DNA from: Lineus longissimus
Lineage: Eukaryota; Nemertea; Pilidiophora; Heteronemertea; Lineidae
Length of the DNA stretch: 64,000 nucleotides
Assembly (NCBI RefSeq): GCF_910592395.1
Contig: NC_088321.1
Span: 3,160,001 to 3,224,000 of the forward strand
Reading direction: 5' to 3'
In this document: piece by piece, positions 1 to 64,000 of the stretch
Layout: every line of letters begins with the position of its first letter
How positions within the stretch are numbered: position 1 is the first letter of the stretch
Translations under genes and position numbers: made by a program
The notes under the pieces: generated by a model
What the model saw: the letters and a program-made list of their open reading frames with translations, nothing else
Told to the model about the DNA's origin: nothing
Database searches by the model: none

Positions 1-974
1 AGACAGCCCAATTCTATGTCCCACTGGCTACTAGAATTGTACATTTCCAATGGTGGTCATTACTAATAGGTGGTTATAAATCTTTTGATTGATCTGCTAG
101 GCCTATGTAAGAGAGTACATGTATATCAGAGCGATTCATATAATATAGATTCCGATCCTTGACCATCACAAATATATATGCCTACATCTCCGAAACGGAC
201 AACTTGAGGTGACGGGCCATGTTAGCCAAATTTGCGGACAATGTCGACTTTAAAATTGAATTGCTCCTAGCCATGACTGATAAGCGACTCTTAGTAAAGA
301 AATCTGGAATCTTGAAGGAATTTTGCGCACGATAAAAGCAAAAAAATATATTTCAAATTGCCTTTGATTAGGACAAATTATTGATACAATAACATCGGTA
401 TTTACAACATGAACAGGCTAATCACGCTGAGCTCCGTTGTCCGACACCTCAATTACCACTGGGAATCAACACAGAATAACTCTCTGCATCTCGTAACAGT
501 GCCCCTTTTTGCAATTTAGGTCACGGTAAATGAATCAATCGCTAATTAGTCGCATAAAACGCGCTAATTTCGAATTTTGAAAAAAAAATTCTAGTAACCT
601 TTTGAAAATTGAAACAAAAACCTCTCTGTTACGTGAAAGCCAAAGTGTATCCGTTGTGAATGCAACTATCAACTTCCGAATGCAGCGCTCCAAAAAAGGG
701 CAATAAGACGTATTTTAAAATCGTTTGTGCTTCTTACTTATCAAACAAACATCTAGCTATTCAGGTGGAATCAAAACTTCATGATACCTGGCAGATATTA
801 AATGTTTAAGTCACGATGCCCCGCCTATTTAAGTAACATGATCCGTCACCTTAAATAGGTCTACATATACAATATAACGGCAACTACATAGCTATAGTCC
901 CATCATTTTCACAGATTCTATTCAAATCCCATCGGATTGTCACATCATACTAGAAAATACCTAGATTGTCATTA
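1..974. other. AT-rich non-coding DNA, no gene recognised
   Basis: I see no coding segment, RNA gene or clear repeat. Stops are frequent in all frames and there are short A/T homopolymers. The stretch ends at an assembly gap. Confidence 0.6.
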
Positions 975-1074
975 NNNNNNNNNNNNNNNNNNNNNNNNNN
1001 NNNNNNNNNNNNNNNNNNNNNNNNNNNNNNNNNNNNNNNNNNNNNNNNNNNNNNNNNNNNNNNNNNNNNNNNNN
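975..1074. other. Assembly gap (100 N)
   Basis: Exactly 100 consecutive N, the usual placeholder for a gap of unknown length. Open frames running through it are artefacts. Confidence 0.99.
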
Positions 1075-1538
1075 CGGGTTGGTTGCAGGGATTTGATCGG
1101 ACATATGCCTACCCCGAAACAATTGTCAACCTACGAATTGGTCCTCAAAATCAACGACATACTCATAAGCAAGTTGCAGGGCGTCTCCACAACGTATTAG
1201 AGAGCAGACAGGCCAGTTTCTGATGATGAACACAACAGCACTACTATTCAATTGAAATTCTTACATGTAATTTAATGACTCCAACGGCATGCCAACCATT
1301 CGTCTCATCTTAAAATAAGGTTAAATTGTCATGCTTCTCCTAACCTTGACCTCCCAAAGGGACTCAACACGGTTTAAAACGTTCGGTTAAATTTTCAGGG
1401 AGAGTTGTTTCAGTTCAAAGTATCTAATCAATAGCATATTTGTAAATGTTCGGCCAAGTTATAATCAATATGAAATACAAACGTTTCTCTCTGCTGTTGG
1501 TCATTTATTCCATGAATTACCCCAGGACAGAATGTTAA

Positions 1539-2290
1539 AGGTACGGGAGTCATTTTGCGCAAGCGCACACAATTCCCGTATCTCTAGCTTATTCCTACTA
1601 CGGCAGTTCTCCCGTACCGTTTTAGTGCGCTATCAGTATATACGGAACTATAACTTGTAACTTATATTTTTGAATACCGGTATCGAGTATACCAGTATAG
1701 AGTATTCGCCGAACGTATACACCCCCGTGTACATGTACGTGACAAGACTAAATTATGAAATGACGTTGAAAATCTTACACAACCAACACTTTTTGTTATA
1801 AGATACGGAAGATGTATGATATTGCCTGTTATTTTGGAGTGAAAGTCAGTTTTTAAAACAAATGAAGAAATATTATCACAAAATTTAGAAGAAAAATCAA
1901 GGGCACAATGGAGCAGAAAATTAGAAACGGGGCTGTCGTGGGACTCGAACCAGGGTCAAAGGCGTCCGAGTCCTATGCGGTATACATTCGACCAAGCTGG
2001 CTCATCTGATTGATGCAGCCTATACCCAGTTTTATTTGTGAACCTCCTGTATGAAGCCCTTTGTCTAATGTTTCTTCACTTGAAATATTCTTCGAAAGTA
2101 TTTTCACATTCGCACGATATACTAAATTTTGATTGTTTAAATTGTTCAAATCGAAGACGCGCGCACTGTCATTGTAAAGAGTATTATTTCTGAGCCGCAG
2201 TTGAGCAACAAAAACGTGTTGGGCATGCGCAAAATAACTCCCGAATATGTACCTTTTGCATTCGGACATAAGGATACGGGTCCCGTACCT
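1539..2290. repeat. Possible degenerate inverted-repeat element
   Basis: The left edge reads AGGTACGGGAGTCATTTTGC and the right edge contains the complementary blocks GCGCAAAATAACTCCCG and TCCCGTACCT. The arms are partly scrambled by short insertions and no target duplication is visible. It could be an old MITE, or chance similarity of GTACGGGA-rich DNA. A tRNA-like sequence lies inside. Confidence 0.3.
1929..2007 (-). repeat. tRNA-like head of a degenerate SINE
   Basis: Read on the minus strand, a box-A-like stretch (CCAGCTTGGTCG, 1989-2000) is followed at tRNA-like spacing by a good box B (GGTTCGAGTCCC, about 1940-1951). The expected acceptor stem does not pair (5' GATGAGCC against 3' GACAGCCCC), so this is a tRNA-derived relic rather than a functional tRNA gene. 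No A-rich or microsatellite tail or target duplication was found. Confidence 0.45.
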
Positions 2291-3390
2291 CAAGACAGTG
2301 CATTATAATATTCAGAGCATCGGTTTATGTTGACGTTTACACACATGAAAATGTTTAAATCGTTTAATCGTAATTGCTTAGCCATGAAGTTTTAATCCAT
2401 TGGTTATCCCGAATCCCTTGAGTGCAAAGGCGATCTTCATTCTTAACTTAATCCGACGAAAGAGTTGCCTCTGATGACATTGGCAGGGTTGCCAGCGCGC
2501 GGGGGACGGGGACGGGGATAAAAATATATCAACATTCTCAGGGTTTCATACAGCGGGGGGGAACATATCCCCCGCCACATTATTTGGTGATGGGGGGAGA
2601 GGGGGGGTATATCCCCACATCATCCTGATGTTTTAAAGTCTAAAGTGGCATTTAAATATACTAAGAAGCAGTTTTAGCGTTTTCAGGTGCAAGAAGCTTT
2701 CGGAGGGGTCATTTTCTATTTAAAAAAATATTTTCGATGCTTCTTTTCGTCCTGGCGGAAACCCTGATTGCGGTTCAGAAAATGTTCTGTGGTGATGTAC
2801 ATTATTTTTTGACACTGTGGATGTCAAAGTCATTAGCTCATTATCAATATCGAACGCCCAATGGTTTTTGATAAAACAGGTAAATCCCGATATTCATGTA
2901 TATTGAGAATTCGAAATTATGAAAAACTTCCAAACTTGGGGCGCCCGTTGGGTATGCCAAAGTGTTAAACGACTGGTCGCCTCATCACGGTTTGGTCGAT
3001 AAAAGGTGTCGAGTTACAGCCAGAGGAAATGGAACACACAACGCATACACACAACGTCACAATAGAAATCAACAGGTGCGAATGGCCATGCAGAGCGTAT
3101 GCCCCCCCCCCCCGTCCCCTCCCATTACATATGTCTGTAACAGGACGAAAGAGCGGTACATCCATGGAACAGCTATTTCCTCATTGTTAAGTTGAGCTTT
3201 TGGTGTATAACGACATTCGACAATGTTCGATTAGGTAATGAGTACAAACGGTCTCACGCAAGGTCGAAATAACACTCGAGTCACGCTTTTACACTCAATC
3301 CTGCACAACTTGACGTGCCAACACAGGAAAATGGACTACTTACAATGTATTTAGGATGTACACTCTTATCAAACTGTGTGGGCGTATGCG
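2291..3390. other. Non-coding stretch with G- and C-rich tracts
   Basis: No gene is recognised. It includes G-rich low-complexity DNA at about 2498-2610 and a poly-C run near 3103-3112. Short open frames crossing the poly-C run look fortuitous. Confidence 0.5.
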
Positions 3391-3400
3391 TATATAAATA
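3391..3400 (+). promoter_or_regulatory. Candidate TATA box
   Basis: TATATAAATA lies about 100 bases upstream of the ATG at 3499, a plausible place for a TATA element of the small broken gene that follows. This is inferred from motif and spacing only. Confidence 0.3.
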
Positions 3401-3498
3401 GCCGGTAGAAAAAAAACCCTTCCTACTAGTGGTGATCGACCGTTTTTCTTTAGATCAAGCAAGATTGTAAGTGCTTCTTCGATCGATTGCACTCCGAC

Positions 3499-3903
3499 AT
3501 GATGGCTGAATTCGGAGACAAGTTCAAGACACTAATGGAGTCGGTAGAGGAAGTCATCTAAGCTGAGAAGAAGACCATTGATCTCGGTGAGGTTAGTAGA
3601 GAATGATTTATAGTTTTAATTTTTGAATCGAAGAAAATAGATGAGTGTCAACTATTATTCTTGACTGCGAGCCAAAAGGAAATAAGCCATGATACCGAAA
3701 ACCTACCAGTTGATGACACTGTATACTCATGGAATGTACAAAGCTGTGTTGACCATTTTGTGGGTTTCTTTCAGGGTCAAGAGAAGATCTTCAAGATCAT
3801 TGAATACATCGAGGGAAAAGTGTTCCTGAATGTGAAGAGTCATCTTCCCTTTGTGACCAAAATCCAAGTCCAACTTTTTGACCCATTCTTGCGCTTTCCC
3901 TGA
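3499..3903 (+). pseudogene. Unrecognised two-exon gene fragment with an in-frame stop
   Basis: Exon 1 runs from ATG 3499 (second in-frame ATG at 3502) to 3591, where GAG is followed by the donor GTTAGT. Exon 2 begins at 3775 after the acceptor TTTCTTTCAG and runs to TGA at 3903. The two exons join in phase 0. Exon 1 encodes a charged segment beginning MMAEFGDKF; exon 2 encodes GQEKIFKIIEYIEGK followed by a hydrophobic tail. A TAA at 3559-3561 interrupts exon 1, so the copy is broken if the model is right. The TATA-like element upstream and good splice signals favour a genuine former gene. I do not recognise the family, and chance assembly of short frames remains possible. Confidence 0.3.
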
Positions 3904-4039
3904 GATGGCGCCCAAAGATTTTATTTTTTATTTCAGATAAGTAAGATATATGCTACAAAATTAGGCATGCCTTAACACCCAGCTCCCTGTGGCAATTTAG
4001 CTATAGTGTTTCTTTTCACCCATGTCAAAAAGGGCCTAA

Positions 4040-4492
4040 GAGACAAGACCACTAATGAATATTCCTAGGTTGGAGGGTCGAGGCCTATCAATCAGACGAG
4101 TGCATGTTTTTAACTCTCAAGTACATATTTGGAGAGGTATTGAAAACATATTTGTTGTGGCAAGTCTACAGATATAAAGAAATTTTTTGATGAAAAAAAT
4201 AATTTCGAATTTTGCTAATTGGGTAATAGGGGGCGTGTTTTGAGTTTTTTCTGCCAGTTGGCTGAAAAGAGTGGAAATATCAAAGTCTGTATAATTTGTC
4301 GATTATCAAAAAATGTCCGTGGTCAACTACCAGTTTATTTTTCACCATTTACTTGTCCGACTGTCCGGAATATCATATCAAAATTTCAGATTCACAACCC
4401 CACGCAGTATTTGATGCGTCGCGGTCAAACATTGACAATTTAACTGCTAAAAGGCTTAACAAATCAATTGTGGTCTTGTCTCCTGATGGGTA
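4040..4492 (-). mobile_element. MITE of the GAGACAAGACCAC family, copy A
   Basis: It starts GAGACAAGACCAC and ends with the complement GTGGTCTTGTCTC. The interior matches, in opposite orientation, the MITE modules of the array at 28088-40435 and is parallel to the copy at 59171-59624. Flanking tetramers are CTAA and CTGA (3 of 4 identical), consistent with a decayed 4-bp target duplication. It has no coding capacity. Strand is given relative to the array modules (taken as plus). Confidence 0.8.
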
Positions 4493-4909
4493 GGGGTTCT
4501 ACCAAGGCCTATTGCTCCCATACCACAAGGTTTATCAACTTGCACTTACTTTGAGAGCAAGGTCGAATCATACTTTAACAATACCCCAAAGGGCAATTAT
4601 GTAGGGTTTGTGGTTTTCGCTTGACAGCAGTTCAAATTAACCCCTTTATTTCTATTTAAAAAAGATCGCAATCCGTCAAAATTGAACTTAAGCAATTAAC
4701 TCAGTAATTAGTGAATATTTTTGGCTAATATTTTACATGCTTTTATCTCTCCATAAGAGATACCTACACACCAAATTTCATTAAAAACCGTTGACCCCCA
4801 CCTTATCACTCACTGCATGGTCTACTCATGGACGCACACTAAAGGAAAATTAGCCATCAATTCCGCGTAGTTTCGCTCCCGAATTAGTATTTAGGGCTAG
4901 GTTAGCATC
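4493..4909. other. Non-coding spacer
   Basis: AT-rich DNA between copy A of the MITE and the 3' end of the non-LTR retrotransposon. I see no gene or repeat structure. Confidence 0.5.
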
Positions 4910-6445
4910 TTTATTTATTTATTCGTGTAAAATACATGTACAATATTTGATATAACATGACAAGACATTGGATTATGAACAAAATAAAACGTACATGCAT
5001 TACACTGGTAACCATGTAGGTCGAGACCTATTATATGGCACCAGATAATATGGGTTGTGTCGTCGGGGTGCCGGCGACATGCGCACTAAGTGGGCCGACA
5101 GTTTGCACAACGGCAGAAAGTGACGAAAGTGCACATGTCGTCGACATCCAAACGATCCAACCTGTCAAAATAATAAACATTAAGGGACGATTTAAAATGC
5201 ATTTTTTTCAAATTATGTAATTGGACCGGGAGGCTGTTCCACAGCTTCGGTGTCCTCACCCAGTATGAGGCACCGAACGTCTCCGAGTGGAATCTCGGCT
5301 GCGCCAGTCGTAAACCGTCGCCCCTTACAGCCGGGGTTATATAAAAACGTGCATTAAAATCCAGGACATTATAATAAGAATCGTGCATAAAAACTAGATC
5401 CTTGATTTCCCGACGGTACGACAGGGGCAGCAGAGACAACGCTCGCAGACGCTCCACATATGGCATATCAGGGCCTAAAATGTGACGAGTCACCCTCCGC
5501 TGGACACGCTCTAAAGTTTCAAGATCACGTCGCACATGTGTGTCGAATACCACCGTACCATATTCAAGGCGACTACGCACAAGTGATTTATACAACATGA
5601 TATTCAAATTAACGTCTGCAGTACGCCCGCATACACGCCTGATCATACCCCACATTCTACTTGCACTGCTTGCAATACCATTGACATGAGATGACCATGA
5701 CAGGTCCGAAGAAAAGACAATACCAAGATCCTTGAATTTATCAACCCGACACAATGCAAAACCATTGATATTGTAAAAGAAGTGTGTCGGATTTAACTTC
5801 CTAGTAACACTCATGACCATGCATTTGCTTGGGCTAAATGTCATGCCCCACCGTTTACTCCAAGCGTACAATTTATCAAGGTCGGTCTGAAGTAGCAGAC
5901 AGTCGGTTACAGACTCTATCTCCCTACACATTTTGGAATCATCAGCAAAAAGATCCATGACAGTACCGTCACTAACGACCTCAGCAATATCATTTATGTA
6001 CAATAAGAATAAAAGAGGGCCTAAAATTGACCCTTGCGGCACACCAGACAGTACATCTAAAAGTGATGACTCCGAGCCATTAATCACAACTCTCTGCTTC
6101 CTATTTGTAAGATACGACGTTAACCAACTCAGAAGACGTCCACAGATTCCAAAGGAACGAATCTTATGTAATAAGAGGCAATGGGGAACGGAATCGAAAG
6201 CTTTAGCAAAATCCAAATATATAACATCAGTTTGACCCCCACTATCTAAGACCTGGCCCAGTCTATGCTGGAACTGAACAAGCTGAGTGGCCGTTGACCG
6301 CCTGTTACAGAAGCCATGCTGGCCTTTATAGACTGACGGACTTAAGACTGGATAGATACTGTTATAAATGCAACGTTCCATTACTTTAGAAACCCAATCT
6401 TCTATAATGTGTACCATAAGGTTTTTGATTTGACGGGGATGCACG
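4910..6445 (-). mobile_element. 5'-truncated non-LTR retrotransposon (CR1/Jockey-like)
   Basis: The minus strand holds the 3' part of a reverse transcriptase frame, about 170 bases of 3' UTR and a terminal AATAAATAAATAAA-type tail (about 4910-4923). The coding part starts abruptly in the RT fingers region near 6400, with no endonuclease or ORF1, which is the usual 5' truncation of target-primed reverse transcription. The 5' side abuts the DIRS-like element at about 6450-6560. Assignment to the CR1/Jockey/L2 group is by motif appearance only. Confidence 0.88.
5086..6444 (-). pseudogene. Non-LTR reverse transcriptase, C-terminal two-thirds
   Basis: The frame is open for about 450 codons. It shows RT motifs in order: VSKVMERC (motif 1 region, near residue 19), a CNRRSTATQ motif, VIYLDFAKAFDSVPH with the first catalytic aspartate (about 80), SGVPQGSILGPLLFLLYIND (about 132), and FADDSK, the catalytic FADD box (about 166). 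A thumb and a C-terminal domain with conserved W and R residues follow. No endonuclease domain precedes it; upstream residues do not match RT, so the listed start is simply where the frame opens and is not an authentic start. There is no internal stop in what remains, so the copy is fairly young or well preserved despite truncation. Confidence 0.9.
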
Positions 6446-6749
6446 ACAACTTCATATGGGTCGAAAGTGCACCTGGTCTGCCTGGTGTCGGCATAATGAG
6501 CTGGCGTGCAAATGTATAAGTCATAATTTCTCTGGCTCGCAGTCTATGGGTTCTCCTCTGTATCCCTAGGGACAGCTAAGTCCCAGTGGTTCACCACGCG
6601 GGGGTAGGGAGGGGGTTCCCTTGCAATCGGGGGTAATGACAATTAGTTCAAGGCTGATTGTCTCTTTCCGGCTGTTCGGTACGGCGAGATTCCTTCGTGG
6701 GAACGAGATTCTGATTTCAATCCTGCGGACGCGGTCAATAGCAAACACG

Positions 6750-7254
6750 CTGGCTTGGATTGATTGCAAGGGACACCCCTCCCTACTCCAAAGTCACAGG
6801 CTAGTCCATTCAAGGAGCCGTGGGTGCAAGACGGTGTGGGATGGGAGGACCTTTTTGTCGGGTTTGCCGCTGAGGGACCCTGATCAGTTTGCGGCGGGAC
6901 AACTTCACGAGAATTTACAAGATTGGCAACAACTTACTACGTTGGTTAATAACGGGAGTTCAAAGAGGGTGCTAAGTTGGATTCAGAATGGGGTGGAGGT
7001 ATCGGAATTCTTTCAGCAATTTAAAGGGAATTTCCAAGGCCGGTCTTTTGATCATAATACACCCCCGCCAAGCATGTTTAGAAACCACAACACGCGTGCA
7101 CAGTATAGTAGGGAGATCTCCAGGTAGTTGGAAGAAAGATTGCGAAATGGTTCCCTGAATTTATTGGGCCGTGTGGGGGAAGTAGTACCACCCAAGGTAG
7201 TCATGCCTCTAGTTATGGTCCCGGGTACGAAAAAGAATAGATTGTGTCATGATG
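6750..7254 (+). pseudogene. DIRS-like polyprotein: linker and start of reverse transcriptase
   Basis: The frame encodes a stretch with WDGRTFLSGLPLRDPDQF and SKRVLSWIQNGVEV, as found upstream of DIRS RT. After a TAG at 7125-7127 it continues in the same frame with LEERLRNGSLNLLG, PPKVVMPLVMVPGTKKNR and LCHD, the usual entry into DIRS RT motif 1/2. Reading stops at 7254, where a TIR element is inserted; the frame resumes in the same phase after that element's second target duplication at 8287. The in-frame stop and later damage make this a dead copy. The true start is not identifiable. Confidence 0.72.
7246..7254. repeat. 9-bp target duplication, left copy (GTCATGATG)
   Basis: GTCATGATG here is repeated exactly at 8287-8295 on the other side of the inserted element. 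In both places CAT GAT falls in the RT reading frame. Confidence 0.9.
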
Positions 7255-8286
7255 GGTAGTTGATAAAGTATGGAATTAGTGAAACCTTGGAAACACTGAC
7301 AAACCTTGTAATATTCAATGTAAACCATGGAATCACTGTGCAAATAGCGCGGGAAATCGGGTGCGTTCCTTCCACGATTTATACCCTCCCAACTGACAGT
7401 CTCGTCCCAGCTGACTTTATTGATAGCAATTTGCCAGTTAGTTCAGAAGCCAACATTTTTAATGTGGAGGATGACGTCATCAATTGGCAATGCGCTGTGG
7501 TCGATAAAATATTTTATTTCTCTTCAATGGAAGCAAAAATTAGTTTTTATGATTGTTTTGTATTCCATAGACGATAAAGTATTATGCTCGGTACTAGATG
7601 CACGAGATCATAGGACAAGCACACACGTGAATAAAAAAAACCGCTTAGAACTGGTGACGTCACAAAGATCTCTGCATCCCTCGATGCGTACTGGAAGATG
7701 TAAGAAATCGCTCACGGCGAAGGAAATTTTCATCCGCAAACTTCGGTAATAAACATACATGACTAGGCTTCTTTTATTCATCGTTTGTTATAAAATATCA
7801 GTCAATCATTGACAATTAGGCCTAGACATACTCGTCAACCTTATCCATGCATAATGCATGACAGGCCCCCAACTTCCCAAGCAACTCGTCTGATCGAAAA
7901 GCAAATGGCCATGGCAGCATGGCTGATGATGCACCTCATGACCTGTACGCTGTCTGTACGCACGGATCGGATGCGATAACCTGAATTACATTGCATGGAT
8001 GGTATTGGTCCATAATATGGGTGTGTGGTGGGCGTGTCTTCCCATATTTGGGAGATCAGTACTGTACACTGGAGGCGAGGTACAACTGGGTTGTTCTAAA
8101 ATAGACTATTGAATCGGATATGCGACAGATTTCTAAATTACCATAAAATTCCGATCTGATCATGTAAGAATAAGCTCCAAATGTTGATTCGTAACCACGT
8201 TAGGTTCGAATGGCATTATTTCATGTTTTTATGCATTTTAAGGAGTGTTTCCAAGGTTTCAATAATTCCATACTTTATCACATACC
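7255..8286. mobile_element. Non-autonomous TIR element, 9-bp TSD (Mutator-like?), 1032 bp
   Basis: Terminal inverted repeats of 43 bp (7255-7297 and 8244-8286) match at 40 of 43 positions, starting GGTA and sharing GATAAAGTATGGAATTA. The flanking 9-bp duplication GTCATGATG is exact. A 9-bp duplication is typical of Mutator-like elements, but other superfamilies with 8-9 bp duplications cannot be excluded because no transposase is encoded. It sits inside the RT of the DIRS-like element. Confidence 0.85.
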
Positions 8287-8906
8287 GTCATGATGAGCGG
8301 TTTTTAAATCTGTTCATGAAGGGGGAATCTTTTAGTCTGGAGACATTGGCGGTAGTCCCGGGGCTGTTATCTAAGGGTGACGTCATAGCGAGTATAGATG
8401 AAAAATCGGCGTACGATGGGATAAAGCTCACGGCGAGGTCGTCCACTTATTTTGGTTTAGAGTGGGCGGGTTGGTTTATGACTTATGCGACATTGCCATT
8501 TGGTTGGAAATTGTCTCCGTTTATATGCCAGACAGTGGGTATGCATGTGACGGAATTCTTACGGTCCCGATCGGTCGTGACTACGCAGTACTTGGACGAC
8601 AGGTTCTTGGGCCCCGCCCATTTCTATGCGTCTGCTACACCAGTGCAGTCTACGGGCCTGTCTCTGTATTACTCATGTTATTGTCTCATTAGGCCGGGGT
8701 TCACCTTTGCGTACCACAAGATCACGTGGAGGCCACAGAAGGTGATGAACCATCTGGGTTTCAATGTGCACGCTGATTGCAGGCACTTCTCCATTCCGAA
8801 AGAGAAAATTGAGTCATTTGCCCTACTGGGCAGAGACCTGTATTCATCCACGACCGGAAGTGTGGCACAGTCACATAGAGCTTATCAAAATGTCAAGTTG
8901 TGGTAA
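8287..8906 (+). pseudogene. DIRS-like reverse transcriptase, palm region
   Basis: The frame resumes with ERFLNLFMKG, then KGDVIASIDEKSAYDGIKL (palm motif A, D followed by a SAY motif), TYFGLEWAGWFMTYATLPFG, LSPFICQTVGMHVTEFLRS, and TTQYLDDRFLGP, whose YLDD is the catalytic box. It ends with a thumb-like NHLGFNVHADC and FSIPKEKIESF, followed by a stop near 8904. Spacing and the F/LPFGWKLSPF block fit DIRS/Ngaro RTs rather than gypsy or BEL RTs. Coding upstream of 8287 in the same open frame belongs to the inserted TIR element and is not part of the gene. Confidence 0.85.
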
Positions 8907-9351
8907 ATACATGGCTGGGATGGACCAAAGTGGAATTAATTCTCAATTTGTGGTTGATTCTTAATCTACAGAGTCAGGCCATCACAGAAATATGCTTTTT
9001 GATAATATATTTAAGAAAATGTGGTCTCACTGGTCAGTTTAGAACTTGTACTTTGACAGGGCCATATCAATGCGCCAGTGACGTTTTGATGGATATGGTG
9101 TACGGAAATCTTTTTTTCTCAGGCAATCGGTATTGGAATTTTTTAAAACTTTATTATGCTATTGGCAAAGGGTTTTTCTTGACACATATAAAATTTTGTG
9201 CAGATTGATTGGTCCAATGAGTATTTTTTTTACCAAAACCTATGCACAACAATGTACACGTAATGTACACATGTTTTAATAGAGGACTCTGGCCTACTCA
9301 GACTTGAGATCTTGGCAGCAGGCCAGGTTCATATAAAAGTGTTAGAGGCTT

Positions 9352-9360
9352 ATGGGGAAG
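9352..9360. repeat. 9-bp target duplication, left copy (ATGGGGAAG)
   Basis: ATGGGGAAG is repeated exactly at 10314-10322, flanking the second TIR element. Confidence 0.9.
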
Positions 9361-10313
9361 CAAGGAGGATACCGCGGTGACGTCACGGCTTTTCCAAGAT
9401 GGCGCTGCATATTGTAAACAAACTCGATCCACGGCCAAGGGAAAATCAAGTCATCAAAAAAGTTAGATTTTTCGCATCAAATCAGAGTTATTAGTACTTT
9501 TCTGCTGTGAAATAAGTCTTCAGACAATAAGCTATCATTTGAATAATGAAAAGTGCTGTTTTGATGGGGAAAAATAGGGTTTTTTAAACCAAATAGCCGG
9601 CACTGATCTTCCAAAATTAGCGATGGTTTCAAAACAGTCTCCCAGATATGGGGCAATCTCTTCATTATCATAATGGGATTTGGAGGCATGTTTACAGATT
9701 TTACAAGTTCGAGACCTGTAATACCTAAAACTCGCATAGATCCCCATAGATCCCCTCTATTTGTCGAGTTAGCGCCCCTGTAAGATCATGCATTTTCGGA
9801 CACTAGAACGAAATCTTCCTGCGGATATCGCGGTTTCGGTGATGATTTAAGGAGAAATTGACTGTTCTTAGAGTTGTATGGGACAGAAATGAGTTCATAC
9901 TTCATGAATACATGAATATACTATGATATGGGCGGGCTTCTAAGTCAAAACAATAACAAACTCAACTGCATCTCTACCGTGTATCGCGTAGTGCATTGCC
10001 TAGTGTATTTCGTAGTGTATTTTAGCGGAGACATTATTTCCCATTATTTCCGCACTTTGGCCACGCCAAACGTCTTTTTTATTCGTGGAAGTTAATCTGC
10101 TCTGTAAATTTTATTCTACACAGGAAGAATCCATACTAGGTATTGCAATATTTCATGTTTATTGGTGTTTTTGTGCACAGGAGCGCACCAGACAGTGAGA
10201 CGTGGAGATGTGTTCAGTGCTGGTGCTGTCAGTAGACTGAATCTGATTGGCCATAGCGATCACTAATATGGGTCGGGATCACGTGATGTGACGTCACCGC
10301 GGTATCCTCCTTG
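9361..10313. mobile_element. Non-autonomous TIR element, 9-bp TSD (Mutator-like?), 953 bp
   Basis: Perfect 26-bp terminal inverted repeats (9361-9386 and 10288-10313) begin CAAGGAGGATACCGCGGTGA and contain the palindrome GTGACGTCAC at their inner edge. The target duplication ATGGGGAAG is exact on both sides. The interior has no recognisable transposase; short open frames on the minus strand look fortuitous. Its TIRs differ completely from those of the 7255-8286 element, so the two belong to separate families with the same duplication length. It separates the RT from the RNase H of the DIRS-like host. Confidence 0.88.
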
Positions 10314-10359
10314 ATGGGGAAGTGTATTTCGTTTTGCCTCTGTGTGCCGGCGGCTAAAC

Positions 10360-11322
10360 TTTATATACGGGAAATGGCAAGGGCTATTTCTAAGGTCAGC
10401 AGGTCATCATGAATGGTGCTAGTGGATACCCCGCTGGCAGATGAAATTGCTACTTCGGAATTTATTGAAAAGCCAGAGGTGCAATGAATGCCGTGGCGGG
10501 AACACAGGCATGTCTCCATTCCCCTGTCCACGGATGCCAGCAAGTTCGCGTGGGGGGCATCGTAGGGGAGATCGTGGTGAGGGACATGTTTGGTAGCGGG
10601 GATGAGAGACCAATACATCTGAAGGAGGCGGAGGCCTTGGAAAAGACCATGTTAGCAGTGTCACACTTAGTCCGGCACGTGCGCGATGACGCATATGTGG
10701 ACAACATGGCGTTATTGAGGGCCTGGCAGCATGAAGGGGCGAAGGATGCTAGATTGAATGGAATTCTGAAGAGGATTTTTGCCTTAACGGTCGCGTATAA
10801 CTGTGAGTTAAGATTGCATTATGTTCGCTCAGCAGATAACCCAGCGGATGCGCCCTCTAGATTGTTGTCCTCCAGCGACGCTATGTTGGCTCCAAGATTT
10901 TTGGATGTAGTGCAGTCCAGGTATGGTCCACACACGATCTGATGGCCCTGGATTCTAATGCTCAGAGGGATAGGGAGGATGTTCCTTTTCCTCATTACAC
11001 CCCTTGCCCCCTGCCCTCTTCGGCAGGAGTGAATTGCTTGGCACAGACTTTGAAGTCCGGGGAGAATTATTACTGTTTTCCGCCGTTCTGTTTGGTTCAA
11101 CCTCTAATTGGATTCTTGTTTGCGGCGAAATGCAGACCGTTGTCTGTCTCCCTAGTGGTGCCACGTGCTTCGCCGCTCCCCAGCTGGTGGCCGATATTAC
11201 AAATGCAGCCTCTGGCGGAAAAAGGGGTGTGTGCGGTCATGGATCAGACCAAATTTGGCTATCAACCCAGGCCTGTTAGTCACCCGTTGTGGGTAGCCAG
11301 AATAGTGCTCACAGAGAGTTAA
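10360..11322 (+). pseudogene. DIRS-like RNase H and connector region
   Basis: The first segment reads KLYIREMARAISKVSRSS (10350s-10405), the typical end of DIRS RT/thumb, then a stop. From about 10484, in another frame, come the RNase H-like features HLKEAEALEKTMLAV, HVRDDAYVDNMALLRAW (D-N active-site region) and LRLHYVRSADNPADAPSR, the final RNase H aspartate motif. After a one-base shift at about 10940 it continues with LMALDSNAQ, NCLAQTLKSGENYYCFPPF and VVPRASPLPSWWPIL, all hallmarks of the DIRS connector between RNase H and recombinase. Stops and frame changes make it non-functional. Confidence 0.8.
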
Positions 11323-11344
11323 TCTTGGGTATCGTATTTCTGTC

Positions 11345-11500
11345 TTCCAGACGGCAGCTTCAATTGACTTAGTCGGCCTACAATCTAGAGTGCAGTCATT
11401 GCAAGCAGACCATTTAGCCTCGTCATATCAGAAAAGGAAGTCAGCAATTGAGGTCCATCTGGAGAAGTTCTTATCCGTTTTGATCCTAAGTGGATGACCT
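11345..11500 (+). pseudogene. DIRS-like tyrosine recombinase, N-terminal remnant
   Basis: ASIDLVGLQSRVQSLQADHL and ASSYQKRKSAIEVHLEKFLS match the N-terminal core-binding (SAM-like) helices of tyrosine recombinases that follow the RNase H connector in DIRS elements. The catalytic R-H-R-Y part is absent: reading stops after about 50 codons and nothing similar follows, so the enzyme is truncated. Confidence 0.6.
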
Positions 11501-11640
11501 AGATGGCGCGAACTGAATGCAATCAATTCAGCCTTTTGCAAGGATGTTAGATGCAAGGAAGAGGGACAGAGGTCCTGGAGAAGACCAGCCCAGCGCCCTC
11601 CAAAGAGGAGGAGTGGAACAGGCTATTTCATATATGAAGC

Positions 11641-11889
11641 CCGGGGAGGGGTGCATGTGTGACACTGACGGTGGGTAAAGTCGGTTAGGGTTTCGGAATA
11701 TAGTGGAAGTTCCACATACTGGAACTGGAATCGGAATGCTTTCCCCCACCCACCCTCCCTTAGTTTCCGTAGGGGCATTCGTTCATGCTTTAGGAATATT
11801 CTTCCTTAGTTTCTCAACCCTTAAACCAAGCATGAAGGAAGCGCCCTTAAAATAACATCGACTTAGGATACGTTTTTATCCATGTCAAA
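11641..11889. other. Non-coding spacer after the DIRS-like element
   Basis: No features recognised. It contains C-rich patches (about 11745-11760). The boundary with the DIRS remnant is not marked by any terminal repeat I can see. Confidence 0.4.
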
Positions 11890-12087
11890 TTGGATGTCAT
11901 TTCTGACACCAACTACACCATCTTGAAACTTACAGCGTCTGATCACAAAGTCATCGACTTTCTGAAGAATGAAGATCTACAAATTGACCACAAATCTTCA
12001 TCGGATCATATTGAAGAGTTCCTCCTCAATTTGGATGTCATTTCATCCCTCACATACAATAGCGATAAATTCATTGTAAACTTCTAA
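11890..12087 (+). CDS. Unrecognised exon-like open frame
   Basis: About 65 codons open with a hydrophilic composition, beginning LDVISDTNYTILKLTASDHK and ending LTYNSDKFIVNF before TAA. No ATG opens the frame, so if coding it is a terminal exon. The 3' end overlaps the start of the 564-bp duplicated unit, whose first bases ATTGTAAACTTCT include this stop codon. Function unknown; it may be a fragment of an unrecognised gene or chance. Confidence 0.2.
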   Translation: MDVISDTNYTILKLTASDHKVIDFLKNEDLQIDHKSSSDHIEEFLLNLDVISSLTYNSDKFIVNF

Positions 12088-12636
12088 ACACTAGTACTGA
12101 TATATTAAACCTTCATGAAGGCTACATTGTGCATTGTACATGTTGTAGTTCCACTTCTTTTTCTCAGACCTACCGGTTACTTCCAAATTGTACACGTCAT
12201 TTATTGTTATGTTACTGATTGATATGTTTTTTATATAATTCTGCTAAGTTAGCCTCTCCAGATCAGCACCCCTTACGATAAAGCTCTGTTATGGAGACAA
12301 CTCACAATGTTGCAGTTGTAAACTCAACCTGCTTATCTCCCAATAACAGCTCTGTCATGAAGGGGCTAATAATGATGATCATTGTATATATATCTTTGAG
12401 CCTTGTACTGTTTAAATTCATTTTCATAATCTTTATATCAACACTACTGTATTTACCACACGACTTGCTTAAGGGGGTCCTCTGGTGATACATACACTGT
12501 AATTTACATTGATTACCTCATTTAATTTTCAATCATTGTACAATATTCTGTAATTCCAATCACCTGCTGGATAGAAAAAAGATTTGTAATAATTTCGTTT
12601 CTGCATTCTCCAAATACATATATTTCTTATTATTTA
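12073..12636. repeat. 564-bp tandem duplication, copy 1
   Basis: The unit starts ATTGTAAACTTCT and is repeated from 12637. Shared blocks include CTTCATGAAGGCTACATTG, CCTACCGGTTA, GATCAGCACCCCTTA and CTTGCTTAAGGGGGTCCTCT. Copies differ by scattered substitutions and small indels. No coding function is evident. Confidence 0.8.
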
Positions 12637-12955
12637 TTGTAAACTTCTAGCACTAGCACTAATATATTGAACCTTCATGAAGGCTACATTGTGCATTGTA
12701 CATATTGTAGTTCCACTTCTTTTTCTCAGACCTACCGGTTATTTCCAAATTGTACACATTTATTGTTATGATACTGATTGATATGTTTTTTTATAAAACT
12801 CTGCTAAGTTAGCCTTTCCAGATCAGCACCCCTTATGATAAAGCTCTGTTATGGAGACGTCTCACAATGTCGCAGTTGTAAACTCAACCTGCTTATCTCC
12901 CCATAAAAGCTCTGTCATGAAGGGGGCTAATCATAATGATCATTGTATATACTTA

Positions 12956-15366
12956 CTGTGGTTTCACTTTTATAACATAGTGACCTTGACTGGTCTGAAG
13001 TATACATTCTCCCAACTGATCAGTTTTCATAGGCACTACAACATGTGTAATCACATCAGGGCAATGAAATGAATGCCAGCAGAGGTACACATTGACCCAT
13101 TATTGAATAGTCCTCATAGTGAATCCATTTCAATCAGCATGACCCTTCTTTCTTCATTACTCTGAAACCTTATTACCAAAGGCAAAGGCTATTTTGGAAT
13201 GCGTTTCATACCGCTGACATGTTTATTTCCACATCTTTTCAACTTTTGCTGATGTCCCCTCATAACCTTATTTGATTGTTTTAAACATGTTAAATGTCCA
13301 GTTATTCCAACATTAATCAGTCGTAATACTGGTGGTTTTTATCAACGTGTGCATGAAGCGGAACTTCTTGTGAAGTTATCCTAAAAAAACGTCTGTCATG
13401 TAGGCTTTATGATTACATAATCAAAATATTCAAACAAGATAAAAGCAGGTGCATTGGCACCACATGTTCCTCAGAACTCATCTAACACAGAACACTAAAC
13501 ATGTTGAAAATCGCTGCCTTATCCTTGCTGATCCTGGTGACAGCCATGCATCAAGGTGAAGACGATGAAGCTGATGTAGCCGCAAATGGTATGCCCGACA
13601 ACAATGATGAAGAAAATGCATTTGCAGACCAACGTGTTCCCTGTCGACGCCAGAGTTATTCCATTGCGGAAAAGGTCCGTCGCCTGCTGGACTTCCATGG
13701 GTAACATCAACAGGGGAGGGTTCTTGATGCGGCAGAGTATGCACGAAATAATCACATCCCATACCAGACGTTCCGCACTTGGTTGAATAATGAGGAATGG
13801 ATTATTGAGCAGGACGACCAGAACCGGGGTCAACGCAGAAGAGTGAGAGAGGGCCATGGTGGTTTGTAGCCGACAGTTGAAAACCGCGTACTAGGACGAG
13901 TTCAGAACACGAGAGGAAGAGGATTTCCTGTCTCGCTTGCTGATATCCATGATTATGGCATCGAAGAATTCGATTACTATTGGGCAGAACTCCCTGAAAA
14001 TGAACGAAATCAACTGGAAGCTTCAAGAGCGGAAATAGCACATTTCCATGCATCAAATGGGTGGGTTATCAATTTCAAAAAACGCAAAGGATTATCCCAT
14101 CGAAAACGGACAAAGAACTCGACGACGATACCAGACGATGCTCCGCAACGTGTACAGGAATTCATTGGTCGTGTGCGAAATTCAGTCAGAGAATTCAATG
14201 TGCAACAAATGGTTAACATGAATCAGACATTCGTACAGTTAGACTTTCCCCCTCTCTACACTTACAGTGCCAGGGGTGCACGGCAGATCGATGTGAAAAC
14301 ATCTTTGGGCAACCACAAGCTTGGCTGTTCAGTGTCCCTAGCAATCGGTAGCAATGGGGAAAAACTTCCAGCGCATGTGACCTTTCGGGAGCCTGGATTT
14401 GTCCGACAAATTAGAGCATTGCATGAAAACAATGAACTACCAGAAAACGCTGTTTTTTTCCAGTTCTCGCACTGGTTGGGTGAACAATGAAGTGTTAATA
14501 GACTGGCAAGATCGTGTGCTATTTCCAAATGTCGGGGATCTACAGGATGCTATTGGTTCCAAAATGTTGATTGTGGACAGATTTCGTGCACACCTAAGTG
14601 AAGCATTCAGTATCCCAGTGATTAACCATGGCCTCCTATTAGACTACATCCCAGCAGGCTGCACTTCCCTGGTGCAGCCATCAGGTTTAGTAGTCATGAG
14701 GCCGTTTAAGACGCTGGTCAGAAAATATTGGAAACAGCGGAAAGTCTTAAACACTGATGATGATGGTGTATCCCAACGGATTTCATTGTTAATTTTTTTG
14801 CAGATCATAAGCCGTGCCTGGGATGAGGTAGACCCTCATTCAGCAGAACATGCATTTGCTGTAGCAGGACTCACGGGTGAACAACAAGTTGTAGGCCTAA
14901 ATGATTTTGTTCAAGTAGAGGGAGAAGAGCCAACTGATGACGATCTAGAGTTTTTTGACGAGCCACCTGCTACGGATGATGAATTTGAATTTGAGTAATT
15001 GATTGGTTTTTATTTCTCATTTTTCCGGGAGAAAAAGGAGGAATGTTTGACCTTATAAGTAATTTTTCAGAAGTACAGTATATGTAATAAAATACAGAAC
15101 CAAACGAAAATAAAGTTCCACTTGGCCTATGTTCATGTTCGTAGACGGAAAAGTGTCCTATTGCCATATTTCAATGACCTAAAACCAATTTGTCTGGTGT
15201 CATAATGATTTAAGAATGAATGAATACCGTGCACGGTCATCTGAATGCCTCAGTTATCCATTATAAGAGGGCCTATGCAATACATGAAAAGAATTACCGC
15301 TACAAGTTGGGAGAATTTATACTTCAGATCAGTGAAGGTCGCTATGTTATAAAAGTGAAACCACAG
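12956..15366 (+). mobile_element. pogo/Tigger-like DNA transposon, 2411 bp, dead
   Basis: Terminal inverted repeats of 62 bp (12956-13017 and 15305-15366) match at 58 of 62 positions and begin CTGTGGTTTCACTTTTATAA. The flanking dinucleotide is TA on both sides, the Tc1/mariner/pogo target duplication. A single transposase pseudogene fills the centre. The element interrupts copy 2 of a 564-bp duplication. Confidence 0.92.
13501..14998 (+). pseudogene. pogo-like (CENP-B/DDE_1) transposase, inactivated
   Basis: The ~500-codon frame starts at ATG 13501 and runs through a TAA (13702-13704) and a TAG (13867-13869). It shifts by one base near a T7 run at about 14453-14460, then is open to 14998. 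An N-terminal helix-turn-helix (YSIAEKVRRLLDFHG, then AEYARNNHIPYQTFRTWL) and a CENP-B-type segment (WVINFKKRKGLSHRKRT) precede the catalytic core. First catalytic position: NMNQT, where the family has aspartate. Second: LIVDRFRAHLS, aspartate present. Third: SLVQPSGLVVMRPFK, where the expected aspartate is glycine. Two of three catalytic residues are therefore lost as well as the frame. An acidic C-terminus ends the protein. Confidence 0.88.
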
Positions 15367-15615
15367 TATATCTTTGAGCCCTGTACTGTGTAAATTCATT
15401 TTCATAATCTTTATATCAACACTACTGTATTTACCACACTACTTGCTTAAGGGGGTCCTCTGGTGATACATACACTGTAATTTACATTGATTACCTCATT
15501 TAATTTTCAATCATTGTACAATATTCTGTAATTCCAATCACCTCCTGGATAGGAAAATATTTTGTAATAATTTCATTTCTGCATTCTCCAAATACATATA
15601 TTTCTTATCATACAT

Positions 15616-17016
15616 GTATAACTCTTCAGTTCTTGCCACTTAGGCTGCACCTTCTTTTGAATACTACAAGAGCACCTCCCTTAAAAAGGACACCTTGGTA
15701 TTTTAAAGGACACCTCTCTTACATGTCTAATAGGGACAGCTAATACATCAGCGCCAAGGTGACAGCATCTATTCAAATTCACCTCTATAATAAGAACACC
15801 TCCCTACTGAGTTCACTCAAGACCAGTCCCAACGGTGGTCTTGATATACATGTAGAGCTAGCTACTGTCTTTGGATTATGAATCTGCCAACCATACATTT
15901 TCAGAAAATGGAAAAAAATGGAGTTACTAGCACATGACCCCTCTTAAAGCATTTTCTTGCCCTTAGATTGTCTGGACCCGGTAATTCCTATTCTGCCAGT
16001 GTTTCTATCAGAAGTAATCATGCTCACATATCTCTCATTTCCAGATTTTCAAATCGATTGTAAAAAGTTGGCCTAATCTTCTGCTTCAGACATTATTAGT
16101 AATAACTATTACACCAACATACAAGAAATGTCTCCTTAACTTCACTCTGGCAGGAACCCTGACCTCTTTAACACTTGCTTCCCTAGTACACACACACGAT
16201 GTACTTAAATCAGCTGAGCGCCAGGCCCTTGGGCCTCTTGTTATCTAGATGCCTCTAGTTCTCCGGTTGGTGACATCCATCCATAGGGTTAAAGATGGAG
16301 TGCGGTTTGGTAGCAATATTAACTTTGGATTGAGATGAGATGTTTGTGTTGTTAAAGTGGAACTGTTAAAGTGGAACATTTTTTGATTGAGGTAATCCTA
16401 TTGAGTAATCCTTTCATATGTTGTACTTCTCATCTGAACGCCACTCTGGTTGGTGACTTATCTATTTATTGGTACAGTAAACCAAACAGAAGACTGTTTC
16501 CTAATTCAGGCTTTGTCCTTAGTGGTAATGTACATTTTATGCCTTCGGGCAATGCCTGATGTGTAGCGCGTTCAGTACATTACAGAGACAGTTAGGATAG
16601 GGGTCATTTTGCCGGTTTTGAGCAAACGACAATTTCCAGCTTAAAATCTGCCAATTACTGCAAATTACGGGCGTTTTTCTGCTGTGAATAGCTATAATCC
16701 TATCGAAACAAGAGTTCAATATATTGGTATCCTGGCACATTTCCTGGCTCAGCTACAGCAAATTCTGATGAGAATGCAACTATTTTGCTGGAACTACTTT
16801 CGGCCAGCTCCAGTACAAACCATAAGCTACGCTGCAAAGTCAGCGTTCCTAAAAATATACATCACGAATATCACATACAGTAGGTTGGAAGTAGAATACA
16901 GCAATGGACCAATGAAGTAGATCAAGATCTGTCTGGGGATATGTATACTTCTGGAAATAATATTCAATAACTGAAATAATGGAGATTTTAAATACATTTT
17001 GCTTCTAAATTTTCAG
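15616..17016. other. Non-coding DNA with a dispersed palindromic motif
   Basis: No gene recognised. At 15660-15800 there are repeated blocks of the type GGACACCTCTCTTA, also seen at 58190-58300. The motif AGGCCCTTGGGCCT is at 16223-16236. Confidence 0.5.
16211..16241 (+). repeat. Dispersed motif around AGGCCCTTGGGCCT, copy 1
   Basis: A 31-base segment from CAGCTGAGCGCCAGG to GGGCCTCTTGT. An inverted near-copy lies at 22152-22183. It probably marks one end of a dispersed repeat; I recall similar motifs from mollusc and brachiopod genomes, but cannot verify that. Confidence 0.6.
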
Positions 17017-17465
17017 ATGATGATGATGGCAGCTCAACTACAGGACGCAGAGTTGTTCATAAAGCCACGGGTACGCGTACAGAATTTCAAATGAGAAATA
17101 CTTTGGCGATTCATGATTCCCACAAAATTTCAGTGCACTCTTCTTTTGCAGATGGAACTATAAAGAGGGTACAAACAGAGGCTGGAACACGTGCAAGTGA
17201 CCGTCAGCATGAGGCCAGAATGATGCAGATGATGATGCAAATGTTTACATCTATTGCTCAGCCTCCAGCACAGCAAGTACCATTCCTGCCAATCTTTCCT
17301 TAGGTTCACAGGCCAGCACCATCACCACAAACGAACCAAGCCACATATCAACAGTTGTCTACCGCTCAGTCTCAGGGAACTCAACAACAAATGAAACAAC
17401 CTCAAAAGAGCCAAAGTTTTTTATTCCCTCCAATTTCACAATATGGACCTTATCGACCCAACTAA
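17017..17465 (+). pseudogene. Orphan glutamine-rich terminal exon with in-frame stop
   Basis: An acceptor (TTCTAAATTTTCAG, ending 17016) opens a frame that starts with a DDDD run and continues through VVHKATGTRTEF, TIKRVQTEAGTRASDRQHEA and RMMQMMMQMFTSIAQPP. A TAG at about 17302 interrupts it, but the same frame resumes for about 53 codons rich in Q, P and S and ends QYGPYRPN before TAA 17463-17465. The methionine-rich helix plus Q/P-rich tail resembles C-termini of transposon-encoded DNA-binding proteins, but I cannot name a family. No upstream exon was identified within the window, so it may be a truncated insertion. Confidence 0.4.
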
Positions 17466-18406
17466 TGTTCCAGTTTCATTTCAGGGTACATTGAATTTAT
17501 CAATTCAATTCCATCCATCCTTAGAATAGAACACTAGGGTTATTCCATGCCAACTAAGAACTAATGCCCCTAATTTCTGTCGGGGGGGCATAACAACGAT
17601 TTCGTTATTTTTCACAACATTGGTTGGCTATACAGTGTGTTTCAAAAAAAGGAAACCGAGATTAATTTGTTAGTTTCTTGGACATGGCTAAATACTTTGG
17701 AAATTGGCAACCACGATTTATTACCTAATGATGTCCTTTTTCTTATGACACCAAGAAATCCAATTTACTGTCACAGATGACTGAGCAAGAAACAGTTCAA
17801 TCAACCGTGTCAGAACTGGTCTTGCACCAGATAAACGTTTTGGTAATGAACCGTGTCTGCCGATTGCAGGGCTTACGTTGGGCCTTCAAATTATGCAATC
17901 CTCTGCACGTTTTTTTCATTGCGCACTCCTTAAAAGTTGGAAAGGCTGCTCATTTTCTCAGAACAGCAAAATGCAGCTTACGACTGAGCTGCGTGTGTTT
18001 GTGGTGACAGTGTGGTTGAAGACTGGAAGCCTCCAGCGAGTAGCATATGCATTTGGTGCGATCAACAATGAGATTGAGGGGCCACGAAGTCATTGGATTA
18101 CTACGAAAGCGTTGGTAAAGCTAGACAATATTATGCTATCTAAAAGTTTTACAAAACTCTTTGATTATAAACTTTCAGCATAGATGAGTTTTCATAAGAT
18201 TCTGAATGCTTGTTGCCTATCGATTGACAACGGTATCAAATCAATCCGAGGTGATTCATTATAACGGGAATTTATCCACTAGATCAATGAGCAGGTAACA
18301 CACATGAATGAACATTTTACCACACACATGAGCATTGGAAGTAGTTACAAGCACACGTACACACCAAGGGTTTGAAATTAATAGTAGAAGTAGCTCCATG
18401 AGCCAT
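17466..18406. other. Mostly non-coding; weak coding-like patch
   Basis: The plus strand at about 17971-18105 encodes MQLTTELRVFVVTVWLKTGS and RVAYAFGA, which looks like the helix-turn-helix start of a transposase, but it is too short and isolated to assign. Around 18205-18290 there is a weak copy of the repeat found at 20430-21235 and 25735-26236. Confidence 0.3.
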
Positions 18407-18712
18407 TTCGAACGGCGGGCAGAAAATGCATGCTGCATACCGTCTGCAGACTGGGGGTTTTCTCATGAGTCAATAGAATCTAAGGTCTGGAATTAGGGGA
18501 CCATATCAGCAGTTGCTTTCAGCCAACTTCTGTATTAAAATTAAGATCTGGAATTAGGGGACCATCTCAACAGTTGCCATGTGATTTTCACACTATTTTC
18601 ACACTAAAAAATAAGGGGCCATTTCAGGTATATGCCAAACGGTAGAACAAAGATTATCTAGGCCATTGTGCAAACAGGCTTTGCGATACACCACGAGTTG
18701 GGGTGTAGGCCT

Positions 18713-19111
18713 TCTTCTTCTTCTTCAGCGTTCGCTCTGCACTTGGAGGGGTCATTCTCCTAGGAGTAATGCTCCTCCAAGGCGGGATGAGCGTATCCTG
18801 CGTGCCACTACGGTTAGGCGCCAATTGGGTTTATTGGCCTAGTGGTCCGACTTTGGCGAGAGAGATAGAGTCCACGCAAGCTACTCATGTTTCTCACTTG
18901 GTGGGGTCTTAGCTTGCCCTGGCATAGACACCAGGTACAAGGAACCTCGGTTTTGAGTCTCATTCGAAGGACTGTGAAGAGCCAGGAATATTAGTTCCTT
19001 GAAAGCCACGCCGGTTCATCCAGACATACGATCCTGGGTTCTCCCCGGGATCGAACCCGGGCCCTATTGCGTGGTGGCCAGCAGTGTAAACCACTAGGCC
19101 ATGAGGCTCCC
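18713..19111 (-). mobile_element. tRNA-derived SINE, full length with 14-bp TSD
   Basis: On the minus strand the element begins GGGAGCCTCATGGCCTAGTG. Box A is TGGCCTAGTGG (19091-19101) and box B is GGTTCGATCCC (19047-19057), a textbook internal RNA polymerase III promoter. The tRNA-unrelated body ends in a (GAA)n tail at 18713-18726. The flanks carry the direct repeat TGGGGTGTAGGCCT at 18699-18712 and 19112-19125. A third GGGGTGTAGGCCT nearby (19141) shows the target was itself locally repeated, which slightly weakens the duplication call. Confidence 0.88.
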
Positions 19112-19669
19112 TGGGGTGTAGGCCTAAGGAATTTAAATTTGGGGTGTAGGCCTAAATTCCTTTAACTGTGAACCAAGTGCATCCACTGGCACGCTACATG
19201 TATGTGTGACTCGTGTACACAAAGTCCCTGGATACGGGGTATCCAGAAACCCTGCTGCCGTAGACCGGCTGAACTTGCAAAGAGACTAACTACTGGTAGA
19301 AGAGAAAGCCGGAAGACAAGAGTATTAATTAGAATACATGTAGTTTATTCGCACTTACTTGATTTAGGAGTTTCTGATTTAGCTAGACACTATTGGATGC
19401 AAGCTGGGCCGCCCAAGAGAGGAGAGAGAGAGATCTGACGTGCCCAGTACTTAAATACCCAGACGCCAAGTCACGAGCTCAGAGTCCAGGATTACGGGAG
19501 ACGAATACTGCTGTCGCCGCAATCCCCCGACTTGGAACCGCGTGACTCGGACCCCTGGACTCACTGCTTATATTGTATAATAATATTAATCAAGGCAAAG
19601 AACAATGACGAATAGCCTGATAAAGGCACGTTCGGTAGACTTCAAACGAATTGAGTTAACCCTATGAAC

Positions 19670-19702
19670 ACCGTGAAGCCTACCTTTTAAGGGCTTCACG
19701 GT
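19670..19702. other. Perfect 11-bp stem-loop
   Basis: ACCGTGAAGCC pairs with GGCTTCACGGT across an 11-base loop. It could be a small structured RNA, cruciform or chance; no surrounding gene supports a role. Confidence 0.4.
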
Positions 19703-20429
19703 ACACTCGCACGGATTTAGCACGTAGGGCCTACATGATGCTAATCAGCTAGGATGTATCTTGTGACCAGGACTGTAGTAATAAACATTTGCCTGAAAAC
19801 ATTTTTTATTTGGCCAAACAACACCTGTTTAGAATGTCAAAGAGGCCGGTATTTTCACTTAACATCAAGAGACAGAGGAGAACTGTCAAGGTGGGTGTTT
19901 GATATACAATGGTTTTCTGTTCCCTGGGTTTCTTCATTCTGTTATCTTTAATTATATTTACCCATGTCATTCAGCACTTTTTATCATGAAATGCTGCCTT
20001 TGAAACGAACCCAACCTTGCCGGCCAATCAACCAGGCGCACGAGGCACAACAGGCCGATACAATATACAGTACATGTTCTGTATTAAGTACGTCATCTGT
20101 AATGCACACCCAAAAAAAATCTTCCTGCAAGATGATTCACAGGTAATTCAAATTTAAGAAAACAAACTTTGAAAAAAAGTTGGCGCAAAGCAACTACTGA
20201 TATGGTCCCCTAATTCCAAACCTTAGATTCTATTGACTCGTGAGAAAACCCCCAGTCTGCAGACGGTATGCAGCGTGCATTTTCTGCCCGCCGCTATTTC
20301 GAAGTGTCATGCATGTTTTATGACATCCTGACAATATCAGGCCATTTCACTCGATACATATACTTACTGGTAAAAGGAAGTCGTGTTGCAGGCCATGTTT
20401 GTAAGAGGATGGTTTTATGATTCATAAAT

Positions 20430-21235
20430 GGAGCTAATTGTTTTAGCAGGAATTGTCAATCCTTTGATTTCGGCACGTGACTTCCAGTTGCCCCACTGGC
20501 ATACTTGGATACTCCAAAAGGATATTATGAAGTGGGTCCTGGATGATTGCCAGCGAGTAACATTGGTATCGACTAAAAGGCTATTCCGTACAACGTGTAC
20601 ATGTATAAGGGTCATTGTTCCACTCAGTTATAAACAGATGATAACAAGCCACATCTCATCATCATGAAAACTCGAGGCAATTACAAGCACAGTGAATTGT
20701 CAGACCTTGGGTATACAATGATACATGTAGGAGATGATATACGAGCCAATACAAAGTTGTAGGCGTACTCTGTGATGATTGGTCAACAGAGGTGATTTCC
20801 AGTCAGAACCCTCAAAACTCAAAAGTACCCAAGCATGTTAAGATTTCAATATCACTGGCATACTATTCCCCCAGATGAATAACTATCAAAGTGGATTCTG
20901 GATGGTTGACAATGGATTCACAGTGGTATCGACTTGAATAAGAGGTTATTTCTTACAACGAAAATCTATCCACTGAAGAAGCAGATGATACCCAGGCATC
21001 GAGCCAGATTTTATCACATGAAAAGTAGAGGCAATTAAATTAAGAGCACCATCGGATGATATGTCACAGCATGGGTTTACAATTGATAATCGAAGTGGAT
21101 CCAGGAGCTTCTCCCAATTGATAATAAAATGGATTGTGAATGGTCGCTGGTGGTTCCAATAGTATCTAATCAAATCAGAGGCGATTCAATAAATGGGGCA
21201 TTGATCCAATAAAAGAAAACAGTTTTGAATTTATC
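20430..21235. repeat. Degenerate ~350-bp repeat, about 2.4 units
   Basis: Recurring blocks (a GGAT[T/G]...GATGGTTG patch, a GTATCGACT patch, then CAATTACAAGCACAG-like and GAGGTGATTTCCAGT-like patches) recur at roughly 350-base spacing. Related, better preserved copies are at 25735-26236 and a weak one near 18205. Confidence 0.5.
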
Positions 21236-21273
21236 ATATACCACAAATATCGTCATAATCACAAGAAACTTAA

Positions 21274-22017
21274 AGCCCGGTCTACACTAGCCAACATGAA
21301 CCAACAAATGTTGGCCAACATTGGCCAACATCGTGTTGGGCCTTGTTGCAGAGGCATGTTTGCTATTGTTTGCCAGTGTGGACGGGTCCAAAAACAAGTG
21401 AAAACATCAGCCAACTTGTTGGCCAATGTTGGCCTATGTTAGGCCATGCTACTTCTGAACAACATGTTGGTTGGTGTTGGGCAATCAGCAGCCAATCAGG
21501 GAACAGATTTGGATCATGTGATGGAGCTACTGGGACAAAATGGCAGCCTCAATGAAAGATAGAGAATGGCAATTTCAAGAAATTGAACACTTAATTTCAG
21601 AATACGAAAAGCTTCATCCATCCGCAGGAAATTCTTGAGGCTTTTGAAGTCTGAGGCCATTAACTCTTGAAGGAGGCAGTGATAGGCCCCATCATGCTTT
21701 TTCCACAAGTATGGCTTTTGTCAGTTGCGGCGGCGACGGGGGTTAATCACAACTGAAAGAATTGCTGCTGAAGCACCTAGGCATGCTTTCTTCCTGTGGT
21801 TCTCCATTGTTTTAAAGAAAAAATGAAGAGAAATGACTGATTTTCCCTCCAAATTGCCCTCAAATTCATGCCAAACACGGTCAAACTTAGTCAAACTTGT
21901 TTGGCAATGTTTGCCTGTGTTTGATAGTGTGGACGGGTCCCCAAACATTCGCCAACATGATGTTGGCTCATGTTGGCCAACAATTGTTGGCGAATGTTTG
22001 CTAGTGTAGACCAGGCT
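21274..22017 (-). mobile_element. Harbinger deletion derivative, 744 bp
   Basis: The element starts AGCCCGGTCTACACTAGC and ends GCTAGTGTAGACCAGGCT, with TAA flanking on both sides (21271-21273, 22018-22020), the 3-bp target duplication of PIF/Harbinger elements. Subterminal DNA carries dense TTGGCCAACA motifs on both strands. The only coding remnant is the start of a transposase on the minus strand. Confidence 0.85.
21514..21807 (-). pseudogene. HARBI1-like transposase, N-terminal remnant
   Basis: From ATG 21807 (context ACAATGG) the frame reads MENHRKKACL, then NPRRRRN, a TGA at 21721-21723, then in the same frame GAYHCLLQELMASD and KNFLRMDE. The arginine cluster followed by a GAYH.LLQEL and FLRM pair is the usual N-terminus of HARBI1-like proteins. 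Reading is lost after about 95 codons, and no DDE residue is present, so the element is non-autonomous. Confidence 0.7.
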
Positions 22018-22151
22018 TAAGGTAAACAGGCAAGTTTTGTCAGTTTTGACCCGAATCCCTCATTACCTGAAAACGTCGAGGAGGACGACGTCACAACCGC
22101 ATGACATCGTCGTGACTTCGCGACGTGGCTGAATTCCAACGTAATAATGTA

Positions 22152-22183
22152 GACAAGAGGCCCAAGGGCCTGACGCTCAGCTG
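22152..22183 (-). repeat. Dispersed motif around AGGCCCAAGGGCCT, copy 2
   Basis: Inverted near-copy of 16211-16241, differing by small substitutions. See that entry. Confidence 0.6.
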
Positions 22184-22654
22184 AAATGGATAGGTGAAGG
22201 CAAGGGCCAAGTGTGTATCGGTACCGTTATTATGAGGCAACGTGAAGCTATAACGTCTAGCACGCAGAAGTGCTGATGCGAAAGACCTTCTTGCTATATC
22301 AGTGCATGCTGAAGTACTGAGTTGACGTCACCCTGGTATTATGACGTAAAGTCATTTCTATTGCCGTTGCAGTAGTGGGGTGTGTGATGACGTCAAGGAG
22401 TTGTGTGGTGACGTCAAAGAGTGGAGTCCTTGTCTTCATGCAGCGTAGGTGGAACTTATAACATGCACATGGACACAAGGTACATAATTATTACAGTGTA
22501 TTTTGTGAGGTGGGGCCTTGTGCTTTACAATGGTCAAATGAACCGACTGTTGTCTGGACATTGATGAAGTGAATGCAGCCAAATGTTTGGGACGGTCTTT
22601 TTTGTATGTGAAGAAAAGAAGATAAAGAGTTGGTTGACAAAATGAACTTTATTG

Positions 22655-22740
22655 GTGCGGCAGATATTTGATGCCTTTCGGCAGATATTTGAAGCGCCTT
22701 GCGGCATATATTTGTTGCCTTGCGGCAGATATTTGATAAC
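22655..22740. repeat. Four-unit ~20-bp minisatellite
   Basis: Units of the type TTGCGGCAGATATTTGATGC repeat about four times with variation and changing spacer length. Open frames through it on the minus strand are repetitive and probably not genes. Confidence 0.65.
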
Positions 22741-25734
22741 GCTCTCCAGGAATGGAAAGCAGTAAAACGAGTAAGCACACCTTACTCTGAATGTGGGAAC
22801 AGCAAGTGCTTTCCTGGACTTGAAATGTGCCAACGACTCCTCTTGCAATAACCAACAACAGTTAATCTGTAAAAAAAGAGAAGAGAAATTAACACTGACT
22901 GAATAAAAAAGGGTGACACAGACGGGGAAATGTACACCACCGGATACAGTCTGTGCTTGATCAGGCATCGGTCAGATGATATCCTGAACAAAGCATCTAT
23001 GGAAGCAAATCCAGAAAGAGACTTAACCTTCGAAGGGCACACTTATCACTCAGTGAAAAGTCAGTCCTGGGGGTTGTTTTCCAATTCAAAATAAAAGTGT
23101 AACCTCTTTAAATTAGTCTCACAGACTGAACCATAACACTCAACAGCTAACCGTGCCCACATGATGACTGATGTGAGCCAAGTTGGGCTTAAAGATGAGC
23201 GAGTGGTGTACATGTACTACATTTTGAAAATTGTCTATCGTCTACGACATGTGACAGAACAGGATCTAGTGGACTTAATGATGAGGTACTATCAAATAAG
23301 GTGTCCATCAAATGAATCATGAGGGCCTGTTGAGTTATACTCTAAGCCTGTCCTATAGGGCTAGGCTATCGTTTTTGTCTTTTTTACAGCCTACAGTACA
23401 GCCATGCATGCACAGCGCAGTGTACAGACAGTACAGGATTGCCAACCAAAAACATGAGCATTGCTGCGTAACGAAACTGCAGTGGAATTCATACTACGAT
23501 GTCATAATGACAATGTGACTTTCAAAATAATTGTAAACAAACGTAAATGGCGAGATTTGTTGCAAAATTGCCAACCGCAACAACTCAGGGACCGTCCCAA
23601 AATGGCCGACGGCGAATTCTCCGGTCGCTAGCGCAGTCCATAAACAAGCATCAATTTTACCAACTTTGGGTGCAAGCTTGGTCATAAAAGTTACAGAACT
23701 GTTAGAAATACATCTAAACAACATATATATACAGTTAAAAGTGCATAAAAATCCCGTTTCAACCTCCGGGCGCTACCTTTTTTTCTCCGCCACGCGCCGG
23801 GCCCTACCGGTCGTTATTTAGTGCGACCGCCACCAGAGTGTTTATCAGTAATCACGATCTTTCGCCGTTTTAATTGTGCGTTTCAGGCAGATTAATCAAT
23901 TATTACATGCATGCATTATATATCACCGAAATGATAATTGCGTTGGCTATTTGAAACTAAGTTCAGATATCATTTTCGATCTTTGAATTGAATTTAGGCG
24001 AGTGATTTTTGACACCCTGTCGACATATCAGGACTTGCAAAATTCACGCGAGATCGCTTGCATCATCGGCACGTTTGAAAACCGAATTTCACAAATTCCA
24101 CAAATATTTATCACATACCATATGTATCACCACAAAGGTAACTCTCTAGACTATTTGAAACCAAGTTCAGATACTTATTTTCACAAAAATTCGGAGCTAT
24201 GCAAGCGATTTTTCAGTGGTAGAGATCGACGGAAACAAATTTCTCGCTCTAAAATGACATGAGAGGAGCACCAACTTTTGCTAATTTGTGCACAAAATTT
24301 CCGCAATATTATAAAAAACTATTGATAAATCTGAATTATATGGACTCTTTTCAGTACCTAAACAAATTTCAGGTACATGGTCATGTTGATTAAAAGAGTA
24401 TCAACCGATTGAACATGAGAAAGTTCACTCATCTTCATTGAAGCAGCGACTACCGCCATTTTTAAATGGTGGCATCTCTTCTATCGATCGGCCAATCAGC
24501 GGCACTGCTTGCAAAAAAGTTTAGCCACCGCCAAATTTGAAATCGCCAAAATTCAGGCAATGTGCCTGCAGCGCCAACTGGCGGTTAAAACTATATTAAT
24601 TCCATTAAAAGTAAAAAATGAAAAAATATTTAAAAATATTCAGCCACATTTGAAAACAATATTTGCTCTGTGGACCGAGGTAAAAAGGGAAAGAAATCTA
24701 AACGCGAAATGACCTCATTCTCTTAATACAGGTCGGATCGCGCTGATTTTTCGTTTATTGAGTTCACCTTGGGCAACTCCTAATTTAGCACCGTCAACGA
24801 AGTGGCTAGGCCTTCCCGGTCAGAAATGTCCAATTTTGTCCACAGATGGGTCCCTAGATGGATGGATTGCAGGACGGACACCATTTGAACAGCTATACTA
24901 CTAGCTCCGCTGACTTTGTCAGCTGAGCTAAAAAAGGAAGATAATGAAAATGACGTAAAAGTCGATGTTCTTTCAACAGTCAGAGTCTGGATTGCACGAG
25001 AATTAATGATCTCGAGCATTCTCGTGCAATGAAATATTTTTATTGAACGTTTGTACTGCACGCTCACGTTTCATGCATCTTTCGCACATTTCTCTCAAAA
25101 CAAAGTCTGCAAAGTTATGAAGAGCAGTGAGGTTTGTGTTGTCTTATAAAAGCCGGTCCCTGGAACACTGTCCGTAATTTAGGTTGCATTTGAATGCATT
25201 TTTGGGAGGTTTTCATGGTCTTGTCTGCCGGATCACTTCACTTAGGGTATACGATAAAATCGATAATTGATAAGCAGCTAATAGCAAAGTGATAAAGCGC
25301 TCCATATGTATTCGACTTCTCCTTATAAAGAGAGGTCCCGCACGTATACTTAGGCCCTATGTCTGTCAAATATCGCTGCTGTCGGATGTATAAAGCGGGA
25401 AGGCGTCTGGTTGATTTACAGTTTTCAGCAGCTTCCTTACTATAACTTTATCAATGACAAATTTAAACGATGGCTTCTTCAAATTTTCTGAGTGATAAGT
25501 GGTTAATTAACCAGACCACGATTTAATGCAAACCTCATTATTACCAAGTTATTTATGGCTTAACATGGGTATACATGTCATACATTATGTCATGACTTTT
25601 CGAGAACGAGATTCACGAGCAAAGGCTAGATAAAAAACCTCATTCAAAGGCCATGGCTAAACAGTAATCACCACAGTTAGAGCTCATGTCTATGTGGAAA
25701 CCTCATCACACGCCAGAAATTAACAGGCGATTAA
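22741..25734. other. Non-coding DNA, no gene recognised
   Basis: Short open frames (for example 24002-24262 plus) have no recognisable motif or splice context. A small direct repeat around TATTTGAAACTAAGTTCAGA occurs near 23950 and 24158. A perfect hairpin lies at 24991-25030. Confidence 0.4.
24991..25030. other. Perfect 13-bp stem-loop
   Basis: ATTGCACGAGAAT pairs without mismatch with ATTCTCGTGCAAT across a 14-base loop containing CTCGAG. It is shorter than a typical pre-miRNA hairpin, and the flanks do not extend the stem. Confidence 0.45.
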
Positions 25735-26236
25735 TTGACTTCCGGTGGCCCACATTGTTGCACATGACACTCCAAGTGGCCATTAAAATGAATTTTGGAT
25801 GGTTGCCATTGGGTAACGAAGGAGTATGGAATCAAGTAAGAAGTGATACCCTATAACGGAAATTTATCCACTTGATCATTTATGCACACATGATATCATT
25901 TAAGCTGCATTTTATCTCAAATATGGTAACTAGAGGCAATTACAAGCACAGTGATATATCACACCATAACAACAATAATAGTGGATATTTGAACCATTTT
26001 TAAAGTTGTATGCGTATTGCGCGATGGATGAGTCTTGAACAAAGGTGATTTTTCAGTAAAAACAGTCAAAAATCAGATGTGGGCACATTGACTTCCAGTG
26101 GCTCACACTGGTGTATTGATACTCCCAGTGGCCATTAAAATGGATTTTGGATGGTTGCCATTGGGTAACGAAGGAGTATGGAATCAAGTAAGAAGTGATA
26201 CCCTATAACGGAAATTTATCCACTTGATCATTAAGG
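25735..26236. repeat. Direct duplication, ~350-bp period, two copies
   Basis: 25735-25893 and 26088-26236 share a nearly identical block of about 95 bases containing GGATGGTTGCCATTGGGTAA and GATACCCTATAACGGAAATT, preceded by a more divergent GACTTCC[G/A]GTGG block. Same family as 20430-21235. Confidence 0.75.
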
Positions 26237-27182
26237 TCTCACTAGCCGGTGAGGAGGCCAGGCCTATACCTGCCTCAAAAAATGATGCGACGTCATTTCA
26301 TTCATACCCCTGTTCCAACGGCTATAGACTTGGCAGTACCTTACTCTCACACAAACCTATACATTTCTGAATAGCTTGTCTCTTGTAGAATACATCTGGC
26401 CAAGTTTCAACGTCGTCTAGACATACAGTCATGCATAGACTGATGCAGCACAATGCATGAGACACCTTGTATGTTAACGCAAATTTGAAAAAATTCACCT
26501 TTATGCCTTATAACTTCAAGATTATATATAATTAACAAGGATGGTGAAAACAAATTTCATACACCTCTACTCACCACCTTGAGAAAACCAACTGACGACT
26601 ACTTCAATATTTTATATAAAAATAGGCTGTCGTTGCGGCTTTTGTTTGAGTTTTTTGCCCTCGAAATTTTACCTTGAGAACATGTTCAATCTCACAGGAA
26701 CCAGTCGATGTCAACATCCTGCTGAGCTATAAATAGCATGCGGGGCCTGCTCACCGCGTAAGTGCACACAAGAAACTGGTATTTTCCTCAAATAATCGTC
26801 AGAGCTACCCCTTTACAAAAGCCACATCGGACATTTACATTTGAACAAGTAGCAATAGGGATAGAGTAGGCTCATCTGTATCCATGGTAATCCCTCGAGA
26901 ATGATTTGGGAATGCCATTACCACCGGCAGATAGCCAAATGCATCTAGATTTTTTATTTGATGTGAAAACATGTGGTCATCTCGGCTTTATTTTTTCGCT
27001 ATATGGCCTAGAATTCGGACGAGCATAATTGACACTCGCACAAATACGCCCAACTTCGTGCGGCAGATGGAAGGTATCTTAGATATTGAGACCAAACTGG
27101 GGATTGAGACCCGCTACAAATGGCACAGATTCTAGACTCATAAAATCGCCAAAGATCCATCTGCACATGGAAACTAAGACTA
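26237..27182. other. Non-coding flank of Harbinger-1
   Basis: AT-rich DNA without recognised genes or repeats, ending at the left terminal repeat of Harbinger-1. Confidence 0.45.
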
Positions 27183-27373
27183 GGGCCCGGTTGCACAAAA
27201 GTGAATAATAGTCAAAAATCACTGTTAGTTTATTTTGGCGTTAACTTAACTCCAAAAAGTGAATTTGGGTTGCAAGAAAGAAAATAATTTAAAAGTAGCG
27301 TTAAGTTAACGCTAACTTTAACTGACCTCCTAACCCCAAGATAAATCCCTATTTTGGAGTTAGCTGAAACAAA

Positions 27374-27715
27374 ATGGCGGACAACCAGGCCCTGTTTGTG
27401 GCTTTCCAGCCATTTTTTCAAGCTCCACGGCATTTTAGACAAAGAATCAACCACTTGGAGTTCTTCAATGACAATAAACTTTTTAAAAGATACCGTTTTT
27501 GCAGAGAAACCATTGTTTTGATAGTTGAATTGCTCAGGGAGGTCATTGAAAGTGCGACCGACAGAAGCCATGCAATTTCGCCTGAGGTGCAAGTCTTGAT
27601 TGCTCTCCGTTATTTTGCATCTGGAGCTATCTTTGATATTATTGGGGACACTTTCGGTGTAGACAAAGCTAGTGTAAGTCGTGTGGTGCACAGGGTGGCT
27701 GGCCTGTTAAATCCA
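27374..27715 (+). pseudogene. HARBI1-like transposase, first exon only
   Basis: The reading starts at ATG 27374 (AAAATGG) with MADNQALFVAFQPFF, then HLEFFNDNKLFKRYRFCRET and a helix-turn-helix-rich block VQVLIALRYFASGAIFDIIG, GVDKASVSRVVHRVAGLL. This is the N-terminal DNA-binding half of PIF/Harbinger transposases. After about 114 codons it runs directly into antisense MYB/SANT sequence, so the catalytic DDE domain has been deleted. The homologous segment of Harbinger-2 is at 47850-48455, giving an independent check on the family. Codons beyond 27715 on this strand are not transposase. Confidence 0.88.
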
Positions 27716-28083
27716 CCAGTGATGCCTCTGAATGCTGCATCTTTTTCAAATTTGTCTATGATATTCTGCAGTGTAGGGTCGGCCTGTGGCATCTTTCCCC
27801 CTCCTCCAGTCCCTCTCTGGTGTTTTTGTCGCAGGGAATGGATCTCTTTCGCCTTTGAAAGCTGCTGGTTCCATTTTACCCTGCAGTTATCCCCGGTCCT
27901 TGTGGCCACTCCCAAGGAACTAACCTTTAGGGCAATTTCATCCCATTTGTATTTTTTCATTTTGTTTTTCACATCTGACGAAAACTTTTATCGCAAGATC
28001 CCAAGTTCATTTGTTACAGGATCAACTAAAACTTGGGCTTCTGAGTGCGAAAAATTCGGTTTTCTCTCCCTTTTTTGCTTTTG
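27716..28083 (-). pseudogene. Harbinger MYB/SANT-like DNA-binding protein, exon 1 (main part)
   Basis: Read on the minus strand, this follows the first ten codons (at 40440-40465) after the array. It encodes a basic start (QKQKRERKPNFSHSEAQVLV), then YKWDEIALKVSSLG, ATRTGDNCRVKWNQQLSKAK and a glycine-rich linker. The W...VKW spacing and RTGDNCRVKW block are those of the MYB/SANT-like domain in Harbinger accessory proteins, which carry the transposase into the nucleus and bind element ends (family knowledge). A TAA at 27988-27990 interrupts helix 1. The 3' side is cut by the deletion that fused it to the transposase exon. A pseudogene. Confidence 0.8.
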
Positions 28084-28087
28084 AGAT
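28084..28087. repeat. 4-bp target duplication AGAT, left copy
   Basis: AGAT lies immediately left of the array and again at 40436-40439 immediately right of it. Counting one copy, the MYB frame passes through without a shift. Confidence 0.7.
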
Positions 28088-28530
28088 GAGACAAGACCAC
28101 AATTGATTTTTTAAGCCTTTTAGCAGTTAAATTGTCAATGTTTGACCGCGACGCATCAACAAACGCGTCAAGTAGTGAAACTGAAATTCGGATATGATAT
28201 ACGGGTTAGTCTTGCGAGTAACTGGTGCGATGGAAATTGGTGATTGACCACGGAAATTTTTTTATAATCGACAAATTAGACAGACTTTGATATTTCCACT
28301 GTTTTCAGCCAACTGGCAGAAAAAACTCAAAACACGCCCCCTATTACCCAATTAGCAAAATTCGAAATTAATTTTTTCATCAAATAATTTCTTTATATCT
28401 GTAGACTTGCCACAGCAAATATTTTTTCAATACCTCTCCAAATATGTACTTGAGAGTAAAAAACATGCACTCGTCTAATTGATAGGCCTCGACCCTCCAA
28501 CCTATGAATATTCATTAGTGGTCTTGTCTC
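28088..28530 (+). mobile_element. MITE module 1 of the array (reference copy)
   Basis: 443 bp, terminal inverted repeats GAGACAAGACCAC and GTGGTCTTGTCTC. The interior contains GTTTGACCGCGACGCATCAA and an ATTACCCAATTAGCAAAATT block that also define copies at 4040-4492 and 59171-59624 (opposite orientation). No coding capacity. The other twelve modules begin at the positions given for the array. Confidence 0.9.
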
Positions 28531-28585
28531 AATGAAGGTACATTTCAGGGGTTAACATTTTGAGATTTTTTTCAAACTAATGTAG

Positions 28586-28764
28586 ATGACATCCCACAAC
28601 TCTCCAACAAAGGAAAGTCATATCTGGACATTTTTGGAGAAATGAGAGACATTTCAAAGAGTGGTACAACTGTGCCAAAGCGACGAAAGAGGACAAAATC
28701 GACAAAAAGTCATGATTTTGCAGCCAACAGCACCAAATTCAAAGACCTGCCCTGGCCAGAATAA
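28586..28764 (+). CDS. Exon-like open frame in array spacer 1 (repeated in every unit)
   Basis: A pyrimidine-rich tract and AG (28584-28585) precede a frame that runs to TAA at 28762-28764. It encodes about 58 residues starting DIPQLSNKGKSYLDIFGEMR, then a basic block VPKRRKRTKSTKSHDF resembling a nuclear localisation signal, and ends FKDLPWPE. No ATG opens it (a TGA lies upstream in frame), so it would be a 3'-terminal exon entered with two bases completing a codon. It recurs in all twelve spacers at the 992-base period; the third copy has an extra A in the AAAAAG run near 30690, which breaks the frame. I do not recognise the protein. It may be a captured host exon or a transposon exon. Because copies are so similar, their shared frame is not evidence of selection. 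Confidence 0.4.
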
Positions 28765-31700
28765 GCAAGCTATGGAGCTGAAAATTTAGGATGTGATTTA
28801 GGAATATATTTGCTGCTTAGGGCACAACTTTCAGAATCAAGGCCTAAGTAGTTTCAAAGAAATTACAAAATGAATGGCAACACAACAAGACTTGTAAAAA
28901 TGAAACCGAACTTAGACCGGGGTTAGGTTGACTCTTATTTGGGTCAAATTAAGTTTTTTTCTCATTATTTTAGCTTGTTTTGACCTTAAATCATCAGCAA
29001 TACAATATTCTAAATGAATTAGAGTGATTTGAGCACATTCAAATTTTTCACTATATTGACCCAAAATGTAGTGTAAATAGAGACAAGACCACAATTGATT
29101 TTTTAAGCCTTTTAGCAGTTAAATTGTCAATGTTTGACCGCGACGCATCAACAAACGCGTCAAGTAGTGAAACTGAAATTCGGATATGATATACGGGTTA
29201 GTCATGCGAGTAACTGGTGCGATGGAAATTGGTGATTGACCACGGAAATTTTTTTATAATCGACAAATTAGACAGACTTTGATATTTCCACTGTTTTCAG
29301 CCAACTGGCAGAAAAAACTCAAAACACGCCCCCTATTACCCAATTAGCAAAATTCGAAATTAATTTTTTCATCAAATAATTTCTTTATATCTGTAGACTT
29401 GCCACAGCAAATATTTTTTCAATACCTCTCCAAATATGTACTTGAGAGTAAAAAACATGCACTCGTCTAATTGATAGGCCTCGACCCTCCAACCTATGAA
29501 TATTCATTAGTGGTCTTGTCTCAATGAAGGTACATTTCAGGGGTTAACATTTTGAGATTTTTTTCAAACTAATGTAGATGACATCCCACAACTCTCCAAC
29601 AAAGGAAAGTCATATCTGGACATTTTTGGAGAAATGAGAGACATTTCAAAGAGTGGTACAACTGTGCCAAAGCGACGAAAGAGGACAAAATCGACAAAAA
29701 GTCATGATTTTGCAGCCAACAGCACCAAATTCAAAGACCTGCCCTGGCCAGAATAAGCAAGCTATGGAGCTGAAAATTTAGGATGTGGTTTAGGAATATA
29801 TTTGCTGCTTAGGGCACAACTTTCAGAATCAAGGCCTAAGTAGTTTCAAAGAAATTACAAAATGAATGGCACAACAAGACTTGTAAAAATGAAACCGAAC
29901 TTAGACCGGGGTCAGGTTGACTCTTATTTGGGTCAAATTAAGTTTTTTTCTCATTATTTTAGCTTGTTTTGACCTTAAATCATCAGCAATACAATATTCT
30001 AAATGAATTAGAGTGATTTGAGCACATTCAAATTTTTCACTATATTGACCCAAAATGTAGTGTAAATAGAGACAAGACCACAATTGATTTTTTAAGCCTT
30101 TTAGCAGTTAAATTGTCAATGTTTGACCGCGACGCATCAACAAACGCGTCAAGTAGTGAAACTGAAATTCGGATATGATATACGGGTTAGTCTTGCGAGT
30201 AAACTGGTGCGATGGAAATTGGTGATTGACCGCGGAAATTTTTTTTATAATCGACAAATTAGACAGACTTTGATATTTCCACTGTTTTCAGCCAACTGGC
30301 AGAAAAAACTCAAAACACGCCCCCCTATTACCCAATTAGCAAAATTCGAAATTAATTTTTTCATCAAATAATTTCTTTATATCTGTAGACTTGCCACAGC
30401 AAATATTTTTTCAATACCTCTCCAAATATGTACTTGAGAGTAAAAAACATGCACTCGTCTAATTGATAGGCCTCGACCCTCCAACCTATGAATATTCATT
30501 AGTGGTCTTGTCTCAATGAAGGTACATTTCAGGGGTTAACATTTTGAGATTTTTTTCAAACTAATGTAGATGACATCCCACAACTCTCCAACAAAGGAAA
30601 GTCATATCTGGACATTTTTGGAGAAATGAGAGACATTTCAAAGAGTGGTACAACTGTGCCAAAGCGACGAAAGAGGACAAAATCGACAAAAAAGTCATGA
30701 TTTTGCAGCCAACAGCACCAAATTCAAAGACCTGCCCTGGCCAGAATAAGCAAGCTATGGAGCTGAAAATTTAGGATGTGATTTAGGAATATATTTGCTG
30801 CTTAGGGCACAACTTTCAGAATCAAGGCCTAAGTAGTTTCAAAGAAATTACAAAATGAATGGCAACACAACAAGACTTGTAAAAATGAAACCGAACTTAG
30901 ACCGGGGTCAGGTTGACTCTTATTTGGGTCAATTAAGTTTTTTTCTCATTATTTTAGCTTGTTTTGACCTTAAATCATCAGCAATACAATATTCTAAATG
31001 AATTAGAGTGATTTGAGCACATTCAAATTTTTCACTATATTGACCCAAAATGTAGTGTAAATAGAGACAAGACCACAATTGATTTTTTAAGCCTTTTAGC
31101 AGTTAAATTGTCAATGTTTGACCGCGACGCATCAACAAACGCGTCAAGTAGTGAAACTGAAATTCGGATATGATATGCGGTTAGTCTTGCGAGTAACTGG
31201 TGCGATGGAAATTGGTGATTGACCACGGAAATTTTTTTATAATCGACAAATTAGACAGACTTTGATATTTCCACTGTTTTCAGCCAACTGGCAGAAAAAA
31301 CTCAAAACACGCCCCCTATTACCCAATTAGCAAAATTCGAAATTAATTTTTTCATCAAAATAATTTTCTTTATATCTGTAGACTTGCCACAGCAAATATT
31401 TTTTCAATACCTCTCCAAATATGTACTTGAGAGTAAAAAACATGCACTCGTCTAATTGATAGGCCTCGACCCTCCAACCTATGAATATTCATTAGTGGTC
31501 TTGTCTCAATGAAGGTACATTTCAGGGGTTAACATTTTGAGATTTTTTTCAAACTAATGTACATGACATCCCACAACTCTCCAACAAAGGAAAGTCATAT
31601 CTGGACATTTTTGGAGAAATGAGAGACATTTCAAAGAGTGGTACAACTGTGCCAAAGCGACGAAAGAGGACAAAATCGACAAAAAGTCATGATTTTGCAG

Positions 31701-34700
31701 CCAACAGCACCAAATTCAAAGACCTGCCCTGGCCAGAATAAGCAAGCTATGGAGCTGAAAATTTAGGATGTGGTTTAGGAATATATTTGCTGCTTAGGGC
31801 ACAACTTTCAGAATCAAGGCCTAAGTAGTTTCAAAGAAATTACAAAATGAATGGCAACACAACAAGACTTGTAAAAATGAAACCGAACTTAGACCGGGGT
31901 CAGGTTGACTCTTATTTGGGTCAAATTAAGTTTTTTTCTCATTATTTTAGCTTGTTTTGACCTTAAATCATCAGCAATACAATATTCTAAATGAATTAGA
32001 GTGATTTGAGCACATTCAAATTTTTCACTATATTGACCCAAAATGTAGTGTAAATAGAGACAAGACCACAATTGATTTTTTAAGCCTTTTAGCAGTTAAA
32101 TTGTCAATGTTTGACCGCGACGCATCAACAAACGCGTCAAGTAGTGAAACTGAAATTCGGATATGATATACGGGTTAGTCTTGCGAGTAACTGGTGCGAT
32201 GGAAATTGGTGATTGACCACGGAAATTTTTTTATAATCGACAAATTAGACAGACTTTGATATTTCCACTGTTTTCAGCCAACTGGCAGAAAAAACTCAAA
32301 ACACGCCCCCTATTACCCAATTAGCAAAATTCGAAATTAATTTTTTCATCAAATAATTTCTTTATATCTGTAGACTTGCCACAGCAAATATTTTTTCAAT
32401 ACCTCTCCAAATATGTACTTGAGAGTAAAAAACATGCACTCGTCTAATTGATAGGCCTCGACCCTCCAACCTATGAATATTCATTAGTGGTCTTGTCTCA
32501 ATGAAGGTACATTTCAGGGGTTAACATTTTGAGATTTTTTTCAAACTAATGTAGATGACATCCCACAACTCTCCAACAAAGGAAAGTCATATCTGGACAT
32601 TTTTGGAGAAATGAGAGACATTTCAAAGAGTGGTACAACTGTGCCAAAGCGACGAAAGAGGACAAAATCGACAAAAAGTCATGATTTTGCAGCCAACAGC
32701 ACCAAATTCAAAGACCTGCCCTGGCCAGAATAAGCAAGCTATGGAGCTGAAAATTTAGGATGTGGTTTAGGAATATATTTGCTGCTTAGGGCACAACTTT
32801 CAGAATCAAGGCCTAAGTAGTTTCAAAGAAATTACAAAATGAATGGCAACACAACAAGACTTGTAAAAATGAAACCGAACTTAGACCGGGGTCAGGTTGA
32901 CTCTTATTTGGGTCAAATTAAGTTTTTTTCTCATTATTTTAGCTTGTTTTGACCTTAAATCATCAGCAATACAATATTCTAAATGAATTAGAGTGATTTG
33001 AGCACATTCAAATTTTTCACTATATTGACCCAAAATGTAGTGTAAATAGAGACAAGACCACAATTGATTTTTTAAGCCTTTTAGCAGTTAAATTGTCAAT
33101 GTTTGACCGCGACGCATCAACAAACGCGTCAAGTAGTGAAACTGAAATTCGGATATGATATACGGGTTAGTCTTGCGAGTAACTGGTGCGATGGAAATTG
33201 GTGATTGACCACGGAAATTTTTTTATAATCGACAAATTAGACAGACTTTGATATTTCCACTGTTTTCAGCCAACTGGCAGAAAAAACTCAAAACACGCCC
33301 CCTATTACCCAATTAGCAAAATTCGAAATTAATTTTTTCATCAAATAATTTCTTTATATCTGTAGACTTGCCACAGCAAATATTTTTTCAATACCTCTCC
33401 AAATATGTACTTGAGAGTAAAAAACATGCACTCGTCTAATTGATAGGCCTCGACCCTCCAACCTATGAATATTCATTAGTGGTCTTGTCTCAATGAAGGT
33501 ACATTTCAGGGGTTAACATTTTGAGATTTTTTTCAAACTAATGTAGATGACATCCCACAACTCTCCAACAAAGGAAAGTCATATCTGGACATTTTTGGAG
33601 AAATGAGAGACATTTCAAAGAGTGGTACAACTGTGCCAAAGCGACGAAAGAGGACAAAATCGACAAAAAGTCATGATTTTGCAGCCAACAGCACCAAATT
33701 CAAAGACCTGCCCTGGCCAGAATAAGCAAGCTATGGAGCTGAAAATTTAGGATGTGGTTTAGGAATATATTTGCTGCTTAGGGCACAACTTTCAGAATCA
33801 AGGCCTAAGTAGTTTCAAAGAAATTACAAAATGAATGGCAACACAACAAGACTTGTAAAAATGAAACCGAACTTAGACCGGGGTCAGGTTGACTCTTATT
33901 TGGGTCAAATTAAGTTTTTTTCTCATTATTTTAGCTTGTTTTGACCTTAAATCATCAGCAATACAATATTCTAAATGAATTAGAGTGATTTGAGCACATT
34001 CAAATTTTTCACTATATTGACCCAAAATGTAGTGTAAATAGAGACAAGACCACAATTGATTTTTTAAGCCTTTTAGCAGTTAAATTGTCAATGTTTGACC
34101 GCGACGCATCAACAAACGCGTCAAGTAGTGAAACTGAAATTCGGATATGATATACGGGTTAGTCTTGCGAGTAACTGGTGCGATGGAAATTGGTGATTGA
34201 CCACGGAAATTTTTTTATAATCGACAAATTAGACAGACTTTGATATTTCCACTGTTTTCAGCCAACTGGCAGAAAAAACTCAAAACACGCCCCCTATTAC
34301 CCAATTAGCAAAATTCGAAATTAATTTTTTCATCAAATAATTTCTTTATATCTGTAGACTTGCCACAGCAAATATTTTTTCAATACCTCTCCAAATATGT
34401 ACTTGAGAGTAAAAAACATGCACTCGTCTAATTGATAGGCCTCGACCCTCCAACCTATGAATATTCATTAGTGGTCTTGTCTCAATGAAGGTACATTTCA
34501 GGGGTTAACATTTTGAGATTTTTTTCAAACTAATGTAGATGACATCCCACAACTCTCCAACAAAGGAAAGTCATATCTGGACATTTTTGGAGAAATGAGA
34601 GACATTTCAAAGAGTGGTACAACTGTGCCAAAGCGACGAAAGAGGACAAAATCGACAAAAAGTCATGATTTTGCAGCCAACAGCACCAAATTCAAAGACC

Positions 34701-37700
34701 TGCCCTGGCCAGAATAAGCAAGCTATGGAGCTGAAAATTTAGGATGTGGTTTAGGAATATATTTGCTGCTTAGGGCACAACTTTCAGAATCAAGGCCTAA
34801 GTAGTTTCAAAGAAATTACAAAATGAATGGCAACACAACAAGACTTGTAAAAATGAAACCGAACTTAGACCGGGGTCAGGTTGACTCTTATTTGGGTCAA
34901 ATTAAGTTTTTTTCTCATTATTTTAGCTTGTTTTGACCTTAAATCATCAGCAATACAATATTCTAAATGAATTAGAGTGATTTGAGCACATTCAAATTTT
35001 TCACTATATTGACCCAAAATGTAGTGTAAATAGAGACAAGACCACAATTGATTTTTTAAGCCTTTTAGCAGTTAAATTGTCAATGTTTGACCGCGACGCA
35101 TCAACAAACGCGTCAAGTAGTGAAACTGAAATTCGGATATGATATACGGGTTAGTCTTGCGAGTAACTGGTGCGATGGAAATTGGTGATTGACCACGGAA
35201 ATTTTTTTATAATCGACAAATTAGACAGACTTTGATATTTCCACTGTTTTCAGCCAACTGGCAGAAAAAACTCAAAACACGCCCCCTATTACCCAATTAG
35301 CAAAATTCGAAATTAATTTTTTCATCAAATAATTTCTTTATATCTGTAGACTTGCCACAGCAAATATTTTTTCAATACCTCTCCAAATATGTACTTGAGA
35401 GTAAAAAACATGCACTCGTCTAATTGATAGGCCTCGACCCTCCAACCTATGAATATTCATTAGTGGTCTTGTCTCAATGAAGGTACATTTCAGGGGTTAA
35501 CATTTTGAGATTTTTTTCAAACTAATGTAGATGACATCCCACAACTCTCCAACAAAGGAAAGTCATATCTGGACATTTTTGGAGAAATGAGAGACATTTC
35601 AAAGAGTGGTACAACTGTGCCAAAGCGACGAAAGAGGACAAAATCGACAAAAAGTCATGATTTTGCAGCCAACAGCACCAAATTCAAAGACCTGCCCTGG
35701 CCAGAATAAGCAAGCTATGGAGCTGAAAATTTAGGATGTGGTTTAGGAATATATTTGCTGCTTAGGGCACAACTTTCAGAATCAAGGCCTAAGTAGTTTC
35801 AAAGAAATTACAAAATGAATGGCAACACAACAAGACTTGTAAAAATGAAACCGAACTTAGACCGGGGTCAGGTTGACTCTTATTTGGGTCAAATTAAGTT
35901 TTTTTCTCATTATTTTAGCTTGTTTTGACCTTAAATCATCAGCAATACAATATTCTAAATGAATTAGAGTGATTTGAGCACATTCAAATTTTTCACTATA
36001 TTGACCCAAAATGTAGTGTAAATAGAGACAAGACCACAATTGATTTTTTAAGCCTTTTAGCAGTTAAATTGTCAATGTTTGACCGCGACGCATCAACAAA
36101 CGCGTCAAGTAGTGAAACTGAAATTCGGATATGATATACGGGTTAGTCTTGCGAGTAACTGGTGCGATGGAAATTGGTGATTGACCGCGGAAATTTTTTT
36201 ATAATCGACAAATTAGACAGACTTTGATATTTCCACTGTTTTCAGCCAACTGGCAGAAAAAACTCAAAACACGCCCCCTATTACCCAATTAGCAAAATTC
36301 GAAATTAATTTTTTCATCAAATAATTTCTTTATATCTGTAGACTTGCCACAGCAAATATTTTTTCAATACCTCTCCAAATATGTACTTGAGAGTAAAAAA
36401 CATGCACTCGTCTAATTGATAGGCCTCGACCCTCCAACCTATGAATATTCATTAGTGGTCTTGTCTCAATGAAGGTACATTTCAGGGGTTAACATTTTGA
36501 GATTTTTTTCAAACTAATGTAGATGACATCCCACAACTCTCCAACAAAGGAAAGTCATATCTGGACATTTTTGGAGAAATGAGAGACATTTCAAAGAGTG
36601 GTACAACTGTGCCAAAGCGACGAAAGAGGACAAAATCGACAAAAAGTCATGATTTTGCAGCCAACAGCACCAAATTCAAAGACCTGCCCTGGCCAGAATA
36701 AGCAAGCTATGGAGCTGAAAATTTAGGATGTGGTTTAGGAATATATTTGCTGCTTAGGGCACAACTTTCAGAATCAAGGCCTAAGTAGTTTCAAAGAAAT
36801 TACAAAATGAATGGCAACACAACAAGACTTGTAAAAATGAAACCGAACTTAGACCGGGGTCAGGTTGACTCTTATTTGGGTCAAATTAAGTTTTTTTCTC
36901 ATTATTTTAGCTTGTTTTGACCTTAAATCATCAGCAATACAATATTCTAAATGAATTAGAGTGATTTGAGCACATTCAAATTTTTCACTATATTGACCCA
37001 AAATGTAGTGTAAATAGAGACAAGACCACAATTGATTTTTTAAGCCTTTTAGCAGTTAAATTGTCAATGTTTGACCGCGACGCATCAACAAACGCGTCAA
37101 GTAGTGAAACTGAAATTCGGATATGATATACGGGTTAGTCTTGCGAGTAACTGGTGCGATGGAAATTGGTGATTGACCGCGGAAATTTTTTTATAATCGA
37201 CAAATTAGACAGACTTTGATATTTCCACTGTTTTCAGCCAACTGGCAGAAAAAACTCAAAACACGCCCCCTATTACCCAATTAGCAAAATTCGAAATTAA
37301 TTTTTTCATCAAATAATTTCTTTATATCTGTAGACTTGCCACAGCAAATATTTTTTCAATACCTCTCCAAATATGTACTTGAGAGTAAAAAACATGCACT
37401 CGTCTAATTGATAGGCCTCGACCCTCCAACCTATGAATATTCATTAGTGGTCTTGTCTCAATGAAGGTACATTTCAGGGGTTAACATTTTGAGATTTTTT
37501 TCAAACTAATGTAGATGACATCCCACAACTCTCCAACAAAGGAAAGTCATATCTGGACATTTTTGGAGAAATGAGAGACATTTCAAAGAGTGGTACAACT
37601 GTGCCAAAGCGACGAAAGAGGACAAAATCGACAAAAAGTCATGATTTTGCAGCCAACAGCACCAAATTCAAAGACCTGCCCTGGCCAGAATAAGCAAGCT

Positions 37701-40439
37701 ATGGAGCTGAAAATTTAGGATGTGGTTTAGGAATATATTTGCTGCTTAGGGCACAACTTTCAGAATCAAGGCCTAAGTAGTTTCAAAGAAATTACAAAAT
37801 GAATGGCAACACAACAAGACTTGTAAAAATGAAACCGAACTTAGACCGGGGTCAGGTTGACTCTTATTTGGGTCAAATTAAGTTTTTTTCTCATTATTTT
37901 AGCTTGTTTTGACCTTAAATCATCAGCAATACAATATTCTAAATGAATTAGAGTGATTTGAGCACATTCAAATTTTTCACTATATTGACCCAAAATGTAG
38001 TGTAAATAGAGACAAGACCACAATTGATTTTTTAAGCCTTTTAGCAGTTAAATTGTCAATGTTTGACCGCGACGCATCAACAAACGCGTCAAGTAGTGAA
38101 ACTGAAATTCGGATATGATATACGGGTTAGTCTTGCGAGTAACTGGTGCGATGGAAATTGGTGATTGACCACGGAAATTTTTTTATAATCGACAAATTAG
38201 ACAGACTTTGATATTTCCACTGTTTTCAGCCAACTGGCAGAAAAAACTCAAAACACGCCCCCTATTACCCAATTAGCAAAATTCGAAATTAATTTTTTCA
38301 TCAAATAATTTCTTTATATCTGTAGACTTGCCACAGCAAATATTTTTTCAATACCTCTCCAAATATGTACTTGAGAGTAAAAAACATGCACTCGTCTAAT
38401 TGATAGGCCTCGACCCTCCAACCTATGAATATTCATTAGTGGTCTTGTCTCAATGAAGGTACATTTCAGGGGTTAACATTTTGAGATTTTTTTCAAACTA
38501 ATGTAGATGACATCCCACAACTCTCCAACAAAGGAAAGTCATATCTGGACATTTTTGGAGAAATGAGAGACATTTCAAAGAGTGGTACAACTGTGCCAAA
38601 GCGACGAAAGAGGACAAAATCGACAAAAAGTCATGATTTTGCAGCCAACAGCACCAAATTCAAAGACCTGCCCTGGCCAGAATAAGCAAGCTATGGAGCT
38701 GAAAATTTAGGATGTGGTTTAGGAATATATTTGCTGCTTAGGGCACAACTTTCAGAATCAAGGCCTAAGTAGTTTCAAAGAAATTACAAAATGAATGGCA
38801 ACACAACAAGACTTGTAAAAATGAAACCGAACTTAGACCGGGGTCAGGTTGACTCTTATTTGGGTCAAATTAAGTTTTTTTCTCATTATTTTAGCTTGTT
38901 TTGACCTTAAATCATCAGCAATACAATATTCTAAATGAATTAGAGTGATTTGAGCACATTCAAATTTTTCACTATATTGACCCAAAATGTAGTGTAAATA
39001 GAGACAAGACCACAATTGATTTTTTAAGCCTTTTAGCAGTTAAATTGTCAATGTTTGACCGCGACGCATCAACAAACGCGTCAAGTAGTGAAACTGAAAT
39101 TCGGATATGATATACGGGTTAGTCTTGCGAGTAACTGGTGCGATGGAAATTGGTGATTGACCACGGAAATTTTTTTATAATCGACAAATTAGACAGACTT
39201 TGATATTTCCACTGTTTTCAGCCAACTGGCAGAAAAAACTCAAAACACGCCCCCTATTACCCAATTAGCAAAATTCGAAATTAATTTTTTCATCAAATAA
39301 TTTCTTTATATCTGTAGACTTGCCACAGCAAATATTTTTTCAATACCTCTCCAAATATGTACTTGAGAGTAAAAAACATGCACTCGTCTAATTGATAGGC
39401 CTCGACCCTCCAACCTATGAATATTCATTAGTGGTCTTGTCTCAATGAAGGTACATTTCAGGGGTTAACATTTTGAGATTTTTTTCAAACTAATGTAGAT
39501 GACATCCCACAACTCTCCAACAAAGGAAAGTCATATCTGGACATTTTTGGAGAAATGAGAGACATTTCAAAGAGTGGTACAACTGTGCCAAAGCGACGAA
39601 AGAGGACAAAATCGACAAAAAGTCATGATTTTGCAGCCAACAGCACCAAATTCAAAGACCTGCCCTGGCCAGAATAAGCAAGCTATGGAGCTGAAAATTT
39701 AGGATGTGGTTTAGGAATATATTTGCTGCTTAGGGCACAACTTTCAGAATCAAGGCCTAAGTAGTTTCAAAGAAATTACAAAATGAATGGCAACACAACA
39801 AGACTTGTAAAAATGAAACCGAACTTAGACCGGGGTCAGGTTGACTCTTATTTGGGTCAAATTAAGTTTTTTTCTCATTATTTTAGCTTGTTTTGACCTT
39901 AAATCATCAGCAATACAATATTCTAAATGAATTAGAGTGATTTGAGCACATTCAAATTTTTCACTATATTGACCCAAAATGTAGTGTAAATAGAGACAAG
40001 ACCACAATTGATTTTTTAAGCCTTTTAGCAGTTAAATTGTCAATGTTTGACCGCGACGCATCAACAAACGCGTCAAGTAGTGAAACTGAAATTCGGATAT
40101 GATATACGGGTTAGTCTTGCGAGTAACTGGTGCGATGGAAATTGGTGATTGACCACGGAAATTTTTTTATAATCGACAAATTAGACAGACTTTGATATTT
40201 CCACTGTTTTCAGCCAACTGGCAGAAAAAACTCAAAACACGCCCCCTATTACCCAATTAGCAAAATTCGAAATTAATTTTTTCATCAAATAATTTCTTTA
40301 TATCTGTAGACTTGCCACAGCAAATATTTTTTCAATACCTCTCCAAATATGTACTTGAGAGTAAAAAACATGCACTCGTCTAATTGATAGGCCTCGACCC
40401 TCCAACCTATGAATATTCATTAGTGGTCTTGTCTCAGAT

Positions 40440-40465
40440 GAATGATTCCCTATGGAGGCCGCCAT
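40440..40465 (-). pseudogene. Harbinger MYB/SANT gene, first ten codons
   Basis: On the minus strand ATG 40465 (context AAGATGGCGG) opens MAASIGNHSS, with the last codon completed across the AGAT duplication. The frame resumes at 28083 beyond the array. Start choice rests on the strong context and frame agreement; the same AAGATGGCG start is seen for the Harbinger-2 transposase. Confidence 0.6.
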
Positions 40466-40688
40466 CTTGCATGTCTTGCTTTCGATAGGAGGACCAAATG
40501 CATTATGGGAAATGTCCCTAGCAACTAACATTGATTTACTTAAAAGTAGCGTTAGTTAACATTGGGCCTAACATTGATTTGTGCAACTCAATTTTAGCGT
40601 TATGTTAGCTAACGCTAAGTTAGGGACTTTAACATAAAATGATAAACTAACATACTTTTATCACCATAACTTTTGTGCAACCGGGCCC

Positions 40689-42148
40689 AGGGCGTCAAAG
40701 TAAATAGTATTGGACCCATTCATGAACATGGAAATAGCCTACATCTTAAGAACGACATTTCTCGGGGGGGGGGGGGACAAAACAGACCCCGTCCCCACTG
40801 TGTAGTACCACCTGTAGTATAGCTCTCATTAGCCAGTGGTAATCAGGTCGGGATTGTACCCTCCCAAAAACTAGTTTTTTTTATAGATGTACTTATCTAG
40901 TTCCCCTTATTAAACCTTTGAGAAAGCAAACATTTTCATTCATTGGTATACACACAACTGTATTGTTTACAGAAACCAAAGGGGAATTTCAGGTCTAAAA
41001 TTGCCCACCTGCAGCTGATAATCCCAAAATATCTCAGCAATCAGCTTACCGAAGGCAATGAACAGATTCATTATTCTATGCTTAACAAAAAATTAAAAAG
41101 AAATGAGCGCACAGAAGACAAACGTGTACTTACCATGTACAACCATGTACAGGCTCAAGTGTGATTTGAGAAATATTCAGCAAGACTAGTATAATCCAAA
41201 ATATACTCAATGTGGCTTATTGATGATCTGGAAATAGAAGAGTTATGGATATGATAGATTTTTCAGCTCAAATTTTGCCAGTCAGCTTGAAGGCCATAAA
41301 GCTTTAAGGGTCATGCATAAAATGTGACAAGAGATAGACAAAATGATTGCTGTTCGTTTCTTAGCATTCCTAAAGGGCTTTTCATGGATTTTGAGCCCTT
41401 ACAAACTGTAGCATAGTAAACATGGTAAGGGAGCCGTGTGGGTCATGGGCCGGGGGGGGGGGGGGGTGATCTCGTAGTGACAACTTTTAAAGATGCAATT
41501 CATCCATTTTACAAACAACTGGTTCTGGGGTTGAATTTACAGCAGCCATTTGCCTGTGTTGTTGTTCTGACTACAGCCACTGTTTATTCCCAGGATATCG
41601 TTGGGAATAGCAGTACAAGGGTTAGGTCTAGTGAGAGGCATCAAAAAACCTATTCCCTTGGTTTAAGCCGAGACCAGGAGATGTATTATCGCTACACGAA
41701 CACTTATTCAAAATGGGAAAGATTTTTTAAAGGCGGCTGCTGTGAAGAGATAAGTTACGAGAGGCACAAAGTAGCTTGCTACCGTTAACAGAGGAAAACT
41801 TTGTTTATTTTACAACTATTAGACTCGGCGGTGGGAGAACGCCAGATTTCTTGTAACGTTTCCTTTAAGGGAATTCTGGCGTTCATTGTCAAAACAAATT
41901 TAATTTGCATATGACTTGACCGAAGCAATGCATAGTGGCCCATTGGAACGACACAAGTTTACAGTAAATGATAAATGTTTACTGGACGAGTACAGAATGA
42001 GGATAATGATAACAAAAGAAACAAGAACGTTAAAGATCGTCATAAAATTCGATAAAGATCTTCTTAAAATTCGATAAAAGATCTTCTTAAAATATCGCTA
42101 AAGATCTTCATAAAATCTCTGCGAGTAGAATCAATTTGGAGCTTCATT
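40689..42148. other. Non-coding DNA with poly-G tracts
   Basis: No recognised gene. Poly-G runs lie at about 40765-40777 and 41452-41466. A frame at about 41470-41788 encodes a basic, aromatic-rich stretch without a recognised motif. A hairpin is at 41837-41884. Confidence 0.4.
41837..41884. other. Stem-loop, 10-bp perfect arms
   Basis: GAACGCCAGA pairs with TCTGGCGTTC, extended by two further pairs after one mismatch, across a loop of about 22 bases. Function unknown. Confidence 0.35.
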
Positions 42149-42991
42149 GGGTGATTTCAAAGTTGGTTTTGGTTTTAGTGTTTGGTGTTAGTGTCAGTTT
42201 TATTCTTAACTTCTACCCCTAAAAACCTATGTCTGAACACGAGGTTTTAGTTTAACACCAACACCTGGTTTTATCTAAACACCTAAAACCTGGGCTAAAA
42301 CTGAGAAGATGTTTTATGCTGCAGGTAAAACTAACACCAAGATGGACAGAGATAAAACCTTGGAAAAACCAAACATGCATGTTGTTGTCGTTGTTACTGT
42401 TGTTTCCCTATAGTAACCGCTTCCATTGCTGTTCGTCGAACGAAATTTGGTAGTCTTCTTTCACGTCCATCATCATTCCCATCAGCGTTCAAAATACATG
42501 CAACTACTTCTTGAAATGGTAGGAATAACAGGATTTTTTCCCTTCTTAACACCAACACCAACTTTGAAATCCACTCGGTGTTAATGCCTAAGGTGTTAGT
42601 TCTATTGGTAATACAAAATGCACTACAAATCTTCCAAATATAACACCGAGCTGGGATTAAGATCAGACCTTGGTGTTGTTGGTTTCAGTGTGAAACTAAA
42701 ACCTAATTTGAAATAGGATAATGCTCAAACTGAGTGTCAAAACTAACACCAGAACGGATTTCATTTCTGGTGTTTTGGAGAGTTTTAGTTTTAGTCCCTG
42801 TGTTAGTTTTTGACACTAAAACCATCCCTTAGTTTTAAGCTAAAACTGGACATAATGCTAAAACCAACAAACACCGACTTTAAAATAGGATGAAACTAAA
42901 ACCCACTTCATTTCAATGCTGGTTTAATAAAGAGTTTTAGTATCCCATTTAGTTTTAAAACTAAATCTAAAAACTGACTTTGAAATCACCC
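42149..42991. mobile_element. MITE/foldback element built of ACTAAAACC motifs, 843 bp
   Basis: It starts GGGTGATTTCAAAGT and ends with the complement ACTTTGAAATCACCC; ATT flanks both ends (42146-42148, 42992-42994), a possible 3-bp duplication. Almost the whole interior is made of GGTTTTAGTG / ACACTAAAACC-type words on both strands, often grouped with GTGTTAGT or ACTAACAC. No coding capacity. The superfamily is not assignable; the 3-bp duplication would fit Harbinger. Confidence 0.7.
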
Positions 42992-43343
42992 ATTGGCGGG
43001 GGTGGGTGGGGGGGGGGGGCTAAAGTATAGTATGCCAGCAAACTGTGGCAGCACTGGGACGCTGACTGAGAACTGCCGACTTTCCCGAATGTTCATCATT
43101 CAGATAATCCAAGGTTGGATTTGAAATTGCCAGGTCTCTTGGCAAACACAGCGACCATATTGTGACCTCAGCTCCGGCCTTACTCGGGTATATATATTTG
43201 ACCTTTCAATGACAAATAGCATCCATGTCTCCTTCTCCGTATGATAAGTGGTTAATGTGCATGAATGGGCAATTCCCAGCCCATTGATGACCACTAATCT
43301 GGTGCTATCGTTCAGTTGTTATGAAAATGTGCTTCTAAATACT

Positions 43344-43726
43344 CTCAAGGCATGGTCTCATGGAAAAATCATTAACAGGCTGTCATGGCATTATGCAAGC
43401 CTCATTCGATCCCATTGCTTTATAACGGAAACTACACTCACAAAGCTTTATGGGAACAACATTCACGGGCGACGGTTTTATACAAATCACATTCACTAGC
43501 AATGGTTTTATAGAAACTTCATTTCGCAGGCCATGGTCATGGCTGTATTAAAACATTGCCTTATGGAAACTATTCACAGACCATGGCTCTATGGAAACCT
43601 CATTTATAGCCCATGGTTAAATGATAACCTTATACACGAACCAATGCTTTCTGGAAACCTCTTTTTTTTACAGACCATGGTTTCATGGAAATCTCATCAT
43701 TTACACGTACAGGCCATGGATTGAAA
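43344..43726. repeat. Degenerate ~31-bp minisatellite, about 12 units
   Basis: Units approximate GGCCATGGTTTTATGGAAAC followed by CTCATT[T/C]ACA. The best-kept units are around 43570-43600 and 43670-43700. A related single unit may be present near 25650-25700. Confidence 0.65.
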
Positions 43727-44827
43727 ACTTCAAAATCAATGGTAATATTGAAACTACTCTGGGTACGCGATCAGACACCTTCGGCAATAACTGGATAAAT
43801 TCAGGCCTTGGCAGTTTAAACCTGGGGGACCTGGGAGTTCCCGTGATTTTGCGCTCGATGACCTTTGACCAGTCATGTCTCAGACCTTTGACAGTGCTTA
43901 TTTAGGGCAAACCTGGTTGTCACCCAATTTGGTGATGCAGGACATAGAAGAAAATGGCCAATAGAGAAATCATTCGATTTTTGGGCCTCAGTATCGTGAC
44001 CTTTTCAAAATAATGCCTCGATCGGTAGTAAATTCGGGTGCAACCTACACGTGACACGTATCAGTCTGAGTCTGGCCCAAATCTTATCCTTAATCACTGA
44101 TCAGAGCCTCGTTCCGAGTTTTATCTGGTTGCTGTGTCTTTGTGTACATCGAGCAGCCAATGCACTAGGGGAGTTCCCAGCCATGGTCACCCACTTGAAT
44201 TGTCTTTTTTGCCGCCGTGGTTTAATTTCACCTAAATCATCATGCACAATGTTGTAAGGTACATACCCAACCATTGCCTGAGCAAAATTAGCATCCAGTA
44301 AATACACACATTCTTAAGATATCCCTGTTTTCATTTGATGTATATTTACTTCAATGTCCGTCTCAATATCACTACCACAATGTTAGAAATGTTTCCTGTT
44401 GACATAGTTATCAACAACTTTGACTTGGGTCATTTATTACTCAAAGAGACTAATGGGTTCTTCCTGGGTGACCTGAATGTATCACTTTCCTAACAACCAG
44501 CACTCATAGCAACTTGGATATCAATTGTCTGAAGATGTCAAATGGGACATTCTTCACAATATTTGTGTTGATAATCACCAGTTCTTCCCAGAAGAACAAT
44601 TTGTAGTGCAAGGGGAGACTGGAAAAAGGCAAATAATGCTGAAAGAAGGAGCCTTATTATTGAAAATCTCTCTCTCGGTACTACACCTCATTACCATATC
44701 ATGACCTGATCGACCTCGATTAACTGCAGGATGCATGACATGCATTACTGTATGACAAGTGTAGTGACAAAAGGTCTATTGTTCTCTGTACTTTAATTCA
44801 GAGGTGGACAGGGAGTTGGAGCACTTC
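43727..44827. other. Non-coding stretch, nothing recognised
   Basis: Short open frames such as 44051-44257 show no motif. No repeats noted. Confidence 0.4.
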
Positions 44828-44990
44828 ATTATTTTTTTGCAAATATGGGACACTACTAATAACCCTTTGGGGGCCCTTGATATTTTTTTTGTAAATAGGG
44901 ACACTACTTTAATAACTCTTTGGAGCCCTTAATTATTTTTTTGTAAATAGGGGGCACTACTTTGATAACCCTCTTTTCTTTGGGAACCTC
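44828..44990. repeat. ~62-bp tandem repeat, three units
   Basis: Each unit reads roughly ATTATTTTTTTGTAAATAGG, then GGACACTACTTTAATAACCC and TTTGGAGCCCTT. The third unit is incomplete. Confidence 0.7.
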
Positions 44991-45941
44991 AGTTGTCAAA
45001 GCAGTTACATAAGAAGTACATGTATAAGCTGACAATCAGCAGTAAATAGATTCAGGTATCGGGCCATAAACTAAAATATGTAAATGATGTCTACTCTATT
45101 AAACGGTAAGTCAGAAAACACGATAGCAGTCCCTAGGTTTTCAGTCATCTCAGAAGATTCTATTCTGGTTTTATTTCCATCAGAGCTGATCTACACTTCA
45201 CCCTACAAAAATATCAATTACGAATGTGCTGTCTGGACTGTAGACTATATTTCACGTTTATTGATGATAAGGCCATCGACCTGGGAGAATAAGTGGAACA
45301 CACGTACAGCGGGCAAACATACCGAAAGACAAATAGCCCACAAATTTATGGATAATGTACTCTCCACCCCCTCCCCGTACTATGCTCCTCTGGTTACTCT
45401 CTTTTTTCCACCCCCCACCCACGCCCTCCTCCCAGCCCCTTCAGTTACATTTGGGCCAATCGGTAGGACATTAAACTGGCAATCTAATGATCAGTGACTA
45501 TGCAACTTCGATATTCGTATATATTCTTTGAACCATTATAGTGTTGATTCATATTGTAAAACACTTTCGACACTATTATAAACTACCTCCAAATACCACG
45601 GTACTCCTCATGGTAGAACGCGGGTTTATCATCATATCATTGTCTAAGACATTCGTGGTGCAGAGGATTAGTTTAGTTTACCTTATTCGTGGATACATGT
45701 ACACAGCAATATAAAACATAACATAATCGATACAGTAAATAAAAAGCATTATTGGAATTTTTATTTAAATACGTAACATGCTAACATGTTAACCCCCTAC
45801 TACCGACAAAAATTTGACATATCCGTGAGAAACTGAAAGTTAATAACAGACTTTGCTTAATGAGTCAAGATTGGAATTTTCGCACTTCAATTACGTAAGC
45901 TGACTGACCTGTTTGAATTTCCAAAGGTCACCCACAAAAGA
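44991..45941. other. Non-coding stretch, nothing recognised
   Basis: A frame at 45084-45497 passes a C-rich, proline-coding tract and shows no domain; I do not regard it as a gene. Confidence 0.4.
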
Positions 45942-47360
45942 GGCAGTAGAATACTGCCAACAGCAAACTACTGCATCATCTGCTTCACGTTCTACTGCAA
46001 CCTCTATTGCCTCTGAAGTAGAACATGCAGTAGACTACTGCAACTGGTTTTTGAAAAGAAATATTTGGCAGTAGAACATGCAGTAGTCTACTGCCACTAT
46101 TTGCACCAACACCTACTATTGCACGCTCTACTGCCAGGACTCGACCAATATTTGAAACTCTACTGCCAGGACTCTTACAAGTTTTGGTCCATTACAGCAC
46201 TACTGCAAAGTATACTACTAGGACCCTGGCGACATTTTGGCCCAACACACCTCTACTGCAACCTCTACTGCAACCTCGACTGCTTCTGAAGTAGAACATG
46301 CAGTAGACTACTGTATGTAGTTCTTGGGTGAATTGGACTATTTACTTCGTGGTCAAATAAGATATCTTGTGTTTTTCCCAACTGAAAGTAGTTCGAGAAA
46401 TTGGCTCCAAATTTGTTTGTGAGAACCGGATTTTCTGTGATGAAATATGCTTAAAGGTCACACTTCAGAGCGAAGAAATTAAGAAAGAATGCTGCGTGCT
46501 TATGAAATAAGAACCCAGGCATCATTTGATGTAGTGATGAAGCCCAAAACATTGTGCTAATCCAAGAAATATGGTTGAAATGAAGTGGCCCCAGTGATAT
46601 TGGAATGACCCTGTGAGGTCAGCATCGCCTGCTATGGATTTTGTTGCTTGAAATTGAGAGTTCTGACTGTATTTGAGTGGTTTTGATGAATCTTTGGGCC
46701 TGATGAACTACATATTCATGTGGTATGATGAAAGACTCGTCCTCAGAGCATTTGGAACCTTTGCTGGGTGTAGTGTAGATAGTTTCAATTTTCATGGACT
46801 AGTTATAATTAATAGCCATGTTTATGATGATTTGGATTCTTTGCTGATAGAGTGTAGTATCTCTGATTCATGAGTTTCTTGGACTCTAGTTACTGGCCAT
46901 GATCGTGATGATTTGACCTTGGATGAGTTACCACAGTACTCAAGGGTGGAGCTAAACTGTGGTTCAAATGGTTTGGACAGAATTTTGCCGGCTCCACCCT
47001 CGAGACTGACTGAACGCTACTGAACCCTCTACTGCAGAGAACTGCAAACGCTACCGGCAATACTACTGCAACTTTCATGTCACATGACCCCAATATACCA
47101 TATATGGCACAGCAGAAGTGCATGCAGTAGATCATTCACCATACAGTATTACTACTGCCATATCTACTGCAGATGCTACAGCACCATCTACTGCGACCCC
47201 GTGACCGGTGCTCCATAATATGGAATGGCAGTAGAGTGTGCAGTATTAATTTAGATATTATGCAACATATTGCACCCTCTACTGAACCTATACTGGGACT
47301 CTACTGAGGTTCTACGTACTGCAGCATGAATAATTAATCAATGCTTCAAAACTTTAGGTG
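45942..47360. repeat. Field of CTACTGC/GCAGTAG motifs
   Basis: By eye I count about 22 exact CTACTGC or GCAGTAG heptamers, many as CTACTGCA or TGCAGTAG, in two clusters (45942-46313 and 47020-47360) separated by motif-free DNA. The motif occurs on both strands and spacing is irregular (about 10-60 bases), so it is not a simple tandem repeat. The string GAAGTAGAACATGCAGTAGA occurs twice (46014 and 46289). Function unknown. Confidence 0.7.
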
Positions 47361-47849
47361 CTACTGCGGGATCTACTGACATTACTGGAGTCATACTGTT
47401 TCTCGGGTGGGGCAGCTCAAAACAAGCCTGAAGGGCGCTCACTGACAACGTTAACCACTTGCGTTTGGTTAGATAGACTCAAATCTGTCTTGAATGTGAA
47501 ATCTTTGTATGTTTTTTCTGGTCCACCCTGTAGTGGGGGTCATCACACGCCAGAAATTAACAGGTTATGGTTTTCGGAGGCAACACCGACATTGTTTTCA
47601 GCCAATTTCAATGTATCGCATATAATTATCGCTCAGGGCCCGGTTGTTCAAAAGAAGAAATACATTTTTAAAGATAACTTAACGTTAAAATTCCTAACTT
47701 GGCGTTATGATAATGTTAAGTTTTATTTTGAGTTGTTCAAACAATATTAGCCTAACATTGGCGTTATCTTTAACGTTAAATTTAACTTACCTAAAACCCT
47801 AAGATAAATCTAACGTTATCTTTAACTTGGCGTTAGCAGCCAATTCAAG

Positions 47850-48455
47850 ATGGCGTCTGCCAACTTGGCACTTTTTCCTGTTGAGGGAGTTTCTCGAAAA
47901 AAACGTATTTATTTGCCGCACACGAATCATTTAGAGACTTTCAGCGACAAGAAGTTATTTAAGTAAGAGATACAGATACACAAGAGAAACATTGATTTTG
48001 ATTTGCGATTTAATGAGAGAAGAGCTGGAGAGATCGACCAAGCGGTCTCACAGCCTGAGTGTAGAAATTCAAGTTTTAATAGCACTGCGCTTCTTTGCTT
48101 CGGGTGCCTTCCTAGAGGTTATAGGAGATACATTTGGTGTTGACAAGGCAACAGTTTCAAGGGTGGTTCACCATGTGGCTGATCTTCTCCACAACATGTC
48201 TGCTGACTTCATCAGGTGGCCTGACCATGAGGAAATGAAGCGTATAAAGAGGGTTTTTTTTGAGATTGCCCATTTTCCAAAAGTCCTTGGATGCAGTGAT
48301 GGCACCCATGTGCGAATAATAATGCCAAGTGCCCCAGAGAATGCGGATCTCCAGCTACTCCCCCTGCCACCACCAAGAGGTGAACAGCTTGCGGAGATGA
48401 ATGCCACAGAAAATGATGCAGAACCGGAAGAGGAAGAAGCAGGCAGGGCAGGACA
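47850..48455 (+). pseudogene. HARBI1-like transposase of Harbinger-2, N-terminal part
   Basis: ATG 47850 (AAGATGGCG) opens MASANLALFPVEG and NHLETFSDKKLFK, then a stop at 47964-47966; the homologous frame continues one base out of register with RETLILICDLMREELE, VEIQVLIALRFFASGAFLE, GVDKATVSRVVHHVADLL and ADFIRWPDHEEMKRIKR. The first catalytic aspartate is in VLGCSDGTHVRIIMPS. It then carries an unusual acidic, proline-containing insert (LLPLPPPRGEQL, later AEPEEEEAGRAG) before the BEL/Pao insertion. The frame resumes at 56066 after the retrotransposon, counting one copy of the GGACA duplication. The N-terminal frameshift makes it a pseudogene. Confidence 0.85.
48451..48455. repeat. 5-bp target duplication GGACA, left copy
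   Basis: GGACA precedes the 5' LTR and is repeated at 56061-56065 after the 3' LTR. Confidence 0.85.
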
Positions 48456-48702
48456 TGTTGGAGATTGACCTCTTAGTTTAATCTTAGGCCTAATGCTGTG
48501 TCGCCATCTGTGATTGTAGTTTGTAACCAAACCCCCTTTTTGTCTTTCCCGCCACTAAACTTGTTGGAGCTCTCCTATTGTTTTTACATTTTAAAGGTGC
48601 TAATAAAAGAGTTAGATTTGTAAAATAGAAACACGAGGGTTTCTTTCCGTTATTTAGCCGGCAAGTTTCGCCAATTTCGGGCTGGTTCCGTGGTCCCCGA
48701 AA
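48456..48702 (+). repeat. BEL/Pao 5' LTR
   Basis: It begins TGTTGGAGATTGACC and ends GTCCCCGAAA. An AATAAA signal lies at 48602-48607. Identical in my reading to 55814-56060. The end is not the usual CA; it is fixed by the GGACA duplication after the 3' copy. Confidence 0.93.
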
Positions 48703-48705
48703 TTG

Positions 48706-48723
48706 TGGTGCCGTAAACCCGGG
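48706..48723 (+). promoter_or_regulatory. Candidate primer-binding site
   Basis: TGGTGCCGTAAACCCGGG lies three bases after the 5' LTR and starts with TGG, complementary to a tRNA 3' CCA. I cannot name the tRNA. Confidence 0.6.
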
Positions 48724-48766
48724 AGAGTAAGAACTTAAGAAGGTTTTGAACACTTGTTTGGCGAAA

Positions 48767-51700
48767 ATGCCGGAGAACGAGGCCGGAGTTCCTGAAGGAC
48801 GTGATGCGGTCCGAAAATCACGCTCAGCGGCGAAAGGCTGGGTGACGCGTGCATCCAATGCACTGAAGCGTGCATGTAAGGATGCACGTCAACCGTTTGG
48901 GAAGGATGCCGTAAGTAAAGTGGCAATAGAAAGCTGTATCAATGACTTCGATCGATATTTGGTGTCATTTGAGAAGGCCCAATCGGAAGTTGAAATGACA
49001 ATCGAAGATGAGCTTGCACAAGAGCAAGACATTGATCAGGCCTTTGCTTTCATATCTGAGGCAAAGCAGTCTAGGCACGAGGCACAGATTATGTTGGAAG
49101 AGATTGTGACCCGTATGTCAAAGGGTCCAAAATCGAAAGACAGTAATGACGATTTCGATGACGGGGCAAGTTGTGCCTCGAACAGCTCCATGGCGTCGAT
49201 GGGAAGGGTACGCCTTCCCAAGTTGGAACTGCCAACCTTTTCAGGGGTGATAACGGAATGGCAGTCATTCTGGGACCAATTCACCGCACTTGTCGATGAA
49301 AACGAGAGTATACCGGAGATAAGCAAGTTCTCGTACCTCTCTTCGCTGCTCGAAGGTGAGGCTAAGTGTGTGATAAAGGGTCTCCCAGTGACGGAGGAGA
49401 ACTATCACATCGCAAGCAAGTTGCTAACGGATCGGTATGGAAGACGTGAAAGGATTATTTTCACACATGTTCAGGCCTTGTTAAATGCGTCTATGCCTGG
49501 ACACGGACAGGGTGGAAAGATGGTTGGAAATCGAGTTTCAGCACTTTGGCGGTTGCAGGACGAACTATTGCTACACATTCGCAGCCTCCAAGCCCTCGGT
49601 ATAGAGGGATCGGAATATGGTTTCCTACTGACCCCCCTGATTCTGTCACGCTTGCCTAATGACATACGTATGGAGTGGGCACGGGAGAGTGACGGAAGGG
49701 AAGCGGATTTGGAGTTCCTACTAGACTTCATGAAGAGGGAGATAAATCGACGAGAGAGATCGGAAACCTTTAAGGTTTTGACCAAGACTGACAATGTTGG
49801 TACCCAGGGACATGGGATTGATGCAACAGCTGACATGGCTGAGGACAAGCAACGTGTGGCGACTGCATCCGCCTTGCAGTCACCTAGTGTAGCCTCACAT
49901 TCTGGTGGTAATTCATGTGGTGTATGTGGGAAAACCCACCAGACTGAGAAATGCTGGGGATTGTTAAACCTCCCAGTTTCAGAGAGACATTCGAAGGTGC
50001 AGTCATGTAAGTTGTGTTTCAGGTGCTTGGGTAAGTCACACTTTGCCAAGGGTTGTATTGCACAATGTTCAAAGTGTAAGGGTCGACACCATGCCATTTT
50101 GTGCAATGGTGGTGGTGGTAGTGGTAAAGTGAACAAGGCTAGGCAAAGTGGTTCACCCTCTGTTAGCAAAACCCAGAGTGGTGATAGTAAGGGGACAGGT
50201 AAATCTAGTAGTAGTGATACTGGGGTCAAGACACCTGAGAAGTCTAAGGGTCAGGATACTGGTACGATGAAAGCTAATATGCATTCTATTTCAGCAGGTA
50301 GCAGTGTTAATTCAGGTAGTAGGGTGAACACTGTGCTACAGACAGCCAAGGTAAAGATAGTGGGCAGGCAGGGCTGCACTGAGGCAACATTGATGTTTGA
50401 CAGTGGGTCAGACAGGTCATACATCACCTCATCAATGGTAAAGAGAGTGAAACCGGAGTGGGTTGGCACAGAACCCATTTCTTATGCAGCCTTTGGGTGC
50501 AACACTCCTAGTGTGGAACGCCAGTGTAATATATACAATGTGCATTTGAGTGGCAGCCACACAGGTTCAGGTGAGAACATTTCTCTAAATGTCGCCGAGG
50601 TACCAGTCATTTGTAACCCATTGGTGAGGCCCTTGGTCCCGTGCGAACTGCTGAACATTCTCGGCTCTGACATCCAGTTGGCTGACTCAGTCTCAGAGAA
50701 CAGAGAGATTACAGTGGATATCCTCGTCGGTTTAGATCTTTATTGGAAACTCATGAAGCCACAGAGGTTCAGACAGGTTGGTGGGCTGGTTGCTCAGGAG
50801 TCGTGTTTTGGATGGGTCTTATCAGGTTCGTGGTCAGATTCAGGTGGTGGAGTTCAGTCTGTTCAATCAGGTGCTTGTTCAGTCTCCCCTCAGTTGATGT
50901 GCTTGGGGAATGTCGGTGACTCTGATCTGCGTAGATTCTGGGACTTGGAGTCCGATGGGATCTCTCTCACTGAACAGGAAACTTTGAACCCCAAAATTGA
51001 TCCTGTTTTGAAGCATTTTTCAGAGAACGTCCAGAAGAATGGGAGCCGATACCAGGTGGCGCTGCCTTGGAAATCGGAAACAGCCAAGGGCAGACTGCTG
51101 AACAACGAGGCAATGGCTTGGAAAAGGTTGAAGCAGCTGAACCGGCGATTTGATGGAGACCCTGAGCTGAAGCAAAGGTATGACCAAGTATTCCGTGAGT
51201 ATGAATCTAGTGGTTTCATAGTGGAGGTGCTGGCTCATGAGATGGAAAATCCCAACCCCACATTCTATCTGCCTCATCGGCCAGTCGTCCGTGAAGACAG
51301 CCTGACTACCAAGGTTAGGCCGGTGTTTGATGCCTCGGCATCAGGTTATAATGGGGTGTCCTTGAACGACTGTTTGGAGACTGGACCCTCATTGCTTGCT
51401 AGTCTGGTAGATATCCTGATTCGCTTCCGGCGATGGCCTGTAGCGATCACAGCAGATGTGACGAAAGCTTTCCTACAGATAGGAGTCCGACCCGAAGATC
51501 AAGATGTACATCGTTTCCTATGGGATGATGGTGGTAGGGTACGAGTCATGAAGTTTGTCAGGGTCCCCTTTGGGAACAAAGCAAGCCCATTCCTCCTGAA
51601 TGCGACGATAAGACATCACTTGGATAGTTATCCCCCCTCTGAAGTTGTACAGGAGTTGAAGGATAATATTTATATGGATGATTTCCTTTCAGGTTGCGAT

Positions 51701-53365
51701 GAGGCTACCAGAGGGTGTGAGGTATTCGATGAGGCACAAGAGGTGATGGGTGAAGCAGAGTTGACCTTTGCTAAGTGCACGTCCAACAACAAGGTGTTGG
51801 TGGACAAGTTTCGGAGCGACTTTGGTTCAAAGCATGTGGACAGTGAGTCGGTAAAGGTACTGGGTATGAGTTGGCTTTCCCGTGAGGATTGCTTTGTGTT
51901 TGAGGGCATTCCCCTTCCTCCCTCCGCAGAACTCAGTTGTACAAAGCGTGTTGTGTTGAGTTTCACTGCTCGACTCTTCGACCCCCTGGGGCTTCTTAGC
52001 CCTTTCATCATGATGGCAAAGATTCTTTTCCAAGAAATCTGGCGCCTTGGGTTGGGTTGGGATGAAGAGTTGCCCCCTGAGTTGAAGCTGCGTTTCATCT
52101 CATGGTTGGATGGCATTAGTGTCATCAAACAGTGGAAAATTCCCAGATGTTACACATCAGGTGGGCCTTGGAAGGGCATTGTGGGTCTGGAGCTGCATGC
52201 ATTTGGAGATTCTTCGACCCTTGGATATGGAGCTTGTGTGTACCTTAGGATTCCCAAGTCTGATGGTACTTATGAAGTATCGCTGGTGTTTGCCAGGGCC
52301 AGGGTTGCCCCTGTCAAGCCTGTGTCCTTGCCCCGATTGGAACTCATAGCCAGCCTGTTGTGTGCTCGAATTCTTGTGTTCACTCGCTCAGCCCTGAAGT
52401 TGCCAGAAGATACGACGTATCACTGTTATTCAGATTCTCAGGTTGCTCTAGCTTGGATCAAGGGAGACCCCTGTCGATGGAAAAGTTTTGTAGCGAACAG
52501 GGTTGGTGAGATTCAACAGCTCACCTCGCCCTCTCACTGGTCACATTGTCCAGGTCCTGAAAACCCATCAGACCTGGTTACGCGAGGGTTATCAGCCAAG
52601 AAATTGATCACTTCTGAGTCGTGGTTGCATGGTCCTGTGTGGTTGGCGTCGTCTTCAGACTCGGTTGACTTGATTGAGGAAGATTCGGAATTGGAGAATT
52701 GTGATGAATCGGTCTCAAGTCTTCTAGTGCCTGTTGGTGGTGAAGTTGTGAAACAGGAACCGGCAATCTCTCAGTTGTTTGACTTGAACAACTTGAAGTC
52801 CTATCCAAGGACAATTCGGCTTGTGGCTTTAGTGATGAGGTTCTGTCACAACCTACGGTCTGCTGCTTGTGATAGAAGGCTAGGACAGCTGTCTCAGGAT
52901 GAGAGGTCGAAGGCCCAGGTTCAGTTGTTCAGGTTGATGCAGGATGCTTCTTATCACCGTGAGATAGAAGCTCTGAGAAAGGGTAAACCCCTCCCAAGGG
53001 ATTCTGCTCACAAGGAGTTGGACCCCTTCTTGGATAAGACTGGATTGTTGAGAATGAAGGGACGTCTCCAGTTTTCTGAGCTCAGTTATGATAGTAAACA
53101 CCCAATCATTCTGCCCAAGGGACGAGTGTCCTACTTGCTGGTCAGATTTCAGCATTTCCTCATGAAACATGCTGGAGTCACCACTCTACTGACTGCCTTG
53201 AGGTCCAACTACTGGATAGTAGGCCTGAGACAGTTGGCCAAACATGTCTGTAAGGAATGTGTTCCATGCAGAATAGTTGAGGCGAGGGCATGTAATCAAG
53301 TCATGGCCCCCCCTCCCCGGATTTCGAGTAAAGGATGCTCCTTGCTTCGCGGTCACTGGCCTTGA
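48767..53365 (+). CDS. BEL/Pao Gag-Pol polyprotein (Gag to integrase zinc-binding domain)
   Basis: About 1,530 codons open from ATG 48767 (MPENEAG; GAAAATGCC context), preferred over upstream non-ATG codons. Approximate residues: Gag DUF1759-like region with LPKLELPTFSG and FWDQFTALVDENE (148-330); three knuckle clusters, CGVCGKTHQTEKC, CKLCFRCLGKSHFAKGC and CSKCKGRHHAILC (383-446); Ser/Gly/Lys-rich linker; aspartic protease with FDSGSDRSYI (about 545); RT with ITADVTKAFLQIGV and the YMDD box (969-972); RNase H with FGDSSTLGYGACVYL (about 1145) and CYSDSQVALAWIKG; integrase H2C2 zinc-binding segment ending HVCKECVPCR (about 1468-1502). The frame closes about 50 bases after a C7 run at 53307-53313, where the downstream integrase frame is one base out of register. 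It forms the retrotransposon's capsid and replication enzymes in the cytoplasm and nucleus. Confidence 0.95.
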   Translation: MPENEAGVPEGRDAVRKSRSAAKGWVTRASNALKRACKDARQPFGKDAVSKVAIESCINDFDRYLVSFEKAQSEVEMTIEDELAQEQDIDQAFAFISEAKQSRHEAQIMLEEIVTRMSKGPKSKDSNDDFDDGASCASNSSMASMGRVRLPKLELPTFSGVITEWQSFWDQFTALVDENESIPEISKFSYLSSLLEGEAKCVIKGLPVTEENYHIASKLLTDRYGRRERIIFTHVQALLNASMPGHGQGGKMVGNRVSALWRLQDELLLHIRSLQALGIEGSEYGFLLTPLILSRLPNDIRMEWARESDGREADLEFLLDFMKREINRRERSETFKVLTKTDNVGTQGHGIDATADMAEDKQRVATASALQSPSVASHSGGNSCGVCGKTHQTEKCWGLLNLPVSERHSKVQSCKLCFRCLGKSHFAKGCIAQCSKCKGRHHAILCNGGGGSGKVNKARQSGSPSVSKTQSGDSKGTGKSSSSDTGVKTPEKSKGQDTGTMKANMHSISAGSSVNSGSRVNTVLQTAKVKIVGRQGCTEATLMFDSGSDRSYITSSMVKRVKPEWVGTEPISYAAFGCNTPSVERQCNIYNVHLSGSHTGSGENISLNVAEVPVICNPLVRPLVPCELLNILGSDIQLADSVSENREITVDILVGLDLYWKLMKPQRFRQVGGLVAQESCFGWVLSGSWSDSGGGVQSVQSGACSVSPQLMCLGNVGDSDLRRFWDLESDGISLTEQETLNPKIDPVLKHFSENVQKNGSRYQVALPWKSETAKGRLLNNEAMAWKRLKQLNRRFDGDPELKQRYDQVFREYESSGFIVEVLAHEMENPNPTFYLPHRPVVREDSLTTKVRPVFDASASGYNGVSLNDCLETGPSLLASLVDILIRFRRWPVAITADVTKAFLQIGVRPEDQDVHRFLWDDGGRVRVMKFVRVPFGNKASPFLLNATIRHHLDSYPPSEVVQELKDNIYMDDFLSGCDEATRGCEVFDEAQEVMGEAELTFAKCTSNNKVLVDKFRSDFGSKHVDSESVKVLGMSWLSREDCFVFEGIPLPPSAELSCTKRVVLSFTARLFDPLGLLSPFIMMAKILFQEIWRLGLGWDEELPPELKLRFISWLDGISVIKQWKIPRCYTSGGPWKGIVGLELHAFGDSSTLGYGACVYLRIPKSDGTYEVSLVFARARVAPVKPVSLPRLELIASLLCARILVFTRSALKLPEDTTYHCYSDSQVALAWIKGDPCRWKSFVANRVGEIQQLTSPSHWSHCPGPENPSDLVTRGLSAKKLITSESWLHGPVWLASSSDSVDLIEEDSELENCDESVSSLLVPVGGEVVKQEPAISQLFDLNNLKSYPRTIRLVALVMRFCHNLRSAACDRRLGQLSQDERSKAQVQLFRLMQDASYHREIEALRKGKPLPRDSAHKELDPFLDKTGLLRMKGRLQFSELSYDSKHPIILPKGRVSYLLVRFQHFLMKHAGVTTLLTALRSNYWIVGLRQLAKHVCKECVPCRIVEARACNQVMAPPPRISSKGCSLLRGHWP

Positions 53366-54470
53366 CCATGGTGGCCCATTGTTTTGTATAGATTTTCCCA
53401 AGAAGAAATTCTATATCCTGTTGTTCACTTGCGCAGTGGTCCGGGCTGTCCACCTTGAGCTCACAGACTCATTGAACCTACCTGATTGTATCCTGGCGAT
53501 TCGGAGGTTTGCTGCTCGGAGGGGTCTCCCCTCTGAGTTCCATTCTGATAATGCAGCCACGTTCACTGGGGCAGATACTTTGTTGCAGCAGTATTTTGGT
53601 CCCCATAGTCCAAAGTGGAATTTCATCGCCCCAAGGTCCCCATGGTGGGGAGGGTTCTGGGAGCGGCTTGTGGGTTCAGTGAAGCGGTCTCTGAGGAAAT
53701 CGCTGGGTAAGAAATCACTGACTCGATCAGAGCTTGAGACTACGTTGCATGAGGTAGAGGCAAATGTCAACTCGCGACCTTTGACCTTCGTTGGTGACAG
53801 TTTGGATTCCCCAAACCCCTTGACACCTTCACACTTCCTCATTGGTAGGCCCGCTGGATTTCAAGTTGAGATTGCGAAAGATTCTCTCAATAATCCTGAG
53901 GTTGTGCTTGCGAAGGATTTGGGTGCTCGAGAAGCAGTCCGTCAAGCTAGGCTGGATGATTTCTGGAAGGTGTGGAGCGATGACTATTTGAGAAACCTTC
54001 CCCCTGTGTCTAAGAAATTTCAGGCTTCTTGCAATGTGAAGGTTGGATCAGTAGTGTTGATCAGAGAGGATCATGTCCCTCGGATGTCTTGGCCCCTAGC
54101 TGTGGTCACTGAGACCTTTCCTGGTAGGGATGGCATTGTGAGAAGTGTTCGCCTGAAGACTGCCACTGGGTTTCTCACTAGATCTGTTCAGAGATTACAT
54201 GACCTTGAAATCAGTGCACCCCTGCCTAACCAAGATTCTGATGCTTCTGAAACCAATAATGTTGATTTGAATGAATCCTTCAGTCAGGACCTTGTCGCTG
54301 ACTTGAGAGGAAATCTTGATACTGATGTTGACACTGAGGCAGTCTCTGGCGTTGAGACAAGCACAGAGACCCCCTCTAGGCCTAGTTGTGAATCTGATGA
54401 TAGCGTTGCTGTAGCGAAGACTACTAGAACTGGCCGGGTCGTTAGACCACGGGATAGATTGGATCTGTGA
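53277..54470 (+). CDS. BEL/Pao integrase core and C-terminal DUF5641 region (second frame)
   Basis: The integrase core continues in a frame offset from the upstream one. Catalytic positions are D in CIDF (53391-53393), D in HSDNAATF (53547-53549) and E in GFWERLVGSVK (53661-53663), giving D-51-D-37-E spacing. Before them lies LDHGGPLF, the usual lead-in. A DUF5641-like C-terminus includes VGSVVLIREDHVPRM, WPLAVV and VRSVRLKTATG, and the protein ends in an acidic, Ser/Thr-rich tail with TRTGRVVRPRDRLDL before TGA 54470. It has no good start of its own: the opening residues of the frame overlap the end of the upstream protein, so it is the remainder of Pol, separated by the C7-run offset. That may be a mutation, an assembly error or, less likely, programmed frameshifting. 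Confidence 0.9.
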   Translation: MRRGHVIKSWPPLPGFRVKDAPCFAVTGLDHGGPLFCIDFPKKKFYILLFTCAVVRAVHLELTDSLNLPDCILAIRRFAARRGLPSEFHSDNAATFTGADTLLQQYFGPHSPKWNFIAPRSPWWGGFWERLVGSVKRSLRKSLGKKSLTRSELETTLHEVEANVNSRPLTFVGDSLDSPNPLTPSHFLIGRPAGFQVEIAKDSLNNPEVVLAKDLGAREAVRQARLDDFWKVWSDDYLRNLPPVSKKFQASCNVKVGSVVLIREDHVPRMSWPLAVVTETFPGRDGIVRSVRLKTATGFLTRSVQRLHDLEISAPLPNQDSDASETNNVDLNESFSQDLVADLRGNLDTDVDTEAVSGVETSTETPSRPSCESDDSVAVAKTTRTGRVVRPRDRLDL

Positions 54471-55800
54471 AGATATGGTATAGTGTAACTATCTGTCTTG
54501 AGGTGCGTTGAGTTTCTAAAGGTGACTTTCTGTAAATTCCGTACTCTTGCTGTTGAACTTGAATTTGTCTGCATTGGTTATCTGTCTGATACACTTTCTT
54601 CTACCAGTAATTGTAGGATTTTAGTAGGATGTGCTGAATTTGCCACAATATTGGGTATAGGTACAATCAGAGACAGTTTCTATTGGTGAATGTGAAGAAT
54701 ATTTGTGTATTCCATGATAACTGCATGATTATTAGTATGTTTCGCCTGTATGTGTTACATGTACAACACAGAATCAGTGATATTGAGGTGTAATTTTGTA
54801 TTGTGTACAGTGTTTTACTCAGAAGCGCCATTTGAGCAAGATTTCTTCTGATTGTGATTTGAAATGTTTGATACTGTAAGGTAAACCGTGTACCAGTTGT
54901 GCACCCAATTTGGATGTTCCTAGATTTGTATTTGCTGAGGAAATTAGAATGTGACATACATGTAGAGACGTGTTTGATAAGGGACACTGTGTGTAACATT
55001 TGTAAGTACCCGGATATTTGTGAGTGTATCTGCTTCTAGGTAATTTGTCTGACTGGGAGAAGTTGTATGCTCATTGGGAGTAGAAGAGTGTGTTAGCTGC
55101 TAAGGTCTCTTTACCCCTACATTGTGTTCAAGGGCAGCTGGTAAGATTTGTGCTAAATTAAGGTTGCCATGTTTGAGTATTGTCAATATTTGCTAAGTGG
55201 ACAGACATGACCTGTTGGAGTTTACAGTAATTTGTATGCAGAGATGAATGTTTAGGTAAACTAGGGTTAATTTCTGAATTGGATGTGTGTCTAAGTTGAC
55301 TACTAATTAGCAACAGTAAGCATGTGACTATTGGGTTGTAGTATGTTTCATACTTGTGTAATTTGAGTTGTAGGATTTGTTGACTGTTGGTTGTAATCAT
55401 ACCACTTTTACATGTATGTATGGTAAAGTTAAAATCTTTAGTGTTTATGATTTCTTGTTTTAAGCACCGCTGGTATTTTGGATTTCTCTCAGATAGCTAT
55501 GTATAATAGAGAAGCAACTTTGTTCCTTACTGTGAAGCTGGTTAAAACTAGACCCCTTTGAACCTTTTCTTTCAGTCTAATAATAGTAGCTCTGGGTGTA
55601 GACTTTAATGTAGGCATGATTTATTGATTAGTCTTGAGCTGTTGGTTTTTGGTGCCTTAGTGCGTTTGTCTAATTCTGACGTTGGTTATTTGTTGCTCTT
55701 GAGTAATGCTTACATTGAACTCTCACTTGGAAAGTATGATTTTCATGTATAGTATAATATTTTCCCTCTAGGTTAAATTGGAGTGATATTGGATCCCTCC
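54471..55800. other. Long non-coding 3' region of the BEL/Pao element
   Basis: 1.3 kb between the end of pol and the polypurine tract with no open frame of note and no env-like gene. It is AT-rich with scattered TACATGTA words. Unusually long for an env-less BEL/Pao element, so loss of a former frame is possible. Confidence 0.6.
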
Positions 55801-55813
55801 AAGGTGGGGAGAA
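55801..55813 (+). promoter_or_regulatory. Polypurine tract
   Basis: AAGGTGGGGAGAA lies directly before the 3' LTR, the position of the plus-strand primer. Confidence 0.75.
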
Positions 55814-56060
55814 TGTTGGAGATTGACCTCTTAGTTTAATCTTAGGCCTAATGCTGTGTCGCCATCTGTGATTGTAGTTTGTAACCAAACCCCCTTTTTG
55901 TCTTTCCCGCCACTAAACTTGTTGGAGCTCTCCTATTGTTTTTACATTTTAAAGGTGCTAATAAAAGAGTTAGATTTGTAAAATAGAAACACGAGGGTTT
56001 CTTTCCGTTATTTAGCCGGCAAGTTTCGCCAATTTCGGGCTGGTTCCGTGGTCCCCGAAA
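55814..56060 (+). repeat. BEL/Pao 3' LTR
   Basis: 247 bases, apparently identical to the 5' LTR; followed by the GGACA target duplication (56061-56065). Confidence 0.93.
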
Positions 56061-56065
56061 GGACA

Positions 56066-56157
56066 TGCAGCTGAACCAGTACTGAACTATGAGGCTTCTT
56101 TCATGAACAGGAAAGGTTACCATTCATTGAATGTACAAGCTGTTTGTGACTTTGAAG
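56066..56157 (+). pseudogene. Harbinger-2 transposase, continuation and exon end
   Basis: Downstream of the BEL/Pao element the transposase frame resumes with AAEPVLNYEASF and MNRKGYHSLNVQAVCDFE, the block that normally follows the first catalytic aspartate (the second lies in exon 3). It ends at a donor, GAAG followed by GTAACT. The phase agrees with both the upstream part and exon 3. Confidence 0.8.
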
Positions 56158-56970
56158 GTAACTACTAGAACTTACTCTGTGTTAGGCATCCTAGATCTCC
56201 ATTAATGGAATTATGATGTGCATTTTAATCAAAGAAAAACAATATTTTCTCTGCAATAAGTCTTGAATTGGAGATGACAATTCATGCATTTCATGACAGT
56301 TGAATTTCCTGGAAACAGCCTCACTTTCATAACTGGGTCATCAGGTCATAGTGGGTAGGTGTAAACTGCTGATGAATTTGCTGATGAAAATGTATATTAC
56401 TAACAAGTCAAAGTCATATTCTTCTACAAAATAACTTTTTATTGGAATAACAATGACAATACCATCGAGTTTCAGGCCAAAATAATTGGACCGCTCTCAG
56501 GTCCAAATCGTTAGATTTTGCTGATCCAAGATGGTGGCTGAAGGCGATTAGAGCCATCAGCATTTTCATCAGCAAATTCATCAGCAGTTTACACCTTCCC
56601 GGTCATGGTCATGTTTATATGGTATGCCAGCCAGGCAAGCCTTGCCAGCCAGGTGTGGAAATAATTCACAAATTAAAAATGCAAGGGTGTCCCACACAAC
56701 AGAAGTAAGTGTCGCATAACAAATCTAACTAATCACAAGGGTTTGTCTATTGTCTAGCACCAGCTTTGTTTTATCTTGGAGTACTCCAAGGTTTTATTAA
56801 GGAGGATGTCTTTTTTTCTTGCCTGCTTTATTAAAAAGTCCTAGCTCCTGGGCCTAGGCTACCTACACCTTGACACGGCCTACACTTGTACTTTGTCATG
56901 CTATGATTGAAGCTACTAAGAAATTACATGCAGCAAGTATATTCTATAGACCCTTTTCTTTATTTTTAAG
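56158..56970 (+). other. Transposase intron with a nested MITE
   Basis: Donor GTAACT at 56158 and acceptor TTTATTTTTAAG ending 56970. The two sides join in phase as GAA G/GC AAG. A 240-bp MITE lies within (56357-56596). Confidence 0.65.
56357..56596. mobile_element. Small MITE, 240 bp
   Basis: Terminal inverted repeats of about 37 bases start AGGTGTAAACTGCTGATGAA and are nearly perfect at the other end. No clear target duplication, no coding capacity. Confidence 0.7.
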
Positions 56971-57485
56971 GCAAGTTCCTCAACATTGTGGCCAAGTGGC
57001 CAGGGGCAACACATGATGCATACATCTGCCATCTGGCGGAATTCAAATCTGAAGGAGCACCTCGACAGAGAGAATGCCCATGGTGAAGAGGGTGTCATCC
57101 TTGGCGACAGTGGGTATCCCTCCCTTACTTAATGGTACCGTATCAAAATCCTACTACAGCTAGTCAAGAAAAATTCAATAGTGCACTTTGTGGAACACTA
57201 GTGCGCATTGAACATGCATTTGGAGTTCTCAAAAGAAGATTTCACGTTTTACATGGCGAAGTCCGAATGCGACCAGAACGGGTGATCAAAATAATATCAG
57301 CATGCACGGTCTTGCATAATATTGCAATTCTTAGGAGAGAGAGGGATCCACCAGATAGTGACAGTGATGATAGTGATGATGATGATGATGTTGATGATGA
57401 TGTCGGAAGGGACACTCAGTTTGCTGATCGCAAGCAGCCTGGCCGTGTGTACAGAAATCTCATTGCCAATAGGTACTTCAAATAA
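56971..57485 (+). pseudogene. Harbinger-2 transposase, C-terminal exon
   Basis: It opens KFLNIVAKWPGATHDAYI with the second catalytic aspartate in THDA. The middle (57010-57130) is frameshifted at least twice; residues such as RECPW, GDSGYP and LPYL appear in different frames. From 57132 the frame is clean: MVPYQNPTTASQEKFNSAL, then RIEHAFGVLKRRF with the catalytic glutamate, RMRPERVIKIISACTVLHNI, an acidic DSDDSDDDDDVDDD tract and a C-terminus YRNLIANRYFK before TAA. All three catalytic residues are present but the frame is broken. Confidence 0.85.
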
Positions 57486-57661
57486 ACTATGTTTCAATCA
57501 AGAAACACTGCCTAGAAAACAATGAATCAACAAAAAAAACAAATATAGTGTGTGATAAATTTCCATGACTAAACTTGTATTTATTGTAAATGTACTCTTA
57601 GAAACTATTTAAAATATCACTATTTACAATGTAGGCCTACTCTTCACTGCTTTTACAGAAT

Positions 57662-58921
57662 TTACAATAGTGGAGCACTGCTGGAGGTCTTGGTCTTCAA
57701 CAATTCTATCTCAAGCTTCAGTTTTTCAATCTTCAACTCCGTCTCCTTTTGTATACCCTTCTGTGTAGCCAGAGTAGCTTGCAACACATTGAAATGCAAA
57801 TTCATGATGTCTTGCTGAGTCTTATTGGTCCTTACACCATCTTTAATCAACTGCTTCGCCTGTGATTTTCTCGAGCCTGAAAAATATTCAGTGCATGATG
57901 TTTTAATTTGCCTTAATTATACCAGTCTACATCAGTTAAATCAGATTTTGATCTATGAAGATCAACCGTTTCAACACATCAGCAGGATAAAACCTAATTA
58001 AAGGATTCTGCTAGGTAATAATTGGCACACATGTTTAATACTCACCGGTGGATTTGCAAAGACTATTTGGTTTCTTCTTTTTGGCAGCAGATTGGGCAGG
58101 TTTAGATAGCTCTGTAGCAGTTACAGCTGAAATAATAACGTAACTATGATCAGCAACAGAGATACACATACAGTGGAACTCTCTCTTAGCAGACACCTTC
58201 CTATTGAGGACACCCTCTCTAAAAGGACACTGGTTTTGGTCCTAGTTTGTTCGTTTCCATTCAATCTGACCACTCCAATCAGGACACCTCTCTTTTAAGG
58301 ACAGCACTTGCCAGTCTCAAGCGTGTCCTTCATGGAGAGGTTCTTCTGTTTATCTCCAAAAGTGCAAGGTGTTAAATCTTTTTGGGTATGCATTATAATG
58401 ATTATTCCGTTGCGAGTAGAGTGAGGCTGTTGTTTTCATATCATTTTACATCACTCACCAGTGTCCTTAGAAAGAGTGGTGCTCAGCGGTTGCTTTCCCA
58501 ATGCTGCAGGAGACTTTAATTGGTCATTGCCAATGGTGAATGGTAGCACACCTGCTACCCCTTCCCTTGCACTTTGACAGTCATCTGAAAGATGGACAAA
58601 AGAACAGGTCAAAAATTTCATTATGAAACACCTCAAGAATTGAAAATTGAGATCATTTGGTTCATTGCAAAGTGGCATAAAGGGATTTTGGTTTTTTAGT
58701 ATACTGGATTTGTACTCGAATTGAATATTGTAAATTCATTTCAACTGACTAAATAATTGATACTCACAAACAAAATTGCAAAAACAAGTGCACATAACAA
58801 TGAAGTCTGAGATACTAGTAGTACATCACATACATACCCTGGTTCAGAAACCTCTCACGCAAAGGCACTTGGATTTTGGGAGTTTTGGGCAGAGTAGAAA
58901 TCGCATTATTTACAGTGCTAT
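57662..58921 (-). CDS. Multi-exon gene convergent to the transposase (Harbinger accessory-protein C-terminus), 5' partial
   Basis: Four exons on the minus strand, in transcription order: 58921-58838, 58584-58459, 58126-58046 and 57876-57662 (stop TAA 57664-57662). The first three are 84, 126 and 81 bases, all introns are phase 1, and donors (GTATGT, GTGAGT, GTGAGT) and acceptors (TTTCAG-type) are good. No stop occurs in frame. The protein is Ser/Thr/Lys-rich (STLPKTPKIQVPLRERFLNQ; KPAQSAAKKKKPNSL) and ends in a coiled coil (about LHFNVLQATLATQK to KLKLEIELLKTK). Convergent arrangement and the coiled coil fit Harbinger MYB/SANT proteins, but no SANT exon was found upstream, so the 5' end is missing or interrupted by the MITE at 59171. 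Confidence 0.65.
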
Positions 58922-59170
58922 CTGAAATAACAGTAACTAATGTTCAACTAATGTATAAAGAGTGTTAATAAGTCGTACAATATTTTATTTCAAGCACAGT
59001 TGTGATGAGAAAAGTTGATGCTTGATTGCCTTTTTGCAGATTGGTAGTTCTATTAGTATTAGTATTATGCATGATCACATTATTTGAAGGACATTTTTTA
59101 AAGTAATCTTCTTCTGCAGCTCATATGAAATTTATTCAAAACAGTCATAATTGCATTTAAACTGCACACT
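58922..59170. other. Non-coding, probable intron or flank
   Basis: AT-rich DNA between the first recognised exon of the minus-strand gene and the MITE. No exon recognised. Confidence 0.4.
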
Positions 59171-59624
59171 GAGACAAGACCACTTAATGAATATATTCCT
59201 AGGTTGGAGGGTCGAGGCCTATCAATTAGACGAGTGCATGTTTTTAACTCGCAAGTACATATTTGGAGAGGTATTGAAAAAATATTTGTTGTGGCAAGTC
59301 TACAGATATAAAGAAATTATTTGATGAAAAAATTAATTTTGAATTTTGCTAATTGGGTAATAGCCTAGGGGGCGTGTTTTGAGTTTTTTCTGCCAGTTGG
59401 CTGAAAACAGTGGAAATATCAAAGTCTGTCTAATTTGTCGATTATAAAAAAATTTCCGTGGTCAATCACCAATTTCCATCGCACCAGTTACTCGCAAAAC
59501 CCGTATATCATATCCGAATTTCAGTTTCACTACTTGACGCATTCTTTGAAGTTTGATGCGTCGCGGTCAAACATTGACAATTTAACTGCTAAAAGGCTTA
59601 AAAAATCAATTGTGGTCTTGTCTC
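59171..59624 (-). mobile_element. MITE of the GAGACAAGACCAC family, copy with exact 4-bp TSD
   Basis: 454 bp, same termini and interior as the array modules but in the opposite orientation, parallel to copy A. CACT flanks both ends (59167-59170 and 59625-59628), the clearest evidence that this family makes 4-bp duplications. Confidence 0.9.
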
Positions 59625-59639
59625 CACTTGCAATATCAG

Positions 59640-59888
59640 TAACAGTCACTGCATGGTCGAGTCCACAAAAATGCCTATTTTTACAACGTGATTTTGCTGA
59701 GCAGGAGAAGAACACTTTAAAGACATAATCTCCTGAAAATTCAGCTGATTTCTCCGTCAAGGTAGTGAGTCTAAGAGCACGTGGGCGAAATATTTCAGAA
59801 AATGGTCGATTATTTACCGAGTAATCGATGAAAGTGTAATAGCTGAAACTATCATCTGCTAAAAACACTTTGAGTTCGCGCCATTAGG
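59640..59888 (-). CDS. Unrecognised open frame next to the MITE
   Basis: The minus-strand frame of about 80 codons contains LADDSFSYYTFIDYSVNNR, FSEIFRPRALRLTTL and a cysteine-containing FSCSAKSRCKNRHFCGLDH. In another frame, an ATGGCGCG start with GC-richer upstream DNA (59890-59945) looks like a 5' exon. I cannot decide between the two and do not recognise the protein. Confidence 0.25.
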
Positions 59889-59986
59889 AGATTCCGGCAA
59901 GTGCCCGGATGATGACGTAGGCTGAGGAATCCGGCTTCTGGGGAAGTCCCGCTCTGTGTGTACATTCAGCGTGTTTACGTGTAGTG

Positions 59987-60840
59987 GCTTTTTGGCTCAC
60001 CGTAGGGGAGTCTTTACAATACCGCAGTGTCCGTCGTCCGTCGTCGTCTGTCGTCGTCGTCGTCCGTCGTCGTCGTCGTATCCTGTTTCAAAAACAGTGG
60101 CACGTTTCTTAACCGCTAAGCCTATGAACTTGTAACTTTGTACACAGGACTCCCTTGGTCAGATGACCTGTGACACTAAATTTCGATCCGATCTGATTCT
60201 TAATTTGGCCACCAGGGGGCCGAATGTAGATATCTAAAAAGTGTGATATCTCGCTTATTAATGACTTGTTTGGAATGAAATTTTTGTGGTAGGTACTCAT
60301 AGCAAGGATACATCATATATCATACGGGTTTTTAATTTGACCTACTTTTCAAGGTCACAGAGGTCAAATGGCGTAAATTGGCTGTTTCAGTGTAACTATG
60401 GCACGTTTCTCAACCGCAACAGCTATGAACTTGAAACTTGGTACATATAACCCCCTATATCAGATAACCTCTTGTGCTGAATATCGGTCCGATCTGATTC
60501 TCAATTTGGCCACCAGGGGGTCGAATGTGGATATCTAAAAAGTGTGATATCTCGCTTATTGATGACTTGTTTTCGATAAAACTTTTGTGGTAGGTACTCA
60601 TAGCAAGGATACATCATATATCATATGGGTTTTTAATTTGACCTACTTGTCGAGGTCACAGAGGTCACAACGCAGACACAGATATGGCCGAAATTGCATG
60701 TTTTGTGTTTTTCGTGTTGTGGCAATCCAAAGGTCGTGAGTTCAAACCCCGGTCAGGGACGGCCAAAAATATTTTTTTATTTTATTATTTTTTATCTTTT
60801 CCCTTTTGTCTTTTCTGACTTGTATCTTACATTTTCTTGA
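59987..60840. repeat. ~302-bp repeat block A (two monomers plus tRNA-like tail)
   Basis: The head TTTTTGGCTCACCGTAGGGG is followed by a CCGTCGTCGTC microsatellite, then monomers starting GCACGTTTCT at 60100 and 60401. After the second monomer there is a T-arm-like sequence (GAGTTCAAACCCC, about 60738-60750) and T-rich DNA. Confidence 0.8.
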
Positions 60841-62040
60841 TTTTTGGCTCACCGTAGGGGAGTCTTATGTAATACCGCAGTGTCCGTCGTCCGTCGTCCG
60901 TCGTCGTATCCTATTTAAAAAACAGTGGCACGTTTCTTAACCGCTAGGGCTATGAACTTAAAACTTTGTACACAGCACCCCCTAGGTCAGGTGACCTCTG
61001 ACACTAAATTTCGGTCCGATCTGATTCTCAACTTGGCCACCAGGGGGCCAAATGTCGATATCTAAAAAGTGTGATATCTCGCTTATTAGTGACTTGTTTT
61101 CGATGAAACTTGCGTTGTAGGTACTCATAGCAAATATACATCTTATATCATACGGGTTTTTAATTTGACCTACTTTTCAAGTTCACAGAGGTCATATGGC
61201 GTAAATTGGCCGTTAGAGTGTAAACTATAGCACGTTTCTTAACCACTAAAGCTATGAACTTGAAACTTGGTACATATAACCCCCTATATCACATAGCCTC
61301 TGGTGCTGAATTTCAGTTTGATCTGATTCTCAACTTTGCCACCAGGGGGCCAAAAGTGGATATCTAAAAAGTGTGATATATCGCTTATAAGTGACTTGTT
61401 TTCGATAAAATTTTTATGGTAGGTACTCTTAGGAAGAATACATCACATGTCTTACGGGTTTTCAATTTGACCTACTTTTCAAGGTCACAGAGGTCATATG
61501 GCGTAAATTGGCCGTTGGAGTGTAAACTATGGCACGTTTCTTAACCAGTAAAGCTATGAACTTGAAACTTGGTGCATATAACCCCCTACATCAGATAACC
61601 TTTGATGCCGAATTTTGGCCTGATCTGATTCTTTATTCGGCCACCAGGGGGCCATAATGGAAAAAGGAAGAAGTGCAATATCTTGCTTATTTGAGTGAAT
61701 TGTTTTCGATAAAATTTTTATGGCAGGGACTTCTAGCAAGGATACACCACATGTCCTACGATTTTTGGATTTGACCTCCTTTTCTAGGTCACAGAGGTCA
61801 AATGGCGTAAATTGGCCATTAGAGTGTAACTATGGCACGTTTCTTAACTGCTGAAGCTATGAACTTGAAAGTTGGTACATGTAACCCCCTACATCAGATA
61901 ATCTCTGACACCGAATTTTGGCCTCATCTGATTCTTGATTTGGCCACCAGGGGGTCAAAACTGAAAAAGTAGGACATGCAATATCTTGCTTATTAATGAC
62001 TTTTTTTCGATGAATTTTTTATTGCAGGGACTCTTAGCAA
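60841..62040. repeat. ~302-bp repeat block B (about 3.7 monomers)
   Basis: It starts again with TTTTTGGCTCACCGTAGGGG and CCGTCGT repeats. Monomers begin at 60928, 61230, 61532 and 61835 (steps 302, 302, 303); the last is truncated. Each contains CTATGAACTTGAAACTTGGT, GGCCACCAGGGGGCC and GTGTGATATCTCGCTTA. Monomers diverge by roughly a tenth or more, so the array is not freshly amplified. Confidence 0.85.
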
Positions 62041-62271
62041 TCACACGATATTGATCTTGTTGATGTCATAGACAATTATTGGTTGGATCATAAACTTATA
62101 TATACTGCCCTGTCTTATTACTTGACATCAATACACATCTAAAAAAAGTCTTCATGCCTGATTGTGTTCACCATATTCACCTCTAAACTAAGCATGATCC
62201 TGCCTACTAAAAGATGTATACGGTGAGCACAATGGCCCCTGGCCGTTTCATTTCATATTTACGAAGGAATT
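62041..62271. other. Putative upstream region of the THAP gene
   Basis: AT-rich, with TATATATA at about 62098. No other feature. Confidence 0.3.
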
Positions 62272-62525
62272 ATGCCAAATAGGTGCGCTGCTGGCGGCTG
62301 CGGTAACACACCCAGTGTGAAGGTCCATCGGTTCCCTACCGATGAGGCCTTATGTGCGAAATGGGTTCGTTTCGTTAGTTTTAAGAGGAAGGACTTCTCC
62401 ACTGCAAATGTGAAGTCGTACTTACGGTTACGTACGGTACTGCCCACTTCACGTCGGACCAATATATTATTACTAACATTCGAAAGTATGACCCCACTGC
62501 TTAGTCAGGATATCGAGTTGAAAGG
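62272..62525 (+). pseudogene. THAP-domain gene, exon 1, damaged
   Basis: ATG 62272 opens MPNRCAAGGCGN, VKVHRFPTDEALCAKWVRFV and RKDFSTANVKSYL, the first half of a THAP zinc finger: the N-terminal C-x4-C pair, the HRFP motif and the invariant tryptophan. The second half is present but one frame over: GTAHFTSDQYIITN, IRKYDPTA, a stop, then SGYRVE. There the family has a C-x-x-H pair; here the cysteine position is glycine. A donor (AAAG, then GTAACT) ends the exon at about 62525. THAP proteins are sequence-specific DNA-binding factors, many derived from P-element-like transposases. Frame loss, a stop and a missing zinc ligand argue for a pseudogene. Sequence error could explain the frame but not all three. 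Confidence 0.7.
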
Positions 62526-62653
62526 TAACTATTATTCAATGCATATCTGACGGTCCTGGGATGCCAAAAACAGTACAGAATCTCGTAGTTTCGCACAGCA
62601 GTGTGCATCTACCAGCTGTCTACACACACGATGCACTATACAGACACTGACAG

Positions 62654-62820
62654 TGACAGGATGAGGAGGTAACCGGAAAAACGCCGACCGACCGACTGAC
62701 CGACTGACCGACTGATCTGCGAACCAACCGTCATATGCAGTATCCCTTTCGCTTTCTATAGCACATGTATCTGTGTAGTGCCCAGCGCAATGGACGTGAT
62801 GGAGTCCGACGTGTCTGACA
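62654..62820 (+). repeat. Inverted duplication, left arm
   Basis: About 167 bases from GGTAACCGGAAAAACGCCGA through a (GACC)n tract to GAGTCCGACGTGTCTGACAG. A close inverted copy lies at 63105-63275. Both contain CATATGCAGTATCCCTTTCG and CATGTATCTGTGTAGTG. The arms differ by substitutions and by length of the GACC tract. Confidence 0.85.
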
Positions 62821-62863
62821 GCAGCATCTCCAGTCAATTATACCGGGAAAACGAGCCCACGCG
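62790..62863 (+). CDS. Candidate first exon inside the inverted duplication
   Basis: ATG 62790 (GCGCAATGG) opens MDVMESDVSDSSISSQLYR and ends at a donor, CGCG then GTAGGG, after 24 codons plus two bases. The right arm encodes the corresponding start on the minus strand (MDMMESDVSDSS) before the sequences diverge. It may be an alternative first exon of the downstream gene, or just arm sequence. Confidence 0.35.
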
Positions 62864-62951
62864 GTAGGGAACTGATAACGATACTCTAAAGATATGCTTT
62901 GTCTACATGGTCGGTGGATATAAAAACATGATTTGGGCCTAATCTATGCAC

Positions 62952-62983
62952 TCATGGAGGTATTATTAATAATACCTCCATGA
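62952..62983. other. Perfect 32-bp palindrome
   Basis: Sixteen-base arms without spacer, around the centre TATTATTAATAATA. Its centre (62967.5) coincides with the midpoint between the two inverted-duplication arms (about 62968). Confidence 0.85.
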
Positions 62984-63104
62984 TGCACTGTAGTTTTTCT
63001 ACTCGAGTGTCTCGACCGATGCAATGCATGAACTGCAACGCGCAATATGCATTTGTTGTCATTTGAACAGCGCACGTGCGCTTGTTTACAATTTCATTTC
63101 ACAT

Positions 63105-63275
63105 GACCTGCTGCTGTCCGACACGTCGGACTCCATCATGTCCATTGCGCTGGACACTACACAGATACATGTGCTATAGAGAAGCGAAAGGGATACTGCA
63201 TATGACGGTAGGTTGGCAGGTCAGTCGGTCGGTCGGTCGGTCGGTCGGTCGGTCGGCGTTTTTCCGGTTACCGGA
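63105..63275 (-). repeat. Inverted duplication, right arm
   Basis: Inverted partner of 62654-62820; includes a (TCGG)n tract of about nine units at 63221-63255, expanded relative to the left arm. Confidence 0.85.
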
Positions 63276-63670
63276 TGAGGATGCATGATCTGATGCATGG
63301 GGCCTGTGCTTGGCCTCCTGAGCTGCATGACATAAAATGTATGTTGATGTGGCATGCAATTCATGCAAATAAGCTGCCTCTTTCTCCCTGTTGAGCCATT
63401 TTATAGGCCCACTAGTCCATCAACAAGTAGGCCCTATGCTAGCTACTGCCATGGCCATGCAGTGATAAGGTCGCCTATAGCTTGGATAGGCTACTCCTTT
63501 GAAAACCTCTAAAGGAGCCTGTGCTGATGTAGTGACAGTGTAGTTTAGTAGGCCCTACCTGTCTAGGCAGCCTACTGGTGTCTACTTCATGTACTTAGTA
63601 CTTGTGAACTTAAGCTGATGATGAATGAATGTCATTTCTTGTTTTTCATCATTCTCTCTTTCTCACTAGG
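63276..63670. other. Non-coding, probable intron
   Basis: No feature except a pyrimidine-rich tract (TCATTCTCTCTTTCTCACTAG) at its 3' end leading into the next exon. Confidence 0.4.
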
Positions 63671-63822
63671 CTCTGGAAAAGGAGGATGAGGCCGTTCCCA
63701 CCATTCTTGATCCTACACAGACCCAAGGCAACGACAACGTCGGTACTAATAGAGGAGCTGGTGGATCAAAGACAAAACGACCACGCACATCGCATCACCT
63801 TGAGGTCAAAGAGAGACGGAGG
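63671..63822 (+). CDS. Probable second exon of the THAP-associated gene
   Basis: Preceded by TCTTTCTCACTAG and followed by CGGAGG/GTAATT. The open frame reads ALEKEDEAVPTILDPTQTQG, then TNRGAGGSKTKRPRTSHH and LEVKERRR, a basic, low-complexity linker of the kind found after THAP domains. Its phase does not join cleanly with exon 1 at 62525 (one base off), consistent with a damaged or alternatively started gene. The gene probably continues beyond the window. Confidence 0.5.
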
Positions 63823-64000
63823 GTAATTTGTGTTTCATTCTTCACTCTCTATACCAATGAAATGACGATGACCATGTTATATTGAAATTGCATTACCAAA
63901 ACTGACTTATCTTTATCTGTCATCCTGTTGTAACAATGAGTTTGGTGTTAGCTTGTATGCCTGTTGTTGGGTTGTGGTTTACCTCTTTCACTCTGGTTTG

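Follow-up and report, generated by a model that had tools for sequence, protein, structure and literature searches.

A tandem array of alternating MITEs and spacers inside a Harbinger-like relic of Lineus longissimus, possibly derived from a composite transposon

Was it a resident MITE that came first at this locus, or a composite that moved in? The origins of satellites are usually guessed from old, homogenised arrays; the array described here, from Lineus longissimus, is young and sharp-edged, and its insertion site is defined. Moreover, the arms of its outermost MITEs record the order of events, so that the two models can be separated.

The window, by which we mean the whole 64-kb stretch of DNA analysed, contains the array at 28088-40435. 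Thirteen MITE starts and thirteen MITE ends define, to the base, MITEs alternating with 12 spacers and a MITE at each extremity, just as the first-pass annotation had described. The arrangement is satellite-like, 12.3 kb long, with 12 head-to-tail units of about 992 bp followed by a terminal MITE. The lengths given earlier, 443 bp for the MITE and 549 bp for the spacer, hold for 11/13 and 11/12 copies, respectively; the exceptions are MITEs of 446 and 444 bp and a spacer of 546 bp (Table 1).

The array starts and stops exactly at MITE termini, and one exact AGAT pair surrounds the whole of it, also as claimed before. The outer ends of two MITEs and a single target duplication thus enclose the array in the manner of a macrotransposon or composite. 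MITE termini next to an exact AGAT pair would be expected had a transposase set both outer edges. The inner borders are of another kind. Their left tetramer is AATA in 12/12 cases and their right tetramer AATG in 12/12, none of the 24 being AGAT, and because of this uniformity on each side all units derive from one segment. The inner tetramers had been reported to differ, and they do; yet three of their four bases agree, where 5.8% of tetramer pairs taken at random from the window agree at 3/4 or more, and the pair may be a single duplication that has mutated once.

Table 1. Positions in the window of the array, its host element and related features
Feature	Position	Strand	Remarks
Solo MITE	4040..4482	-	443 bp; flanks CTAA/CTGA (one mismatch); 40 mismatches, ungapped, to array MITE
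Harbinger-like host element, TIR to TIR	27183..40688	.	1,154 bp minus array and one AGAT
Harbinger-like transposase, N-terminal remnant	27368..27730	+	right edge approximate; HTH_Tnp_4 19 bits, under cut-off 27
MYB/SANT-like frame past in-frame stop	27610..27987	-	start codon across array, at 40465
Left AGAT target duplication	28084..28087	.	4 bp
MITE 1	28088..28530	+	443 bp; no difference from inner consensus
Spacer 1	28531..29079	+	549 bp
MITE 2	29080..29522	+	
Spacer 2	29523..30068	+	546 bp
MITE 3	30069..30514	+	446 bp
Spacer 3	30515..31063	+	
MITE 4	31064..31507	+	444 bp
Spacer 4	31508..32056	+	
MITEs 5-12 and spacers 5-12	32057..39992	+	443 bp per MITE, 549 bp per spacer
MITE 5-12 starts	32057, 33049, 34041, 35033, 36025, 37017, 38009, 39001	+	
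MITE 13	39993..40435	+	443 bp; no difference from inner consensus
Right AGAT target duplication	40436..40439	.	4 bp
Solo MITE	59171..59624	-	454 bp; flanks CACT/CACT exact; 12 mismatches and 19 gap columns to array MITE

The MITE is a short element bearing an exact 13-bp TIR, GAGACAAGACCAC. Allowing up to two mismatches on both strands, this terminal motif was found 31 times, compared with 1.25 occurrences expected by chance. Two solo MITEs, which the first-pass annotation did not contain, are full-length and lie in the orientation opposite to that of the array MITEs. They support a 4-bp duplication for the family, whose dispersed insertions carry the CACT pair, the CTAA/CTGA pair and, around the array, AGAT. 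Duplications of this length are known from several superfamilies, such as Chapaev, Sola1 and Ginger. Between the three family members, all of them in the window, we counted 12, 40 and 41 substitutions. The MITE shows no coding capacity: the one ATG-started ORF of at least 60 aa that overlaps the array (40298-40531, minus strand) begins outside it. Folding of its single strand was modest (z -1.9; 4/100 shuffles folded equally well), and we do not claim it as a strong hairpin former. The MITE-end pattern had no match in viral_contigs, where the window's own genome records were possibly left out.

The host of the array is a Harbinger-like element with a 20-bp TIR (GGGCCCGGTTGCACAAAAGT at 27183, its reverse complement ending at 40688). 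Its flanks, ...GACTA and AGGGC..., contain no exact 3-bp pair; with the TIR shortened by one base, TAG/CAG agree at 2/3 positions. When the array and one AGAT are removed, a minus-strand MYB frame begins MAASIGNHSS, and the AGAT duplication falls on codons 9-10, in keeping with the earlier placement at codon 10 of a MYB/SANT exon. The frame matches Myb_DNA-bind_5 at 26.3 bits (cut-off 21.7) and Myb_DNA-bind_4 at 26.8 bits, slightly below the cut-off of 27. What had been called a MYB gene does not stand as such. An in-frame stop follows residue 41 and, in our reading, the transposase frame of this copy appears to retain only its first ~115-120 residues before entering sequence antisense to the MYB frame; on these two grounds we regard the supposed gene as a relic. 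No DDE profile match was found in the array-bearing copy. The transposase remnant is 66.7% identical across 78 aa to a frame at 47959-48192, and a related element at 47.8-57.5 kb matches HTH_Tnp_4 at 22.9 bits (under the cut-off) and DDE_Tnp_4 at 45.6 bits (over the cut-off). Elsewhere in the window, a Pao polymerase region is identical at 500/501 residues to a Lineus longissimus record, and a longer Pao frame is 98.8% identical to the same record (16 mismatches and one gap in 1,531 columns); the record is most likely another copy from the same species.

The spacer is indeed foreign, as had been proposed, its sequence being neither MITE nor Harbinger when compared within the window. BLAST of the spacer against the 64-kb window (E 1e-3 or better) detected no copy outside the array, and BLAST of MITE and spacer together at the same threshold returned full-length copies only and no partial ones. 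The spacer contains a 60-codon open stretch after a splice-acceptor-like TTTTTTTCAAACTAATGTAG. We considered and rejected a captured exon: the longest spacer ORF, of 66 codons, was matched or beaten in 594 of 1000 shuffles. The spacer had no match in Pfam at E 0.1 and nothing better than E 0.91 in PDB. Protein searches returned no homologue: at 60 aa there was none, and when a 400-residue read-through determined the candidate lengths there were five candidates, none with E <=1. An Rfam search of the window at gathering scores gave no match.

The units were amplified together and recently, which agrees with the amplification claimed before: 8/13 MITEs and 8/12 spacers are identical to the consensus, and mean pairwise substitutions within the array are 1.0 for MITEs and 0.64 for spacers. 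All eight spacers from 5 to 12 are identical. Among MITEs 5-12, numbers 9 and 10 have one substitution in common and the other six are identical. Some variants are shared by units that are not neighbours, namely G at alignment column 164 in MITEs 3, 9 and 10, and A at column 267 in spacers 1 and 3; such a distribution would fit exchange inside the array. One-base indels all fall in units 3 and 4, so part of the unit variation may be sequencing error. The HiFi fragments for the Lineus longissimus assembly, which was made with hifiasm, are described as sheared to 12-20 kb (PMC8593623). As this size is close to the length of the array, the unit count could be wrong.

We propose, with a probability of about 0.5, that the array is a young composite transposon turned tandem repeat, which arrived in a decayed host as a transposon-ended package. 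A MITE of the 4-bp-duplication family would first have inserted into unrelated DNA at AATR, now AATA on the left and AATG on the right; the 3/4 agreement of these tetramers is weak evidence that would fit a single MITE insertion in the donor. Head-to-tail duplication of the MITE-bearing segment, elsewhere and by way of a DNA circle, replication slippage or re-replication, would then have produced MITE-spacer-MITE with identical MITEs. A transposase supplied in trans could have taken one MITE's left end and a later MITE's right end as the termini of a single element, and inserted this MITE-ended piece into a Harbinger-like copy that had already decayed, creating AGAT. Such ends usually move 443 bp, and 12 kb would be a long piece for them; a 1.4-kb MITE-spacer-MITE is therefore more likely to have moved first than the full array. 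The present 12 units would result from unequal exchange among these direct MITE repeats, before or after the insertion. The order of these events, the donor, and a host that had decayed beforehand are what we infer from the anatomy.

The main alternative is the landing pad favoured by the first-pass annotation, according to which a single MITE inserted at AGAT; homology between MITEs then let a later circle or ectopic gap-repair template, carrying the same MITE and 549 bp, recombine with it, and in-place amplification of the unit followed. A transposase-type insertion at one AGAT site remains from that interpretation; a resident MITE as the landing pad of a circle is not favoured, and we consider it rather doubtful. 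The scheme yields the same outer duplication and alternation, gives the array a MITE end on either side, and accounts for inner tetramers unlike AGAT. After a single integration and later unequal exchange, however, the outer arms (left in MITE 1, right in MITE 13) should, by our reasoning, still be those of the resident. MITEs 1 and 13 each match an inner MITE across all 443 bp, outer arms included, whereas the three family members, the only ones compared, are 12-41 substitutions apart. With 12 differences expected, a simple Poisson assumption puts the chance of zero at ~6e-6. Gene conversion could rescue the landing pad, as could an origin of both MITEs in one very recent burst. As it stands, the identity of outer and inner MITEs leads us to prefer the composite.

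Alternative transposition with reversed ends, in which the facing ends of two neighbouring direct MITEs are used during replication and a rolling circle re-replicates spacer and MITEs, would produce all the identical units in one go, but we think it improbable. The corresponding proposal for maize bz1-m4-D6856 covers three Ds-separated repeats, the third incomplete, in a composite insertion with 8-bp duplications, and several of the maize products described have incomplete repeats or end-repair junctions (PMC4270019). Here, in contrast, 12/12 units are complete, both array edges are intact MITE ends, and every copy that BLAST detected in the window (E 1e-3 or better) was full-length.

Removing one AATR copy from the spacer leaves a closed 545-bp unit, and AATA/AATG resembles one duplication. 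Both observations would suit an older satellite of ~545 bp, of which a MITE entered one unit before the MITE-bearing variant spread; with the spacer absent elsewhere in the 64-kb window, and no MITE-free unit among the 12 of the array, we hold this to be very improbable as an account of its own, while noting that it is compatible with the composite explanation as its first step. Least probable of all is that the assembler expanded a short MITE-spacer-MITE insertion: the 12.3-kb array does approach the size of the sheared fragments and 8/12 spacers are identical, but the reads were HiFi and assembled with hifiasm (PMC8593623), own or shared variants in units 1-4, 9 and 10 argue against copies of one read, and neither the outer duplication nor the edges show any imprecision; doubt about the assembly extends at most to the number of units.

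Several known systems resemble the array in part. In the coral Acropora, full-length CMITEs are likewise arranged in spaced tandem arrays (PMC2872659). They differ in being ~100 bp long, in their TTAA duplications and in the link to piggyBac drawn by the authors, who think replication slippage probable and the specific mechanism unclear; a single duplication around a whole array, like AGAT in Lineus, is not reported in that account (PMC2872659). Non-autonomous DNA transposons are described as the site or source of tandem repeats that can spread with them in the cases of Xstir, miDNA4 and Tetris TIR-220 (PMC9659126, PMC12628747, PMC4079207). In those cases the repeat is internal to the element or its TIR, whereas the Lineus unit consists of an entire MITE and DNA from outside it, with MITEs at both edges. 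According to PMC9659126, the heterochromatic Bari1 clusters of Drosophila are DNA-transposon repeats within another transposable element, as in Lineus; Bari1, however, belongs to Tc1-mariner and has 80 repeats, which are put down to a rolling-circle mechanism of an anomalous kind, with reintegration into an LTR retrotransposon. In Atlantic cod, hAT-derived MITE sequence at inversion breakpoints similarly runs in tandem across kilobases, but as 167-169 bp units inside hAT-derived elements and in inverted tandem repeats, with no passenger spacer in the description given (PMC12368964).

The landing-pad idea has a parallel in form in the bacterial IS26. In its translocatable units and pseudo-compound transposons, direct repeats of the element alternate with passenger DNA, as in Lineus, and a circle of one element copy and passenger DNA is proposed to insert beside a resident copy (PMC7986276). 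IS26 is, however, a bacterial IS that has its own transposase and works by a reaction of its own, and flanking duplications are not necessarily present according to this source (PMC7986276). It seems unlikely that the Lineus array is an animal counterpart, in which circles of MITE and passenger DNA would integrate into a resident MITE and accumulate there. If it were, any dispersed MITE could let new satellite DNA in, and that DNA would be kept mobile between functional MITE ends.

For the composite, maize Ac/Ds may serve as a eukaryotic parallel. Alternative transposition there is described as generating Ds-separated repeats and composite insertions with macrotransposon structure, which can move again as macrotransposons according to the authors (PMC4270019). 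As in Lineus, repeats of host DNA are split by transposon copies and bounded by competent ends and target duplications (PMC4270019). The maize cases involve Ac, fractured Ac and Ds, 8-bp duplications and few repeats, and the tandem duplications found in earlier work ranged from 8 kb to 5.3 Mb (PMC4270019); the Lineus array has MITEs, a 4-bp duplication and 12 complete units, and is known from sequence rather than from observed movement. If such composites do move, any host DNA can become a mobile tandem repeat carried by a MITE family that has no transposase itself. The Lineus longissimus array neatly illustrates how transposons build tandem repeats, and its form is related to known cases.

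Exact scanning resolved 28088-40435 into 13 MITEs alternating with 12 spacers, the counts that the first-pass annotation had given; its uniform lengths did not hold throughout, as 11 of the 13 MITEs measure 443 bp and the remaining two 446 and 444 bp, while 11 of the 12 spacers measure 549 bp and one 546 bp. AGAT immediately flanks the array on both sides, which bears out the claim of one duplication around the whole. The inner borders are AATA on the left and AATG on the right (12/12 each), again as described. Since these tetramers agree at three of four bases (a match of at least 3/4 occurs in 5.8% of random pairs), we incline to read them as a single old duplication around the donor MITE, mutated once, instead of two unrelated sites. 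No ATG-started ORF of at least 60 aa lies wholly inside the array.

The MITE terminal inverted repeat is 13 bp and exact. Two full-length copies of the same family lie in the window outside the array, and the exact CACT of one, the singly mismatched CTAA/CTGA of the other and the AGAT around the array point to a duplication length of 4 bp. Against the array MITE, the copy at 4040 shows 40 substitutions and no gaps and the copy at 59171 shows 12 substitutions and 19 gap columns; between the two solo copies there are 41 substitutions and 19 gap columns. Just past the copy at 59171, two blocks of an approximately 301-302-bp tandem repeat occupy 60098-62040 (1.9 copies at 87% matches and 3.7 copies at 84% matches).

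Features located in the window around and within the array-bearing (host) element
Feature	Coordinates	Strand or orientation	Details
Assembly gap	975-1074		run of 100 N
Solo MITE	4040-4482	opposite to array MITEs	full-length; flanks CTAA/CTGA, one mismatch
Reverse transcriptase frame	5086-6543	minus	RVT_1, 89 bits
Tc5/pogo-like transposase remnants	13870-14998		HTH_Tnp_Tc5, 21.4 bits (slightly under cut-off); DDE_1, 61 bits
Host Harbinger-like element	27183-40688		bounded by 20-bp inverted repeat
N-terminal transposase remnant	inside host element	plus	
MYB/SANT frame	inside host element	minus	
Second Harbinger-like element	47850-57485		HTH_Tnp_4 part 47935-48468; DDE_Tnp_4 part 57087-57485
Pao coding part	48731-53365, 53277-54470		two overlapping frames
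Solo MITE	59171-59624	opposite to array MITEs	full-length; exact 4-bp duplication CACT
THAP-domain frame	62227-62550		PF05485, 27.6 bits

With the array and one AGAT removed, the host copy is 1,154 bp long. Its minus-strand frame starts MAASIGNHSS and carries the AGAT duplication in codons 9-10, in agreement with the site proposed earlier, codon 10 of a MYB/SANT exon; an in-frame stop after residue 41 speaks against an intact MYB gene. The HTH_Tnp_4 match scores under the curated cut-off, and no clear target duplication is seen at the element's own flanks. We take the host copy for a Harbinger-like deletion derivative rather than a functional gene.

The second Harbinger-like element is broken by an inserted Pao LTR retrotransposon. 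Direct repeats of 248 bp (48455-48702 and 55813-56060), 100% identical, look like its LTRs, in which case the insertion would be very young. Over a 501-residue part of the Pao polymerase, 500 residues are identical to a L. longissimus protein, which places the window in that nemertean or a very close relative. The RVT_1 frame probably belongs to a non-LTR retrotransposon, a class that is guessed.

By BLAST, the window holds no further spacer copies at E 1e-3 or better, and the spacer's best match to the MITE, at E 0.35, is not convincing. Searches of the spacer against proteins, structures, Pfam and Rfam were empty or gave chance-level matches. Its longest open frame was matched or exceeded in 594 of 1000 shuffles, and its candidacy as a captured last exon was dropped on these grounds. 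By these comparisons the passenger spacer is neither MITE nor host-element sequence.

Eight of the 13 MITEs and eight of the 12 spacers are identical to their consensus, with mean pairwise substitutions of 1.0 and 0.64, respectively; the array is thus young. A G at MITE alignment column 164 is common to the non-adjacent MITEs 3, 9 and 10, and an A at spacer column 267 to the non-adjacent spacers 1 and 3, which is what exchange or conversion inside the array gives. The 1-base indels are confined to units 3 and 4 (30069-31507, comprising MITE 3, spacer 3 and MITE 4) and possibly reflect leftover read errors or polishing artefacts instead of genuine variation. The published assembly of the species is described as a hifiasm assembly of PacBio HiFi reads, polished with 10X data, for which the DNA had been sheared to 12-20 kb (PMC8593623). 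Because the array's length is close to the sheared-fragment size, its structure is more secure than its precise number of units.

Every biological model requires a transposase event at AGAT. Our preferred order is that a MITE inserted into unrelated DNA, that the MITE-bearing segment underwent tandem duplication, that a piece with MITE ends would then have transposed as one composite into the Harbinger-like relic, and that unequal exchange fixed the unit number. An initial move of a small MITE-spacer-MITE, followed by growth in place, is likelier than transposition of all 12 kb in a single step. The array's donor, its mobility and its copy number elsewhere in the genome we infer throughout.

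The first-pass annotation had instead proposed a landing pad, in which a single MITE landed at AGAT and took up the spacer afterwards from a circle or donor. The transposase event stands; the resident single MITE is harder to sustain. Unequal exchange between MITEs reshuffles inner units and leaves the two outermost MITE arms untouched. Under the landing-pad model these arms would be the resident MITE's, jointly spanning its 443 bp, yet the first MITE's left arm and the last MITE's right arm match the inner MITEs exactly. Were resident and donor as unlike as the closest pair in the window, one would expect 12 differences, and the probability of none is about 6e-6 under a simple Poisson model. 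This counts against the landing pad unless a single, very recent burst produced both MITEs or conversion erased the trace, and the argument draws on three family members, too few to decide.

In open-licence literature, searched mostly through listings, the exact architecture of the Lineus array was not found. Full-length MITEs in tandem arrays are described in Acropora corals, one array having gaps between elements, and replication slippage was thought probable there (PMC2872659). Alternative transposition of neighbouring Ac/Ds elements in maize is reported to yield host-DNA repeats separated by Ds, and also composite insertions that the authors likened to a macrotransposon (PMC4270019). The landing-pad idea has its bacterial form in IS26 arrays and translocatable units (PMC7986276), and satellites born from MITEs are listed in reviews (PMC9659126, PMC12628747). 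What the Lineus array contributes beyond these cases is clean edges, one small duplication around all of it, and a passenger that is part of neither element.
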